The notes below the pieces were generated by a model. It saw only the letters and a program-made list of their open reading frames with translations. It searched no databases and was not told the DNA's origin. Positions 1 through 40,654 of a DNA stretch of 40,654 nucleotides are shown here, in pieces. The position numbers and the translations under genes are program-made. Origin of the DNA: a virus; IMG/VR virus record IMGVR_UViG_3300027782_000156, positions 1 through 40,654 of that record. One strand, given 5' to 3'. Every line of letters starts with the position of its first letter. Within the stretch, counting starts at the first letter, position 1.

Positions 1-773
1 GCACGTGTTGCTGGAATAATATCACCTTCGAAACCAAGAACTTTATCGAGGCGAGCCTTCAATTGTTCGTATGGTTTGAAATTCTTCTTATCTGTGAATT
101 CTTTCAGTGAGTGTTCCATGGAGTAAATTTTCTCCAATTTTGCATCATCATCAAATAGGGCTGAAATACCAGCAAACTCAGATTTATCATAGTTGCGATA
201 ACCTTCAACATTACGAATCTTCAATTTGAAGTTGGCGCCATTCCAGAGGTCGAATGGATTCAATGGTGTTTCATCCGCAAATTCTGGATTCATTGCTTCA
301 GTAATCTTATCAAAGATTTTCTTACCAAATTTGAATAGACGAACTGAACCATCATTTTCTGGATGTGCAGGATCAGAAACGACATAAATGTTTGCGTTAT
401 AACTCAAACGGCGCTTTTGTTTACGAACGATTTCTTTATTTGCTTCAACACCTGAGTTCCATAGTGTGCTGTTGTGCTCACATACTGGACACTTCTCGCC
501 AAGAGTTGTTAAGCAGTTGTCAATGAACCAACCACCTGGACCTTGGAAACCGTGGTCGAATTTGCGAACCCATGGGAGACCATCTTCACCATCGATACCT
601 GGAGCAGGTAGAAAGCGAATAGTAGCCATACCGTTGCCGGATTTGTCTACAGTTGGTTGCCAGAATCGGGTGTCATCTTTAGAGCCAGCCTCAGCAGTTT
701 GTGTGGTGCTCTCAATAGCCTTCGTAAGTTTGTCGAGGCTGTCACGGTTGCGTTTTAGATTTTCGAAAGACAT
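1..773 (-). CDS. 32: gp32-like single-stranded DNA-binding protein (C-terminus off the left edge)
   Basis: The reading frame starts at ATG 771-773 and runs leftward for 257 codons without a stop, leaving the window. The product matches T4 gp32, which coats ssDNA during replication, recombination and repair. The zinc-binding set is visible: His74, Cys87, Cys95 and Cys98 in an H-x12-C-x7-C-x2-C arrangement close to T4 gp32. Other gp32-like stretches are the GNGMATIRFLP block near residues 46-56, the DPAHPENDG block, FGKKIFDKI and LWNGANFKLKI. The acidic C-terminal tail lies outside the window. The next genes upstream in transcription include gp59 and gp33, the T4 neighbours. A consensus sigma-70 promoter lies upstream at 829-857, so this gene can be expressed apart from the gp59 group. 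Confidence 0.95.
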   Translation of the reverse strand, partial: MSFENLKRNRDSLDKLTKAIESTTQTAEAGSKDDTRFWQPTVDKSGNGMATIRFLPAPGIDGEDGLPWVRKFDHGFQGPGGWFIDNCLTTLGEKCPVCEHNSTLWNSGVEANKEIVRKQKRRLSYNANIYVVSDPAHPENDGSVRLFKFGKKIFDKITEAMNPEFADETPLNPFDLWNGANFKLKIRNVEGYRNYDKSEFAGISALFDDDAKLEKIYSMEHSLKEFTDKKNFKPYEQLKARLDKVLGFEGDIIPATR

Positions 774-813
774 AGTATTTTCCTTGTATAAGTTGTATTA
801 CGTTGTATAGTTT

Positions 814-822
814 TTATCCACA
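814..822 (+). promoter_or_regulatory. perfect DnaA-box sequence in the gp32 leader
   Basis: TTATCCACA, the strict bacterial DnaA 9-mer, lies between the gp32 promoter and its start codon. A single 9-mer can occur by chance. It is noted because two further perfect copies lie in tandem at 38181-38200. Confidence 0.3.
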
Positions 823-828
823 ATATGC

Positions 829-857
829 ATTATATCATGTATATATGCTCAAGTCAA
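829..857 (-). promoter_or_regulatory. sigma-70 promoter for gp32
   Basis: Read on the minus strand: TTGACT (852-857), a 17-nt spacer and TATAAT (829-834). The -35 box lies inside the 3' end of the HAD gene. The transcript would carry a leader of about 50 nt before the gp32 ATG. Confidence 0.8.
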
Positions 858-1331
858 GAGCTTTTCCAGCATCATCAAAGTATTGCCGGCTTCTTTATGA
901 AGAATACCGATTCCGCCAGCGGCATTAAATGCCTGAATAACATCAGCGGTATCATCAACCAGAATAGTTTTAGGTGTAGCATAGTTCGCTTTGTTCTTGC
1001 GACCAGATACCACATTGCAAGGAAATTCAATTCCTTTTGTTTTTAGCCAAACCATTTTTTGTTCGGCAACTTTGTCATGGTGTTTGTTTCCACCAGAAGA
1101 GGTAAGAATCTCTACAGAAATGCTAAGTGATTCTGCATACAAAATTAATTTTTCACCACCAGGCCACATATCGAGAGTTTCAAACTGTTTGGTCATAATG
1201 AAATCTTCCCAATGTAACGAGAATTCTTTTCTATCTCGCATTGAACCGGGCAATTCACCATACAGTTCAAAGTATCGGCGCTCAAAGTTGCAGAGAACGC
1301 CATCCATATCCAAATATAGTTTTTCAATCAT
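849..1331 (-). CDS. HAD-superfamily 5'(3')-deoxyribonucleotidase-like phosphatase
   Basis: 160 residues. The N-terminal motif LDMDGVLCNF carries the catalytic Asp8 and Asp10 of the HAD DxDG signature. ILTSSG near residue 75 fits motif II, and ILVDDTADVI near residue 122 is the acidic motif IV that binds Mg2+. Size and motif spacing suit the NT5C-like nucleotidases found in phages, which dephosphorylate dNMPs or other small phosphomonoesters. The exact substrate is not readable. The start overlaps the stop of the gp59 gene by ATGA, so the two are translationally coupled. It sits between gp59 and gp32, where T4 has no gene. Confidence 0.8.
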   Translation of the reverse strand: MIEKLYLDMDGVLCNFERRYFELYGELPGSMRDRKEFSLHWEDFIMTKQFETLDMWPGGEKLILYAESLSISVEILTSSGGNKHHDKVAEQKMVWLKTKGIEFPCNVVSGRKNKANYATPKTILVDDTADVIQAFNAAGGIGILHKEAGNTLMMLEKLLT

Positions 1332-1909
1332 TTTAAACTCTCAAGTGCATGTTTACGGAATAAATCTTTGGGGAATTGTATGAACGGGCTATACTTCACA
1401 ATTTTTTGATGTATGTTTGGCCATCGAATATCATCATCTATTTTTCTTTCCCACATCGGCAAAAAATTCATTAATGCATTCAGTATGCACAATGTTTCAA
1501 TGTTTAATACTTTCTGCAACGTCATTGTTAAAAGTGTTGGATAAGAGCCTTCAGTTTTCAATAGTGAATTTAAATTGCCAGCATCAGAAATTATTACACA
1601 GTCATTTTTGAAATTATACCCAAGAGATTGTAAGATGGACATTCTTTTTGTATGAGCTAATTGAGACTCATCTTCCAACAATGTACCTGCCCAACAATTA
1701 TCATTGGTAAGTAAACTTGAAATTACAAATTCTCGGTATTCATCAAGTTCATATTTACGTGATAATTTATAGAAGTGGTACTTATCTCTACGTTTCTCAA
1801 AAGACTCAATGTTGATATTGCACTTACCACCATATTTGAAATAATCATAGCTGGAGGTGAAGTGCAATTTGAGCACATGATAATTTGAAAATGCTTCGTA
1901 TCCTGTCAT
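1328..1909 (-). CDS. 59: gp59-like loader of the replicative helicase
   Basis: 193 residues, close to the 217 of T4 gp59, which loads the gp41 helicase onto forked, gp32-coated DNA. The clearest match is the block KRRDKYHFYKLSRKYELDEY near residues 39-58, which aligns with the KRRDKYFFQKLSEKYKLKE block of T4. The following LLTNDNCWAGTLLEDE stretch fits the next helix pair. Position next to gp33 and gp32 is the T4 order. No strong Shine-Dalgarno sequence is visible. The start at 1909 was chosen as the first ATG of the frame after the gp33 stop. Confidence 0.88.
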   Translation of the reverse strand: MTGYEAFSNYHVLKLHFTSSYDYFKYGGKCNINIESFEKRRDKYHFYKLSRKYELDEYREFVISSLLTNDNCWAGTLLEDESQLAHTKRMSILQSLGYNFKNDCVIISDAGNLNSLLKTEGSYPTLLTMTLQKVLNIETLCILNALMNFLPMWERKIDDDIRWPNIHQKIVKYSPFIQFPKDLFRKHALESLK

Positions 1910-1928
1910 TATATAATTGTATTACAAA

Positions 1929-2150
1929 TTAGATGGGAAGGCGAGCAGTTTTTGGTAACATGTTCAATTCCTGAGCATCAATTTGAATTTTTGCCTTTAA
2001 GTCTTTATTCACCAAAGAAGAAGCTAATTCAATTTCCATACCAGTTCTATCACAGTATTCTATGATAGCTTCTAAATGATTGAAAGAAGTTTCGATAACG
2101 AGGTCTTCAATTGCTAACTGAAACTTGTACATTTCATCTTTTGTTGGCAT
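1929..2150 (-). CDS. 33: gp33-like late-transcription co-activator
   Basis: 73 residues. In T4, gp33 bridges RNA polymerase to the gp45 sliding clamp so that gp55 can fire late promoters. The protein resembles the short gp33 forms of marine T4-like phages: an N-terminal KFQLAIEDLVIE helix, an ExxIEYCDRTGMEIE segment and a short C-terminal tail. The tail ends in a hydrophobic stretch, as expected for the clamp-binding end. Its ATG overlaps the DsbA stop by one base (TAATG). The gene predicts gp55 elsewhere in the genome and fits the TATAAATA octamer at 18898-18905. Confidence 0.8.
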   Translation of the reverse strand: MPTKDEMYKFQLAIEDLVIETSFNHLEAIIEYCDRTGMEIELASSLVNKDLKAKIQIDAQELNMLPKTARLPI

Positions 2151-2422
2151 TACTTAACAATCGTTTCGTACAGTTGTTCAAACTGTTCATGTGTTGCAAC
2201 TTCTTCATCATAATTTTGTTTGTGATAAACCTTCACCAAACGATTTACTATACGTTTTGGTAATTTCAAGTCTTCACATACCTGCTTTATCGCTTCTTTA
2301 ATAAAGTCTTTTTCTCCTTCCATGCGGACCATGGAATTGGAACATTCTTTGATAGCATCTAGTAATTTCTTGCGGTCAGCATCATTTGAAATTTGATTGA
2401 TTGAAAATTGTTTTACAGCCAT
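2150..2422 (-). CDS. dsbA: DsbA-like double-stranded DNA-binding protein
   Basis: 90 residues, like the 89-residue T4 DsbA, a dsDNA-binding protein implicated at late promoters. The conserved core is the segment ending in RLVKVYHKQN followed by ATHEQFEQLYETIVK, which parallels RLLALYHKDN...VELYDTVF in T4. A longer in-frame extension to 2548 exists, but the ATG at 2422 has a strong AAGGAG ribosome-binding site 7 nt upstream and gives the family length, so it was chosen. The order dsbA-33-59 matches T4. Confidence 0.85.
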   Translation of the reverse strand: MAVKQFSINQISNDADRKKLLDAIKECSNSMVRMEGEKDFIKEAIKQVCEDLKLPKRIVNRLVKVYHKQNYDEEVATHEQFEQLYETIVK

Positions 2423-2432
2423 AATATACTCC

Positions 2433-3578
2433 TTAAATAAATCCCATTTTGCTACCGAATTTTCTTGGATTATCGGCATCAAGTTTTTTGTTGAAAATTT
2501 CAGCAATGCTATACTTGCCTGAATTTTTTGTTTCATAAGAAACACCAAGTTTTTCAGCTAGTTTAGTTGCCTGTTCACCATTCAATTGGTCAAACGATAA
2601 TACATCAAAACAACGACCAGGTCGGATTAATGCAGGATCAACATCACGAATAGATGGAAGATTTGTAGAGAAGATTAGTTTCTTTCCTTTAGTAGTCACC
2701 AAACCATCTCCAACGTTCAGGAAACGATGCATCATAGTATTACCATCACTCCGAGCCTTTAGAAAGTTATCAGAGTCTTCCAGCACCATTACGCCAGTTT
2801 CATCTTCAATAAAACGAGCAAATAAGTAGTCTTTTTCTAGAATGGCTGCATCATATGTAACCATTGCGGAGGAATTACTATGTGCAAGTAAACCACGAAT
2901 AAAAGTAGTTTTTCCTGTTCCTGGTGGTCCAATCAATAGTAAAATATTCGCATTTGATGCAAGATATCGATCATAATATTCAGTCAACTTTTCGGTGCCC
3001 AAAAACGGATACATTTCATCCAAAGGAAGTCTTTCGGTGTTCAATGGAACATTTACAGAATTTCCATCACTTGAATAAACCCATTCAATGTAAGATTTAA
3101 CTTCTTCAAAATTATTCAACAAGTATTCGGAAAATTTCTCTACGAATTCTTTATCACCATAAAGTCTTGCTGTAATAGAATTTGAATTTACATCATACCG
3201 AATGAAGTTTTCTTCATTTGTAATGATGATGCCAGTCGATTCATTAAATTCAATAAGATGTTCATCTTGGAAATCAGATTCAATAAATGTTTGCCAAACA
3301 TTTCTGTTTCCCAACATTTTTACCTCACGGTTGAATGTAGATTTTTCATGTGTTGTACGGAGGTCCATCAATTGTGAAAAGATGTAGTCTCCGTAATCGG
3401 ATGCGCCAATAAAGATTTTTTCGTTATTCATAAATTTATTATTAATTTCACTCGAATCGTATGTCCATGATTTAAACTGTTTTTTCGATTTACGGCTTGC
3501 GCGGGCAACCGTTCTAATTGTTCTAATTGGCCTAGATACTCCTAGACTGGCCAAAAGACTATCTATATTTTTGCTCAT
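2433..3578 (-). CDS. AAA-family ATPase
   Basis: 381 residues from the ATG at 3578, which overlaps the upstream stop as ATGA. The Walker A motif GPPGTGKTT lies near residue 230 and Walker B MVLEDSD near 275. ATNLP-like sensor 1 (FSTNLPSI) and RPGRCFD (arginine-finger region) follow. The N-terminal ~200 residues are unassigned and may be a substrate or partner domain. Similar single-domain AAA ATPases occur in many T4-like phages, but I cannot name the substrate. It is the last gene of a run with the wall hydrolase and a small membrane protein. Confidence 0.85.
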   Translation of the reverse strand: MSKNIDSLLASLGVSRPIRTIRTVARASRKSKKQFKSWTYDSSEINNKFMNNEKIFIGASDYGDYIFSQLMDLRTTHEKSTFNREVKMLGNRNVWQTFIESDFQDEHLIEFNESTGIIITNEENFIRYDVNSNSITARLYGDKEFVEKFSEYLLNNFEEVKSYIEWVYSSDGNSVNVPLNTERLPLDEMYPFLGTEKLTEYYDRYLASNANILLLIGPPGTGKTTFIRGLLAHSNSSAMVTYDAAILEKDYLFARFIEDETGVMVLEDSDNFLKARSDGNTMMHRFLNVGDGLVTTKGKKLIFSTNLPSIRDVDPALIRPGRCFDVLSFDQLNGEQATKLAEKLGVSYETKNSGKYSIAEIFNKKLDADNPRKFGSKMGFI

Positions 3579-3796
3579 TTGCGTGAAGCGGCCATGGTGA
3601 TACAAACTGGATTGGTATTGGTCTCATATGCACACTTGATTGAAAGTGGATCAATACCTTTTGCGATTGCCGATTCCATATTTTGTGCCATGTTGTTTCT
3701 ATCATTGATATTGTAGATGAAAGTGCCGGCAATTAAACCCGCAATAATCACTGATACACATATAATCAATGTTACGATTTCATAGTTCTTAGTCAT
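3575..3796 (-). CDS. small single-pass membrane protein
   Basis: 73 residues. One hydrophobic segment (IVTLIICVSVIIAGLIAGTF, residues 7-26) is followed by a polar tail with two cysteines (C55 and C65) that may face the periplasm. Not recognised as a named family. It is coupled by 4-nt overlaps to the SleB-type hydrolase upstream and the AAA ATPase downstream. The company of a hydrolase suggests an envelope role, which is inference. Confidence 0.7.
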   Translation of the reverse strand: MTKNYEIVTLIICVSVIIAGLIAGTFIYNINDRNNMAQNMESAIAKGIDPLSIKCAYETNTNPVCITMAASRK

Positions 3797-4347
3797 ATAA
3801 ATTCCTTAGTTTTATCAATTTTATCCTTGTGGTTCTTGTAGAAGATATGTTGACCAATCTGGTGAATCTTCTTTAAGTTCCAACGAGGATTTACATAATC
3901 TGCATGGTAATATGTTGAACCGTTTGTCACATCTACCATGAACTCATAATTAACAACTATGTCTGTTGCTAACTGCCTGATGCTATTATACAATGAAGTG
4001 TCTCTAATTGTCAAGCGTTTATCGGCAATTGTTTTCATACAGTACCAAGAAAATTGACATACTGTACCCGTTTTCTGTTGTACAACTTCACAAATAGTAT
4101 TTGCATAGTTGCCTGTTTGTACTCGGTTAATGGTAACAAATGCTACCGCTTTCTTTCCCTCTAATGGCTCATGTGCCGCCTCAAAATACATATTTTCGGC
4201 TAAACAAGTAATTTGCTTCTGTTTATCTTTATTGAGGTCGGCATAAGAAACTTTGTACGGTAATTTAGGTGGACTAATATTTACCATACCAAGACCTACT
4301 ATGAGGGAAGAGAATACTAAACTGAGAAGTATAAGTTTACTTCGCAT
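3793..4347 (-). CDS. SleB/CwlJ-family cell wall hydrolase
   Basis: 184 residues. An N-terminal signal anchor (about residues 3-22) is followed by the Hydrolase_2 core: LAENMYFEAAHEPLEGKKAV near residue 50, VTINRVQTGNYANTICEVV, then CQFSWYCM and YYHADYVNPRW. The glutamate of the EAxxEP block is the expected catalytic residue. The family cleaves peptidoglycan glycan strands, so this is probably a lysis or wall-remodelling enzyme exported by the host Sec system. A good AGGAGA ribosome-binding site precedes the ATG. Confidence 0.85.
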   Translation of the reverse strand: MRSKLILLSLVFSSLIVGLGMVNISPPKLPYKVSYADLNKDKQKQITCLAENMYFEAAHEPLEGKKAVAFVTINRVQTGNYANTICEVVQQKTGTVCQFSWYCMKTIADKRLTIRDTSLYNSIRQLATDIVVNYEFMVDVTNGSTYYHADYVNPRWNLKKIHQIGQHIFYKNHKDKIDKTKEFI

Positions 4348-4423
4348 GTTTTCTCCTTTTTATCTGTGATGATTTTGTGAGAACCATCAAACTCATGTGA
4401 TTAGAACTTTGTGGTCAAATTTA

Positions 4424-4855
4424 TTACGGTGTGCAGGGACCCGTTACAAACCCACCGGCATCCGGTCTACAAGTTGTAGGCAAAGGTGTGCATGGTCCAA
4501 CAATAAAACCGTCCCTGCAGTAATTGATCACAGGTTGTGGAACAACACTGGGTCCAATTACTACAGGCGGAGATATAGTAACCGTTGGTCCTACTACTGG
4601 TCCTGTTACAAATGTCACAGTAGGTGGTGTAGGTCCAACAACTACCTGGCTGGGAACAGTTCCGCTAGGTCCAACAACAAACTGAGGCGTAGTGGGTGTT
4701 TGTGGTTGTAGACCAACCACAAACGGTGCAGGCATGTCGGCAAGTGACTGTGTTGATAATTTTACTACTTGTGGTGTTGATACGTCTGTTGAAGTACCTC
4801 CGCCGCAACCTACCAATACATTCAATAAAAATAGTGAAGCTAATAAGCGATTCAT
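4424..4855 (-). CDS. Pro/Val/Gly-repeat lipoprotein
   Basis: 143 residues. The first 17 residues form a lipoprotein signal with lipobox LVGC (Cys17), followed by GGG. The mature part is low complexity, built from irregular repeats of VVGP, VTGP and PxVVGPxP types. It ends with two related cysteine-bearing units, FIVGPCTP and FVTGPCTP. Expected in the outer or inner membrane of a Gram-negative host. It has no recognised family. Extended Pro-rich lipoproteins occur as outer-membrane spanins, and the nearby SleB hydrolase makes that a possible role, but no partner i-spanin was found. Confidence 0.7.
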   Translation of the reverse strand: MNRLLASLFLLNVLVGCGGGTSTDVSTPQVVKLSTQSLADMPAPFVVGLQPQTPTTPQFVVGPSGTVPSQVVVGPTPPTVTFVTGPVVGPTVTISPPVVIGPSVVPQPVINYCRDGFIVGPCTPLPTTCRPDAGGFVTGPCTP

Positions 4856-4873
4856 TACTGTTCCTTCAAAAGA

Positions 4874-5317
4874 TTAGAACTTGGCCGTTAGACCAATAGT
4901 TCCGGTGTTACCATTAAATGCATTAATACGTTTCTGGCCAGCGAATACTTCAGTGCTTGCGAATAAACTAATATTTTTTACAAGCGGAAGTGTTGCAATT
5001 GCGCCAGCGGTTAAACCATATCCATCTTTACTAGTTGAAAGATATGTATCTTGATAAACAACACTACCGGTTACTGCAAGAGCAACAGGTCCAATTTTAG
5101 CAACACCATATTCTGCGCCAACTGCATAACGATTATATTTCTTATCAATCGTAGTATAAGATGCCGTTACCGGTACTTTGAATACATCAACTTGTGCTTC
5201 AACTCGTACACCATCGGCCTTTGCTTTAAAATCGTGAGCTTTGGACACATCAATTTCAATAGCAGATGCAAAAGATGCAATTGTAAATGCTGCAATAGCG
5301 ATAATTAATTTTTTCAT
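4874..5317 (-). CDS. exported beta-barrel-like outer membrane protein
   Basis: 147 residues from the ATG at 5317, which has an AGGAGA site just upstream; a longer frame to 5365 would run through the tmRNA terminator and was rejected. A Sec signal peptide ends at ASFASA (residue 18-19). The mature chain alternates polar and hydrophobic residues in short strands separated by turns and ends in Phe, the usual C-terminal signature of Gram-negative outer membrane barrels. The length suits a 6-8 strand barrel. Phage-borne barrels can alter receptors or block superinfection, but no specific family is recognised. Confidence 0.7.
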   Translation of the reverse strand: MKKLIIAIAAFTIASFASAIEIDVSKAHDFKAKADGVRVEAQVDVFKVPVTASYTTIDKKYNRYAVGAEYGVAKIGPVALAVTGSVVYQDTYLSTSKDGYGLTAGAIATLPLVKNISLFASTEVFAGQKRINAFNGNTGTIGLTAKF

Positions 5318-5332
5318 ATTTTCTCCTAGGTT

Positions 5333-5370
5333 AAAAAAGCAAGTTGATTCTGTTGCTAAGTTCAACTTGC
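5333..5370 (-). terminator. rho-independent terminator of the tmRNA gene
   Basis: On the minus strand a perfect 9-bp stem GCAAGTTGA/TCAACTTGC with a 14-nt loop is followed by six T residues. It ends the tmRNA transcript just before the barrel-protein start codon. Confidence 0.9.
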
Positions 5371-5684
5371 AAAACTCCGATGGTGCTTACGCTGCCATCA
5401 AGAAACGTGAGTCGTTTGCATTTACTTTTTTTGCTTCTATGACCGAGTTACCTCAATCCTACGGGTTTCGCATTCCCGTGCTGTCCACTTTGTTACTCTT
5501 TGCCCAATCGATCCTGTGTCAGGCCCATTATAAAATACACTAGCGTTTTACGATAAACCACGCTCCTGAGTTTTTGCTCAGGACCCCATAGGTCTGCCTA
5601 TGTTCTCCAATGTATTTTATGGTGGACCTGGCGGGCACTGCCCCCGCGTCTTGAACTTATTTTACATCGCTTCATACAGCAATA
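5371..5684 (-). ncRNA. ssrA: permuted two-piece tmRNA (ssrA), tag ANDSRFLMAA
   Basis: The gene is circularly permuted, so the tRNA 3' half comes first. Acceptor piece: a T-arm-like hairpin GCGGG/CCCGC with loop GGCAGTG, then CAGGTCC, A73 and encoded CCA, ending at 5620. Coding piece: it starts at 5526 with GGGCCTG, which pairs over 7 bp with CAGGTCC of the acceptor piece (one G-U), followed by the tmRNA D-loop-like GGATCGA. The 93-nt insert (5527-5619) has complementary ends, ATAAAATACA and TGTATTTTAT, that would hold the two pieces together for processing. The tag frame is at 5387-5419: GCA resume codon, then Ala-Asn-Asp-Ser-Arg-Phe-Leu-Met-Ala-Ala and TAA. tmRNA with SmpB frees stalled ribosomes and tags the nascent chain for proteolysis. 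Confidence 0.93.
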
Positions 5685-5690
5685 ACTTAC

Positions 5691-5719
5691 ATTATATATT
5701 TATTTGACCAATTTGTCAA
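5691..5719 (-). promoter_or_regulatory. consensus sigma-70 promoter of the tmRNA gene
   Basis: On the minus strand: TTGACA (5714-5719), exactly 17 nt, TATAAT (5691-5696). Both boxes match the consensus perfectly, so strong expression by unmodified host polymerase is expected. Transcription should start near 5684. Confidence 0.92.
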
Positions 5720-5723
5720 TGAA

Positions 5724-5746
5724 AAAGAGGTCTTGCGACCTCTTTA
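5724..5746 (-). terminator. rho-independent terminator after the Ala/Val-rich gene
   Basis: Stem AAAGAGGTC/GACCTCTTT with a GCAA tetraloop and a short T run on the minus strand. It insulates the tmRNA promoter from the gene ending at 5799. Confidence 0.85.
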
Positions 5747-5798
5747 TTGCCTTCTTTTATTCAAAAAAGTTTTGAGAACCAGCGTTTAACGCTAGACA

Positions 5799-6446
5799 TT
5801 ACTTTCCCAACAAAAAACCAACCTTTGCCTCAGCAACATCTAGGCGACTCTCAATACTATCTAATGCAGTATCAGAAGGCGCGGCGACAGCATCAACTAC
5901 TTGTTGTTGAACTTCTGGAGAAACTGTATCAACACCTGTAGCTGTAGCAATTACTTCCGCAATGGCGGTAGCTACTTGTTCAGCAACTTCTGGTGATGGC
6001 ACTGGCATTTCAGCAACTGCGTCTGTAATAGCGGCAGTAATTGCTACTGCATCTAAAACAACTTCTGGCTCGGCTGTAACAACTGCCATAACCGCAGCAG
6101 ATACAATATCTGCAACTTCTGGATTAACAATTGCTTCTGCTTCAGTTTGTGCTATTACAACATCAGCAACGATGCTGGCAGCTTCTTCATTGTAAACACT
6201 TGCGGACAAAGCAACAACTTCGGAAACGTCAACTGGAGCATCATTTGCTGCGGCAATAATAATAGAATCAATATGGTTGGCAGTTTTCTCAGCAATCAAT
6301 TGGTCAACTTGCACCTCAACAATCGACAATCTTGCATCCATTTCTTCAATGCTTGTGGCACTGTTTGTATCAACTGTAGTACCAGTTAGGGATGCTAACT
6401 TAGCTTCAACTGCTACTAATCTTACGGCTAGGTCTTCTAATCTCAT
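5799..6446 (-). CDS. Ala/Val-rich low-complexity protein with helical ends
   Basis: 215 residues, extremely rich in Ala, Val, Glu, Asp and Ser, with no Cys or Trp. Heptad-like helices open the chain (RLEDLAVRLVAVEAKLASL) and close it (DSIESRLDVAEAKVGFLL). These two ends resemble each other, so the chain may dimerise or trimerise through paired coiled coils. Between them is a run of degenerate A/V/E repeats of the EVxxxVxxAVxAVV type. No family recognised. A virion fibre or decoration role is possible, and a CATAAATA late-type octamer lies about 40 nt upstream. The ATG has a strong AGGAG site. Confidence 0.7.
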   Translation of the reverse strand: MRLEDLAVRLVAVEAKLASLTGTTVDTNSATSIEEMDARLSIVEVQVDQLIAEKTANHIDSIIIAAANDAPVDVSEVVALSASVYNEEAASIVADVVIAQTEAEAIVNPEVADIVSAAVMAVVTAEPEVVLDAVAITAAITDAVAEMPVPSPEVAEQVATAIAEVIATATGVDTVSPEVQQQVVDAVAAPSDTALDSIESRLDVAEAKVGFLLGK

Positions 6447-6487
6447 AAATCACTCCTTGGGGTTATATGCCAATTGGCACATACTTA

Positions 6488-6495
6488 TTTATGGC
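6488..6495 (-). promoter_or_regulatory. possible T4-type late promoter (CATAAATA)
   Basis: One mismatch to the T4 late octamer TATAAATA, about 42 nt upstream of the ATG at 6446 on the minus strand. It is consistent with late expression of the Ala/Val-rich gene, but a single-octamer match is weak evidence. Confidence 0.35.
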
Positions 6496-7505
6496 AAATT
6501 GTGTGAACGTGATGTGACAGAGACAAGATTATTTTTAAATATTTGCCATGCGGTTTCCCAAGTCCACCGTTTGCTACCTTCCAAAACTTTTTGACGATCC
6601 ATATTTAGCGCATTCGTTACTGCAATCGTTAAATCGGTATGCATAAATCCTGTTACATCTTGTTCAATTACATCTTCTGGTCCCTGGCAAGGATAAGCCG
6701 CAACAGGAGTTCCACAAGACATTGCTTCTATCATAACAAGTCCAAATGTTTCCCAACGGCTAGGAAAAACAAATACTTCTGCATTTGCATAGTATCGTGC
6801 CAAATTTATACCTGTCTTAAATCCTGTAAATGTTACTTCTGGATATTTCTTCTTATAAGTTTCAAGCATAGGGCCATCACCAACCATAATTTTTTGATAA
6901 CCAGGATAGTCTAACTTAAAAAATGCTTCTAGATTTTTTTCTTTGCTGACACGGGAAACACATAAGAGATACTTAGTAGTTGTTTTTTCTCTAAGTTCAG
7001 GTTTAAAAATTTCACGGTCAACACCACGTGTCCAAGGAATAACTTCACCCTCAAAACCGTGGGCTTGTAATTCCTTAACCATACTATCAGTTGTGGTTAA
7101 AACTTTTCCACTATGTTTGTGAAACCACTTAACAAATCTCCAAGTTATAAATTCTGGAATACCAAACAGTTTTTTTAATCCTTCAGGAAACTTAGTATGA
7201 TAAGCGGTATTATGCCTAATATTAGCCAATGACAAATACTTTCTAGCCCAACAACCAAGAGGACCTTCTGTTGCGATGTGTATATAATCCGGAGCAATCT
7301 CCTGTATCTTCTTGCCCATGTTGCGCGGCCAGGCAAGTTTGACTTCGTTATATTTAGGGCAATCAATGTAGCTGAACCACCCGGGATGCAACACCACAAA
7401 CTTATAACCATCCAGAATCGCACATGCCTCAATATTCGTGTAAGTCGTGACCACACCATTGATTTGCTCCGGTAAATTGTCGGTAATAATTAATACTGTT
7501 TTCAT
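6489..7505 (-). CDS. GT4-family glycosyltransferase
   Basis: 338 residues, GT-B fold. The N-terminal GxxxxT-type loop NGVVTTY lies near residues 17-23, and YHTKFPE is typical of GT4 mannosyl- or glucosyltransferases. The C-terminal domain holds LLCVSRVSKEKNLE, VGDGP, the E-x7-E nucleotide-sugar motif ETFGLVMIE and GTPVAAYPCQGPEDVI. It would transfer a sugar from a nucleotide donor to a lipid or glycan at the inner face of the cytoplasmic membrane. It overlaps the preceding unknown gene by ATGA and is in one run with the LpxH-like enzyme, which suggests a joint role in envelope lipid or LPS change. The acceptor is not deducible. Confidence 0.87.
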   Translation of the reverse strand: MKTVLIITDNLPEQINGVVTTYTNIEACAILDGYKFVVLHPGWFSYIDCPKYNEVKLAWPRNMGKKIQEIAPDYIHIATEGPLGCWARKYLSLANIRHNTAYHTKFPEGLKKLFGIPEFITWRFVKWFHKHSGKVLTTTDSMVKELQAHGFEGEVIPWTRGVDREIFKPELREKTTTKYLLCVSRVSKEKNLEAFFKLDYPGYQKIMVGDGPMLETYKKKYPEVTFTGFKTGINLARYYANAEVFVFPSRWETFGLVMIEAMSCGTPVAAYPCQGPEDVIEQDVTGFMHTDLTIAVTNALNMDRQKVLEGSKRWTWETAWQIFKNNLVSVTSRSHNLP

Positions 7506-8092
7506 TTTTTTTGTAATATAAATCCGATTCTGTCGCCAGCCGGACTATGATAAAATTGCTCTTGCCATACCGGAATTATTGTGTCAGCATCATGATTTGA
7601 AAAATCGTCATTGTATCTAAAATGTACTTCTATTATGTTATCACCAATAGTTTCAACATTGAGCCATTCATATCTATCAGCTATTTGTTGTATCAATTTT
7701 GGTAACTGAAATACATCGTTAATTTTGCACCAACGGTTAAATCTATCTAACCTGTTTGGATCATCTCTGAATCCTTCTACTGCCAGCACTTGTTTACCTT
7801 TATGATAATCAAAACTTCGGTGGCGACCTTGCAGTATTTCACACCAAAAATATCCGGCGGGGATAATATCTGTATCTGTATTCAAATGCATGAAGCTGGC
7901 ACCAACTGACATCATTCTCAAATTCACGCAAGGTCGCACAATATATTTGCCAGCAACGTTGGGTACAACACCTGCCGGACCACAAAAATATCCTAATCTT
8001 TTTGACAGAATAAATTTATCTATTACCCAAAGATCAGCAGGATCTATTTGATCTAATACATCACAATCATTCTTTAAGGGCATTATCATTTG
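7502..8092 (-). CDS. conserved-looking protein of unknown function in the envelope cassette
   Basis: About 196 residues when started at ATG 8092. The frame stays open to 8137 and another ATG lies at 8086; none has a clear ribosome-binding site, so the start is uncertain. All options overlap the LpxH-like gene by 20 or more bases. The chain is well mixed in composition, with several Trp, Cys and Arg residues, and has no signal peptide or membrane segment. I do not recognise the family. Because it lies between a glycosyltransferase and an LpxH-like phosphoesterase, with coupled junctions on both sides, a part in the same pathway is likely. Confidence 0.7.
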   Translation of the reverse strand, partial: QMIMPLKNDCDVLDQIDPADLWVIDKFILSKRLGYFCGPAGVVPNVAGKYIVRPCVNLRMMSVGASFMHLNTDTDIIPAGYFWCEILQGRHRSFDYHKGKQVLAVEGFRDDPNRLDRFNRWCKINDVFQLPKLIQQIADRYEWLNVETIGDNIIEVHFRYNDDFSNHDADTIIPVWQEQFYHSPAGDRIGFILQKK

Positions 8093-8840
8093 TTTGTGTC
8101 CAGGTAACAATCTCCCATGTACCTGAATAATGTTCAACTAATGCTGTACATGACTCTACCCAATCCCCGTCATTCATGTAAACAACTCCATCAATTTCTT
8201 TAATTTCAGCATGATGAATATGACCACAAATTACACCATCAAATCCACGTTTCTTACAATACCTAGCCAGATTTTTCTCGAAGTGGAATATAAAGTCTAC
8301 TGCTTTCTTTACTCTTCCTTTAAGATACTGGCTAAGACTAAAGTACCCAAAACCAAAGCGATGGCGTATCCAATTGAACCTACTATTGAGCGATAAAATG
8401 ATATCATATGATTTATCTCCTAAAAATGCTATCCATGGTGCCAGTCTGGTAATACCATCAAACAAATCACCATGTATCACAAGGTAATGTTTGCCATCGG
8501 CGCCTATATGTTCTATTTGATTGTGTATTTCGACTAGACCAAAACTAAACTCATATGGTATCATGGGTCTTAAAAATTCATCATGATTACCAGCTACGTA
8601 AACCACACGAGTGCCACGTTTTGCATGACCAAGAACTCTGCGAACAACATTAGTATGGCTTTGCTTCCATCGCCACTTGTTCTGCTGTATTCTCCATGCA
8701 TCGATAATGTCTCCAACAAGATATAGGGTTTCGCAAGAGTTGTGCTTTAGGAAATTGTTTAGGTGTTCTGCCTTGCAGTCTCTAGTACCTAAGTGGACAT
8801 CAGAAATAAAGATAGAGCGATATTTTTTATTTTCTATCAT
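8067..8840 (-). CDS. LpxH-like metallophosphoesterase
   Basis: 257 residues with the full calcineurin-like metal set: DVH (Asp14, His16), GDIID (43-47), GNHDE (84-88), a middle HGD near 118 and GHIHHAEI near 200. This arrangement suits the UDP-2,3-diacylglucosamine diphosphatase-like branch, which cleaves pyrophosphate bonds in lipid A precursors. The phage enzyme could act on another nucleotide-lipid. It overlaps the nuclease stop by ATGA upstream and runs into the unknown gene and GT4 gene downstream, forming an apparent envelope-modification group. Confidence 0.82.
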   Translation of the reverse strand: MIENKKYRSIFISDVHLGTRDCKAEHLNNFLKHNSCETLYLVGDIIDAWRIQQNKWRWKQSHTNVVRRVLGHAKRGTRVVYVAGNHDEFLRPMIPYEFSFGLVEIHNQIEHIGADGKHYLVIHGDLFDGITRLAPWIAFLGDKSYDIILSLNSRFNWIRHRFGFGYFSLSQYLKGRVKKAVDFIFHFEKNLARYCKKRGFDGVICGHIHHAEIKEIDGVVYMNDGDWVESCTALVEHYSGTWEIVTWTQTNDNALKE

Positions 8841-9505
8841 AGCTTTGAGTAATGGTTTGAGATATATCTCTTCAGCTCCTCATAATATTTAGTCTTCTCC
8901 TCAATGAACACCTGACTTGGTCCGTTTTCGGTTCCAATCAAAACCACAATCTGTTCAATAAGTTTACCAGTCAACTCTTCAAACATAACTGCATATGCTG
9001 TACACTGCATGAAATAATTACCGATTCCATCTTTTTCTTTTTGTCGGGTAGAAGATTTAAAGTCGATGATGGATAGTTTTCCATTCCATTCAGCAATACA
9101 ATCCACACGACCAGCAATACGTAGACCATCAGAATACAATGCTTGTTCAAGAGAATAAATTTTACCAATACTGGTATCAATATGTGGTTTTATTTTGTAG
9201 AATAGCTCTTTTGTTGTTGGAAGCATACTAGCAAGTTTTGTGCTAGACATTTCATTCAATAAGTATTTTTCACAAACTGTATGTAATGCAGTTCCACGGC
9301 GAGATGCCTTGGCAGCCACACGATTGGCTTCCTCCGCACCCACACGTTCTCTCCATTCAAATAGAGCCTTCTTTCCGTATGGTGATAGCACCGTTGTTAC
9401 AGAAGGATATTTAAGTCCAGAAGGTGTGACGTAAACCCTACCCGAGTCGGTAGTCACAGCTTTCATATCAAAATCTAACTCAGGTAGTTTTACGAATTCA
9501 AACAT
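8837..9505 (-). CDS. PD-(D/E)XK (RecB/Cas4-like) exonuclease
   Basis: 222 residues. The nuclease core is visible as GRVDCIAEW then LSIIDFKSSTRQKEKDG near residues 133-160. The Asp of GRVD, the Asp of IIDFK and the Lys of FKSS form the D...(D/E)XK metal site. A QCTAYA helix follows, as in the RecB family. The N-terminal PSVTTVLSPYGKKALFEWRE stretch is typical of the phage branch. Probably acts in DNA processing or host DNA breakdown. The start at 9505 shares a base with the PhoH stop (TGATG). Confidence 0.85.
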   Translation of the reverse strand: MFEFVKLPELDFDMKAVTTDSGRVYVTPSGLKYPSVTTVLSPYGKKALFEWRERVGAEEANRVAAKASRRGTALHTVCEKYLLNEMSSTKLASMLPTTKELFYKIKPHIDTSIGKIYSLEQALYSDGLRIAGRVDCIAEWNGKLSIIDFKSSTRQKEKDGIGNYFMQCTAYAVMFEELTGKLIEQIVVLIGTENGPSQVFIEEKTKYYEELKRYISNHYSKL

Positions 9506-10260
9506 CAATTAATCTCATCTTCATAATCAAGTTTGGCAAGAATATAATCTCTTACCAAAGAACTTCTCACAATGTCATCAGGAGTAAATTCAATTTTAGT
9601 GAATGCTCCCATTCTTTCGGCGATATCAAAAAATTTCAAGATACCACTCATGTCATTACGTTTTTTATTCAGGTCGGTCTGGCGATAGTCACCACACCAC
9701 AAGATTTTAGAACGATAACCTACACGAGTCATAACTGTATCAATTTCTTCAAATGTCAAATTTTGCATTTCATCAACAATAATGATAGCATCATCAAAAC
9801 TCATACCGCGAATGAAGGATGTGGAAATAAATTCTATGTAACCTTGCTCTTCAAGTCTTTGATATGCATCTTTTCTTCCGAAAAGTGTATCGCAAATTTG
9901 AATATAAGGTTGTTGATAAATCTCCATTTTTTCTGTTACGTCACCAGGCAAATGTCCAATTTCACGGGATTGAACAGCGGAACGAACAATGATAATTTTT
10001 TTGAACGGATTACTTCTATCCAAAACTTCTTCTAATGCTTTGTATACTGCACAAAAGGTTTTACCTGTGCCAGCAACACCATGTAATGCTACAAAATAAT
10101 CTCCTCTCTTATACGCATCAAAAAATATTTTTTGATTTTGTGTCAAAGGATCAAAAGTTTTTAGATCATCAATTCTAATTTTTAATCCGTTTGTAGGACG
10201 AATTTGCGTATCAGTTTCATCAACAATTCTAATTTTGGTGTTTGCGGTTTTTCTTGCCAT
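9505..10260 (-). CDS. phoH: PhoH-like ATPase
   Basis: 251 residues. Walker A GVAGTGKT at residues 61-68, Walker B IIIVDEMQN near 158, and the PhoH-typical stretch VRSAVQSREIGHLPGD near 92-107. The family resembles the helicase core of RecD-like enzymes and is widespread in T4-like phages, although its role is unsettled (RNA or phosphate metabolism has been proposed). It precedes the nuclease gene in the same run, which suggests nucleic-acid work. Confidence 0.92.
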   Translation of the reverse strand: MARKTANTKIRIVDETDTQIRPTNGLKIRIDDLKTFDPLTQNQKIFFDAYKRGDYFVALHGVAGTGKTFCAVYKALEEVLDRSNPFKKIIIVRSAVQSREIGHLPGDVTEKMEIYQQPYIQICDTLFGRKDAYQRLEEQGYIEFISTSFIRGMSFDDAIIIVDEMQNLTFEEIDTVMTRVGYRSKILWCGDYRQTDLNKKRNDMSGILKFFDIAERMGAFTKIEFTPDDIVRSSLVRDYILAKLDYEDEIN

Positions 10261-10272
10261 GAGGAACTTCCA

Positions 10273-10590
10273 TTAAGTTTTTGCGCCAGTAACCCTTTCT
10301 ACATGCTTCTTAACAACCTGTTCGGTTCTGACTTGTTTAATGGACTTTTTACCGTATCTATCACCTACGGTGCTTGCTGGATGCGCCTCTGCTACCTTAG
10401 AGAGAACCTCTTGGAAGCCGGTGGGTACTTTGGTTTGAGTTGAAGTGGATACACCAGACACAATCGCAGGTGCAGTCATAACAGGTTGAATGTGAGAATT
10501 GGTTTTCAGATATTCTTCACGTTCTGAAATTTTCATAAACGTTTCAAATACTTCGCCAGTCTCATTGTTGAGAAAATCATATGTTGGCAT
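10273..10590 (-). CDS. FmdB-like phage protein lacking the zinc cysteines
   Basis: 105 residues. The opening MPTYDFLNNETGEVFE resembles the N-terminus of FmdB-type zinc ribbon proteins, but the CxxC pairs expected after it are absent, so no zinc site can form. The middle is a low-complexity TST/Q/V linker and the C-terminus is a basic helix with KKSIKQVRTEQVVKKHVER. Function unknown. It lies just upstream of PhoH on the same strand, 12 nt apart, and is probably co-transcribed. Confidence 0.65.
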   Translation of the reverse strand: MPTYDFLNNETGEVFETFMKISEREEYLKTNSHIQPVMTAPAIVSGVSTSTQTKVPTGFQEVLSKVAEAHPASTVGDRYGKKSIKQVRTEQVVKKHVERVTGAKT

Positions 10591-10598
10591 GTATACTC

Positions 10599-11150
10599 TT
10601 ATTTAGTCGAAAACCATTCTGGAATTGGACGTTTTTTCCAATTTGCAAGATGTGCTTTGTTGTTTATGTAGTAATTCCGATATGATGCAATAGAATTACC
10701 AGGAATCTTCATTTCATCTGGCATTGCAGGTGTTGGTTCACACCAGAATACATCATGATGAATACTGTGTGGAGGTTGTTCTAATTTCCAAAGTAAACCT
10801 CCACGTTCAACTTTATGAATTTTACCGTATCGGTGAGTATATTCTTTACATAGTTCAATCAAAAGGTTGTGTAACCAACGATATTGTACTATGCCTTTAC
10901 GGCACCAAATAGCGGAAGGGTGATTGATATGAGTAGCCCGATAAAGCAAAGAATCACGGCTATCAGAGAGTATATACGAGGTTCGTTGTCTGCCAGACCT
11001 ACCTCCCCGATCAATAATAGGAACGCCATCGAGATACCGATGAGCAGTAGAAAGTAATTGAGCATATTCAAGGATCATTTTAACTGTGTGTTTGTCATTG
11101 TGCATTTCAGCACATTTGTAAACATCATGGTCGAGATAAAAAATATTCAT
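10599..11150 (-). CDS. conserved T4-like phage protein, function unknown
   Basis: 183 residues. The start MNIFYLDHDVYKCAEMHNDKH followed by VKMILEYAQLLSTAHRYLDG is a block I recognise as recurrent in marine T4-like phages, without a known role. It is rich in His, Cys and Trp (DVFWCEP, HRYGKIHKV), which would suit a metal-binding or enzymatic protein. No signal peptide. A terminator hairpin sits directly before its start codon, so it has its own transcription start or relies on read-through. Confidence 0.75.
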   Translation of the reverse strand: MNIFYLDHDVYKCAEMHNDKHTVKMILEYAQLLSTAHRYLDGVPIIDRGGRSGRQRTSYILSDSRDSLLYRATHINHPSAIWCRKGIVQYRWLHNLLIELCKEYTHRYGKIHKVERGGLLWKLEQPPHSIHHDVFWCEPTPAMPDEMKIPGNSIASYRNYYINNKAHLANWKKRPIPEWFSTK

Positions 11151-11155
11151 AGCAC

Positions 11156-11177
11156 AAAAAGCCTGACGAATCAGGCT
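11156..11177 (-). terminator. rho-independent terminator
   Basis: Minus-strand stem AGCCTGA/TCAGGCT with loop TTCG followed by a T run. It lies between the genes at 11197-11559 and 10599-11150 and would end the transcript of the former. Confidence 0.8.
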
Positions 11178-11196
11178 AGATTAAAGGAATTAAAAA

Positions 11197-11559
11197 TTAA
11201 GCGGTTTCCGTTTCTGCCACGGCTTCTTCAACCACAGCAGGCTCAGCGCCTAAGTCAGTAAGTTTGACAACACTTGGTTGTTCCAGAAGAACATCCATCA
11301 TCTTCAAATATTTTTTGGCAGTATCAACATTCATTAGCTGATAACTGGAAACTTTTCGTCCATCTTTATTTGCACGAATAACCGCACCAGCAATTGTTTT
11401 ACAGTGCCAAATATAAGTCGAGATTCGGTACATATAGATTTCTTTGCCAAGCAAAGCATCAATATCTTCTTTTGCAGTGGGTTTGCCTGACAACAATACA
11501 TTCAAAACCTTCTCGAAAGGTTTGAGTTTTGTAACTTTCACGGCGGTGGCTTTAGACAT
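11197..11559 (-). CDS. small basic protein with acidic tail, function unknown
   Basis: 120 residues. The basic N-terminal half (KATAVKVTKLKPFEKVL) leads into a segment with YRISTYIWHCKTIAGAVI that could form a winged-helix-like fold. The C-terminal tail is Ala/Glu-rich and acidic (EEAVAETETA). It may bind nucleic acid, but this is a weak inference from composition and fold guess. A sigma-70 promoter at 11591-11619 and a terminator at 11156-11177 make it a single-gene unit. Confidence 0.65.
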   Translation of the reverse strand: MSKATAVKVTKLKPFEKVLNVLLSGKPTAKEDIDALLGKEIYMYRISTYIWHCKTIAGAVIRANKDGRKVSSYQLMNVDTAKKYLKMMDVLLEQPSVVKLTDLGAEPAVVEEAVAETETA

Positions 11560-11590
11560 AATAAATTCCTATCAAATTGAACATGTAACA

Positions 11591-11619
11591 AGTATAACAT
11601 AGCCAGTAGGTACTGGCAA
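11591..11619 (-). promoter_or_regulatory. sigma-70 promoter
   Basis: TTGCCA (11614-11619), 17 nt, TATACT (11591-11596) on the minus strand, upstream of the 11197-11559 gene. Confidence 0.7.
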
Positions 11620-11633
11620 CCATTTGGCGGCAA

Positions 11634-12383
11634 TCATGCCGCTTGCAACAAAAAGGTAGGATACTTAACGAAACCGCTTGTATCTTTTTTGGCTTTACCT
11701 TTTGCATAGAGACCAACAATAACACCTTTTGGATCAAGGAAGCGCAAGTCGGATTCGTCACCGTTGAATACTGGGCGACCCAAATATTCGGCAGGCATTG
11801 GTTCGGTTTTTTTCAAACCGAACACGGTAGCAACATTCAAACCTTCGGAAATAGCACGGAAAACATCCGCATCATTACCATCGGCGGCAGAGAATGTCAA
11901 TTGATAATTTGAAATATCTTTTACTTTACGACCAAGAACCTTGGTGTAATCATAAAATTGGACTTCAGGAAAAGCGGTGAAAATATTACGATATAAAACA
12001 CCATTACGAATTACTTCATATTTTTCAAATGACAAATCGGAAGTACCATTTAAGCGAAATACAGGAACTAAATTCAATCGAGCCGATTGTTTAATACCTA
12101 ATTCAATATCTTTAACCAAAAGAGCCATAAACTCCGTACGGTACTCAAAGAACATACGGGTTTTCCGCTTACGTGCCTCTTGAATAACGTTTGTTGTTTC
12201 GCCACGCTTAAACATACCACCACGACCGGCAGTATTTAAACAAGCCGCGGTACATCCAGCGGTTCGTTTAGGACAGGTTTCATAACCAGACACATTCGCA
12301 GGAGCGAGGTGTAAGATGTAAGTATTAAAGCCTTGGCTAAGACCTTTAAGAATTTTGGGGTTACCCGTGGAAAGCAATTTCAT
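11634..12383 (-). CDS. gp88-family phage protein
   Basis: 249 residues, matching the gene-product-88 family of phages (first named in mycobacteriophages). Visible signatures are the opening MKLLSTGNPKILKG, a cysteine cluster CPKRTAGCTAACLNTAGRGG near residues 37-56, and the FRLNGTSDLSFEK and FYDYTKV blocks. The cysteine arrangement suggests metal binding, but the biochemical role is unknown. It has its own promoter at 12416-12443 with the early-type downstream sequence. Confidence 0.82.
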   Translation of the reverse strand: MKLLSTGNPKILKGLSQGFNTYILHLAPANVSGYETCPKRTAGCTAACLNTAGRGGMFKRGETTNVIQEARKRKTRMFFEYRTEFMALLVKDIELGIKQSARLNLVPVFRLNGTSDLSFEKYEVIRNGVLYRNIFTAFPEVQFYDYTKVLGRKVKDISNYQLTFSAADGNDADVFRAISEGLNVATVFGLKKTEPMPAEYLGRPVFNGDESDLRFLDPKGVIVGLYAKGKAKKDTSGFVKYPTFLLQAA

Positions 12384-12415
12384 TTTCGTATCTCTTTATC
12401 AACTCAACAGGACCA

Positions 12416-12443
12416 ATTATACATCAACCGGCAATAAAGTCAA
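12416..12443 (-). promoter_or_regulatory. early-type sigma-70 promoter
   Basis: TTGACT (12438-12443), 16 nt, TATAAT (12416-12421) on the minus strand. It is followed by TGGTCCTGTTGAGTTGATAA, shared almost exactly with the promoters at 30429 and 34947. Confidence 0.85.
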
Positions 12444-12475
12444 CACTTTTTTTCAAAAGTTGCAAAAATACAACA

Positions 12476-12604
12476 CTAATACTTTAGTATTAAAAAACAC
12501 AAGAGCCAAATGGCCATCAAAAAGAATGTAAAAGTTCTACCCACCAAAGCGCCTAGGAACGCACCTAGGACGAAAATTGTTGCAGGTGATAGTAGGACTT
12601 GCAT
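12476..12604 (-). CDS. 42-residue membrane protein
   Basis: The ATG at 12604 has GGAG 5 nt upstream and follows the stop of the preceding gene closely. The peptide is almost wholly hydrophobic: one segment around TIFVLGAFLGALVGR and a second around FFLMAIWLLCFLIL, so it probably forms a two-pass hairpin in the inner membrane. No family recognised. A longer frame beginning at 12685 lies inside the upstream gene and was not used. Confidence 0.6.
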   Translation of the reverse strand: MQVLLSPATIFVLGAFLGALVGRTFTFFLMAIWLLCFLILKY

Positions 12605-12605
12605 G

Positions 12606-12959
12606 TCATCTCCGCATAAGCGCCTGAGCCTTGGCCTCTTCATCCGAGAATATTGGAACAGCGTTGCTCTTATGTAAGGTACCAATGCCTTTCATGGCAG
12701 TTCCGGTGTATACTTTAGATTCAACCGGTTTGGTGCAAAGACCACCCGGTGTATATAAACTTGAATACTTTGTAGTTACACGACCGGCTGGCACAGTTAA
12801 TGCCGGAATAACAGCAACTGATTTTGGTTTAACTGAATTAAATTTACGACCAGATATATTCGGAATATTATTAACCGAATCTAACCAAGCCTGATATTCA
12901 GCTTTTTGTTTTTGTGTAGGGTTTTTACGTTTGCCCTTATCACGACAATATATCATCAT
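12606..12959 (-). CDS. basic protein of unknown function
   Basis: 117 residues from ATG 12959, which overlaps the stop of the 37-residue gene as ATGA; an upstream TTG at 12977 is less likely. It is Lys/Pro-rich, with MMIYCRDKGKRKN at the start, a central VIPALTVPAGRVTTKYSSLYTPGG stretch and a short acidic/Arg end. The TPGG...TAMKGIGTLHKSNAVPIFS layout recurs in phage proteins I have no function for. No membrane segment or catalytic motif seen. Confidence 0.7.
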   Translation of the reverse strand: MMIYCRDKGKRKNPTQKQKAEYQAWLDSVNNIPNISGRKFNSVKPKSVAVIPALTVPAGRVTTKYSSLYTPGGLCTKPVESKVYTGTAMKGIGTLHKSNAVPIFSDEEAKAQALMRR

Positions 12960-13069
12960 ATAATTTCTATTTGCCAAGTTTTCCAGTCTCTACGACTAAT
13001 AAAATTTAATGGAATATTATTTTTTTGACAATAATTCCACGCATCGAGATAAAAATAAAACTCTGTCAT
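12956..13069 (-). CDS. 37-residue aromatic protein
   Basis: Starts at ATG 13069 three bases after the stop of the preceding gene and ends in an ATGA overlap with the following one. The peptide is rich in Trp, Tyr and Phe (FYFYLDAWNYC, RRDWKTWQIE). The tight coupling on both sides argues it is translated. Function unknown. Confidence 0.6.
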   Translation of the reverse strand: MTEFYFYLDAWNYCQKNNIPLNFISRRDWKTWQIEII

Positions 13070-13071
13070 GT

Positions 13072-13263
13072 TTAATTAACTCTTACAATTTTATTCATTG
13101 GTTTATATTGAGCACAATCATTAATCGTGTAGCCATTCAATAACACACTTTCAACCAATGCTAATGATGAATTTTCAATTTGTTCATCGTTGTAATTAAT
13201 ATTATCAAACACCCGCATATATCTTTTCTCAAGATAATCAACCATCATAGCAAACGAATCCAT
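13072..13263 (-). CDS. 63-residue protein of unknown function
   Basis: ATG 13263 was preferred to the upstream TTG at 13269; AAGG lies 6-7 nt upstream. It is mostly helical in appearance with MMVDYLEKRYMRVF at the start and a NYNDEQIENSSLALVES middle. No motif recognised. It is the second gene of the unit that starts at the 13518-13545 promoter. Confidence 0.6.
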   Translation of the reverse strand: MDSFAMMVDYLEKRYMRVFDNINYNDEQIENSSLALVESVLLNGYTINDCAQYKPMNKIVRVN

Positions 13264-13265
13264 AA

Positions 13266-13493
13266 TCAACCTTTTAATGTAAACTTACTCAAAATAAAAT
13301 ATGATTCGGAGAAATCTTCTAAATCATTTTCCATCCAATCCAACTCTTGCTCAATTAATGTGGCTCGATAAGTGTGAACCAAGTTAATTGCATAATCTAA
13401 ACCATCTTCATCCAACGATAATACCCATTCCATATAAGTATCTTTGTCGGCTGACATAATGAAATTTAAATTGTCTTTATCCCAGTCATTCAT
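13266..13493 (-). CDS. acidic 75-residue protein of unknown function
   Basis: ATG 13493 has a strong AGGAG site 6 nt upstream; earlier in-frame codons overlap the promoter and were rejected. The protein is acidic with many Asp, Glu and Trp residues (DWDKDNLNF, YMEWVLSLDEDG, ELDWMENDLEDF). Such small acidic early proteins sometimes mimic DNA or bind host enzymes, but nothing here proves it. Confidence 0.65.
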   Translation of the reverse strand: MNDWDKDNLNFIMSADKDTYMEWVLSLDEDGLDYAINLVHTYRATLIEQELDWMENDLEDFSESYFILSKFTLKG

Positions 13494-13517
13494 AAAATCT
13501 CCTGAACCGATAATTCT

Positions 13518-13545
13518 ATTATAGCACAATGAACGGATTGTACAA
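13518..13545 (-). promoter_or_regulatory. sigma-70 promoter
   Basis: TTGTAC (13540-13545), 16 nt, TATAAT (13518-13523) on the minus strand. The -10 region ATTGTGCTATAATAGAAT is shared with the promoter at 34187-34215. Confidence 0.75.
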
Positions 13546-13567
13546 CCATTTTGTTGTTAAAAAACAA

Positions 13568-13735
13568 CTAACCTTTGAGTAATTGCCGATTGTCGGATTC
13601 TCTAAGGTCTTCCTCAAACTCTTGCATTTTCAAACGTTCTAATAAACGTTTCAACTGGTCGAGGTCGCCTTTTTCACCGGAGATTCGTTCTTCAATCTCT
13701 CGTATCTCTTTTTGAATTTTTTGGATCATTTGCAT
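13568..13735 (-). CDS. 55-residue coiled-coil protein
   Basis: Start ATG 13735 has AGAGGAAC upstream. The peptide is an almost continuous charged helix (IQKIQKEIREIEERISGEKG, then DQLKRLLERLKMQEFEEDL) with clear heptads, so it probably forms a dimeric coiled coil. It overlaps the 3' end of the preceding gene by 44 nt in another frame. Function unknown. Confidence 0.6.
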   Translation of the reverse strand: MQMIQKIQKEIREIEERISGEKGDLDQLKRLLERLKMQEFEEDLRESDNRQLLKG

Positions 13736-13871
13736 ATTCTTGTTCCTCTTTCATTAATCTATAAAAGGACTTGTCGTGATGTTTTTGTTTGTTTTGTTGT
13801 TCACGATTACCATCATTATTTTTTCGAAACTTCGTTTTCGCGGTTCGCTCAATTTTAATTGCACCAATCAT
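13692..13871 (-). CDS. 59-residue highly charged protein
   Basis: ATG 13871 was taken as start; the nearest purine-rich site (GGAGG) is about 19 nt upstream, so initiation is uncertain. The longer frame to 13949 would overlap the ClpP gene heavily. Composition is extreme: Lys, Arg, Asn, Asp and Gln make up most of it (NNDGNREQQNKQKHHDK). It could be nucleic-acid binding and partly disordered. Confidence 0.45.
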   Translation of the reverse strand: MIGAIKIERTAKTKFRKNNDGNREQQNKQKHHDKSFYRLMKEEQEYANDPKNSKRDTRD

Positions 13872-13894
13872 ATCTGTTTTTAAATAAACCTCCG

Positions 13895-14515
13895 TTAAAG
13901 AATTTGATCCGCAACACCTAAACTTACTAATTCTTCCGCAGTTAACCAAACGTCACTAGGTGATAATAATTTAGTTTTGACGGCTTTAGCTGTCATGCCA
14001 CTGGCATCTTGAAGAATTTGAAGCATACGCCTATTTGTTAATTCAGCTTCTTTAGTAAAAGATTTTAAATCGTGGTGTTTACCTTCATATGTGTCTGAAT
14101 ATTGGTGACACATGATACCACAATTTTTAGTAATATATCTTTGTCCAGGAGTGCCCGATGCAAAAATAAGAAAGCCTGCGGACATAACTGCACCGAGTCC
14201 TATGGTGCGAATAGGAATTTTACTTAGTCTCATAACATCAATTAAACCGAGTGCTTGATAAAGATCACCGCCAATAGAATTTACATGCAATTGGAGAACA
14301 GTTTCTTTACTACATTCCATGGAATTTTCATAAATGATCCATTCGATAGCTCTCTGAACGTTTTCTTCTACAATATCACCATACAAAAAGTGAATATGGT
14401 TGTCCAAGAAAACATTTTCCATGCGGTCTTGTATACTAAAAATCATTTCTTTTTCTGTCACAAGGTCTTCTCTACTGCGAATTTTTGCTGTGCGATATGG
14501 TATATGTTTAATCAT
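13895..14515 (-). CDS. clpP: ClpP-like serine protease
   Basis: 206 residues, standard ClpP length. The catalytic triad can be placed: Ser112 in GAVMSAGF, His137 in CGIMCHQY and probably Asp188 in SPSDVWLTAEE. The oligomer-forming head and the LHVNSIGGDL block at 76-84 are intact. ClpP forms the peptidase barrel fed by ClpX or ClpA. Phages may use it for capsid maturation or host protein turnover. In this genome it co-occurs with a tmRNA whose tag ends in the Ala-Ala degron that ClpXP reads. It precedes genes of the 13.7 kb group and follows a GT2 gene by 2 nt. Confidence 0.87.
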   Translation of the reverse strand: MIKHIPYRTAKIRSREDLVTEKEMIFSIQDRMENVFLDNHIHFLYGDIVEENVQRAIEWIIYENSMECSKETVLQLHVNSIGGDLYQALGLIDVMRLSKIPIRTIGLGAVMSAGFLIFASGTPGQRYITKNCGIMCHQYSDTYEGKHHDLKSFTKEAELTNRRMLQILQDASGMTAKAVKTKLLSPSDVWLTAEELVSLGVADQIL

Positions 14516-14517
14516 AT

Positions 14518-15231
14518 TTAGATATTTGTTATTTTAGACCAAGGAAATTTACCGAAATATTTTGTTGCTTGTATAGCATTACCAGATTCGAAAAATTCAA
14601 ATTTTACCGAATTATCATTACCATCTAAACGATAGCATAGACTATGTGATTTTGTGCAGTCGTAATTGGGAAAATGGGTGGATATTGCTTGATAAAACTG
14701 TCGGTCAGCTCCCCACTGACCGTACCAAGCATGACCAATACGAACAGCAATATCACGCCGAATGGCAAAACAAGAGGTATCAATATGATGGACTTTTTCA
14801 TCAAAGAATACGGGCCATTTTCCCAGAGATTCGCAATTGTCTTCACACAACATTTTGCCATCTTTATCATAAATTTTCCTTAGTGAGTAAGCCCAATCAT
14901 TACCTTTTTGTAAAACATCAACCATATCTTGCACATGGTTTTCATCAATCCAATTATCTTCGTCCAAATAGATGATAGCATCAGCATTCACCAGAAATGA
15001 ACATGCCGCATATACACGATGACCATACCAGCCTTTACCGATATTCTCTTCTAGTAAATTTATTTTTGTTTTAGTTGAACCTTCACTCTGTTGAAGAACA
15101 GCATTAAAGGAATCTTTTCCATCAACAAACAAATAATGCGTTAAGTTTTGGTAGCTTTGTTTGTCTACCGATTCTATGCATTTAGAAAGATGTTTAGTTC
15201 CTATTGTCGGAGTTACTATTGCAACTTTCAT
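14518..15231 (-). CDS. GT2-family glycosyltransferase
   Basis: 237 residues, GT-A fold. It opens with VAIVTPTIGTKHLSKCIESV, has a hydrophobic strand before the metal-binding DED motif (residues 90-92 in IIYLDEDNW), and later a GHAWYGQWGADRQFY acceptor-side block. The family transfers a sugar from a nucleotide donor. In a phage this may glycosylate modified DNA bases, virion proteins or host surface sugars. The acceptor is unknown. There is no signal peptide or membrane anchor. Confidence 0.82.
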   Translation of the reverse strand: MKVAIVTPTIGTKHLSKCIESVDKQSYQNLTHYLFVDGKDSFNAVLQQSEGSTKTKINLLEENIGKGWYGHRVYAACSFLVNADAIIYLDEDNWIDENHVQDMVDVLQKGNDWAYSLRKIYDKDGKMLCEDNCESLGKWPVFFDEKVHHIDTSCFAIRRDIAVRIGHAWYGQWGADRQFYQAISTHFPNYDCTKSHSLCYRLDGNDNSVKFEFFESGNAIQATKYFGKFPWSKITNI

Positions 15232-15236
15232 AAATT

Positions 15237-15665
15237 TTATTCCAATTCAATATCCGGAAAAGCCTCACCAATAAGTTTCTTTGTGAGGAAAGGAATTTTT
15301 AAATCTTTTTGAATGCAACGAATCATTAAATTAGCCTCATCTTTATGAAGTGCTTCTAAAACAGAAATTAGAAGACTCTTTTGTTTTTCGGAGGTTAATC
15401 CTACTGCCCGGCGTGGATGATTCACAATAAACCGGTACATCTTAGAAACTTCATTATGTAGATACAGAACATTTAGTCCTGCAGGATCAACCGATGATTT
15501 ATATTCAGGAATTTCAACATCAAATTTTACATTTGGATTGAATGCCATAATTAAGAATTGAACAAAATTATTATTTGCATGTTTACGCAACACCTCAATT
15601 TTGTCAGATCGTTTTTCGGTTTTTTCAAAGAGTTCGAAAATCTCGTGGTACATTAAGTTGTTCAT
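15237..15665 (-). CDS. conserved T4-like phage protein, function unknown
   Basis: 142 residues, helical throughout, with no catalytic motif. The pattern LFEKTEKRSDKIEVLRKHAN, FLIMAFNPNVKFD and the VNHPRRAVGLTSEKQ segment recur in marine T4-like phages beside the RNase H gene. It lies 3 nt from the RNase H stop, so the two are co-expressed and may both act at the replication fork. That link is inference. Confidence 0.75.
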   Translation of the reverse strand: MNNLMYHEIFELFEKTEKRSDKIEVLRKHANNNFVQFLIMAFNPNVKFDVEIPEYKSSVDPAGLNVLYLHNEVSKMYRFIVNHPRRAVGLTSEKQKSLLISVLEALHKDEANLMIRCIQKDLKIPFLTKKLIGEAFPDIELE

Positions 15666-15668
15666 ATT

Positions 15669-16508
15669 TTAAAATTCATCAATAACAGCCAACAGGTTCA
15701 TCAACTTGTTTGCAATCATATAGTTCATAAATTGCTGGCGATTAGCTGGCTTTGTCTCCATGTATGTATCTATAATATTTTTGGAAAGACTTTCTGGAAT
15801 ACAAGAGAGGTCAATCAACTGTTTATTGCGCGACCAATTACGTTTTAGGGTATCTGACATTTCGCCACGGACTTGTTCCATGATGTTGTTCATGGCTTTT
15901 TCAGTAATAGGTTTTTGGCGAACGCCTTCAATCAGACAATTATCTGGAGACAATACATTAGGAACGCCATCACCACTATCTCCACGAATAATCAATTCGA
16001 AAAGTTGTTTCTCGGCATCCTCTGTCTTAATATTCTTTTTCATACTTGGAGAATATTGAAAAACCTTTGGATTAGTTTGTAGCTGAACGAAATCTTTATC
16101 ACTCGAAAGAATCATAATATTCTCTCGTTGACCGTATGTTTGTGTAAGCACACCAATAATGTCATCAGCTTCGGCACCATAAATTTCAATCACTTTATAT
16201 GGTGAATTAACTTTTAATTCTTCACGAATCTTGGACATACATTCGAAAATGGATGCCCAATCATGTCCGGATGCGTCACGGTTTTTCTTGCGTAAACCTT
16301 TATAGGCAGGAAATACTTCACGGCGCCAGTAGCTTTTACTGTCACATGCAATAACGACTTCGCCGTATTCGCGGAATTTTCGAACGTTAGCCCGAATAGT
16401 ATTGAGAACCATGTGGCGAACCAACGATTCTTCAACTGGAGTTTTGCTGGAACCAATTTGTTCCATAAGGTTGGCAATTACAACCTGGTTAAAGTCAAAT
16501 ATAATCAT
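15669..16508 (-). CDS. rnh: T4 RNase H-like 5'-3' nuclease
   Basis: 279 residues, FEN-1/5'-nuclease family, similar in length to the 305 of T4 RNase H, which removes RNA primers from Okazaki fragments. Metal-site blocks are IFDFNQV (Asp5), ACDSKSYWRREVFPAYKG, AEADDIIGVL, SSDKDFVQL and RGDSGDGVPN. The end KLMNLLAVIDEF parallels the T4 C-terminus that binds gp32. This supports joint action with the gp32 gene at the left edge. Confidence 0.92.
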   Translation of the reverse strand: MIIFDFNQVVIANLMEQIGSSKTPVEESLVRHMVLNTIRANVRKFREYGEVVIACDSKSYWRREVFPAYKGLRKKNRDASGHDWASIFECMSKIREELKVNSPYKVIEIYGAEADDIIGVLTQTYGQRENIMILSSDKDFVQLQTNPKVFQYSPSMKKNIKTEDAEKQLFELIIRGDSGDGVPNVLSPDNCLIEGVRQKPITEKAMNNIMEQVRGEMSDTLKRNWSRNKQLIDLSCIPESLSKNIIDTYMETKPANRQQFMNYMIANKLMNLLAVIDEF

Positions 16509-16547
16509 GATTCAAGTATAACATAGTCAATTACAAAAGGCAGGCAA

Positions 16548-17594
16548 TTATAGCACACGGAGAAGTATTGTATCTCGATTGATACGACCACCCAACAAAG
16601 ATTCTTTGGTGGTAAGTTTGCCAAGTAAATTACGGAGAACAATCTTGCCGGCTTTCATGGCTTCAGGTAAAACCTCTGCAGGTTTACGTATTGCTTTTTG
16701 TACGGATTTTGATTCACTGTAATTAAGCAAACAGGAACCTTTTACGGTAAATCCACCGGCATCCTCGGCAATATAAGCACCAAGTTTTTTGTATTTGGTA
16801 TTGTACACCCAAAGTTGCGTAGCACCAATTATTTGTTTAGCTGGAATCGACTGCAATTTCAACTCATCAAATTTATCCAAGTAAAGCATTTTAGACACCA
16901 ATTGTTCAGGTGTTTTTTTCTTAACTTTACGTGGCTTACGGTTAATCTTTGCTTCGCCTGCAATTTTCATTGCATCCAGAATAATACTATCACAATACGC
17001 AATCAATTTTTTCAATTGAGGTCTTGTGAAATTACTATAGCCTTCTTTTATTTGTTTGTCATCCGTATTCAGGACTTCATCAAATTCTATACGGCGTTTT
17101 CTGAAAATTTCAATTAATTTGGCGGCGTGCATACCTTTGGCTTTTTCTTGCATCAAAGCCATTGGCGATTTTTCAATCTTAAAATCACTTTCAATATACT
17201 CATCTATGGCGCCTTCTAACTCTCCGGCAATTTCACCAATCTTTTCACGCAAACGTTCTTGGATTGAAATTGTCGGTACTGTTTCAGTAACAACAGTTGG
17301 TGCCTGTACTTCAGCCACCAATACTTGTTTTAATTGGTTAGTAATAAATAAATTGCCTTTTTCACCAATGTTATTTCCATTAGTCAAAAGACGGCAAATC
17401 CAACCAAGGGTTAGATAACTGCCAGAAGTATCAATACGACCAGGAATTTTATTTTTCTTGGCATATTCTAAAATAAAATTTTGGGCATCTTTGTTCTCAA
17501 AATTTTGATGATACCAATTTAATGCATTCATCAAATTAATATTGGACATTTCACCAACAAATTTTGGTTCTTCAATTTTTGGAAGCCGAGCCAT
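16548..17594 (-). CDS. conserved phage protein, function unknown (348 aa)
   Basis: An N-terminal helical part (INLMNALNWYHQNFENKDA) is followed by an acidic coiled-coil-prone stretch near 110-170 (QERLREKIGEIAGELEGAID) and a basic hinge with NRKPRKVKKKTPEQ near 225. The C-terminal domain has ATQLWVYNTKYKKLGAYIAE, which looks like a beta-rich fold. I do not recognise a named family, though the layout resembles a conserved hypothetical of T4-like phages. Its start overlaps the upstream gene by 23 nt. Confidence 0.75.
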   Translation of the reverse strand: MARLPKIEEPKFVGEMSNINLMNALNWYHQNFENKDAQNFILEYAKKNKIPGRIDTSGSYLTLGWICRLLTNGNNIGEKGNLFITNQLKQVLVAEVQAPTVVTETVPTISIQERLREKIGEIAGELEGAIDEYIESDFKIEKSPMALMQEKAKGMHAAKLIEIFRKRRIEFDEVLNTDDKQIKEGYSNFTRPQLKKLIAYCDSIILDAMKIAGEAKINRKPRKVKKKTPEQLVSKMLYLDKFDELKLQSIPAKQIIGATQLWVYNTKYKKLGAYIAEDAGGFTVKGSCLLNYSESKSVQKAIRKPAEVLPEAMKAGKIVLRNLLGKLTTKESLLGGRINRDTILLRVL

Positions 17595-17862
17595 TTTTTA
17601 AATCCTCAAAAGAATAATTCCGATAGGTTACTACGGTGCGAATGCCATCAGGTAATTCGCGGTAGGCTTTTGCCATATTGTTTGCTACTTCACGTGCATC
17701 AAGTTCTAATAAAGGCACACAATCATTAAAAGTTTTTGTTAATACCTCAGTATTGATGTAACGTTTCATATCACATGCATAACCTTCATACAAATCTTCA
17801 TAGTTGTCCATACCAGCGACACGAAAACCATCACTGGTCATTAGTATATAAATTCCACGCAT
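17572..17862 (-). CDS. 96-residue protein of unknown function
   Basis: Begins MRGIYILMTSDGFRVAG and has a YEDLYEGYACDMKRY middle followed by a helical EVANNMAKAYREL and a final strand VVTYRNYSFED. It looks like a small alpha/beta protein. Coupled by TAATG to the 44-residue gene upstream and overlapping the next gene. No family recognised. Confidence 0.65.
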   Translation of the reverse strand: MRGIYILMTSDGFRVAGMDNYEDLYEGYACDMKRYINTEVLTKTFNDCVPLLELDAREVANNMAKAYRELPDGIRTVVTYRNYSFEDLKNGSASKN

Positions 17863-17996
17863 TATCCAAACTCACATTCTGGTTCATCCTCATACCCATA
17901 ATATTTGGCCATGGCCAATAGTTCTGCATCAGTCAACTCTGGAGAGACTGGCGAATCTTCATACAAATCTTGGAGTGTTTCAATATTTTTCATCAT
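17862..17996 (-). CDS. acidic 44-residue protein
   Basis: ATG 17996 (a second ATG follows directly). The peptide reads LQDLYEDSPVSPELTDAELL and ends in an acidic EDEPECEFG. The DSPVSPELTDAEL motif recurs in small proteins of T4-like phages. Its stop overlaps the next start as TAATG, which supports translation. Confidence 0.65.
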   Translation of the reverse strand: MMKNIETLQDLYEDSPVSPELTDAELLAMAKYYGYEDEPECEFG

Positions 17997-18003
17997 AAGT
18001 CCA

Positions 18004-18126
18004 TTATAACATATCTACAATTTCAATGCAAGTGTTTTTTAAGCCTCTGGCATAAATTTCGGCACAAGCAAAAACGATAAAGATGCCGACAACTTGGTTA
18101 TCGGCAATAACTATAAATCTTTTCAT
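18004..18126 (-). CDS. 40-residue hydrophobic protein
   Basis: ATG 18126 overlaps the upstream stop as ATGA, giving a 40-codon frame with a hydrophobic centre (VVGIFIVFACAEIYA) and a short charged end. It may insert in the membrane. No ribosome-binding site is apparent, so coupling to the upstream gene would be needed. Confidence 0.45.
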   Translation of the reverse strand: MKRFIVIADNQVVGIFIVFACAEIYARGLKNTCIEIVDML

Positions 18127-18533
18127 TTTACAATAAAAGGTTTATCCCATTGACCAATTTGAATATTTATATAATATGCAGTATCAAAATAATCAGTCAT
18201 TGCATCCGAATTATCATAATAATCAGCGGCATACATTGATTTTACAATTCGGTCCATAATATCTAGTGATTTACCAGAAAAATGTTCTTTATAATGATAC
18301 TGATTTACTTGTTCATATGCAGTCGTATTTGGTTTAAACCCACGGGCTACTTGATAGGAATCTTTGGAGCAAGTTTCATTACTATTAGCAATCAAATCAA
18401 TTGGTGCTGATTTAATTGTACAAGTAATAGAAAGAGAGGTGCAACGCAACGAAAATTTAACGCCGGTGCCTTTGAGGTTTTTGTCCAGCATCGCTTTAAT
18501 TTTAGCTTTGCGTTCTTGGTTCATATAAGCCAT
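18123..18533 (-). CDS. conserved phage/bacterial protein, function unknown (136 aa)
   Basis: Opens with MAYMNQERKAKIKAMLDKNL and a GTGVKFSLRCTSLSITCTIKS strand pair, a layout I recognise from uncharacterised phage and plasmid proteins. The C-terminal half is Tyr/Asp-rich (YAADYYDNSDAMTDYFDTAYY). No catalytic motif seen. It has its own early-type promoter at 18566-18594. Confidence 0.75.
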   Translation of the reverse strand: MAYMNQERKAKIKAMLDKNLKGTGVKFSLRCTSLSITCTIKSAPIDLIANSNETCSKDSYQVARGFKPNTTAYEQVNQYHYKEHFSGKSLDIMDRIVKSMYAADYYDNSDAMTDYFDTAYYINIQIGQWDKPFIVK

Positions 18534-18565
18534 TTTAAATCCTTTTCAATCAATCAACAAGACCT

Positions 18566-18594
18566 ATTGTATCATAGGCAGGCAACATTGTCAA
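18566..18594 (-). promoter_or_regulatory. early-type sigma-70 promoter
   Basis: TTGACA (18589-18594), 17 nt, TACAAT (18566-18571) on the minus strand. It is followed by AGGTCTTGTTGATTGATTGA, almost the same as at the next promoter 18827-18854. The -35 box overlaps the stop of the upstream gene. Confidence 0.85.
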
Positions 18595-18794
18595 GCGAAT
18601 ACTTGACTAATTTGGTCGGAATCCATCAGAAATTTAGTTCTAACTTCACCAAACACAGTAACAGGAATATCTAATACTATTGTGTTAGATACTTTTCCGC
18701 CATACTTAACACGGCTTTCAACTACTGTACCGATGAACACAAATTCATCCAAATATTTACCCGAAACTTTTTTACCTTCTAAATTCCAAGACAT
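18591..18794 (-). CDS. 67-residue beta-rich protein of unknown function
   Basis: The sequence alternates like a small beta barrel (EFVFIGTVVESRVKYGGKV, NTIVLDIPVTVFGEVRTKFL) of the SH3/OB size class. Not assigned to a family. The first gene after the 18827-18854 promoter and the last minus-strand gene before the plus-strand operon. Confidence 0.65.
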   Translation of the reverse strand: MSWNLEGKKVSGKYLDEFVFIGTVVESRVKYGGKVSNTIVLDIPVTVFGEVRTKFLMDSDQISQVFA

Positions 18795-18826
18795 ATCAGC
18801 ACCTTTTCAATCAATCAACAGTACCT

Positions 18827-18854
18827 ATTATACAGAAATTTGCAAGAATGTCAA
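18827..18854 (-). promoter_or_regulatory. early-type sigma-70 promoter
   Basis: TTGACA (18849-18854), 16 nt, TATAAT (18827-18832) on the minus strand, diverging from the late promoter of the plus-strand operon 44 bp away. Confidence 0.88.
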
Positions 18855-18897
18855 TATAAGAAAAAAGTTCTCAACATTTTTAGTCAAGTATTTAGAA

Positions 18898-18905
18898 TAT
18901 AAATA
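18898..18905 (+). promoter_or_regulatory. T4-type late promoter octamer for the plus-strand operon
   Basis: TATAAATA, the exact T4 late consensus recognised by gp55-polymerase with gp33 and the clamp. It lies 50 nt upstream of the first ATG of the operon. No convincing sigma-70 -35/-10 pair was seen here, so the operon is probably late, in contrast to the early promoters around it. Confidence 0.7.
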
Positions 18906-18955
18906 CTAAAATATGATAATGTTATCAAATTTATCAAATTTAATGGAAATTTACA

Positions 18956-19783
18956 ATGAAAAAATTATTTGCTTTGTTGGCTTTGTTGTTCATTACGGCT
19001 ACGTATGCACAGTTACCCACATCAACAATTCCTTTACCACCAGATATCGCCACAATTAAGAAAGCCAATGTTCTTATTGTGGCAATGACCAAAAAAGATG
19101 TTCCTCCTTTCTTTTCGGGAGAAGGAGATAGCATTCACGGTCTTGACGTTGAAATTGCACAAAGAATTGGTGTATTACTTGGAGTTCCTGTACAGTTTAG
19201 ACGAGATGCAGAAAGTTTTGCTGAGGTTGTTGAACAGGTTAGGGACGGTAGAGCAGACATTGCGGTTAGTAAATTGTCCGTAACAGGTCCTCGATTACAG
19301 GTTGTTAGATTTAGCGATCCCTATGTCAAGCTAAAGCAAAGTTTAATTATTAATCGTTTATGGCTCAGTCAAAACAGTCAAGGTAAAGAAACATATCAAG
19401 TGATTCGCGATTTCAATGGAAAAATAAGTTTCATCAAAAACTCCAGCTATGATACATTTGCACGAATTAATTTTCCTAATGCAACTTTTCTTCCTGAAGA
19501 AAAGTGGGATGTAATCATTGATAGAGTTACACGTGGAGATATTGCTGCTGCTTACCGTGACGAGTTTGAAATTAAGAAAATTAGTTTTGAAAAGCCAGAT
19601 GCTGCAATCAGCACCAAGACAATTACAATTTCTGACAGTGTGGATTATATTGCCGTAGCAGTTAACCCAAAAGCAATTCAATTGCTAAGTATGGTTAATT
19701 ACGTTATTAAAAATGAATACAACAACATTGACACTAAAAAGTTAATGGACAGATATAAAGCAGAAAAAAAGGATAAAAAATGA
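18956..19783 (+). CDS. periplasmic solute-binding protein (SBP_bac_3, amino acid type)
   Basis: 275 residues. A Sec signal peptide (about 1-18, cleaved after TYA) has no lipobox. The mature protein shows the family-3 solute-binding fold: VPPFFSGEGDSIHGLDVEIAQRI near 50-70, GRADIAVSKLSVTGPRLQVVRFSDPYV near 99-125 and a C-terminal NPKAIQLLSMVNYVI helix. Normally it captures polar amino acids for an ABC transporter, but no ABC permease or ATPase is present. The next gene, overlapping by ATGA, is a DAACS symporter. Whether the two cooperate is open. The ATG has GGAAA upstream. Confidence 0.87.
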   Translation: MKKLFALLALLFITATYAQLPTSTIPLPPDIATIKKANVLIVAMTKKDVPPFFSGEGDSIHGLDVEIAQRIGVLLGVPVQFRRDAESFAEVVEQVRDGRADIAVSKLSVTGPRLQVVRFSDPYVKLKQSLIINRLWLSQNSQGKETYQVIRDFNGKISFIKNSSYDTFARINFPNATFLPEEKWDVIIDRVTRGDIAAAYRDEFEIKKISFEKPDAAISTKTITISDSVDYIAVAVNPKAIQLLSMVNYVIKNEYNNIDTKKLMDRYKAEKKDKK

Positions 19784-21054
19784 TCTCCCACTTGAAAACA
19801 TTCTTAACTAGTCCATGGACTATTCTTGGTTCAATTGTATTAGGTATTCTTGGTGGAGTTTATACCCCTGACTTTAGCATGAACCTTGACAGCATTGGTA
19901 GTATCTATATCAGTTTGTTAAAAGTAGTTGTGCTACCATTCTTGTTGGCAACTATTCTAGTTGGTATCATAGGACTATTACAAAAAGAAGGTAGTGAAAC
20001 ACTTATAAGGAAAATTATCATTGGTTTTGTGGGAAGTATGTTTTTGGCCGCAGTCATTGGTGTTGGTACTGTGTTAGTCACTGGTACAGAAATGACTCCA
20101 CAAAAGAAGACTGAGTTTGGTGTATTAGTCAACAACAAAGACACAGGAACTGATTTAAATATAACATTACATGAGCCAATGCCAACAGCACCTCCAATCA
20201 GTGCTGGTAAGATGGCTGAGAAGTTTATTCCAGAAAACATTTTCAACACACTTAACAATGGTGAGAGTTTGAAGATTGTTATCTTCTGTTTGATCTTTGG
20301 TGTTGCACTAGGACATTTAAAAACAGAAGGACAACGCATGTTGGTTGAAGTACTAAAGAGTGTTCAACAGGCAAGTATAAGTATCTTTAAGTTCCTAAAC
20401 TACTTCTTACCATTCGCATTGTTAGCAATGATTAGCAGTCAAGTTGGTAAAGTTGGGGTGGGCATCTTTATGACCATGTTTGACTTTGTATTTCAACAGT
20501 TTGTTGGTGGAGTACTTGTTATTGTTGCAGGTACTGTAGTAATATGGATGCGTAGTGGATTGAGTTTGATGACCGTTATTAAAGAAACTAAAGAAACATT
20601 GATTGTTGCTATTAGTTCACGTAGTTCATTAGCTTGTATTCCATATGCACAAGAAGCATTACATAGATTGCATTTCGACAAAGGTGGTGTTGAACTAACT
20701 GTTCCGCTAAGTTTTACTGTCAACAGAATTGGTAGTATTGTTTATTATGCGATTGCCACGGTGTTTATTGCTAACATTTATGATTCACCATTGGGTGCTG
20801 TGGGATTGTTAGTAGTATTGTTTGGTAGTATCTTGGCTGGTTTGGCAAGTGCAGGTACAACAGGTATCCTTACTGTTGCAACCGTGGCGGTTGTTTGTGA
20901 CTTGTTAAAACTACCAAGTGAAGCTGTATTAGTTTTGCTAATTGCAGTTGATCCATTAATGGATATGATTCGTACAGCAAGTCATGTACATGGCAATATT
21001 GCAGTAACCTCATTTGTCTGTGACAAAGAAGCAACCGACAATGGACAAAGCTAA
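19780..21054 (+). CDS. DAACS-family glutamate/dicarboxylate symporter, atypical cation site
   Basis: 424 residues with about eight transmembrane helices and two re-entrant loops, standard DAACS length. HP1 is AISSRSSLACIPYAQEAL, a variant of the serine-rich motif. TM7 has NRIGS where the canonical Na+-binding motif is NMDGT. HP2 has LASAGTTGI. TM8 reads DPLMDMIRTASHVHGN: the two Asp residues and the Arg that binds the substrate side-chain carboxylate are kept, while the Asn and terminal Asp of the canonical NVxGD are His and Asn. It should bind an acidic amino acid or C4-dicarboxylate, but Na+ coupling is doubtful. Sits in the inner membrane. Confidence 0.9.
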   Translation: MISHLKTFLTSPWTILGSIVLGILGGVYTPDFSMNLDSIGSIYISLLKVVVLPFLLATILVGIIGLLQKEGSETLIRKIIIGFVGSMFLAAVIGVGTVLVTGTEMTPQKKTEFGVLVNNKDTGTDLNITLHEPMPTAPPISAGKMAEKFIPENIFNTLNNGESLKIVIFCLIFGVALGHLKTEGQRMLVEVLKSVQQASISIFKFLNYFLPFALLAMISSQVGKVGVGIFMTMFDFVFQQFVGGVLVIVAGTVVIWMRSGLSLMTVIKETKETLIVAISSRSSLACIPYAQEALHRLHFDKGGVELTVPLSFTVNRIGSIVYYAIATVFIANIYDSPLGAVGLLVVLFGSILAGLASAGTTGILTVATVAVVCDLLKLPSEAVLVLLIAVDPLMDMIRTASHVHGNIAVTSFVCDKEATDNGQS

Positions 21055-21649
21055 GGAAATACTTCTTAGTTTATTGACTTGGATAGGCGAGAGTCCATTT
21101 CGCCTATTTGCGGTTATAATTTTATGTGTATTTGGATTTGGTGGTTGGTTTTTATATTCTGAAAAAGATGCATTTATGGCAAGTTATCGTGCCGAACAAG
21201 CATTACCGCGTATGAACGGAGAATATGAAAAAGCCTCAAATTTTATATTGAAATATAGTCAAGCAGAATTGATTGCAGTATTTCAAGTCAATACAATATT
21301 GAACACGCGCAAGCTAGTTTATTTTACTACTCGCAGCGGTGGAATTGAAAAAGATTACTATGGCACAGATGTTGGTCTACTGACTAAAAATTACGACAAT
21401 AATAATGATGTGATTTCAATGATGTCGGGAAAAGTACCATGTCAAGATTACCTAACACCTCAAAGTTTTATGGGATTCGTTTATGTTGAAAGAGGCGTAA
21501 AATATATGTGTCGTATAAGTGTACCTGCGGAACCCGGTACATTTATTGGACAAATTTCAGTTGGATGGAAATCAAAACCTGACCCAGATGAGGTTGCTAA
21601 TGAGCAAGCTGTGATGCATGTTGCTAGTAGTTTATTATTTAAAAAATGA
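21041..21649 (+). CDS. single-pass membrane protein with soluble domain, unknown
   Basis: 202 residues from the ATG at 21041, which overlaps the symporter stop; a start at 21014 in the same frame is possible but lies deeper in the symporter. One membrane segment (LFAVIILCVFGFGGWFLY, near residue 22-39) is followed by a soluble domain of about 155 residues with two cysteines. A positive-inside count (few charges before, KDA after) leaves the orientation open. No family recognised. Its place in the transporter operon suggests an accessory or regulatory subunit. Confidence 0.75.
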   Translation: MDKAKEILLSLLTWIGESPFRLFAVIILCVFGFGGWFLYSEKDAFMASYRAEQALPRMNGEYEKASNFILKYSQAELIAVFQVNTILNTRKLVYFTTRSGGIEKDYYGTDVGLLTKNYDNNNDVISMMSGKVPCQDYLTPQSFMGFVYVERGVKYMCRISVPAEPGTFIGQISVGWKSKPDPDEVANEQAVMHVASSLLFKK

Positions 21650-21714
21650 TGAGACTTCCTTCTGTTATATTCTGTGGCATCATAATAATTATTTTACTGA
21701 TTGTACTGTTATGA
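21646..21714 (+). CDS. 22-residue transmembrane micropeptide
   Basis: ATG 21646 overlaps the upstream stop (ATGA), and its own TGA overlaps the racemase ATG (ATGA). After MMRLPS the peptide is a single hydrophobic helix rich in Ile and Leu (VIFCGIIIIILLIVLL). Such micropeptides can be transporter subunits. The double overlap is the main evidence that it is real. It may alternatively serve only to couple translation. Confidence 0.55.
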   Translation: MMRLPSVIFCGIIIIILLIVLL

Positions 21715-22406
21715 AAAAGTTGGGGGTTTTGGGTGGAATGGGTCCAGCAGCCAGTGCAGAGTTTGTGACAAGATTAATTAAAAAAACTCCTGCTACTAAA
21801 GACCAAGATCATATTCCATTTGTTCTCTGGAATGAACCACAAATTCCGGACCGTAGCATCAGTATGCGTAATGGTGATGATAATCCTTTGCCGTACTTGC
21901 TGGATGGCATACAAGCATTAAAATTTACCGGGTGTGATTTAATAGTCATACCCTGTAACACAGCACATTTTTGGCATCACGAACTAATTAAACAAAATAT
22001 TCCTATCATTCACATCGTTGACAGTATAGCAGACGCATTACGTGAGGTTGATGTTAGCAATTCGACCATAGGAATTATGGGCACACAAGCTACGATTGAA
22101 TTTGGTTTGTATCAATACAGGTTGAATAAACTGGGATGGAATTGTATTGTACCTTCCACACTAGAGATGGATACATTAGTCCAACCTGCAATTGATTTAA
22201 TTAAAGGTGGAAATATTGTCCAAGCTCATTCAATGTTAATGTCTGTTGTAGGAAGTCTAATAGATCGTGGTGCAACAGCAGTGATATTAGGGTGTACAGA
22301 GATACCTCTGGCAGTAACAGCGGCCTATCAAGATGGTATCCCCATAGTCAACAGCATTGATAGCTTAGTTAATGCTGTGGTCAAACGCTACTCATTTGTT
22401 AGCTAA
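21711..22406 (+). CDS. aspartate/glutamate racemase family protein
   Basis: 231 residues from ATG 21711. The glycine-rich start KKLGVLGGMGPAAS and the two catalytic cysteines of the family are present: Cys82 in VIPCNTAH and a second in ILGCTEIPL near residue 190. The cofactor-free two-cysteine mechanism interconverts L- and D-Asp or Glu. A longer frame to 21618 overlaps the gene before it and was rejected. As the last gene of an operon with an acidic amino acid carrier, it may convert imported amino acids or feed D-Glu to the wall. Substrate is not provable from sequence. Confidence 0.88.
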   Translation: MKKLGVLGGMGPAASAEFVTRLIKKTPATKDQDHIPFVLWNEPQIPDRSISMRNGDDNPLPYLLDGIQALKFTGCDLIVIPCNTAHFWHHELIKQNIPIIHIVDSIADALREVDVSNSTIGIMGTQATIEFGLYQYRLNKLGWNCIVPSTLEMDTLVQPAIDLIKGGNIVQAHSMLMSVVGSLIDRGATAVILGCTEIPLAVTAAYQDGIPIVNSIDSLVNAVVKRYSFVS

Positions 22407-22422
22407 TGGTCGTTGATAGCTT

Positions 22423-22914
22423 TCATCTTGTGTATCCATAGAACACTGCTATACCAATAAAACCTGTTATTGCTAATAATAGCACTGCAATTATTCCTCC
22501 AAACAGTACCTCGGCTAAATCTTGTTTGCGTTTGCGTTGTACCGCTCGATGTTTTTCTTCTAGTTCTCTACGTTCTTTTAACAGTCGTGTGTGCTCTCGA
22601 ACCATATTTTCCCAGATATCGCCATGACCGGACCAAATCAATAATTCTTTTATTTTTTTTCGATGTTCAGTAACTTGATTTGCCATCATAGATGTTTGAA
22701 ACGCCATACTTTCAAGTTCTGCGTTGGTCTTGCTCAACAGTTGCATCTTGACCTGTCCATTGGCTTTGTAAATATCTGAACTGAGATTTAGAAATTTGCC
22801 AATGTCTGTTATAATACCGTTGATATCTTTTCCTGTGCCAATGGCAGACTTAATCCCACCAACAACTTGTTGTACAGCAGCAAAAGCTAGTCCAATGCTC
22901 ACAGGATCGATCAT
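22423..22914 (-). CDS. coiled-coil membrane protein conserved in T4-like phages
   Basis: 163 residues. The start MIDPVSIGLAFAAVQQVVGGIKSAIGTGKD resembles a conserved protein of marine T4-like phages. A long charged helix with coiled-coil character (HTRLLKERRELEEKHRAVQRKRKQD) leads to a C-terminal membrane segment (VLFGGIIAVLLLAITGFIGIAV). It probably sits in the inner membrane with the coil in the cytoplasm. Function unknown. It converges with the racemase gene, 16 nt apart. Confidence 0.75.
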   Translation of the reverse strand: MIDPVSIGLAFAAVQQVVGGIKSAIGTGKDINGIITDIGKFLNLSSDIYKANGQVKMQLLSKTNAELESMAFQTSMMANQVTEHRKKIKELLIWSGHGDIWENMVREHTRLLKERRELEEKHRAVQRKRKQDLAEVLFGGIIAVLLLAITGFIGIAVFYGYTR

Positions 22915-23057
22915 ACATCACTTATTTGCGAGTGTAGTGTCAATAGCCTTTTGAATCTTGTCGTATCTACTAAAGTTTTCGAGTCATAGGTTGTCTGTGC
23001 GAAGGACAATGATGTAAGCATAACAAAAAGTACCGTCAGAGGTATCTTTTTGAGCAT
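22911..23057 (-). CDS. 48-residue exported protein
   Basis: ATG 23057 has AAGGA upstream and the stop overlaps the next start as ATGA. Residues 1-20 form a clear signal peptide (KKIPLTVLFVMLTSLSFA, cleaved before QTT). The mature peptide is only about 28 residues. An AATAAATA late-like octamer lies about 36 nt upstream (23093-23100). Function unknown. Confidence 0.6.
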   Translation of the reverse strand: MLKKIPLTVLFVMLTSLSFAQTTYDSKTLVDTTRFKRLLTLHSQISDV

Positions 23058-23120
23058 TTTATTTCCTTATTGCTTGAACGAGGTGTTCTGGATATTTATT
23101 AAACTTAAATGCTAAAGGTT

Positions 23121-23195
23121 ATGGTCCGGCGTAGAGGAATCGAACCTCTATAAAGACTTTAGAAGAATCTTGTCCTGTCCATTGAACGAACGCCA
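23121..23195 (-). tRNA. tRNA-Arg (TCT)
   Basis: Acceptor CTGGCGT/ACGCCGG with one U-G pair, anticodon loop CTTCTAA on a 5-bp stem, T-loop TTCGATT and encoded CCA. Reads AGA. It is the last tRNA of the array. Confidence 0.92.
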
Positions 23196-23197
23196 GA

Positions 23198-23213
23198 TAA
23201 AAAATTTGTAGAG
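23198..23213 (-). repeat. 16-nt complement of the tRNA leader sequence
   Basis: AAAAATTTGTAGAGTT on the plus strand, inverted relative to the same sequence in the two boxA-like leaders near 26301-26318 and 27762-27780. In the array transcript it can pair with the 5' leader. Confidence 0.5.
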
Positions 23214-23241
23214 TTAATATATTATTTACAGGTTTACCATT

Positions 23242-23316
23242 TGGTGTCTCCAACAGGAATCGAACCTGTATCCGGGACTTAGGAGGTCCCTATTCTGTCC
23301 GTTGAACTATAGAGAC
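23242..23316 (-). tRNA. tRNA-Arg (CCT)
   Basis: Acceptor GTCTCTA/TGGAGAC, anticodon stem GGGAC/GTCCC with loop CTCCTAA, T-loop TTCGATT, encoded CCA. Reads AGG. Confidence 0.92.
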
Positions 23317-23322
23317 ATTGTG

Positions 23323-23399
23323 TGGTACCCTAGGTCAGATTCGAACTGACACTGAATGGATTTTGAATCCATCGCCTCTACCGATTGGGCTACGAGGGC
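23323..23399 (-). tRNA. tRNA-Leu (CAA) with short variable loop
   Basis: Anticodon stem ATGGA/TCCAT with loop TTCAAAA; T-arm GTCAG/CTGAC with TTCGAAT; A73 and CCA encoded. The acceptor has a G-U end pair and a C-U mismatch. The variable loop is 5 nt (TCAGT), whereas leucine tRNAs normally have a long arm, so the Leu identity rests on the anticodon alone. Confidence 0.8.
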
Positions 23400-23402
23400 A
23401 TA

Positions 23403-23478
23403 TGGTGCGGATACTGGGATTCGAACCCAGACTTGAGGGATTTTAAGTCCCTTGCCTCTACCTTTGCGCTATATCCGC
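23403..23478 (-). tRNA. tRNA-Leu (TAA) with short variable loop
   Basis: Perfect acceptor GCGGATA/TATCCGC, anticodon stem AGGGA/TCCCT with loop CTTAAAA, T-loop TTCGAAT, A73 and CCA. The variable loop is 5 nt (CAAGT), again without the class II arm usual for leucine. Confidence 0.85.
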
Positions 23479-23485
23479 AGAATTT

Positions 23486-23561
23486 TGGTGCAACCTGTAG
23501 GAATCGAACCTACTTCAATGGTTCTTCAGACCACCGCTATGACCACATCAGCTAAAGTTGC
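23486..23561 (-). tRNA. tRNA-Phe (GAA)
   Basis: Acceptor GCAACTT/AGGTTGC, anticodon loop CTGAAGA, T-loop TTCGATT, A73 and CCA encoded. Confidence 0.92.
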
Positions 23562-23566
23562 TAAAT

Positions 23567-23640
23567 TGGTGCTCTCACCGAGAATCAAACTCAGGTCTCA
23601 CCCGTACCAAGGGCGTGTACTATCACTGTACTATGGGAGC
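23567..23640 (-). tRNA. tRNA-Thr (GGT), degenerate
   Basis: Anticodon stem CGCCC/GGGTG with loop TTGGTAC gives GGT; A37 follows U36 as expected for Thr. The D-loop AGTGATA lacks the GG pair, the T-loop is TTTGATT instead of TTCGATT, and the acceptor has one C-A mismatch. The tertiary contacts are weakened, so it may be decaying. Confidence 0.7.
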
Positions 23641-23644
23641 AAAT

Positions 23645-23719
23645 TGGTACCTTGTGACGGGATCGAACCGCCGACCTTCTCCTTGTAAGGGAGACACTCT
23701 ACCGCTGAGTTAACAAGGC
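23645..23719 (-). tRNA. tRNA-Val (TAC)
   Basis: Acceptor GCCTTGT/ACAAGGT, anticodon stem TCTCC/GGAGA with loop CTTACAA, T-loop TTCGATC, A73 and CCA. Confidence 0.92.
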
Positions 23720-23722
23720 GCT

Positions 23723-23797
23723 TGGGGAGAAGTACGGGAATCGAACCCGTGATAGCGGAATCACAACCCGCGGTTTTACCACTAAACTAACAACTCC
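23723..23797 (-). tRNA. tRNA-His (GTG)
   Basis: Anticodon stem GCGGG/TCCGC with loop TTGTGAT. The histidine hallmark, an extra G(-1) opposite C73, is present at 23797. The acceptor stem GAGTTGT/ACTTCTC has two U-U mismatches. T-arm ACGGG/CCCGT is intact and CCA is encoded. Confidence 0.85.
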
Positions 23798-23802
23798 ATA
23801 TT

Positions 23803-23876
23803 TGGAGCGGGTAGAGAGAATCGAACTCTCACACTAACCTTGGCAAGGTCACAGGCTACCTTTACATCATACCCGC
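23803..23876 (-). tRNA. tRNA-Gly (GCC)
   Basis: Perfect acceptor GCGGGTA/TACCCGC, anticodon loop TTGCCAA, T-loop TTCGATT, U73 and CCA encoded. Confidence 0.93.
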
Positions 23877-23956
23877 ATATAGAAACACACTCATCACGCA
23901 CCGTATCGTAGGTGATCAAATCTACAATCTTATAGGCATCAAAATGTGTTTGTATA

Positions 23957-24030
23957 TGGAGCGGGATGCGAGAATCGAACTCGCAACTTCAACTTGGAAG
24001 GATGACGTTTTACCACTAAACTAATCCCGC
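23957..24030 (-). tRNA. tRNA-Gly (TCC)
   Basis: Perfect acceptor GCGGGAT/ATCCCGC, anticodon loop CTTCCAA, T-loop TTCGATT, U73 and CCA. Preceded on its left by an 80-nt spacer with complementary ends. Confidence 0.92.
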
Positions 24031-24067
24031 AAAATCCCATTTAACGATATGGGCATCGGAGTCTGTT

Positions 24068-24538
24068 CTAAGCCGCTAGACTTTTCAATCTATCAGCCGC
24101 ATAAGAAGCCGCAAATGCATTTGGTTTGACCAAAGGAACAACGTTACACATACCCTTAATGTAACCGATAGCTTCGTTTACTACGATACTTGAATTATAC
24201 ATCAAATTTGGATTTATGTCAAGATGAACTTCAATATCATTAGGGATTATTTCCGCTAATTGTATGTACATTTCAGCAACTTTATATACCTCATTCATTA
24301 ACCTCATTCTAGGTTTGTCTCGCTTGACTTCATAGTCACGTTCTCTGGTAACTTGTCCAAAAATTTTACAACCGTGCTTACCGTCAATATGAACAACGAT
24401 AGCAACAATGTAATCAGCATACCAATCGCCATTAATTTTAATCTTCTCGGAGTCACATCCAAGATAAATTTTAGTTTCTGGACCGCAACTTTCGATATAT
24501 GTTTTAACTAAATTCAAGTCGAGTTTATCATTGTACAT
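24068..24538 (-). CDS. YkuK-like (DUF458) RNase H-fold protein
   Basis: 156 residues. The block TKIYLGCDSEKIKINGDWYADYIVAIVVHI near 22-51 carries the first conserved Asp of the RNase H-like fold; EVHLDINPN near 113 gives the next acidic strand, and the end KPNAFAASYAADRLK is typical of the YkuK family. Its activity is unknown. It interrupts the tRNA array between Trp and Gly genes, so it is co-transcribed with tRNAs and could be a tRNA-processing or quality-control nuclease, which is inference. Confidence 0.8.
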   Translation of the reverse strand: MYNDKLDLNLVKTYIESCGPETKIYLGCDSEKIKINGDWYADYIVAIVVHIDGKHGCKIFGQVTRERDYEVKRDKPRMRLMNEVYKVAEMYIQLAEIIPNDIEVHLDINPNLMYNSSIVVNEAIGYIKGMCNVVPLVKPNAFAASYAADRLKSLAA

Positions 24539-24557
24539 ATTGTACCCCTTAAAAAAT

Positions 24558-24633
24558 TGGCATCCCGGGAAGGAATCGAACCTTCAACCTTTGGTTTTGG
24601 AGACCACTGCTCTGCCAATTGAGCTACCGAGAC
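24558..24633 (-). tRNA. tRNA-Trp (CCA)
   Basis: Acceptor GTCTCGG/CCGGGAT with G-U pairs, anticodon loop CTCCAAA, T-loop TTCGATT, G73 (usual for Trp) and CCA encoded. Confidence 0.9.
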
Positions 24634-24638
24634 ATATT

Positions 24639-24713
24639 TGGTACCGATAGACAATTTCGAAATGTCGACCTAACGCTTATCAAGCGTTTGCTCTTCCTCT
24701 GAGCTATATCGGT
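24639..24713 (-). tRNA. tRNA-Ile (GAT)
   Basis: Perfect acceptor ACCGATA/TATCGGT, anticodon stem AACGC/GCGTT with loop TTGATAA, T-loop TTCGAAA, A73 and CCA. One mismatch in the T-stem. Confidence 0.9.
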
Positions 24714-24717
24714 TAAT

Positions 24718-24794
24718 TGGTGCGTCCTGAGAGATTCGAACTCCCAACCTCAGGTTTCGAAGACCTGCTTTCTATCCAGTTGAATTAAGGACGC
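24718..24794 (-). tRNA. tRNA-Arg (TCG)
   Basis: Perfect acceptor GCGTCCT/AGGACGC, anticodon stem CAGGT/ACCTG with loop CTTCGAA, T-loop TTCGAAT, A73 and CCA. Confidence 0.92.
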
Positions 24795-24799
24795 ATATT

Positions 24800-24874
24800 T
24801 GGTGGTGATAGAGAGACTTGAACTCCCAACAATCACCGTATGAAGGTGGTGTTCTACCATTGAACTATATCACC
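24800..24874 (-). tRNA. tRNA with anticodon CAT (elongator Met or Ile2)
   Basis: Perfect acceptor GGTGATA/TATCACC, anticodon loop TTCATAC on four paired bases, T-loop TTCAAGT, A73 and CCA. G1-C72 pairing excludes an initiator. If the C34 is made lysidine it would read AUA; this cannot be told from sequence alone. Confidence 0.88.
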
Positions 24875-24879
24875 AAAAC

Positions 24880-24950
24880 TGGTTGCGGGTGTGGGATTCG
24901 AACCCACTAGATAGAGCTTATGAGACTTACCGATACCCTGAATACCCGCA
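24880..24950 (-). tRNA. short tRNA-like gene with anticodon CAT
   Basis: 71 nt. Acceptor TGCGGGT/ACCCGCA and T-arm GTGGG/CCCAC are perfect, and CCA is encoded. The D and variable parts together are about four nt too short and the anticodon stem has only three pairs (AGT/GCT) around CTCATAA. The 3' end CCGCAACCA resembles initiator tRNAs. Either an unusual small tRNA or a decaying one. Confidence 0.6.
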
Positions 24951-24958
24951 ATAAAAAT

Positions 24959-25032
24959 TGGTCTCGGTGGCAAGAATCGAACTTGCGCTACATGGTCCCA
25001 AACCACGGGTGATGCCATTTCACTACACCGAG
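24959..25032 (-). tRNA. tRNA-Pro (TGG)
   Basis: Perfect acceptor CTCGGTG/CACCGAG, anticodon loop TTTGGGA, T-loop TTCGATT, A73 and CCA. Confidence 0.92.
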
Positions 25033-25040
25033 AAAACTAT

Positions 25041-25115
25041 TGGTGGACCGTGGGAGAATCGAACTCCCACTTCATGCTTGCAAAGCACATGTGCTACCAT
25101 TATCACTAACAGCCC
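25041..25115 (-). tRNA. tRNA-Ala (TGC)
   Basis: Acceptor GGGCTGT/ACGGTCC with two G-U pairs, anticodon loop TTTGCAA, T-loop TTCGATT, A73 and CCA. The usual G3-U70 identity pair of alanine is present. Confidence 0.92.
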
Positions 25116-25164
25116 AAATGACTTATTACTTATCTCATTGTACGCCATAAGTCAAGGCGAGATT

Positions 25165-25240
25165 TGGTGCCCTAGGAGAGACTCGAACTCTCAGAACCTG
25201 GTTTCTAAGACCAGTACGTATACCATTCCGTCACCAGGGC
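25165..25240 (-). tRNA. tRNA-Leu (TAG) with short variable loop
   Basis: Acceptor GCCCTGG/CTAGGGC, anticodon stem CTGGT/ACCAG with loop CTTAGAA, T-arm GAGAG/CTCTC, A73 and CCA. The D-arm (GGAATGGTATACG) looks leucine-like, but the variable region is only 5 nt (GTTCT). Confidence 0.87.
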
Positions 25241-25273
25241 AATATTGAATTTTTAAGTCACACTTACAAAACT

Positions 25274-25347
25274 TGGTGCCCCATGACAGAATCGAACTGC
25301 CGTAACCTGATTACAAAACAGGTGTAATACCATTATACTAATAGGGC
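25274..25347 (-). tRNA. tRNA-Thr (TGT)
   Basis: Acceptor GCCCTAT/ATGGGGC with one U-G, anticodon loop TTTGTAA, T-loop TTCGATT, A73 and CCA. Confidence 0.92.
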
Positions 25348-25604
25348 AATGCTTCCTGCACATCGTGGTAATTATAGTACATCAACATAGATTAATCCTG
25401 ATTCCAACTCAACTAAGGTTGGGGATTCTATGCATCACACATACCTTCCACCCACTCGTCATGCACAAGACTTTCGTGTTGCTAACGCTGGTTAGGTCGA
25501 CCCATGGTTACCCATGACTTCCATTACAGAAGAAGAACCATCCTACAGTTGTCACACTGTTTCTCGTCATGCGGATCACATTAGCCAAAGACACTTGGCA
25601 CGTT
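25348..25604. other. 257-nt stretch without a gene inside the tRNA array
   Basis: No complete cloverleaf and no credible protein gene. It contains a short hairpin CATGG-TTAC-CCATG (25503-25516), a partly paired segment around ATTCCAAC/GTTGGGG (25401-25424), and two minus-strand GCATGACGAG repeats. It may hold a structured RNA, degraded tRNA genes or just spacer. Confidence 0.4.
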
Positions 25605-25681
25605 TGGTTGCGATGGCTGGATTCGAACCAGCGATTCCACAGCTTATGAGACTGGGCGGATGACCACTTCCATACATCGCG
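25605..25681 (-). tRNA. initiator-like tRNA (CAT) with C1-A72 mismatch
   Basis: Acceptor CGCGATG/CATCGCA pairs at six positions with an unpaired C1-A72, the hallmark that marks bacterial initiator tRNA for formylation. Anticodon loop CTCATAA, D-stem TGGA/TCCG, T-arm GCTGG/CCAGC with TTCGAAT, A73 and CCA. It lacks the three G-C pairs of canonical initiator anticodon stems. Confidence 0.82.
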
Positions 25682-25685
25682 ATAT

Positions 25686-25761
25686 TGGCTCCCCAGCGTG
25701 GGATCGAACCACGGACACCTTGATTAACAGTCAAGTGCAACTACCGCTGTGCTACTAGGGA
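25686..25761 (-). tRNA. tRNA-Asn (GTT)
   Basis: Acceptor TCCCTAG/CTGGGGA, anticodon stem CTTGA/TCAAG with loop CTGTTAA, T-loop TTCGATC, G73 and CCA. Confidence 0.93.
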
Positions 25762-25768
25762 ATAAACT

Positions 25769-25843
25769 TGGCGGTCCCAAGGGGTAACGATCCCCTTCTT
25801 TCAGCGTGACAGGCTGATGTGCGTCCATGAACACTTTGAGACC
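25769..25843 (-). tRNA. tRNA-Asp (GTC), unusual T-loop
   Basis: Acceptor GGTCTCA/TGGGACC, anticodon stem TCAGC/GCTGA with loop CTGTCAC, G73 (Asp identity) and CCA. The T-stem AGGGG/CCCCT is sound, but its loop is ATCGTTA, not TTCRANN, so a D-T contact is altered. Confidence 0.82.
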
Positions 25844-25848
25844 AAATT

Positions 25849-25941
25849 TGGTGGAGTAACTTGGAGTCGAACCAAGAATGTTTACCACAAGGGGACGGAT
25901 TTACAGTCCGCCGATGCACACGCCATAGCATCAATTACTCC
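25849..25941 (-). tRNA. tRNA-Tyr (GTA)
   Basis: 93 nt class II tRNA. Acceptor GGAGTAA/TTACTCC perfect, anticodon loop CTGTAAA, a long variable arm CCCCTTGTGG, T-loop TTCGACT, A73 and CCA. The D-arm is longer than usual. Confidence 0.9.
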
Positions 25942-25950
25942 GAATTTTTT

Positions 25951-26025
25951 TGGTAGGGGTACCGAGAATCGAACTCGGATTACCTGGTTAAAAGCCAGAT
26001 ACTTTAGCCGTTAAGTTATACCCCC
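25951..26025 (-). tRNA. tRNA-Lys (TTT)
   Basis: Acceptor GGGGGTA/TACCCCT, anticodon loop CTTTTAA, T-arm CCGAG/CTCGG, A73 and CCA. Confidence 0.92.
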
Positions 26026-26031
26026 GAATCT

Positions 26032-26106
26032 TGGTGCCTTGAGAGAGAATTGAACTCCCACTCAAGCGATTATGAGTCGCCTGCTTTACCATTAAGCTAC
26101 CAAGGC
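26032..26106 (-). tRNA. tRNA with anticodon CAT (Met or Ile2)
   Basis: Acceptor GCCTTGG/TCAAGGC, anticodon stem GGCGA/TCGCT with loop CTCATAA, T-loop TTCAATT, A73 and CCA. G1-C72 pair, so not an initiator. One of four CAT genes in the array. Confidence 0.88.
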
Positions 26107-26111
26107 ATTTC

Positions 26112-26228
26112 TACCATATTAAAACATACTACGTATCTTAGTATCAGTGCTAGTAATTATCTAGTCTATAATACCCAAATAGTTAGACCGCGAATCTATC
26201 CCAACCTGTAATATGTTTTAATATGGTA
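26112..26228. repeat. 17-bp perfect inverted repeat around 83 nt
   Basis: TACCATATTAAAACATA (26112-26128) and its exact complement (26212-26228) flank an 83-nt centre. The right arm overlaps the encoded CCA of the neighbouring Glu tRNA. In RNA it would make a long stem between the Glu and CAT tRNA genes. The centre has a CTAGATAATTACTAG palindrome-like segment but no tRNA. Confidence 0.8.
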
Positions 26229-26298
26229 CTCCGTACCAGAATCGAACTGGTCTTATCGGGTTGAAAACCCGGTGTCCTAACCGATAGACGAACGGAGT
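26224..26298 (-). tRNA. tRNA-Glu (TTC)
   Basis: Perfect acceptor ACTCCGT/ACGGAGT, anticodon loop TTTTCAA, T-arm ACCAG/CTGGT, A73 and CCA. First tRNA after the 26354-26381 promoter. Confidence 0.92.
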
Positions 26299-26299
26299 A

Positions 26300-26330
26300 A
26301 ATTAAACTCTACAAATTTTTAAAGAACATG
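26300..26330 (-). promoter_or_regulatory. rRNA-like boxA leader of the tRNA array
   Basis: The transcript leader contains TGTTCTTTAAAAATTTGTAG, close to bacterial rRNA boxA antitermination elements (TGYTCTTTAA). The same GTTCTTTAAAAATTTGTAGA follows the second tRNA promoter at 27792. Confidence 0.7.
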
Positions 26331-26353
26331 TTGATTTCTCAACTCATGTATAG

Positions 26354-26381
26354 AGTATAACACAACCAGAGGTTTTGTCAA
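26354..26381 (-). promoter_or_regulatory. sigma-70 promoter of the main tRNA array
   Basis: TTGACA (26376-26381), 16 nt, TATACT (26354-26359) on the minus strand, about 50 nt upstream of tRNA-Glu. Confidence 0.85.
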
Positions 26382-26414
26382 CATCTATTTGCATGTTGTT
26401 GTTTTTTTAACAAC

Positions 26415-26490
26415 TGGAGTAGGTGACAGGAATCGAACCTGCATAAAACAGATTTGCAATCTGTTCCCTAGCCTTTCGGGTCACACCTAC
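26415..26490 (-). tRNA. tRNA-Cys (GCA)
   Basis: Perfect acceptor GTAGGTG/CACCTAC, anticodon stem ACAGA/TCTGT with loop TTGCAAA, T-loop TTCGATT, U73 (Cys identity) and CCA. Confidence 0.93.
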
Positions 26491-26496
26491 ATTTTT

Positions 26497-26586
26497 TGGT
26501 GGAGAGTCAGGGAGTCGAACCCTGTGACCATATTACTATAGTCTATAGATTAGCAATCTACTGCATTACCGTCCTGCCCACTCTCC
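26497..26586 (-). tRNA. tRNA-Ser (GCT)
   Basis: 90 nt class II tRNA. Perfect acceptor GGAGAGT/ACTCTCC, anticodon loop TTGCTAA, long variable arm GACTATAGTAATATGGTC, T-loop TTCGACT and CCA. Confidence 0.92.
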
Positions 26587-26589
26587 AAA

Positions 26590-27153
26590 TTACATTATAG
26601 GTCCGTTACCGTTCCTAAATCCTACTTCACCACCTTCTTCTTTGATTCGTTTGATAACATTTTCAAAAAGAATAGGAGTAAAATCAGTTTGTTCTACACA
26701 TACACAATGGTACCTTGTATCAATCTTTTCATCCTTCATAACACGTCCTGTATGAAGGTGTCCATGAATGTTAACTCCAAATCGACCAAGACTTTCAGGG
26801 TGAAGTGGAATATGAGAAAGAATCATTCCGTTCATTACGTGATATGCACGGAGTTCCCGAAAGTGTACTCGATATTCATCATCACGAAAAATATCATGGT
26901 TACCTCGGATGAGAACTTTGTCACCATTCAGTCTATGCATAATGCTTAGTGATTTACGGTTAATAACAACGTCACCCAGATGATACACTTTATCTTTTGG
27001 ACCAACGGTTTCATTCCAACGTTTGACCATTTCTTCATCCATTTCATTTGGATCCGTCCATGGTCTAATCTTTTCATTTGTTTTAGAATCTGTGAAACGA
27101 CATACACCGGCATGACCAAAGTGTGTGTCACTTACGAGAAATACTGATGGCAT
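26590..27153 (-). CDS. calcineurin-like metallophosphoesterase
   Basis: 187 residues. Metal ligands are seen in order: SDTHFGH (Asp8, His10), HLGDVVIN (GD near 60), IRGNHDIF (GNHD near 83), LSHIPLH near 112 and IHGHLH near 129. The family cleaves phosphodiesters or phosphomonoesters, often cyclic nucleotides, RNA 2',3' ends or pyrophosphates. It lies within the tRNA transcription unit between Ser and the next gene and, like the RNA ligase at 32 kb, might treat RNA ends. That is inference. Confidence 0.85.
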   Translation of the reverse strand: MPSVFLVSDTHFGHAGVCRFTDSKTNEKIRPWTDPNEMDEEMVKRWNETVGPKDKVYHLGDVVINRKSLSIMHRLNGDKVLIRGNHDIFRDDEYRVHFRELRAYHVMNGMILSHIPLHPESLGRFGVNIHGHLHTGRVMKDEKIDTRYHCVCVEQTDFTPILFENVIKRIKEEGGEVGFRNGNGPIM

Positions 27154-27154
27154 A

Positions 27155-27532
27155 TCAAACTCCTTTTACCACTTTATGCAATGAAACGCTTTCGGAATAG
27201 TAGCCATTAGACTCACCATACCAACGAATGTCAACATAACCTTTGATAGTGGCTAGCTTGTAGAATGTCCATGTGAACGAATCTTGGTAATTTGGCACTT
27301 CAGCACCTTCTGGATTTTCATTGCTCGATGACTCTTCAGCAACAAGCAATGGAACACCGATCAGGTCTTGAACATCACCAACAACGGACTCAACTGAAAC
27401 AGACTCGCAACAATCTTGGTCATGGTACATGTTATACACTTCACCATCAACAGTAACAAATTTGATGTTATCATTATCAACATCAACTTCTTTTAAAACT
27501 TTCCCTAATAGGGATTCAAAATTTACGTACAT
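27155..27532 (-). CDS. DUF7448-like protein
   Basis: 125 residues from ATG 27532, which has AAAGGAAA upstream; the frame to 27580 runs into the Ser tRNA gene and was rejected. Blocks such as DGEVYNMYHDQDCCESVSVE, VGDVQDLIGVPLLVAEE and TWTFYKLATIKGYVDIRWYG are the signature of a short conserved family in phages and bacteria that I know as DUF7448. Its role is unknown. It is in the tRNA unit. Confidence 0.8.
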   Translation of the reverse strand: MYVNFESLLGKVLKEVDVDNDNIKFVTVDGEVYNMYHDQDCCESVSVESVVGDVQDLIGVPLLVAEESSSNENPEGAEVPNYQDSFTWTFYKLATIKGYVDIRWYGESNGYYSESVSLHKVVKGV

Positions 27533-27551
27533 ATAATTTCCTTTATATAAC

Positions 27552-27643
27552 TGGCGGAAAGCAGAGGAGTCGAACCCCATCCCATTTCTGAGAACCCAGT
27601 TTTCAAGGCTGGTCGGCGGACCAACCCACCTGCATTACTTTCC
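27552..27643 (-). tRNA. tRNA-Ser (TGA)
   Basis: 92 nt class II tRNA. Acceptor GGAAAGT/GCTTTCC, anticodon loop CTTGAAA, long variable arm GTTCTCAGAAATGGGAT, T-loop TTCGACT, G73 (Ser identity) and CCA. Confidence 0.9.
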
Positions 27644-27681
27644 AGACATACTGAAACTCACTCATTAAATGAATTTTAATA

Positions 27682-27756
27682 TGGCACCCGGTGGAGGGAT
27701 CGAACCTACGCATCATGGAGTCAAAGTCCATTGCCTTTCCGCTTGGCTAACCGGGT
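27682..27756 (-). tRNA. tRNA-Gln (TTG)
   Basis: Perfect acceptor ACCCGGT/ACCGGGT, anticodon stem ATGGA/TCCAT with loop CTTTGAC, T-loop TTCGATC, G73 and CCA. First gene after the 27792-27820 promoter. Confidence 0.92.
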
Positions 27757-27761
27757 AAATA

Positions 27762-27786
27762 TTACTCTACAAATTTTTAAAGAACT
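27762..27786 (-). promoter_or_regulatory. rRNA-like boxA leader, second copy
   Basis: GTTCTTTAAAAATTTGTAGA directly downstream of the 27792-27820 promoter, identical over 20 nt to the leader at 26300-26330. Confidence 0.7.
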
Positions 27787-27791
27787 ACCTC

Positions 27792-27820
27792 ATTGTAACA
27801 GATGGCGATGCAACTGTCAA
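27792..27820 (-). promoter_or_regulatory. sigma-70 promoter of the Gln/Ser tRNA unit
   Basis: TTGACA (27815-27820), 17 nt, TACAAT (27792-27797) on the minus strand. Confidence 0.88.
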
Positions 27821-27857
27821 CTCTTTTTCCAATATGCTGTAAAAAAACAACACATAA

Positions 27858-27892
27858 GAAAAAACCCCTAGAACTTTGGATTCTAGGGGTTT
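27858..27892 (-). terminator. strong rho-independent terminator
   Basis: Perfect 12-bp stem AAACCCCTAGAA/TTCTAGGGGTTT with a 7-nt loop and a T run on the minus strand. It separates the early-type region from the tRNA promoter at 27792. Confidence 0.92.
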
Positions 27893-27913
27893 GCAAATTA
27901 GTTTAGACTTCTT

Positions 27914-28039
27914 TTAGTTGTCTCGACCTTCACTAACCCCTTTTCCACTTCCACCTAATACTCTTGAATCCTCAAGGCAATAGCTGGCCAGCCACGAATT
28001 AATTCGTGTCGGTTGTTTAAAGGAATGTTTATTCATCAT
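27914..28039 (-). CDS. possible 41-residue protein or part of a small RNA
   Basis: An ATG at 28039 opens 41 codons (MMNKHSFKQPTRINSW, then a Gly/Ser-rich end). The predicted transcription start of the promoter 28046-28074 falls on this ATG, so the message would be leaderless with no ribosome-binding site. The same DNA holds strong palindromes (CACGAATTAATTCGTG, GCTGGCCAGC) and ends at a terminator, so a non-coding RNA of about 175 nt is at least as likely. Confidence 0.35.
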   Translation of the reverse strand: MMNKHSFKQPTRINSWLASYCLEDSRVLGGSGKGVSEGRDN

Positions 28040-28045
28040 AGTAAT

Positions 28046-28074
28046 ATTATATAGGCTTTCTTTTCTTTTGGCAA
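28046..28074 (-). promoter_or_regulatory. sigma-70 promoter of a short structured transcript
   Basis: TTGCCA (28069-28074), 17 nt, TATAAT (28046-28051) on the minus strand; the transcript would end at the terminator 27858-27892. Confidence 0.75.
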
Positions 28075-28096
28075 TAGCTTTTCAAAAAATATTTTT

Positions 28097-28384
28097 TTAT
28101 TTTACCTTTACTTCACCCGCCGAATGAATATTTCCATCCACATCTTTGTATGCAATGTAACCTTCTTCATTGATAAAAGAGGTACCTTTCCAAAAATAGT
28201 TTTTGTCTTTTAATTTTTCAAGCCTAGTATCCGTAGCTTCTTCAATGTTATATTTCATAAGGCCAAGAAATTCTTGGTCATTGTCATCAGCATTTTCAGC
28301 AATCAACATAGCATCAGCCTCATTTTCAGCTTCTACCACATGATACAGTTTAAACGTACTCAAAGTTTCCACAATATATTTCAT
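28097..28384 (-). CDS. 95-residue acidic protein of unknown function
   Basis: Opens MKYIVETLSTFKLYHVVEAE, a strand-turn-strand layout, then helix NEADAMLIAENADDND and a beta-rich end with EGYIAYKDVDGNIHSAGEV. The first half resembles small ferredoxin-like folds found in phage hypotheticals. No motif of function. It is the last gene of an early-type run. Confidence 0.65.
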   Translation of the reverse strand: MKYIVETLSTFKLYHVVEAENEADAMLIAENADDNDQEFLGLMKYNIEEATDTRLEKLKDKNYFWKGTSFINEEGYIAYKDVDGNIHSAGEVKVK

Positions 28385-28411
28385 TTTTTATCCTTTAAAA
28401 TTTAGTTATTA

Positions 28412-28693
28412 TCAATCAAAACTTGCAGACTTAATTGAGTCCCAACGGAATGAACGCCAACCTTTAGCTTCGGTATCATAAACAGCTAGAACTTCGGGTG
28501 ATAATTTTCGTTCAACTTTAGGTTTATCAGAATCAGTAAACTTAGGAAGCAAAGCAGGATCCAAAGTACAAGTCATGCTACGAACTGTACCATCTTTTTT
28601 CACAAATTCAACAATCAATATACCAATCTTCAGTGCATCGGTCAACCATTCACGACCAGCAACATCATTTACACCATCAGAAAAAACATTCAT
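28412..28693 (-). CDS. WYL_2 / Sm-like SH3 beta-barrel protein
   Basis: 93 residues from ATG 28693 (AAAGG upstream; the longer frame to 28714 overlaps the preceding gene). The block IGILIVEFVKKDGTVRSMTCTLDPALLP near 24-51 and the end VYDTEAKGWRSFRWDSIKSAS are the signature of the phage WYL_2 family, a small Sm-like barrel. It may bind nucleic acid or proteins, but no role is established. Confidence 0.8.
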   Translation of the reverse strand: MNVFSDGVNDVAGREWLTDALKIGILIVEFVKKDGTVRSMTCTLDPALLPKFTDSDKPKVERKLSPEVLAVYDTEAKGWRSFRWDSIKSASFD

Positions 28694-28706
28694 AATAAAC
28701 CTTTCA

Positions 28707-29066
28707 TTAAACATTCTGTATTTTACACGTATCTAAGATACCTTGCAAGTAATTTTTAAACCATTCTGTTGTTTTTTCGCGTTTTTTGATAAATGTACCG
28801 GCTAGATTCATACCAACAAATGTTTTAGCATACTCTACAGGATCCATAAAGATAGCCTCAAACGTTTCATCGAAGGTATATTCACCTTCATCATCACATT
28901 TAAAAAATGCCACGTGATATTTTTCACCGAGAGTATTACCCTCTATCTTTTTACCAAAATCTTCATTGAATGTAATGAACTTAAACTCCAGCCCATCTTC
29001 ATCTTCATTATCAGTATCCATAGGCAAAAACATCATGCCATCATAATCTTGCATTTCATTTTCCAT
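28707..29066 (-). CDS. acidic 119-residue protein of unknown function
   Basis: Strongly acidic start (DTDNEDEDGLEFKF) with repeated Asp/Glu, then VAFFKCDDEGEYTFDETFE and a C-terminal basic helix (FIKKREKTTEWFKNYL). Its start overlaps the 45-residue gene by 11 nt. No family recognised. Confidence 0.65.
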   Translation of the reverse strand: MENEMQDYDGMMFLPMDTDNEDEDGLEFKFITFNEDFGKKIEGNTLGEKYHVAFFKCDDEGEYTFDETFEAIFMDPVEYAKTFVGMNLAGTFIKKREKTTEWFKNYLQGILDTCKIQNV

Positions 29067-29193
29067 TTTTTAATTCTCGAATGAATTTAGCAACTTCTTT
29101 TTTACGGTCATACATTTTCGCCAGAGGAACTACCCGCATACGATATTTTGGTGTGCGTAAATCTTTTGCTATGAAATTCCTCGGCTTAAACAT
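29056..29193 (-). CDS. 45-residue basic protein typical of T4-like phages
   Basis: ATG 29193 has AAGGA upstream. The start MFKPRNFIAKDLRTPKYRMR is a pattern I recognise from very small conserved proteins of T4-like phages; the rest is Lys/Arg-rich. Function unknown. Confidence 0.75.
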   Translation of the reverse strand: MFKPRNFIAKDLRTPKYRMRVVPLAKMYDRKKEVAKFIRELKNGK

Positions 29194-29202
29194 TTTTAAT
29201 CC

Positions 29203-29409
29203 TTATAGAGTGTGACCCGTCATATCATAAAGCAATAGGTCCAATTCTTTATCGAAGTTTTTTCCTAATCTACGTAGTTGATAAATTTTATCAACCAATT
29301 CTGGCACGTTTATGCCTTTAGATTCATATAAACCCCGGTCTTCTAATTCTTCCATCAATTCTTCATCACTGAATTCAGATAAATCAACGTCAACTTCAAT
29401 ATATGCCAT
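29203..29409 (-). CDS. acidic 68-residue protein of unknown function
   Basis: Acidic helix-rich protein opening MAYIEVDVDLSEFSDEELME, with SKGINVPELVDKIYQLRRLG in the middle. The DVDLSEFSDEEL block recurs in phage and bacterial small proteins of unknown role. Confidence 0.7.
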   Translation of the reverse strand: MAYIEVDVDLSEFSDEELMEELEDRGLYESKGINVPELVDKIYQLRRLGKNFDKELDLLLYDMTGHTL

Positions 29410-29422
29410 TTAGTTTTTCCAA

Positions 29423-29536
29423 TCAAATTACAATTGCAGTTAGCAACAATATTCCTAATGCCACAAGCACAATCCACTCTATGAGAACGGATTGTATTGA
29501 CATTTTCCAACATAAAATTTTAAGTTTTAGCCACAT
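29423..29536 (-). CDS. 37-residue membrane peptide
   Basis: ATG 29536, four bases after the upstream stop, opens a frame with a basic N-terminus (WLKLKILCWK) and a hydrophobic helix (IEWIVLVALGILLLTAIVI) to the end. A single inner-membrane pass is predicted. The ribosome-binding site is weak, so re-initiation from the upstream gene is likely. Confidence 0.55.
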   Translation of the reverse strand: MWLKLKILCWKMSIQSVLIEWIVLVALGILLLTAIVI

Positions 29537-29539
29537 ATA

Positions 29540-29917
29540 TTATTCTTGGCAGTATTTAGAAAACTCGGACCAAGTACCTGTGAACAGTTTTGCACCATCA
29601 CCATCTTTCACGACAATTTTATCGGAGTACAAGTGATATTCATATGCTTGACCAGCATCAGTGGTATCGGTAGGATACAAATAAAAACCACCAACTTCCA
29701 CTTTAAAATTACTAACCAATTGAGCCGCAAGACAACCCATACCATTGGCGAGTTTACGTTTATCACCAACAGGAATACCATTTACGATAGCATCAAAGCC
29801 ACCTAAAAATTCAGCCAACTCACGACCATGACCTGAAGGATAACCATCAAATTGACGGTACATACACATAACAGGAGACAAATCATCATACACAAAAGTC
29901 AAAGAACGAGTACCCAT
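29540..29917 (-). CDS. conserved phage protein, function unknown (125 aa)
   Basis: Opens MGTRSLTFVYDDLSPVMCMYRQFDGYPSGHG, a block I recognise in many uncharacterised phage and bacterial proteins. The centre has NGMGCLAAQLVSNFK and the end a YEYHLYSDKIVVKDGDGAKLF strand pair. It looks like a compact alpha/beta domain. No catalytic set can be assigned. Confidence 0.78.
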   Translation of the reverse strand: MGTRSLTFVYDDLSPVMCMYRQFDGYPSGHGRELAEFLGGFDAIVNGIPVGDKRKLANGMGCLAAQLVSNFKVEVGGFYLYPTDTTDAGQAYEYHLYSDKIVVKDGDGAKLFTGTWSEFSKYCQE

Positions 29918-29919
29918 TT

Positions 29920-30138
29920 TTACTTCTCCAAAATAACATAATTACCAAAATAACTATCAAAAACCTTAATTAAGTTTTCATAGTCGCCAGACTTCATTTC
30001 ATCAATGATAGCCTCAGAATCAAGCCCTAGTTGCCTAGAAAATTTTGTTGCATAACCCATAAGACAATATGCATTACCTTCAGGTCCAGTCAAATCAATA
30101 ATCAATGGACCTCTATGAATGTTTTTTTTGCGAATCAT
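29920..30138 (-). CDS. conserved 72-residue phage protein, function unknown
   Basis: The stretch IDLTGPEGNAYCLMGYATKF followed by helix SRQLGLDSEAIIDEMKSGDY and a final FGNYVILE recurs in small phage proteins. No known role. It sits 1 nt from its upstream neighbour and 2 nt from the gene after it. Confidence 0.75.
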   Translation of the reverse strand: MIRKKNIHRGPLIIDLTGPEGNAYCLMGYATKFSRQLGLDSEAIIDEMKSGDYENLIKVFDSYFGNYVILEK

Positions 30139-30139
30139 A

Positions 30140-30391
30140 TTACCTTTTGTAGTGATTGCCGTACCGATTGAACATAGAAGCTAAAAACGAATCTTTTGCA
30201 AACCAAGAAGCCAAATTTATAACACCTTCGGTTTTCGTATCAAACTTCACCGCTTTTTTAGGCAACCAGAAAAGACATTTTTCATTGTCCAGAACCTGGA
30301 ACTGAATAGCTTTATCAGATTCTTTAACAATAGAAACCGCCAGAGAAGCGGAAACACTGTAACCAGAAGACCAGAGGCAATAAACAGTCAT
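30140..30391 (-). CDS. 83-residue protein of unknown function
   Basis: Begins MTVYCLWSSGYSVSASLAVS and has a beta-rich centre (AIQFQVLDNEKCLFWLPKKA) resembling conserved phage hypotheticals where a WLPKKA-type block binds nothing known. It is the first gene after the early promoter at 30429-30456. Confidence 0.7.
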   Translation of the reverse strand: MTVYCLWSSGYSVSASLAVSIVKESDKAIQFQVLDNEKCLFWLPKKAVKFDTKTEGVINLASWFAKDSFLASMFNRYGNHYKR

Positions 30392-30428
30392 ATCAATTCC
30401 TTATCAACTTATCAACTCAACAGGACCT

Positions 30429-30456
30429 ATTATACACGTTCCAGGCAACATGTCAA
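30429..30456 (-). promoter_or_regulatory. early-type sigma-70 promoter
   Basis: TTGACA (30451-30456), 16 nt, TATAAT (30429-30434) on the minus strand, followed by AGGTCCTGTTGAGTTGATAA. Spacer part CTGGAACGTG is shared with the 34947 promoter. Confidence 0.92.
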
Positions 30457-30488
30457 CAACTTTTTTGGATTGTTGCACAAATACAACA

Positions 30489-31043
30489 TCAATCGTAATC
30501 ACCAACCATAGGATCGGTAATAACATAATCACCATTTGCACGGACCATTACATTACCCGCATGTAAATCACAAGCAAAACGAAGTTTTTTTGTACCAGTC
30601 TCGATAATCTTAAGAATATCAATCAATTCTTTTGGAAAGATTGGATCAACAACTTTTTTAGGAAAAGGCAAATCATCACTAATATAGTTCTCAATAAAAC
30701 GTTGAAATTCATAAAATTTCTCACGTTCTGGTTTCTTCAATTCATTAACACCTAATAAACGTTCCATAGAAACCATGTAGCAGGTTTCAAAATTACCTTT
30801 TAATTTCAAGACATAGTTGATACGTGGTGCAAAACTATTTTCTTGTTTTAATTTTGATAATTTCTTAATGAAATATCGATATGCATCATCTTTATAAAAA
30901 ACTTTGATAATTTCTGTATTATCAACTGCAAATGCACGACCATTAATACCAGAACCAAGATATTTCATACCCATAATATCTTGAATTTCAGTAATAAAAT
31001 TAGCAACACTACCTTTTACCTTCAGAGTTTCAATTTTAAACAT
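30489..31043 (-). CDS. protein kinase-fold protein
   Basis: 184 residues. YLGSGINGRAFAVDN near 29-43 resembles the glycine-rich loop, and the Lys of EIIKVFY near 49 could be the ATP-binding lysine. FACDLHAGNVMVRANGDYVITDP near 156-178 parallels the kinase catalytic loop (HxDxxxxN reshaped as DLHAGN) and the metal-binding DFG (here TDP). It is shorter than a full Ser/Thr kinase, closer to small phosphotransferase-type kinases of phages. Host protein modification is plausible but unproved. Confidence 0.75.
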   Translation of the reverse strand: MFKIETLKVKGSVANFITEIQDIMGMKYLGSGINGRAFAVDNTEIIKVFYKDDAYRYFIKKLSKLKQENSFAPRINYVLKLKGNFETCYMVSMERLLGVNELKKPEREKFYEFQRFIENYISDDLPFPKKVVDPIFPKELIDILKIIETGTKKLRFACDLHAGNVMVRANGDYVITDPMVGDYD

Positions 31044-31045
31044 GA

Positions 31046-31267
31046 TTAGATTCCAAAAACATAATTAGAAACACCAAGTACATTCGAAAATAAGAATGCA
31101 CTTTGCAACAATGTTAAATTCCAATTCTTTTGCTTAATAGCTGAGTAACATAATGCTACAGAAGAGACCAAGAAAAGACAGAACCCAATGGAAAGTACTC
31201 CTCGAGCCACCAAGAATGACCCAAGAATACCACAAAAAACACCAACAAACTCAATAACTTTCAACAT
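31046..31267 (-). CDS. small multi-pass membrane protein
   Basis: 73 residues with three likely membrane segments: VIEFVGVFCGILGSFLVA, IGFCLFLVSSVALCYSA and LLQSAFLFSNVLGVSNYVFG. The layout resembles half of a PnuC or SWEET-like unit, but the homology is not firm. Probably in the inner membrane, co-transcribed with the kinase-fold gene. Confidence 0.65.
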   Translation of the reverse strand: MLKVIEFVGVFCGILGSFLVARGVLSIGFCLFLVSSVALCYSAIKQKNWNLTLLQSAFLFSNVLGVSNYVFGI

Positions 31268-31273
31268 AGGTAC

Positions 31274-31301
31274 AGTTTAACACAACCACGCCAGTTGTCA
31301 A
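31274..31301 (-). promoter_or_regulatory. probable sigma-70 promoter
   Basis: TTGACA (31296-31301), 16 nt, TAAACT (31274-31279) on the minus strand. The -35 box is perfect and the -10 weaker (4 of 6). Confidence 0.6.
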
Positions 31302-31339
31302 GTCAGCAAAAAGTACTCACAATCTCCGGTCAAGTATTA

Positions 31340-32350
31340 TCACTTTTCTCCAAGAAGGTACTTGTTTGAAATAGCTTTAAAAGTCATTCCACCATCAACC
31401 TGTTTAAAAACGATACCTTCACGTTCCTGTTTAGGGTTCAACTTAGATTTGTCTTCCGCCCACTGTAGAAGTTCATCAATAGAACCAGTACCAAGGTCTT
31501 TGTCCACCAGCAACACTGGAACATGTTTCAACCCAAGTTGATTCGCATAATAATCCCGCATCTTTGGAGAAATGTACTGACCAGCTTTAATGCTGTACAT
31601 ATCAAAAACATAGAATTCCAGTGAGTCTAGTTTATAGATATTGCCTTGAACACCAGGTCCAATCAATTCGCCTTGTATAGCAACGTTATCCATGTCCATA
31701 GAACGAATCTTCAATTCAATGTTATCACGAATAGCAACTTTCCAGAATGAGTTATTTTCATCCCGCTTCAAGTCCATATTACGTGAGCAAACACCAAATT
31801 CACCATCAATCATGTACACGGTCATAGAAGAGCCTTCCAGCTTTTCAGTCACCTCAAACTGCAATGATTTAGCCGCTTCAATTTCCTTAGTCAAGTTTTG
31901 AACACGTTCCTGATCCGTCTTAGGAATCAATGAGGGAAAGTTACCTTTAGCTATGCCAGCCAATTGTACTGACATAGGGCGGTCCCACTTCACAATATTA
32001 AGAACCTCCGAAACATCATCACCTTCTTGGAACGAATTAGTATCCTGTAAAACATTATCAAGATTCAGCAATAGACCTTGTGACAATTGACCACGGAGTT
32101 TAACCGTTTTGAGTCTTTCGCCTTTAATACCCTCATACTCTCGTGGTTCTTTACCTTTAGAGAGGAATGGAGCCAATTCAGTAGGAATCCAAGAATCAAT
32201 TTCACAGTACACAGCCAAATCACCGACTGTAAACTCACCTTTTTTAACTACAACTTTCCAGCCACCAACAACAGCAGCCTCAATAGCATCAGCACCTTCG
32301 ATAGGAAGAATATTATCAATCTTCCGTAGAGTAGCCATTTTACGCATCAT
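31340..32350 (-). CDS. RNA ligase (DRB0094/Rnl5-like)
   Basis: 336 residues. An N-terminal OB-type region (about 1-120) precedes the ligase core with motif I EKLEGSS near residue 175, whose Lys forms the AMP adduct. SRNMD near 199 fits motif Ia/III, AIQGELIGPG near 233 motif IIIa, and EGIVFKQ near 321 with FKAISNKYL near 335 motifs IV and V. The N-OB/ligase order suits the Deinococcus-type RNA ligase group that seals 3'-OH/5'-phosphate nicks. In this phage it could repair cleaved tRNAs. Start ATG 32350 has GGAG 5 nt upstream. Confidence 0.87.
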   Translation of the reverse strand: MMRKMATLRKIDNILPIEGADAIEAAVVGGWKVVVKKGEFTVGDLAVYCEIDSWIPTELAPFLSKGKEPREYEGIKGERLKTVKLRGQLSQGLLLNLDNVLQDTNSFQEGDDVSEVLNIVKWDRPMSVQLAGIAKGNFPSLIPKTDQERVQNLTKEIEAAKSLQFEVTEKLEGSSMTVYMIDGEFGVCSRNMDLKRDENNSFWKVAIRDNIELKIRSMDMDNVAIQGELIGPGVQGNIYKLDSLEFYVFDMYSIKAGQYISPKMRDYYANQLGLKHVPVLLVDKDLGTGSIDELLQWAEDKSKLNPKQEREGIVFKQVDGGMTFKAISNKYLLGEK

Positions 32351-32535
32351 TTTTCTCCAAAATACGCTAAAACCACATTCAATGCTCCTAGCAACTCAAT
32401 ATTATAAACAACATCATCAGGATGGACATACTCACCTTTTTGATGTTTTTCCACCATATCTTTTGTATTGTCTCGGTGCCACTTCAAGGAAGCCTTAGTG
32501 ATACCATCAGCAATTTCATCATCTAATTCAATCAT
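32347..32535 (-). CDS. 62-residue helical protein of unknown function
   Basis: Acidic start MIELDDEIADGITKASLKWH and a KDMVEKHQKGEYVHPDDVVYN segment, all helix-prone. It overlaps the RNA ligase and the next upstream gene by ATGA on each side. No family recognised. Confidence 0.65.
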   Translation of the reverse strand: MIELDDEIADGITKASLKWHRDNTKDMVEKHQKGEYVHPDDVVYNIELLGALNVVLAYFGEK

Positions 32536-32732
32536 TCTTTAACTCCAAAATTATCTAATATTTGTGCGCCAATATTTTTTCTACCTTCCTGCTCCATTAG
32601 TCCAGCAGTAAGGGCACATTCCTTAACAATCAACTCGGCGAAATTTTCCATAATCCAGTATTCTGTTTCATCAGACAAATTTAATTTATAAATTCCAGCC
32701 TGTTCAGCAAGTTTTTGAATTAAATTATTCAT
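32532..32732 (-). CDS. LIVKEC-family small phage protein, copy 1
   Basis: 66 residues. Architecture: N-terminal IQKLAEQAG helix, then ENFAELIVKECALTAGL and the terminal NFGVKE. The same parts recur in the products at 33093-33311 and at the end of 33308-33787, so the three are paralogues. Function unknown. Confidence 0.72.
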   Translation of the reverse strand: MNNLIQKLAEQAGIYKLNLSDETEYWIMENFAELIVKECALTAGLMEQEGRKNIGAQILDNFGVKE

Positions 32733-32926
32733 TCCTGCACCAAATGACCCTCAATACAGTAATTTATACCACTGTAACGAATTTCATTCACTAAGTCGGA
32801 ATCTTTAATATCTTCCCCAATAGAAAACTCATCACGGATAAACTCATACATCCGTGACTGTGCATCCTCTTGGTTCAGAAAAATACCACAAATGTCATCA
32901 TCTCTTAAAATTACAAATACTTTCAT
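32729..32926 (-). CDS. 65-residue acidic protein of unknown function
   Basis: Opens MKVFVILRDDDICGIFLNQE with an alternating strand and a helix DAQSRMYEFIRDEFS, and ends in a CIEGHLV strand. The pattern suits a small alpha/beta fold. Overlaps the next gene by ATGA. Not assigned. Confidence 0.65.
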   Translation of the reverse strand: MKVFVILRDDDICGIFLNQEDAQSRMYEFIRDEFSIGEDIKDSDLVNEIRYSGINYCIEGHLVQE

Positions 32927-32937
32927 GGCTAATTACC

Positions 32938-33096
32938 TTATATTGTTTGCTCAAAATCTTGCATCTCATATATTTCAAAAAGATCCAAATCACTCATTTC
33001 AAGCAATTCTTTGGATGTAGTTTGGAAATAATGATTCAGTTCTTTTTCAGTAACTGAAAATAAAATACGGTCTATAATCAATTCACGTAAGGTCAT
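32938..33096 (-). CDS. 52-residue helical phage protein
   Basis: ATG 33096 overlaps the upstream stop as ATGA. The sequence MTLRELIIDRILFSVTEKEL, then TSKELLEMSDLDLFEIYEM, is a pattern common in small phage proteins. Function unknown. Confidence 0.68.
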   Translation of the reverse strand: MTLRELIIDRILFSVTEKELNHYFQTTSKELLEMSDLDLFEIYEMQDFEQTI

Positions 33097-33311
33097 TCTT
33101 CAACTCCGAAATGTTTCTTAATCGCTCTGGAACAATCGTGTGTTCCTCTTGACCATTCTGAACTAATCTTATGATCTAATAGTAAATCACAATGATTAGC
33201 ACATTCCTTAACAATCAACTGGGCGAATCTTTCAATCGCTTTATGCCTGTCATAAGGACTATTGAACTCTTTATCCACTTGTTCAGCAAGTTGTTTTATT
33301 CGTTCGTTCAT
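33093..33311 (-). CDS. LIVKEC-family small phage protein, copy 2
   Basis: 72 residues. IKQLAEQVDKEF, then ERFAQLIVKECANHCDLLLD and terminal KKHFGVEE repeat the layout of the products at 32532-32732 and 33308-33787. Two His and two Cys residues are in the core. Coupled to the next paralogue by ATGA. Confidence 0.75.
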   Translation of the reverse strand: MNERIKQLAEQVDKEFNSPYDRHKAIERFAQLIVKECANHCDLLLDHKISSEWSRGTHDCSRAIKKHFGVEE

Positions 33312-33787
33312 TCTTCAACTCCGAAATGTTTCATTAATGCTTGATATCCATTTGGACTAGTAGTTGCTTTACGAACAACATCAATACATTCTCGGACAAT
33401 CAACTCGGAGAACTTTTCTATAGTTGATTCCCACTTCAAACGGTCCTTACCAAGGCCGTGTAACTCCAGACCACTTTGTTTCGAAAACTCACGGAGTAAC
33501 ATCTTACCGGACTGATTCCGACCTTTTACAAATTCATCATACTTTTCTTTGGTACTTTCACGGTACCCACTATCACCATCATACAATTGACTTTTAAATA
33601 CCTCTAGCTGGTCAATCAAATTTTGAGCACCAGCTCTTGTCATAGTAAGGGTAGAATAACCTAGCTTCAAAGTCATATGCGTACCTTCAACGGTTGCACC
33701 GATACTATAAGCAGTTTCCGGATCCTTTCTGGAATCAATAACTTTTTCTGGCTCCGGTGACTTATCACCAAATTTATAAAACATCAT
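33308..33787 (-). CDS. 159-residue protein with a C-terminal LIVKEC-type module
   Basis: The N-terminal ~85 residues are a separate beta-rich domain (YSIGATVEGTHMTLKLGYST, a helical RAGAQNLIDQLEVF). The C-terminal part (EKFSELIVRECIDVVRKA, ending MKHFGVEE) matches the small paralogues next to it. It therefore looks like a fusion of an extra domain to the module. No strong ribosome-binding site was seen; ATG 33787 and 33784 are both possible. Confidence 0.7.
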   Translation of the reverse strand: MMFYKFGDKSPEPEKVIDSRKDPETAYSIGATVEGTHMTLKLGYSTLTMTRAGAQNLIDQLEVFKSQLYDGDSGYRESTKEKYDEFVKGRNQSGKMLLREFSKQSGLELHGLGKDRLKWESTIEKFSELIVRECIDVVRKATTSPNGYQALMKHFGVEE

Positions 33788-33825
33788 AGATTTATTCTTA
33801 TAACAGGTTAAACATACTGCATAAT

Positions 33826-34155
33826 TTAATCCATTCTTGAACCAGCATAGGCTTCAATACCATATTTCCGCAACTCGGAAGCATAGGCTTGAGCACCTTC
33901 CTCTTTAGCAGTGATGCATTGTGTAAATGAACCGCTTGGATTCCACAATTGTAAACCGCCTTCATAGGATTTTGAAAATCCAACTTTTACCAGAGCCTTA
34001 CCCAATTTGCTATTGGATCGCACTTTGTACACGTTAACCCAAGCAAAACCGCAACAATCACGGTCACCATTTTTTGCTAAAAAGTCTTCGGTTGTTTTTC
34101 TAGCGGCCATGGATGCAGTAGCATGTACCGCAGGAAAGTCTGTATCTGTAAGCAT
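33826..34155 (-). CDS. conserved phage protein, function unknown (109 aa)
   Basis: The stretch DFPAVHATASMAARKTTEDF and CCGFAWVNVYKVRSNSKLGKAL, with YEGGLQLWNPSGSFTQCI further on, is a conserved layout in phage and plasmid hypotheticals. Compact mixed alpha/beta look. No function known. Its promoter is at 34187-34215. Confidence 0.75.
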   Translation of the reverse strand: MLTDTDFPAVHATASMAARKTTEDFLAKNGDRDCCGFAWVNVYKVRSNSKLGKALVKVGFSKSYEGGLQLWNPSGSFTQCITAKEEGAQAYASELRKYGIEAYAGSRMD

Positions 34156-34186
34156 CTTAATTCCTTTTTCTCTAATCTATGATTCT

Positions 34187-34215
34187 ATTATAGCACAATA
34201 CCCATTTATTGGCAA
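34187..34215 (-). promoter_or_regulatory. sigma-70 promoter
   Basis: TTGCCA (34210-34215), 17 nt, TATAAT (34187-34192) on the minus strand. The -10 surroundings match those at 13518. Confidence 0.82.
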
Positions 34216-34216
34216 G

Positions 34217-34591
34217 TTATGCTACCTTATGAAAGTATTGATAGGGTAAACCCTGTGTGAAACAAAAGTACTCAAAATCTCCGTTAGCACTTTCAGCATC
34301 CATCAACCATGCAATAACACTCTCACGGTTAGTACCGGGGTGCATTAAATTTGTAACACGGTTTTCAAACTCCACAATAGCACGAGATTCTTCTTCTTGA
34401 CGAGCCTTTTCTCCAGCTTCAATAGCTTGGCCAAGGACTACGAACTCAGCCTCAAACTCGGCCAAGGTCCAAGTTGAAGTATCAATACCACGGGGACGGA
34501 AACCGTATGCATCCTTGTGCATTTCCCAATAGGTGTAATGAGCCTGTTCCAACACTGTCAACTTATCCCAAGATTTCAATTCTGTAGTCAT
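34217..34591 (-). CDS. conserved helical protein, function unknown (124 aa)
   Basis: Opens with LTVLEQAHYTYWEMHKDAYGFRPRGIDTSTW, a block I recognise in uncharacterised phage and bacterial proteins, followed by a long charged helix (AIEAGEKARQEEESRAIVE). The end is aromatic (EYFCFTQGLPYQYFH). Function unknown. Confidence 0.75.
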   Translation of the reverse strand: MTTELKSWDKLTVLEQAHYTYWEMHKDAYGFRPRGIDTSTWTLAEFEAEFVVLGQAIEAGEKARQEEESRAIVEFENRVTNLMHPGTNRESVIAWLMDAESANGDFEYFCFTQGLPYQYFHKVA

Positions 34592-34608
34592 TTTTGAGTC
34601 CTCTTATC

Positions 34609-34803
34609 TTAGTAGCCAAGATATGACCAAACACATTCACGGACTTCTGTATCCGTAGCTTCACTAAAACCTTCAAGTCTCGACAAATCCTCTAATTGGT
34701 CACAGACATTATTCCAACTTAGACCATTGGTCTTAGCATAAACGCACACATCCAAAACAGCCGCATTACCAGCATCCGTAAACATAGCAAAATCGTAGGA
34801 CAT
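34609..34803 (-). CDS. 64-residue protein of unknown function
   Basis: ATG 34803 has AGGAGAAT upstream. Helical, with two Cys and three Trp (NNVCDQLEDL, EVRECVWSYLGY). No family recognised. Confidence 0.68.
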   Translation of the reverse strand: MSYDFAMFTDAGNAAVLDVCVYAKTNGLSWNNVCDQLEDLSRLEGFSEATDTEVRECVWSYLGY

Positions 34804-34826
34804 TTTATTCTCCTATAACCACCAGA

Positions 34827-34910
34827 TTAACCCAAAGTCTCAACTGAACCACCAACAAAAGCGCCAGCCAAGACACAAACAGTAAAAACACACAAAACAA
34901 AGGTCAACAT
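34827..34910 (-). CDS. 27-residue membrane peptide
   Basis: GGAG lies 5 nt before ATG 34910. The product (MLTFVLCVFTVCVLAGAFVG then a short tail) is one membrane helix with two Cys. It is the first gene after the 34947-34974 promoter. No function assigned. Confidence 0.6.
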   Translation of the reverse strand: MLTFVLCVFTVCVLAGAFVGGSVETLG

Positions 34911-34946
34911 AAAAACTCCAAACAATTTATCAACTCAACAGGACCT

Positions 34947-34974
34947 ATTATACACGTTCCGGGGAAATAGGCAA
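34947..34974 (-). promoter_or_regulatory. early-type sigma-70 promoter
   Basis: TTGCCT (34969-34974), 16 nt, TATAAT (34947-34952) on the minus strand, followed by AGGTCCTGTTGAGTTGATAA as at 30429. Confidence 0.85.
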
Positions 34975-34981
34975 CAATTAT

Positions 34982-35158
34982 TTAACCGGGTGTTGCAAAA
35001 ACGCTACGCCGCCCAGTCTTACATGCTTGAGCACCTAGGTTGTAAACTGAGTACTTATTGTTACGCCAAGTCTTTTCTCCAGCTCTAGGTCCGGAAGGCT
35101 TACAAATGGTGATTTTAACACCATCGGAAGTCACAAATTCAGCTTTAATCTTGGACAT
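34982..35158 (-). CDS. 58-residue beta-rich phage protein
   Basis: ATG 35158. MSKIKAEFVTSDGVKITICK, then PSGPRAGEKTWRNNKYSVYN and a short basic end. This is a pattern I have seen in small proteins of T4-like phages. Function unknown. Confidence 0.72.
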   Translation of the reverse strand: MSKIKAEFVTSDGVKITICKPSGPRAGEKTWRNNKYSVYNLGAQACKTGRRSVFATPG

Positions 35159-35294
35159 AATCTTCCTGCATATCTTGGTTTACTTGCAGGACCCATGACA
35201 CCGGAATGTCAAGTTTTTTGGAGATGTAATAAAAACTTTCATCGGATTCAAGCATTTCCTGAATCTGGATGTAGAGGTCAGACATAACGGACAT
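35145..35294 (-). CDS. 49-residue helix-turn-helix-like protein
   Basis: ATG 35294 has AAGGA upstream; a second in-frame ATG at 35285 is possible. The layout LYIQIQEMLESDESFYYISKKLDIPVSW resembles a minimal helix-turn-helix, so DNA binding is possible. It overlaps the next gene by 14 nt. Confidence 0.65.
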   Translation of the reverse strand: MSVMSDLYIQIQEMLESDESFYYISKKLDIPVSWVLQVNQDMQEDYVQD

Positions 35295-35302
35295 TTTATT
35301 CC

Positions 35303-35503
35303 TTAGGTAAAATCAAAAGCAAATTCACCAGCAACAGGTGAAACGATAACACCACAATTAACCACTTTGAGCAAGGCAGTTTCAATCTTGGTAGCCTCAC
35401 GAGGCGTACACTCAACGAACAAAGTACCATACTCAAATTTAGCAAAAACTTCGATACCGACAGTATTACCTACAACTTCCAGGACACGTTTCTCGAATGA
35501 CAT
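35303..35503 (-). CDS. 66-residue beta/alpha protein of unknown function
   Basis: Opens MSFEKRVLEVVGNTVGIEVF, then FEYGTLFVECTPREATKIET and a last pair of strands (NCGVIVSPVAGEFAFDFT). Suits a small ferredoxin-like fold. The unit begins at the promoter 35533-35560. Confidence 0.68.
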   Translation of the reverse strand: MSFEKRVLEVVGNTVGIEVFAKFEYGTLFVECTPREATKIETALLKVVNCGVIVSPVAGEFAFDFT

Positions 35504-35532
35504 TTTTAACCTTTTCTCTAATCTATGGCTCT

Positions 35533-35560
35533 ATTATACACGATTCCGTACCCATGGCAA
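35533..35560 (-). promoter_or_regulatory. early-type sigma-70 promoter
   Basis: TTGCCA (35555-35560), 16 nt, TATAAT (35533-35538) on the minus strand, followed by AGAGCCATAGATTAGAGAAA. Belongs to a family with 35827 and 36398. Confidence 0.88.
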
Positions 35561-35587
35561 GAAATACCTGACCGGTTTAGTCAGGTA

Positions 35588-35806
35588 TTAACAAGACTGA
35601 TGAGAATGACCGATAGACCAAGCAACTGCATCCGCTGGATCCATAACACGGTCACCGTTAGCATCCACTGGAGTAGGTGCGTAAATATCTGCAAAGTCAT
35701 CATAGCAGTAATAACCGGAATGAGTAACCACCAAACGTGCATCCGCAGGCAAACGAGCCAAGGCAGCCATCATATCAGCAACTGAAATAGAATTTAAATC
35801 GTTCAT
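35588..35806 (-). CDS. 72-residue protein of unknown function
   Basis: MNDLNSISVADMMAALARLP, followed by RLVVTHSGYYCYDDFADIYA and an acidic DANGDRVMDPADAVAWS loop. The DxNxD-like stretch could bind a metal but is not a clear EF-hand. Function unknown. Confidence 0.68.
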   Translation of the reverse strand: MNDLNSISVADMMAALARLPADARLVVTHSGYYCYDDFADIYAPTPVDANGDRVMDPADAVAWSIGHSHQSC

Positions 35807-35826
35807 TTTTTTCTCTCTATGGCTCT

Positions 35827-35854
35827 ATTATACATGATTCCGGGTAATTGTCAA
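35827..35854 (-). promoter_or_regulatory. early-type sigma-70 promoter
   Basis: TTGACA (35849-35854), 16 nt, TATAAT (35827-35832) on the minus strand, followed by AGAGCCATAGAGAGAAAA. Spacer contains CCCGGAATC. Confidence 0.92.
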
Positions 35855-35860
35855 GTCTTT

Positions 35861-36085
35861 TTAGCCACGAATTTCAAATGCAAATTCAGTGCCGGACCTA
35901 GTGACATAAATCTTACGGCCATAGACCGTGATGTAACCCCATTCACCATCTTGGTAAATATCGTGCGGGTCCTTTTCAATCGTGACATTACGGACTATTT
36001 CACAAAAACCATTGCGCCAAGTAGGCAGTTTCTGCTTAAAATACTTGTCGTTGTCACGTTGAACAATGAAGATTTTTGATTTCAT
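35861..36085 (-). CDS. 74-residue basic protein of unknown function
   Basis: Start ATG 36085 (the frame is open to 36217, but that part overlaps the upstream gene). MKSKIFIVQRDNDKYFKQKL opens a chain with a beta-rich end (GYITVYGRKIYVTRSGTEFA). No family recognised. Confidence 0.65.
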   Translation of the reverse strand: MKSKIFIVQRDNDKYFKQKLPTWRNGFCEIVRNVTIEKDPHDIYQDGEWGYITVYGRKIYVTRSGTEFAFEIRG

Positions 36086-36095
36086 TTGTAAAACT

Positions 36096-36368
36096 TTACA
36101 TTGACCAAAAAGATTCACTGGACGGAGAGCAGTAATACGGAGTATCATAGCGTTCCTGAAACTCTTTACCAGACATAATATTTTTACGAGTAACAAAGGT
36201 CTCAAACACTTCAACAATTAGACCTAATTTACGTTTACCATCGGCTACACAAGAAATATACGCTTTAGTACTAGGAGCAAAGTCTTGTTTTGCAACCAAA
36301 CGTTTACCTTCTTTGGTACGTTTGTCTGTTTTGTAGATTTCCAGTGTGTATTCTGTAAGTTCTGACAT
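36096..36368 (-). CDS. 90-residue protein of unknown function
   Basis: MSELTEYTLEIYKTDKRTKE opens a basic N-terminal half that leads to a strand pair KLGLIVEVFETFVTRKNIMS and an aromatic end (YYCSPSSESFWSM). First gene after the 36398-36425 promoter. Confidence 0.65.
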   Translation of the reverse strand: MSELTEYTLEIYKTDKRTKEGKRLVAKQDFAPSTKAYISCVADGKRKLGLIVEVFETFVTRKNIMSGKEFQERYDTPYYCSPSSESFWSM

Positions 36369-36397
36369 TTTTAACCTTTTCTTTACTCTATGGCTCT

Positions 36398-36425
36398 ATT
36401 ATACACGATTCCGGGTAATTGTCAA
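36398..36425 (-). promoter_or_regulatory. early-type sigma-70 promoter
   Basis: TTGACA (36420-36425), 16 nt, TATAAT (36398-36403) on the minus strand, with AGAGCCATAGAGTAAAGAAA downstream and CCCGGAATCG in the spacer. Confidence 0.92.
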
Positions 36426-36431
36426 GTGTTT

Positions 36432-36602
36432 TTAGACTATTTTTAAGTCTCGGAGAGAAAAATAGAGATTTTCCAGTGCTTCTTTAGCTTCCTCAATCAG
36501 TCGGGATTGCTCCTCAGTAGCTTGGTCATCAATCTCCAAGCAAACTTCATTTAAAATGTCTTCCGCAAGACCAATCCGTTTGGCTAAATCGTTATTTTTC
36601 AT
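36432..36602 (-). CDS. 56-residue acidic helical protein
   Basis: ATG 36602 overlaps the upstream stop as ATGA. A single long charged helix (EDILNEVCLEIDDQATEEQS, RLIEEAKEALENLYFSL). It may be a coiled coil. Function unknown. Confidence 0.65.
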   Translation of the reverse strand: MKNNDLAKRIGLAEDILNEVCLEIDDQATEEQSRLIEEAKEALENLYFSLRDLKIV

Positions 36603-36847
36603 ACTAAATCCACCTGTACTTGAATACTTTTATATACCATTTTTTCATCATAGTAAGTATAAGTGTTTCCAACTCCACTTATATTTTCTTTACCAATCTG
36701 AATAAGGCTCATTTGGATAGCTAACCGTTGGTTCACAAACGGAAGTTCATTAGTACCGGCTACGGTGGTATAAAAACCTATACCATCCATAATCACTCGG
36801 ATCCGCTGGGAGTTCCTAAGACCAACAAAGAGTCTTTTAGTTCGCAT
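36599..36847 (-). CDS. 82-residue beta-rich protein of unknown function
   Basis: MRTKRLFVGLRNSQRIRVIM is followed by strands FYTTVAGTNELPFV and YTYYDEKMVYKSIQVQVDLV with a central helix. No family recognised. Coupled to the 56-residue gene by ATGA. Confidence 0.65.
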   Translation of the reverse strand: MRTKRLFVGLRNSQRIRVIMDGIGFYTTVAGTNELPFVNQRLAIQMSLIQIGKENISGVGNTYTYYDEKMVYKSIQVQVDLV

Positions 36848-36849
36848 AA

Positions 36850-36948
36850 TTAAGGTTCCATCTGAAAAAGAATGTAGTAAAAAAGAGGTGAAAACATCAC
36901 CACCGCAACTACAGCGGCTTGGAAAAGTTCAGTAATTCGTTTCATCAT
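36850..36948 (-). CDS. 32-residue membrane peptide
   Basis: ATG 36948 (or 36945) opens a short frame with MMKRITELF and one hydrophobic helix (AAVVAVVMFSPLFYYILF). It is the first frame after the promoter 36955-36982, whose start site would lie only a few nt upstream, so the leader is very short. Confidence 0.5.
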   Translation of the reverse strand: MMKRITELFQAAVVAVVMFSPLFYYILFQMEP

Positions 36949-36954
36949 GGCTCT

Positions 36955-36982
36955 ATTATAACAGCTTCCAGGTATTCGTCAA
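36955..36982 (-). promoter_or_regulatory. early-type sigma-70 promoter
   Basis: TTGACG (36977-36982), 16 nt, TATAAT (36955-36960) on the minus strand, followed by AGAGCCATGATG. Confidence 0.8.
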
Positions 36983-37035
36983 CCAATACTTGACCGGAGT
37001 AATGGATTAAGATTTATATCATTCCTAACACCACG

Positions 37036-37064
37036 ATTATATGTGATTCTTCCAGACATGTCAA
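37036..37064 (-). promoter_or_regulatory. consensus sigma-70 promoter, minus strand
   Basis: TTGACA (37059-37064), 17 nt, TATAAT (37036-37041), a perfect match. It points toward the 36.4-36.9 kb genes and diverges from the small RNA promoter at 37099-37127. Confidence 0.88.
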
Positions 37065-37098
37065 GTTGTTTTTTTGCAACAATTCGACAAATTGCCGT

Positions 37099-37127
37099 TT
37101 GACAAATACCAAAACTTCGGGTATAAT
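37099..37127 (+). promoter_or_regulatory. consensus sigma-70 promoter of a plus-strand small RNA
   Basis: TTGACA (37099-37104), 17 nt, TATAAT (37122-37127), perfect boxes. There is no protein gene downstream on the plus strand, only the RNA below. Confidence 0.92.
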
Positions 37128-37133
37128 AGAATC

Positions 37134-37279
37134 TGGTTCGAATCTGGAGAGGGGTGGACGTGGAGAGTGGTCGGTGTACTAGTATCGCCAAAAAGCATCA
37201 CTGGAGTGATCCTGGTGGTTTAGCACCTCTGGAAGCTAGTATCCATGCACCGTCCAGAGGTGCTGTTTTAAGTTTTTTT
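37134..37279 (+). ncRNA. small non-coding RNA of about 145 nt, unknown class
   Basis: Starts 7 nt after a perfect promoter and ends at a terminator with an 11-bp stem AGCACCTCTGG/CCAGAGGTGCT (37222-37232, 37254-37264), a 21-nt loop and a T-rich tail. Other paired parts are ATCAC-TGGA-GTGAT near 37198-37211 and GGTG/CACC near 37214-37227. CTAGTATC occurs twice. The 5' end has GGTTCGAATC, like a tRNA T-loop, but no acceptor stem or cloverleaf. The only frame (from 37154) has no ribosome-binding site. Surrounding genes are all on the minus strand, and the end overlaps the GIY-YIG gene in antisense. Confidence 0.8.
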
Positions 37280-37675
37280 GTCTATGACGTTTCTCTTGCT
37301 TATCTTGCAAGACACCCACTCATTGTAGAATTGGTCACTTAGTAAGGCTTCATACTGGAAGATGTAATGCGTTTCCCAGTAGGAACACTCTGACCGGTTA
37401 CAGCATAGCTTGACAATATGCCTTGTGAAATTCTCTGGACCGTGTTTAGCAACATCATCCAGCAAAACTTTATTCGAACCCCAGTAATTCTCCCAACCAC
37501 TAGAGACTCGGATCTTTTTCTTCTTACCGTTTGTAGTCTTGTATCCAGCTTTGGTGAAGTACTTCCGACCAATGTATCGGCGGCTGGTCAATTTATTCGT
37601 TATGATATAAACAAAACCGTATGAATCGCCAATGACCTCTGGCGTTACCTCACTGTCTTTATAAATCCACATCAT
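37268..37675 (-). CDS. GIY-YIG nuclease-domain protein
   Basis: 135 residues from ATG 37675, which has GGAG 7 nt upstream; the frame is open to 37708. The signature GFVYIITNKLTSRRYIGRKYF near 20-40 has the GIY...YIG spacing with the catalytic Tyr and Arg, and YWETHYIF supplies the downstream Glu. Such proteins in T4-like phages are homing-type or structure-specific nucleases. It lacks an obvious DNA-recognition extension, so it may be a stand-alone nuclease. Confidence 0.8.
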   Translation of the reverse strand: MMWIYKDSEVTPEVIGDSYGFVYIITNKLTSRRYIGRKYFTKAGYKTTNGKKKKIRVSSGWENYWGSNKVLLDDVAKHGPENFTRHIVKLCCNRSECSYWETHYIFQYEALLSDQFYNEWVSCKISKRNVIDKKT

Positions 37676-37811
37676 CTGCATTCTCCGAGTCTTCCAATAT
37701 GTATTCACTACACACTGGACAGAATTTCGGGGAATCAGCCATTAATTCTTCATCATATACGATTTTATAGGTGCTTTCGCAGTTCTCGCAATGGTTCTTT
37801 AGTGTTCTCAT
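37659..37811 (-). CDS. 50-residue zinc-ribbon protein
   Basis: ATG 37811. Two CxxC knuckles are visible: HCENCES near residues 7-13 and FCPVCSE near 33-39, enough for one zinc ion. The end is acidic. Small zinc ribbons of this layout are common in T4-like phages. Overlaps the GIY-YIG gene by 17 nt. Confidence 0.75.
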   Translation of the reverse strand: MRTLKNHCENCESTYKIVYDEELMADSPKFCPVCSEYILEDSENADDVDL

Positions 37812-37819
37812 GCATATCC

Positions 37820-38134
37820 TTATAACCATGAATTATCATCATCGTCATATGTATGCATCTGGTCAACCGATAGTGGAACGTCTAGCATCCAGTCTGGATC
37901 AGTCAAAACGTATTCGCCAGACCGTTCTAATGCTCTGTTCTTATTAAGGCGTGATGCAAAATCGCTGGCTATCGACCGTGTAGCTGCACCTTCTGGTGAT
38001 GCATGATAGGCTCTCAGCTTTTCGCTTTTTGCTTGTCGTAGCTCCGCTGGTTGTTCTCGGACATTACCGCAAGATTGGCTACAAAACGGACCTCTTTTTT
38101 GGTGTTCAACACCGCATCGTGGGCATTGTTTCAT
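37820..38134 (-). CDS. protein with N-terminal zinc knuckle
   Basis: 104 residues. CPRCGVEHQKRGPFCSQSCG at the start has four Cys in a CxxC-x10-CxxxC arrangement expected to bind zinc. The middle is Ala/Arg/Lys-rich and the end is acidic (DDDDNSWL). Possibly nucleic-acid binding. Seen in similar form in other T4-like phages, with unknown function. Confidence 0.72.
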   Translation of the reverse strand: MKQCPRCGVEHQKRGPFCSQSCGNVREQPAELRQAKSEKLRAYHASPEGAATRSIASDFASRLNKNRALERSGEYVLTDPDWMLDVPLSVDQMHTYDDDDNSWL

Positions 38135-38180
38135 AGTGCAAAATCCTCAGTAGTGCGTTCACAAGTTAGTGAGTACTTAC

Positions 38181-38200
38181 TTATCCACAGCTTATCCACA
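38181..38200 (+). promoter_or_regulatory. two tandem perfect DnaA-box sequences
   Basis: TTATCCACA occurs at 38181-38189 and 38192-38200, same orientation, 11 bp apart, in an 89-bp intergenic gap. The spacing is one helical turn, so two proteins could bind on one face. A TATAAT (minus strand) lies at 38214-38219. Confidence 0.55.
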
Positions 38201-38223
38201 CTATTTTAGCTTATTATACCCAT

Positions 38224-38397
38224 TTACTCGATAGAATCTATCATCTCTATCAGGTCACTATGTTCTTTTTGTAGCTCTTGGAATCTATTGTTCTTAAATG
38301 TTATACTGGAATATGAGGTACTATGGAATTCTTGGACTTTTCCATTGATATAGTAATTCACTAACTCATACAGTTTGGCTTTGGTTTGTTCATTCAT
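38224..38397 (-). CDS. 57-residue protein of unknown function
   Basis: ATG 38397 was chosen because it follows GGGAAC and gives little overlap; the frame is open to 38409. Helical (NEQTKAKLYELVNYYINGKV, LQKEHSDLIEMIDSI). No family recognised. Confidence 0.65.
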   Translation of the reverse strand: MNEQTKAKLYELVNYYINGKVQEFHSTSYSSITFKNNRFQELQKEHSDLIEMIDSIE

Positions 38398-38965
38398 TTT
38401 TGTTCCCATACATTAACATCATAGCATCAAAAATACAATCATCTACTGGATTGTGCTTTGTTATATGTAGCTTAGAATCAAATACTGGATGGTGGATTTC
38501 GGTGTATCCTGTTGTTGTTCCATACAGGAAATCTACTGCTGTTCTTACATCTCTCCACCTAGCGAATGGCCAGATTGGATCTAAGCCTATCTGTTCTTCT
38601 ATATCATCAAGTACTAATTGGTCTAGGTTACCTCTAGCCCATACCCAACATTTGGTATCATTCTTTGACTTAGCCCATTCACGCATTAATTCATACCCAG
38701 TTTCAAACGGTACATCATTGGTTGATGGTTTAAATGATTTGTTTTTGACATTCTCGCATTGTTTAGCCCACCAGTCTATGGTGGATTTACCTGCTTCACG
38801 GTTTAATCTCTTAATTTGGTCTTGTACATCAAACTTGGTAAAGAAGGAGTTTTGTCTTAGCTGGATGTGATCCGGCTTCTCATCTGGATTAAAATATACA
38901 GCGGCCATGGATAATATCACGGAACTTGAACTTTTACCTAAGGTCTCAACATCAAATACGAACAT
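38390..38965 (-). CDS. dexA: DexA-like 3'-5' exonuclease
   Basis: 191 residues from ATG 38965, coupled to the upstream stop as TAATG; the frame to 39007 was rejected. DnaQ fold: Exo I FVFDVETLG (Asp5, Glu7), KSTIDWWAKQ near 77 and CWVWARGNLDQLVLDD near 123 (Exo II), RDVRTAVDFL and HNPVDDCIFDAMMLM (Exo III). The KSTIxWW and RDxRT blocks are shared with T4 DexA, the exonuclease that helps host DNA degradation or early replication. A single-strand DNA substrate is expected. Confidence 0.88.
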   Translation of the reverse strand: MFVFDVETLGKSSSSVILSMAAVYFNPDEKPDHIQLRQNSFFTKFDVQDQIKRLNREAGKSTIDWWAKQCENVKNKSFKPSTNDVPFETGYELMREWAKSKNDTKCWVWARGNLDQLVLDDIEEQIGLDPIWPFARWRDVRTAVDFLYGTTTGYTEIHHPVFDSKLHITKHNPVDDCIFDAMMLMYGNKNE

Positions 38966-39141
38966 TATTTGCTTTCTCTTCCAGCTTGGAATGCTGATTC
39001 TAACCACAAGATTAAGTTTCTTTGGTATAATTGGCCTTCTTTAAATTGACCAAGGCTTTCAAAGAATCTTTCTGACCTCATGCTATAACTTTCAAGTTCA
39101 TCAAACCAGTCTTCAAAATTGGTATATTGTTTATGATCCAT
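38965..39141 (-). CDS. 58-residue helical phage protein
   Basis: ATG 39141, stop overlapping the DexA ATG as TAATG. The sequence MDHKQYTNFEDWFDELESYS and LWLESAFQAGRESK are patterns I have seen in small proteins of T4-like phages. Function unknown. Confidence 0.75.
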   Translation of the reverse strand: MDHKQYTNFEDWFDELESYSMRSERFFESLGQFKEGQLYQRNLILWLESAFQAGRESK

Positions 39142-39143
39142 AA

Positions 39144-39380
39144 TTAGTCACTTAATCCACCAAGATGCACTGCATTTATTTTTTTATACTCACTCATATC
39201 TTTGTAACTGTGGCTCATCAGTTCGTGTTTGCCATAGTACCAAGCGGTGTTAACATCCAATGCTAATTCTGATTCAGTAGCATATCCGACCTCGTTTACG
39301 CCACCTTCGTAGCCATTTACTACGACCATAGCTTCTTGGTCAAGTTCTTTCAATCGTTCAATCAATTCAAATACTTTCAT
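39144..39380 (-). CDS. 78-residue protein of unknown function
   Basis: ATG 39380 has GAGGAG 7-8 nt upstream; the frame to 39446 overlaps the next gene. MKVFELIERLKELDQEAMVV begins a chain that continues as VNGYEGGVNEVGYATESELAL and ends in a strand INAVHLGG. The layout is a common small alpha/beta hypothetical of phages. Confidence 0.72.
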   Translation of the reverse strand: MKVFELIERLKELDQEAMVVVNGYEGGVNEVGYATESELALDVNTAWYYGKHELMSHSYKDMSEYKKINAVHLGGLSD

Positions 39381-39384
39381 AATA

Positions 39385-39585
39385 TTACTCCTCAAACATC
39401 CAGTTAATAGCTTCATCTTCATTGGCAAAAATAGTATCATCAGCAATATATCCTAGCTTACACTTGATGCATACACTTCTGTATGCAATAGCTCTCTTAC
39501 CTTTACCGTTATAATCTTTAGTAATGATTGTGTACTCATCATATGTGTTTTTAACTTCATGCCCACATGATAGGATTATGCTCAT
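39385..39585 (-). CDS. 66-residue zinc-binding-type protein
   Basis: ILSCGHEVKNTYDEY supplies one Cys and His, and SVCIKCKLGY a CxxC, enough for a zinc site. The end is acidic and aromatic (EDEAINWMFEE). Conserved in look among T4-like phages. First gene after the promoter at 39603-39631. Confidence 0.72.
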   Translation of the reverse strand: MSIILSCGHEVKNTYDEYTIITKDYNGKGKRAIAYRSVCIKCKLGYIADDTIFANEDEAINWMFEE

Positions 39586-39602
39586 AGTTTGCTCCTTAAT
39601 GT

Positions 39603-39631
39603 ATTATACACCAAAAATAGATTTATGTCAG
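39603..39631 (-). promoter_or_regulatory. sigma-70 promoter
   Basis: CTGACA (39626-39631), 17 nt, TATAAT (39603-39608) on the minus strand, immediately after the terminator 39641-39664. Confidence 0.72.
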
Positions 39632-39640
39632 GCAATAATG

Positions 39641-39664
39641 AAAAAACCCACCAGTAGGTGGGTT
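39641..39664 (-). terminator. rho-independent terminator
   Basis: Stem AACCCACC/GGTGGGTT with a TACT loop and a T run on the minus strand, ending the unit that includes the 39663-39920 gene. The stem begins within the stop codon region of that gene. Confidence 0.88.
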
Positions 39665-39920
39665 AAATTCGTTGGATTGTTGTTGGGTCTAGGTGCATTA
39701 CCATATTGATAAACTTCACAGCAGGATCTTCATCACTGAAAAATCTAACTATTGTTTGACCTGTGTACCGAGAAGTCATAAACAATAGAATCTCAGAGTC
39801 TTTATACACTGAGAATTGTATGATCCACCCGTTTCTTACAACAGGTCTATGATATTTTGTATTAGCCTTTAATTCCTGCTGGCGCAAGAGTAGCGAATTC
39901 TTCAACGATTTTTCTTGCAT
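39663..39920 (-). CDS. 85-residue protein of unknown function
   Basis: The only in-frame ATG is at 39920, giving a 59-nt overlap with the upstream gene, so the true start is unsure. The distinctive part is C-terminal to it: beta-rich VVRNGWIIQFSVYKDSEILL, then an FFSDEDPAVKFINMVM helix. No family recognised. Confidence 0.6.
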   Translation of the reverse strand: MQEKSLKNSLLLRQQELKANTKYHRPVVRNGWIIQFSVYKDSEILLFMTSRYTGQTIVRFFSDEDPAVKFINMVMHLDPTTIQRI

Positions 39921-40089
39921 TCTTTGTAATTTCTGACGCTATGTAGGTTAGTCCATACGTATATGTAGCATAATCGGAACCTACAAATTGGTTCAGTGCA
40001 GAAATATATGATTTTGTAGCAGAGTCATTAGCTGTAATCATAGCTAGTGCAAGGTCGGAGATTTTGGTTGTATCGGTAAAATTTGTCAT
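39862..40089 (-). CDS. 75-residue protein of unknown function
   Basis: MTNFTDTTKISDLALAMITA, then KSYISALNQFVGSDYATYTY and a helix EITKNARKIVEEFATLA. Neutral and helical, no motif seen. It overlaps the next gene. Confidence 0.65.
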   Translation of the reverse strand: MTNFTDTTKISDLALAMITANDSATKSYISALNQFVGSDYATYTYGLTYIASEITKNARKIVEEFATLAPAGIKG

Positions 40090-40098
40090 TGTTTATCC

Positions 40099-40161
40099 TT
40101 ATTGGTAAGCGATTGGTTGGTTTTTCATTAGTTCTAAAATTTCACGGAGTATTTCAATCAT
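40099..40161 (-). CDS. 20-residue peptide
   Basis: ATG 40161 overlaps the upstream stop as ATGA, coding MIEILREILELMKNQPIAYQ. A preceding AAGAGG is a fair ribosome-binding site. Real expression is plausible but unproved at this size. Confidence 0.4.
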   Translation of the reverse strand: MIEILREILELMKNQPIAYQ

Positions 40162-40301
40162 AGAGAACCTCTTCTTAATATGTATTGGCGCATCAGTCGT
40201 TCAACATCAGCTTCACACGTTGGATTTTTTGAATTGATATACTCTTCCATTTGGCAGTGGAAAGATTTTGGTTTGAATAGTTCGATTAGTTTTTTTAACA
40301 T
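40158..40301 (-). CDS. 47-residue phage protein
   Basis: ATG 40301. MLKKLIELFKPKSFHCQMEE, then YINSKNPTCEADVERLMRQY, is a layout seen in small T4-like phage proteins. Two Cys residues. Downstream of the promoter 40332-40360. Confidence 0.65.
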   Translation of the reverse strand: MLKKLIELFKPKSFHCQMEEYINSKNPTCEADVERLMRQYILRRGSL

Positions 40302-40331
40302 AAAATTATAGTGGCCTCTTTAGTGAGCATC

Positions 40332-40360
40332 AGTATAACATTATATATGCTGCAATGCAA
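40332..40360 (-). promoter_or_regulatory. sigma-70 promoter
   Basis: TTGCAT (40355-40360), 17 nt, TATACT (40332-40337) on the minus strand, about 30 nt upstream of ATG 40301. Confidence 0.7.
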
Positions 40361-40413
40361 TAAAAACTAAGTATAAACACTAGTATTTACTAGAATGCCG
40401 GCTCTATTTTTAT

Positions 40414-40620
40414 TCACTGGTTTTCATCATATGACCATCCTCTGTCTATGAATTTCTTTATTCTTTTTGTTGTGCTCGTCCCATTTGGATTTGCAATTAG
40501 TTTTTTACTAATAATAGAATCATATTCAGCCCGCGAGATAAAATATGTATCCATTGAAATATCATAGTATGGCATCGTATGAATAAAATCAAAAGTTGTT
40601 CTTGCAATTGATGCATACAT
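40414..40620 (-). CDS. 68-residue basic protein of unknown function
   Basis: MYASIARTTFDFIHTMPYYD, then FISRAEYDSIISKKLIANPN and a basic KRIKKFIDRGWSYDENQ end. No family recognised. Near the right edge of the window. Confidence 0.65.
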   Translation of the reverse strand: MYASIARTTFDFIHTMPYYDISMDTYFISRAEYDSIISKKLIANPNGTSTTKRIKKFIDRGWSYDENQ

Positions 40621-40654
40621 GGTAATAACTTGTATATTACAGCCAAAAGTAACT

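Follow-up and report, generated by a model that had tools for sequence, protein, structure and literature searches.

The window analysed here, a stretch of 40,654 nucleotides from a virus (IMG/VR record IMGVR_UViG_3300027782_000156), harbours a five-gene operon that we read, with slightly better than even confidence, as a late-expressed phage unit combining an acidic-amino-acid uptake set captured from bacteria with a gene for a holin resembling T of phage T4. To judge by its sequence, the captured set probably serves to bind an acidic amino acid, take it up and invert its configuration, both uptake and substrate being our deduction. The union of a transport operon with a holin-like gene gives a hint of an unconventional importer and perhaps of a burst timer that responds to nutrients.

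The first-pass annotation of this DNA had described five overlapping genes on the plus strand (18956-22406), and the list of open reading frames (ORFs) with their translations confirms all five. They encode, in order, a family-3 solute-binding protein (SBP), a DAACS/SDF carrier, a protein with one transmembrane (TM) helix, a TM micropeptide and an Asp/Glu-type racemase (Table 1), and successive genes overlap by 4, 14, 4 and 4 bases. These were also said to be the only protein genes on that strand, which holds on inspection by eye, as other plus-strand ORFs are short or run across tRNA genes or minus-strand ORFs. A longer racemase ORF of 262 aa starting at 21618 is an over-extension, and the start that fits the family was adopted instead. 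Protein P0001 was rejected as an MltF transglycosylase (40.7 bits against a cut-off of 354). Chance or an annotation artefact is excluded as the origin of the operon, since the same gene order recurs across dozens of contigs.

Table 1. Features of the operon and its upstream region (positions in the window)
Feature	Position	Strand	Basis or remark
T4-type late promoter octamer TATAAATA	18898..18905	+	exact match; 58 nt 5' of SBP start
Solute-binding protein family 3, signal peptide-like start, 275 aa	18956..19783	+	PF00497
Elevator-type DAACS/SDF carrier of an SBP-linked subfamily lacking canonical Na+ ligands, 424 aa	19780..21054	+	PF00375, GltPh alignment
T4 holin T-like protein, one TM helix and periplasmic GAF-like domain, 202 aa	21041..21649	+	AlphaFold, structure comparison, profile match
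TM micropeptide, 22 aa	21646..21714	+	ATGA overlaps on both sides; kept in 27/66 loci
Two-cysteine amino-acid racemase, cysteate-racemase (CuyB) type, 231 aa	21711..22406	+	NF052483; C82, C195

The exact T4 late octamer reported ahead of the operon is present. Within the window alone it is not significant (2 matches on both strands, 4.48 expected). Among relatives it is enriched: of 56 distinct sequences taken from ahead of the SBP start, 44 contain the motif [TC]ATAAATA in the last 80 nt, compared with 34 of 510 control ORFs (Fisher p 4e-33), where the control starts are first start codons and thus less exact, which somewhat favours the operon set. The 56 sequences were obtained from 72 SBP genes, of which 2 were dropped and 14 removed as duplicates. 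Control of the operon from a T4-type late promoter is most likely on this sequence evidence. In most relatives, transcript 5' ends are predicted to fall on or beside the start codon of the SBP gene.

The carrier was found in 77 distinct IMG/VR loci, and the block is not unique to the window, as a search for the same gene order turned up dozens of contigs. Wherever the neighbourhood could be tested, the SBP gene adjoins the carrier gene (70/70) and so does the membrane-protein gene (66/66), while the racemase gene follows in 56 of 61 loci and is absent from the other five; counted per distinct carrier protein, the figures are 59/59 for the SBP and 54/54 for the membrane protein. The order stays constant while the flanks vary strongly between phages. 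The phage copies form one clade, and a T4-like capsid gene was detected in 9 of the 23 records searched. Single-protein searches of 50,697 phage records (INPHARED) yielded no close relative of the carrier, the SBP or the racemase: the top-ranked places reached 25.7% identity over 90% for SDF, 27.9% over 86% for the SBP and 37.4% over 97% for the racemase, and shorter matching pieces up to 33.3%. Many of these matches fall in records that carry bacterial annotation or none and look like bacterial DNA. In one unannotated faecal record of 6,468 bases (MT837652), a racemase gene (33.0%) adjoins an SDF carrier gene (23.9%). Neither an SBP-DAACS-racemase operon nor the phage block is described in the literature searched, in line with the first-pass statement that no described phage system with this gene set was known to its author.

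The gene-order search in bacteria also succeeded. Operons of an SBP and an SDF carrier (SBP-SDF), usually with the racemase next, occur in Burkholderiales and other Pseudomonadota, and a named Gemmobacter plasmid carries the order SBP-SDF-racemase-SDF2. In the bacterial loci of this SDF subfamily the SBP gene is adjacent in 21 of 22, the one miss being a contig end, and the racemase gene is present in 16 of 22; six ordinary carriers in the same survey have neither. A control run over 27 ordinary SDF loci gave no racemase and three weak SBP matches (14-27 bits), whereas all three subfamily loci of that run, two of them also among the 22, have both genes. Since bacterial operons exist, the gene set is not a phage-only invention; since the order recurs in bacteria and ordinary SDF loci lack the racemase, SBP, carrier and racemase genuinely belong together. 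The uptake system proposed in the first-pass annotation is partly supported, by the gene set and by the retained binding residues; a possible link to lysis had been missed.

These distributions also bear on a simpler explanation, namely that the operon comprises ordinary auxiliary metabolic genes, in which carrier and SBP work independently of each other and the T-like gene only shares a late transcription unit with them. As a rule, DAACS carriers do without an SBP. The carrier of the operon could act without one, and the strong variation of the flanks fits such a loose assembly. The gene order, however, stays as the flanks change, and in the bacteria sampled the link to an SBP sets one SDF subfamily apart; we regard this explanation as rather unlikely.

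The individual proteins are consistent with the uptake set that we favour. The SBP matches Pfam SBP_bac_3 (PF00497) with 60.5 bits (cut-off 26.4), and the nearest PDB chains, among those listed, are mostly amino-acid binding proteins. Its structural model, of middling confidence (pLDDT 71.7), matches amino-acid binding proteins generally and names no ligand. Arg113 is invariant in the 51 distinct phage copies and in the 22 bacterial rows; Asp202 is present in all 51 phage copies and in 21 of the bacterial rows. As in HisJ, we take these residues to hold the alpha-carboxylate and the amino group of the ligand.

The carrier matches Pfam SDF (PF00375) over residues 13-413 with 219.5 bits (cut-off 27.9), its sole Pfam family at E <= 0.05; at that threshold it does not belong to DctM/QM, TctA or GltS, the membrane components of TRAP, TTT and TAXI-GltS systems. 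GltPh is the best-studied elevator and a member of DAACS, and carrier residues were read by alignment to it, in GltPh numbering; of 59 distinct phage copies the 56 full-length ones were used and the three short ones left aside. Asp394, Arg397 and Thr398, presumably the acidic amino-acid site, are retained in 56/56, as against 19, 20 and 21, respectively, of 27 bacterial SDF rows that include second carriers. Amino-acid binding residues are thus retained in the phage SBP and carrier alike. Among the residues that we take to be Na+ ligands, Asn310 is retained in 56/56, while Asp312 is replaced by Ile, Val or Leu, Asn401 by His and Asp405 by Asn, likewise in 56/56, and Arg takes the place of Met311. 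The bacterial SBP-linked carriers also lack the canonical ligands. Because Asp312, Asn401 and Asp405 are missing and an Arg stands at 311, Na+ drive in the usual way is improbable; the DAACS assignment of the first-pass annotation is borne out, but an ordinary Na+ symporter is unlikely. In sum, the carrier shares family and substrate-site residues with GltPh and GltTk but differs from both by the lost ligands, the Arg at 311 and its linkage to an SBP, and the loss raises the question of what drives it.

The racemase scores 135.1 bits against Pfam Asp_Glu_race (cut-off 31). Its best curated match is the cysteate racemase CuyB (NF052483; 222.5 bits, equivalog cut-off 190), and it exceeds the cut-off of TIGR00035 as well, a resemblance to CuyB and aspartate racemase that extends to both motif cysteines. 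All 15 copies chosen for alignment match NF052483 at E <= 1e-5, the comparison with the cut-off being made for the window protein. Cys82 and Cys195, the residues of the two-cysteine motif, are invariant in these 15 phage and bacterial copies. The enzyme is predicted to interconvert L and D forms, presumably of an acidic amino acid.

Secondary transport aided by a binding protein has known precedents. According to PMC12344293, only TRAP and TT transporters had previously been known to work with a soluble SBP, until the TAXI-GltS system of Bordetella pertussis (BP0403-GltS), in which the SBP gene is linked to and overlaps the gene of a sodium/glutamate carrier modelled as an elevator; coupling was proposed there from linkage, ligand binding and gene fusions, with a transport test awaited. 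The same source raises the possibility that some feature of the elevator mechanism is what permits help by an SBP, and states that further classes would allow a test. As in TAXI-GltS, the SBP gene of the operon is linked to and overlaps the gene of an elevator-type carrier. Unlike that pair of a TAXI-type SBP and an ESS-family GltS, it combines a family-3 SBP, a DAACS carrier with lost Na+ ligands and a racemase; on unsystematic inspection, no SBP-SDF fusion was noticed. With TRAP and TTT systems (PMC5812351), the set shares secondary transport with a periplasmic SBP, which is predicted here, but it differs in membrane proteins and SBPs. Given the linkage of SBP and carrier genes across phages and bacteria, SBP-SDF is a candidate for a further class of secondary transporter that depends on an SBP, in addition to TRAP, TTT and TAXI-GltS. 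As DAACS includes GltPh, an SBP-linked DAACS subfamily makes the elevator idea directly testable.

The third gene had been annotated simply as a membrane protein; it does encode a one-TM protein, but its resemblance to T4 holin T had been overlooked. The AlphaFold model (pLDDT 87.5) comprises one TM helix and a periplasmic domain, a topology that fits T holins. In a structure comparison (VIA-align), T4 holin T occupies rows 1-3 (Z 13.0-12.7) and GAF domains tie with it (12.4), whereas the first Foldseek matches are GAF domains. Profile comparison with T holins (hhalign) gives a probability of 82% and an E of 1e-5, valid for one comparison, and the score exceeds all 120 shuffled controls. The TM part supplies much of it: with the rest shuffled, the mean is 32.0 and the maximum 35.6, against 43.2, and the periplasmic part by itself reaches 24.4 (probability 9.6%), where 60 shuffles peak at 22.6. 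The family is remote from curated holins. PF11031 (phage holin T) matches none of 16 family members at E <= 1 and nothing in 27 records, phrog_860 gives one spurious match among 20 records, and a profile of the family alignment (A2) finds no T holin among PDB sequences. The protein does match phrog_31287, and among the 29 viral models hit at E <= 0.001 three bear the name holin (ranks 12, 13 and 25). Two Straboviridae, S13 and Ci1, have no convincing T by PF11031 or phrog_860, the sole match in S13 (18 bits) having an internal stop and lying antisense within a reductase gene; they carry the family of the operon protein in place of T. We thus infer from a remote match that the protein looks like a T4-type holin, and the operon may consequently touch lysis as well as uptake.

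The tie with GAF domains (Z 12.4 vs 13.0) leaves some room for a role as a transporter accessory, a GAF-type subunit that binds ligand, with no holin involved, a reading suggested by the Foldseek order and by the position of the gene after that of the carrier in 66 of 66 testable loci. Homologues nevertheless occur with no annotated transporter nearby in two Straboviridae and, in a spring phage, close to a lysozyme gene, while the one-TM topology, size, profile and holin-named models fit T holins, which renders an accessory subunit improbable.

As compared with T4 holin T, which is expressed late, the operon protein shows in its model a like architecture, a single TM helix plus a GAF-like domain in the periplasm, at about the same length, and is predicted to be expressed late as well. 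It differs in that it has no curated-family match, its conserved cysteines do not coincide with those of T in alignment, and it is encoded between transporter and racemase genes. T works with the antiholin RI (PMC11413866); no RI homologue was identified here.

The micropeptide proposed in the first-pass annotation is upheld as a gene: it recurs in 27 of 66 loci, in 19 distinct versions that are 19-22 aa long and almost always begin MRLPxVI. This recurrence, lengths that change in steps of three and pairwise differences at codon positions 1/2/3 of 400/128/512 make a spurious ORF unlikely. On the other side, non-synonymous differences exceed synonymous ones (484 vs 327), the pairs are not independent, and hydrophobic codons favour T at position 2 anyway.

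The explanation that we favour would start from a bacterial operon that encodes, in this order, an SBP, a DAACS carrier of the SBP-linked kind and, in most cases, a racemase, and that likely serves uptake of Asp, Glu or cysteate. The SBP, as its retained Arg and Asp suggest, would capture the ligand in the periplasm and pass it on to the SDF carrier, an elevator-type protein for which the usual Na+ drive is improbable, and the cytoplasmic two-cysteine racemase would swap L and D forms. T4-like phages most likely captured this set, probably once given the single phage clade, with a T-like holin gene inserted between carrier and racemase, often together with the small TM peptide. Late in infection the operon would supply the cell with amino acid and nitrogen, and the T-like holin would set the end of infection.

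A holin-like gene locked into a transport operon in dozens of phage contigs is also a lead for nutrient-linked lysis timing. The operon might be a sensor, in which the SBP and a carrier uncoupled from Na+ report an external amino acid, or its D form made by the racemase in other infected cells, and the signal reaches the T-like holin directly or via the micropeptide, advancing or delaying lysis; we hold this to be doubtful. Such a role fits the invariant SBP-SDF-T-like core, from which the racemase may be missing, the overlap of 8-38 nt between carrier and T-like genes in the 50 loci, out of 67, for which a start could be set, the micropeptide abutting the T-like gene, and the failure to find the T-like gene in the bacterial SBP-SDF stretches. 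The case is drawn from gene order throughout, however; we know of no described holin that responds to an amino acid, and the bacterial operon exists without any holin. A shade less probable still is a specific version in which the phage senses an acidic or D-amino acid from lysed neighbours, the carrier and a 20-residue TM peptide signal to the T-like holin so that lysis time tracks the external ligand, and the racemase makes or removes the signal.

Two loci (L039 and L160) also fit a sensor. Directly after the operon, both have a second T-like gene, a small protein of 92-93 aa with a signal-like start and two cysteines and, on the opposite strand, a hydrolase that clusters with a GH19 endolysin. 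The small protein does not match T4 RI (hhalign probability 0.2%), so that a homologue of RI is not supported, and most other loci lack this second cassette in the stretch examined. Overall, a second T-like gene occurs in 3 of 23 phage records, and the operon copy could therefore be a specialised paralogue.

The window, a virus record of 40,654 bases from IMG/VR, has nearly all its likely genes on the minus strand; a plus-strand run of five overlapping genes at 18956-22406 stands apart and bears out the layout proposed in the first-pass annotation. These genes encode a family-3 solute-binding protein (SBP), a DAACS/SDF carrier, a membrane protein with one transmembrane (TM) segment, a micropeptide and a racemase. 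The single match of the membrane protein in PHROGs belongs to a family of unknown function. For the racemase, the cysteate racemase model CuyB (NF052483) is the sole equivalog above cut-off in Pfam and NCBIfam, where the broader subfamily TIGR00035 also passed. The window also encodes a gp32-like single-strand DNA-binding protein, an endolysin-like cell-wall hydrolase and 28 tRNA genes; these are on the minus strand and come immediately after the operon, at 23122-27756.

Genes of the plus-strand operon in the window
Gene product	Positions	Strand	Assignment or remark
SBP	18956-19783	+	SBP_bac_3 (Pfam and NCBIfam agree)
SDF carrier	19780-21054	+	SDF (Pfam and NCBIfam agree)
One-TM (T-like) protein	21041-21649	+	in PHROGs, phrog_31287 only
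Micropeptide	21646-21714	+	begins at the T-like stop codon and runs into the start of the racemase gene
Racemase	21711-22406	+	Asp/Glu-type racemase (Pfam and NCBIfam agree)

The SBP-SDF-membrane gene block is a conserved phage module. Searches by tblastn of 50,697 annotated phage records returned no close relatives of the carrier, SBP or racemase, the top-ranked places showing 25.7% identity over 90%, 27.9% over 86% and 37.4% over 97%, respectively; distant relatives of the membrane protein occur in 6 annotated phage records. An unannotated faecal sequence from a phage collection (MT837652, about 2372-4488) carries adjacent genes for a racemase and an SDF carrier, both distantly related to those of the window. 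With an alignment of carriers as query, at least 77 distinct carrier loci were found in IMG/VR among the best 80 of 91 confirmed stretches; they comprise 65 distinct carrier proteins and include several loci from near-identical contigs and one record with a carrier 100% identical to that of the window. The search for the same gene order proposed in the first-pass annotation thereby gave a positive answer: an SBP gene of the same orientation lies at most 400 nt upstream in 70/70 loci with enough sequence, the membrane gene sits at the end of the carrier gene in all 66 testable loci, and a racemase follows in 56 of 61 (53 adjoining, 3 beyond inserted genes). Counted per distinct carrier protein, the SBP is present in 59/59 cases and the membrane gene in 54/54.

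Bacteria possess a related operon, where the proposed search likewise recovered the order SBP-SDF (21 of 22 loci, directly upstream and on the same strand; the exception is a contig end), with a racemase downstream of the carrier in 16. A few of these loci are near-identical, and the stretches mostly cover 1.5 kb on either side; within them, the holin-like gene was found at none of the 22. In overlapping groups of genomes, the carrier subfamily was detected in 3/300 (E limit 1e-35), 9/299 (1e-40), 7/398 (1e-45) and 8/297 (1e-45). Neither SBP nor racemase neighbours were found at 6 ordinary carriers taken alongside the 22. As a control, 30 SDF loci from 60 genomes of one bacterial family comprised 27 ordinary loci, none with a racemase and 3 with a weak SBP match (14-27 bits), and 3 subfamily loci (2 of them also among the 22), all with SBP and racemase. 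On a Gemmobacter aquarius plasmid, SBP, carrier, racemase and a second carrier stand in a row under generic annotation.

A tree of carriers (21 phage and 32 bacterial rows), built by a quick method and containing several long branches, groups those of the phages in a single clade (SH-aLRT 100), which includes the copy from a Burkholderiales MAG contig (99), while the other bacterial copies fall outside. This contig has an SBP and a carrier 64% identical to that of the phage, and the neighbouring genes look chromosomal by eye; given its place inside the phage clade, the MAG carrier may have come from a phage. At this locus (L120) the phage-clade SBP-SDF pair stands beside a bacterial SBP-SDF-SDF2 set, a possible case of phage-to-host transfer, and a channel-like gene was seen nearby by eye. 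A second, more diverged SDF carrier occurs at L120 and at three further bacterial loci (L196, L242, L280), the last with an ion transporter annotated nearby on the opposite strand.

Carrier residues were read off an alignment with the reference DAACS carrier GltPh, in which we take D394, R397 and T398 to hold the substrate and D312, N401 and D405 to hold Na+. All 56 full-length distinct phage carriers keep the former three and have lost the latter three; all have Arg at position 311 and N310 is kept. Among the 27 bacterial rows, which count second carriers but not 7 short sequences, D312 and D405 are missing throughout, Arg at 311 is found in 24, N310 is kept in only 3 and the substrate residues in 19-21. 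In five ordinary carriers aligned alongside, the ligands are mostly retained. The SBP retains an Arg and an Asp that are characteristic of proteins binding amino acids, and the racemase both cysteines in the 15 copies aligned. Judged by these kept residues, the phage proteins appear functional, with an acidic amino acid as a fitting ligand.

The AlphaFold model of the membrane protein (pLDDT 87.5) places a membrane helix at the N terminus and also contains a GAF-like domain. Foldseek ranked GAF domains first and T4 holin T from rank 15; among 1000 re-aligned chains, T4 holin T took places 1-3 (Z 13.0, 12.9 and 12.7; 132-133 residues, rmsd 3.2-3.3); GAF domains, starting at Z 12.4, were tied with it. 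When profiles were compared, seven T holins matched with a probability of 82% (E 1e-5, taken as one comparison), and the alignment spanned 166 columns and kept the TM parts in register. Its score of 43.2 lay above those of 60 versions shuffled everywhere but in the TM part (maximum 35.6), of 60 complete shuffles (21.0), of the reverse (19.3) and of four other families, none of which passed 21.0. By itself, the periplasmic part scored 24.4, little above its shuffled maximum of 22.6; a single T4 T sequence reached 1.7% against the profile, and curated T holin models did not match the membrane protein. The protein is termed T-like, a candidate rather than a proven holin. In Straboviridae S13 and Ci1, for which curated T models found no convincing T, homologues occur on their own; in a spring phage, a homologue is two genes away from a gene for lysozyme. 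Among 23 IMG/VR records, many of them fragments, operon copies alone were found in 20, and 3 have a second, more distant member. At two phage loci (L039, L160), a second T-like gene comes after the operon, together with a small cysteine protein that looks secreted and, on the opposite strand, a GH19-type hydrolase.

The micropeptide is present in 27 of 66 loci as 19 distinct sequences of 19-22 residues, nearly all reading MRLPxVI and then a hydrophobic run. Lengths vary by whole codons; of 1040 pairwise differences, 512 fall at codon position 3 and 128 at position 2, and non-synonymous codon differences outnumber synonymous ones (484 versus 327). A natural guess is that the peptide regulates the holin-like protein or the carrier.

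The T4 late octamer TATAAATA noted in the first-pass annotation is present at -58 from the SBP start, but in the window alone it is no more frequent than chance; among the relatives it is enriched. The motif [TC]ATAAATA occurs at most 80 nt upstream of the SBP start in 44/56 distinct sequences (72 SBP genes minus 2 without a start and 14 duplicates) versus 34/510 control ORFs (Fisher p 4e-33), with its first base at -25 to -12 in 29/56 versus 19/510 (p 9e-21). The commonest positions are -15 (14 cases) and -13 (13 cases), which by T4-type promoter geometry presumably put the start site on or beside the SBP start codon, and hence the SBP message may be leaderless.

The simplest account of the phage block is that a bacterial uptake operon would have been captured by a phage, put under late expression and supplemented with a holin-like gene. 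Two features are not explained by this account: within the phage block the T-like gene is present more consistently than the racemase, and it is abutted by a TM peptide. There is thus room for a coupling of ligand, carrier and lysis. A near precedent is TAXI-GltS (PMC12344293), which pairs an SBP with a glutamate carrier, whereas here the SBP accompanies a DAACS carrier. Our literature search retrieved neither a precedent for an SBP with DAACS nor a description of this SBP-DAACS-T-like-racemase phage block.

The flanks of the operon vary widely between phage loci. Cell-wall enzymes clustered with a GH19 or Hydrolase_2 member occur in the flanks of 18/77 loci and a Gram-negative porin in those of 7, and therefore the hosts are probably Gram-negative. 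At L131 (9635-10540) and 6 other loci, this porin gene (Porin_4) lies shortly downstream of the operon, as though a way for the solute through the outer membrane were provided as well. Three recurrent neighbours at 26-27 loci each (L178:917-5564, L139:9610-10230 and relatives), namely two large proteins with signal-like starts and one of 206 residues, had no Pfam match. A T4-type Gp23 capsid gene was found in 9 of 23 records searched, the window included, so at least these 9 are T4-like. Contigs with the carrier reach 524 kb, and IMGVR_UViG_3300027749_002876 (524,565 bases) harbours two different copies of the operon.
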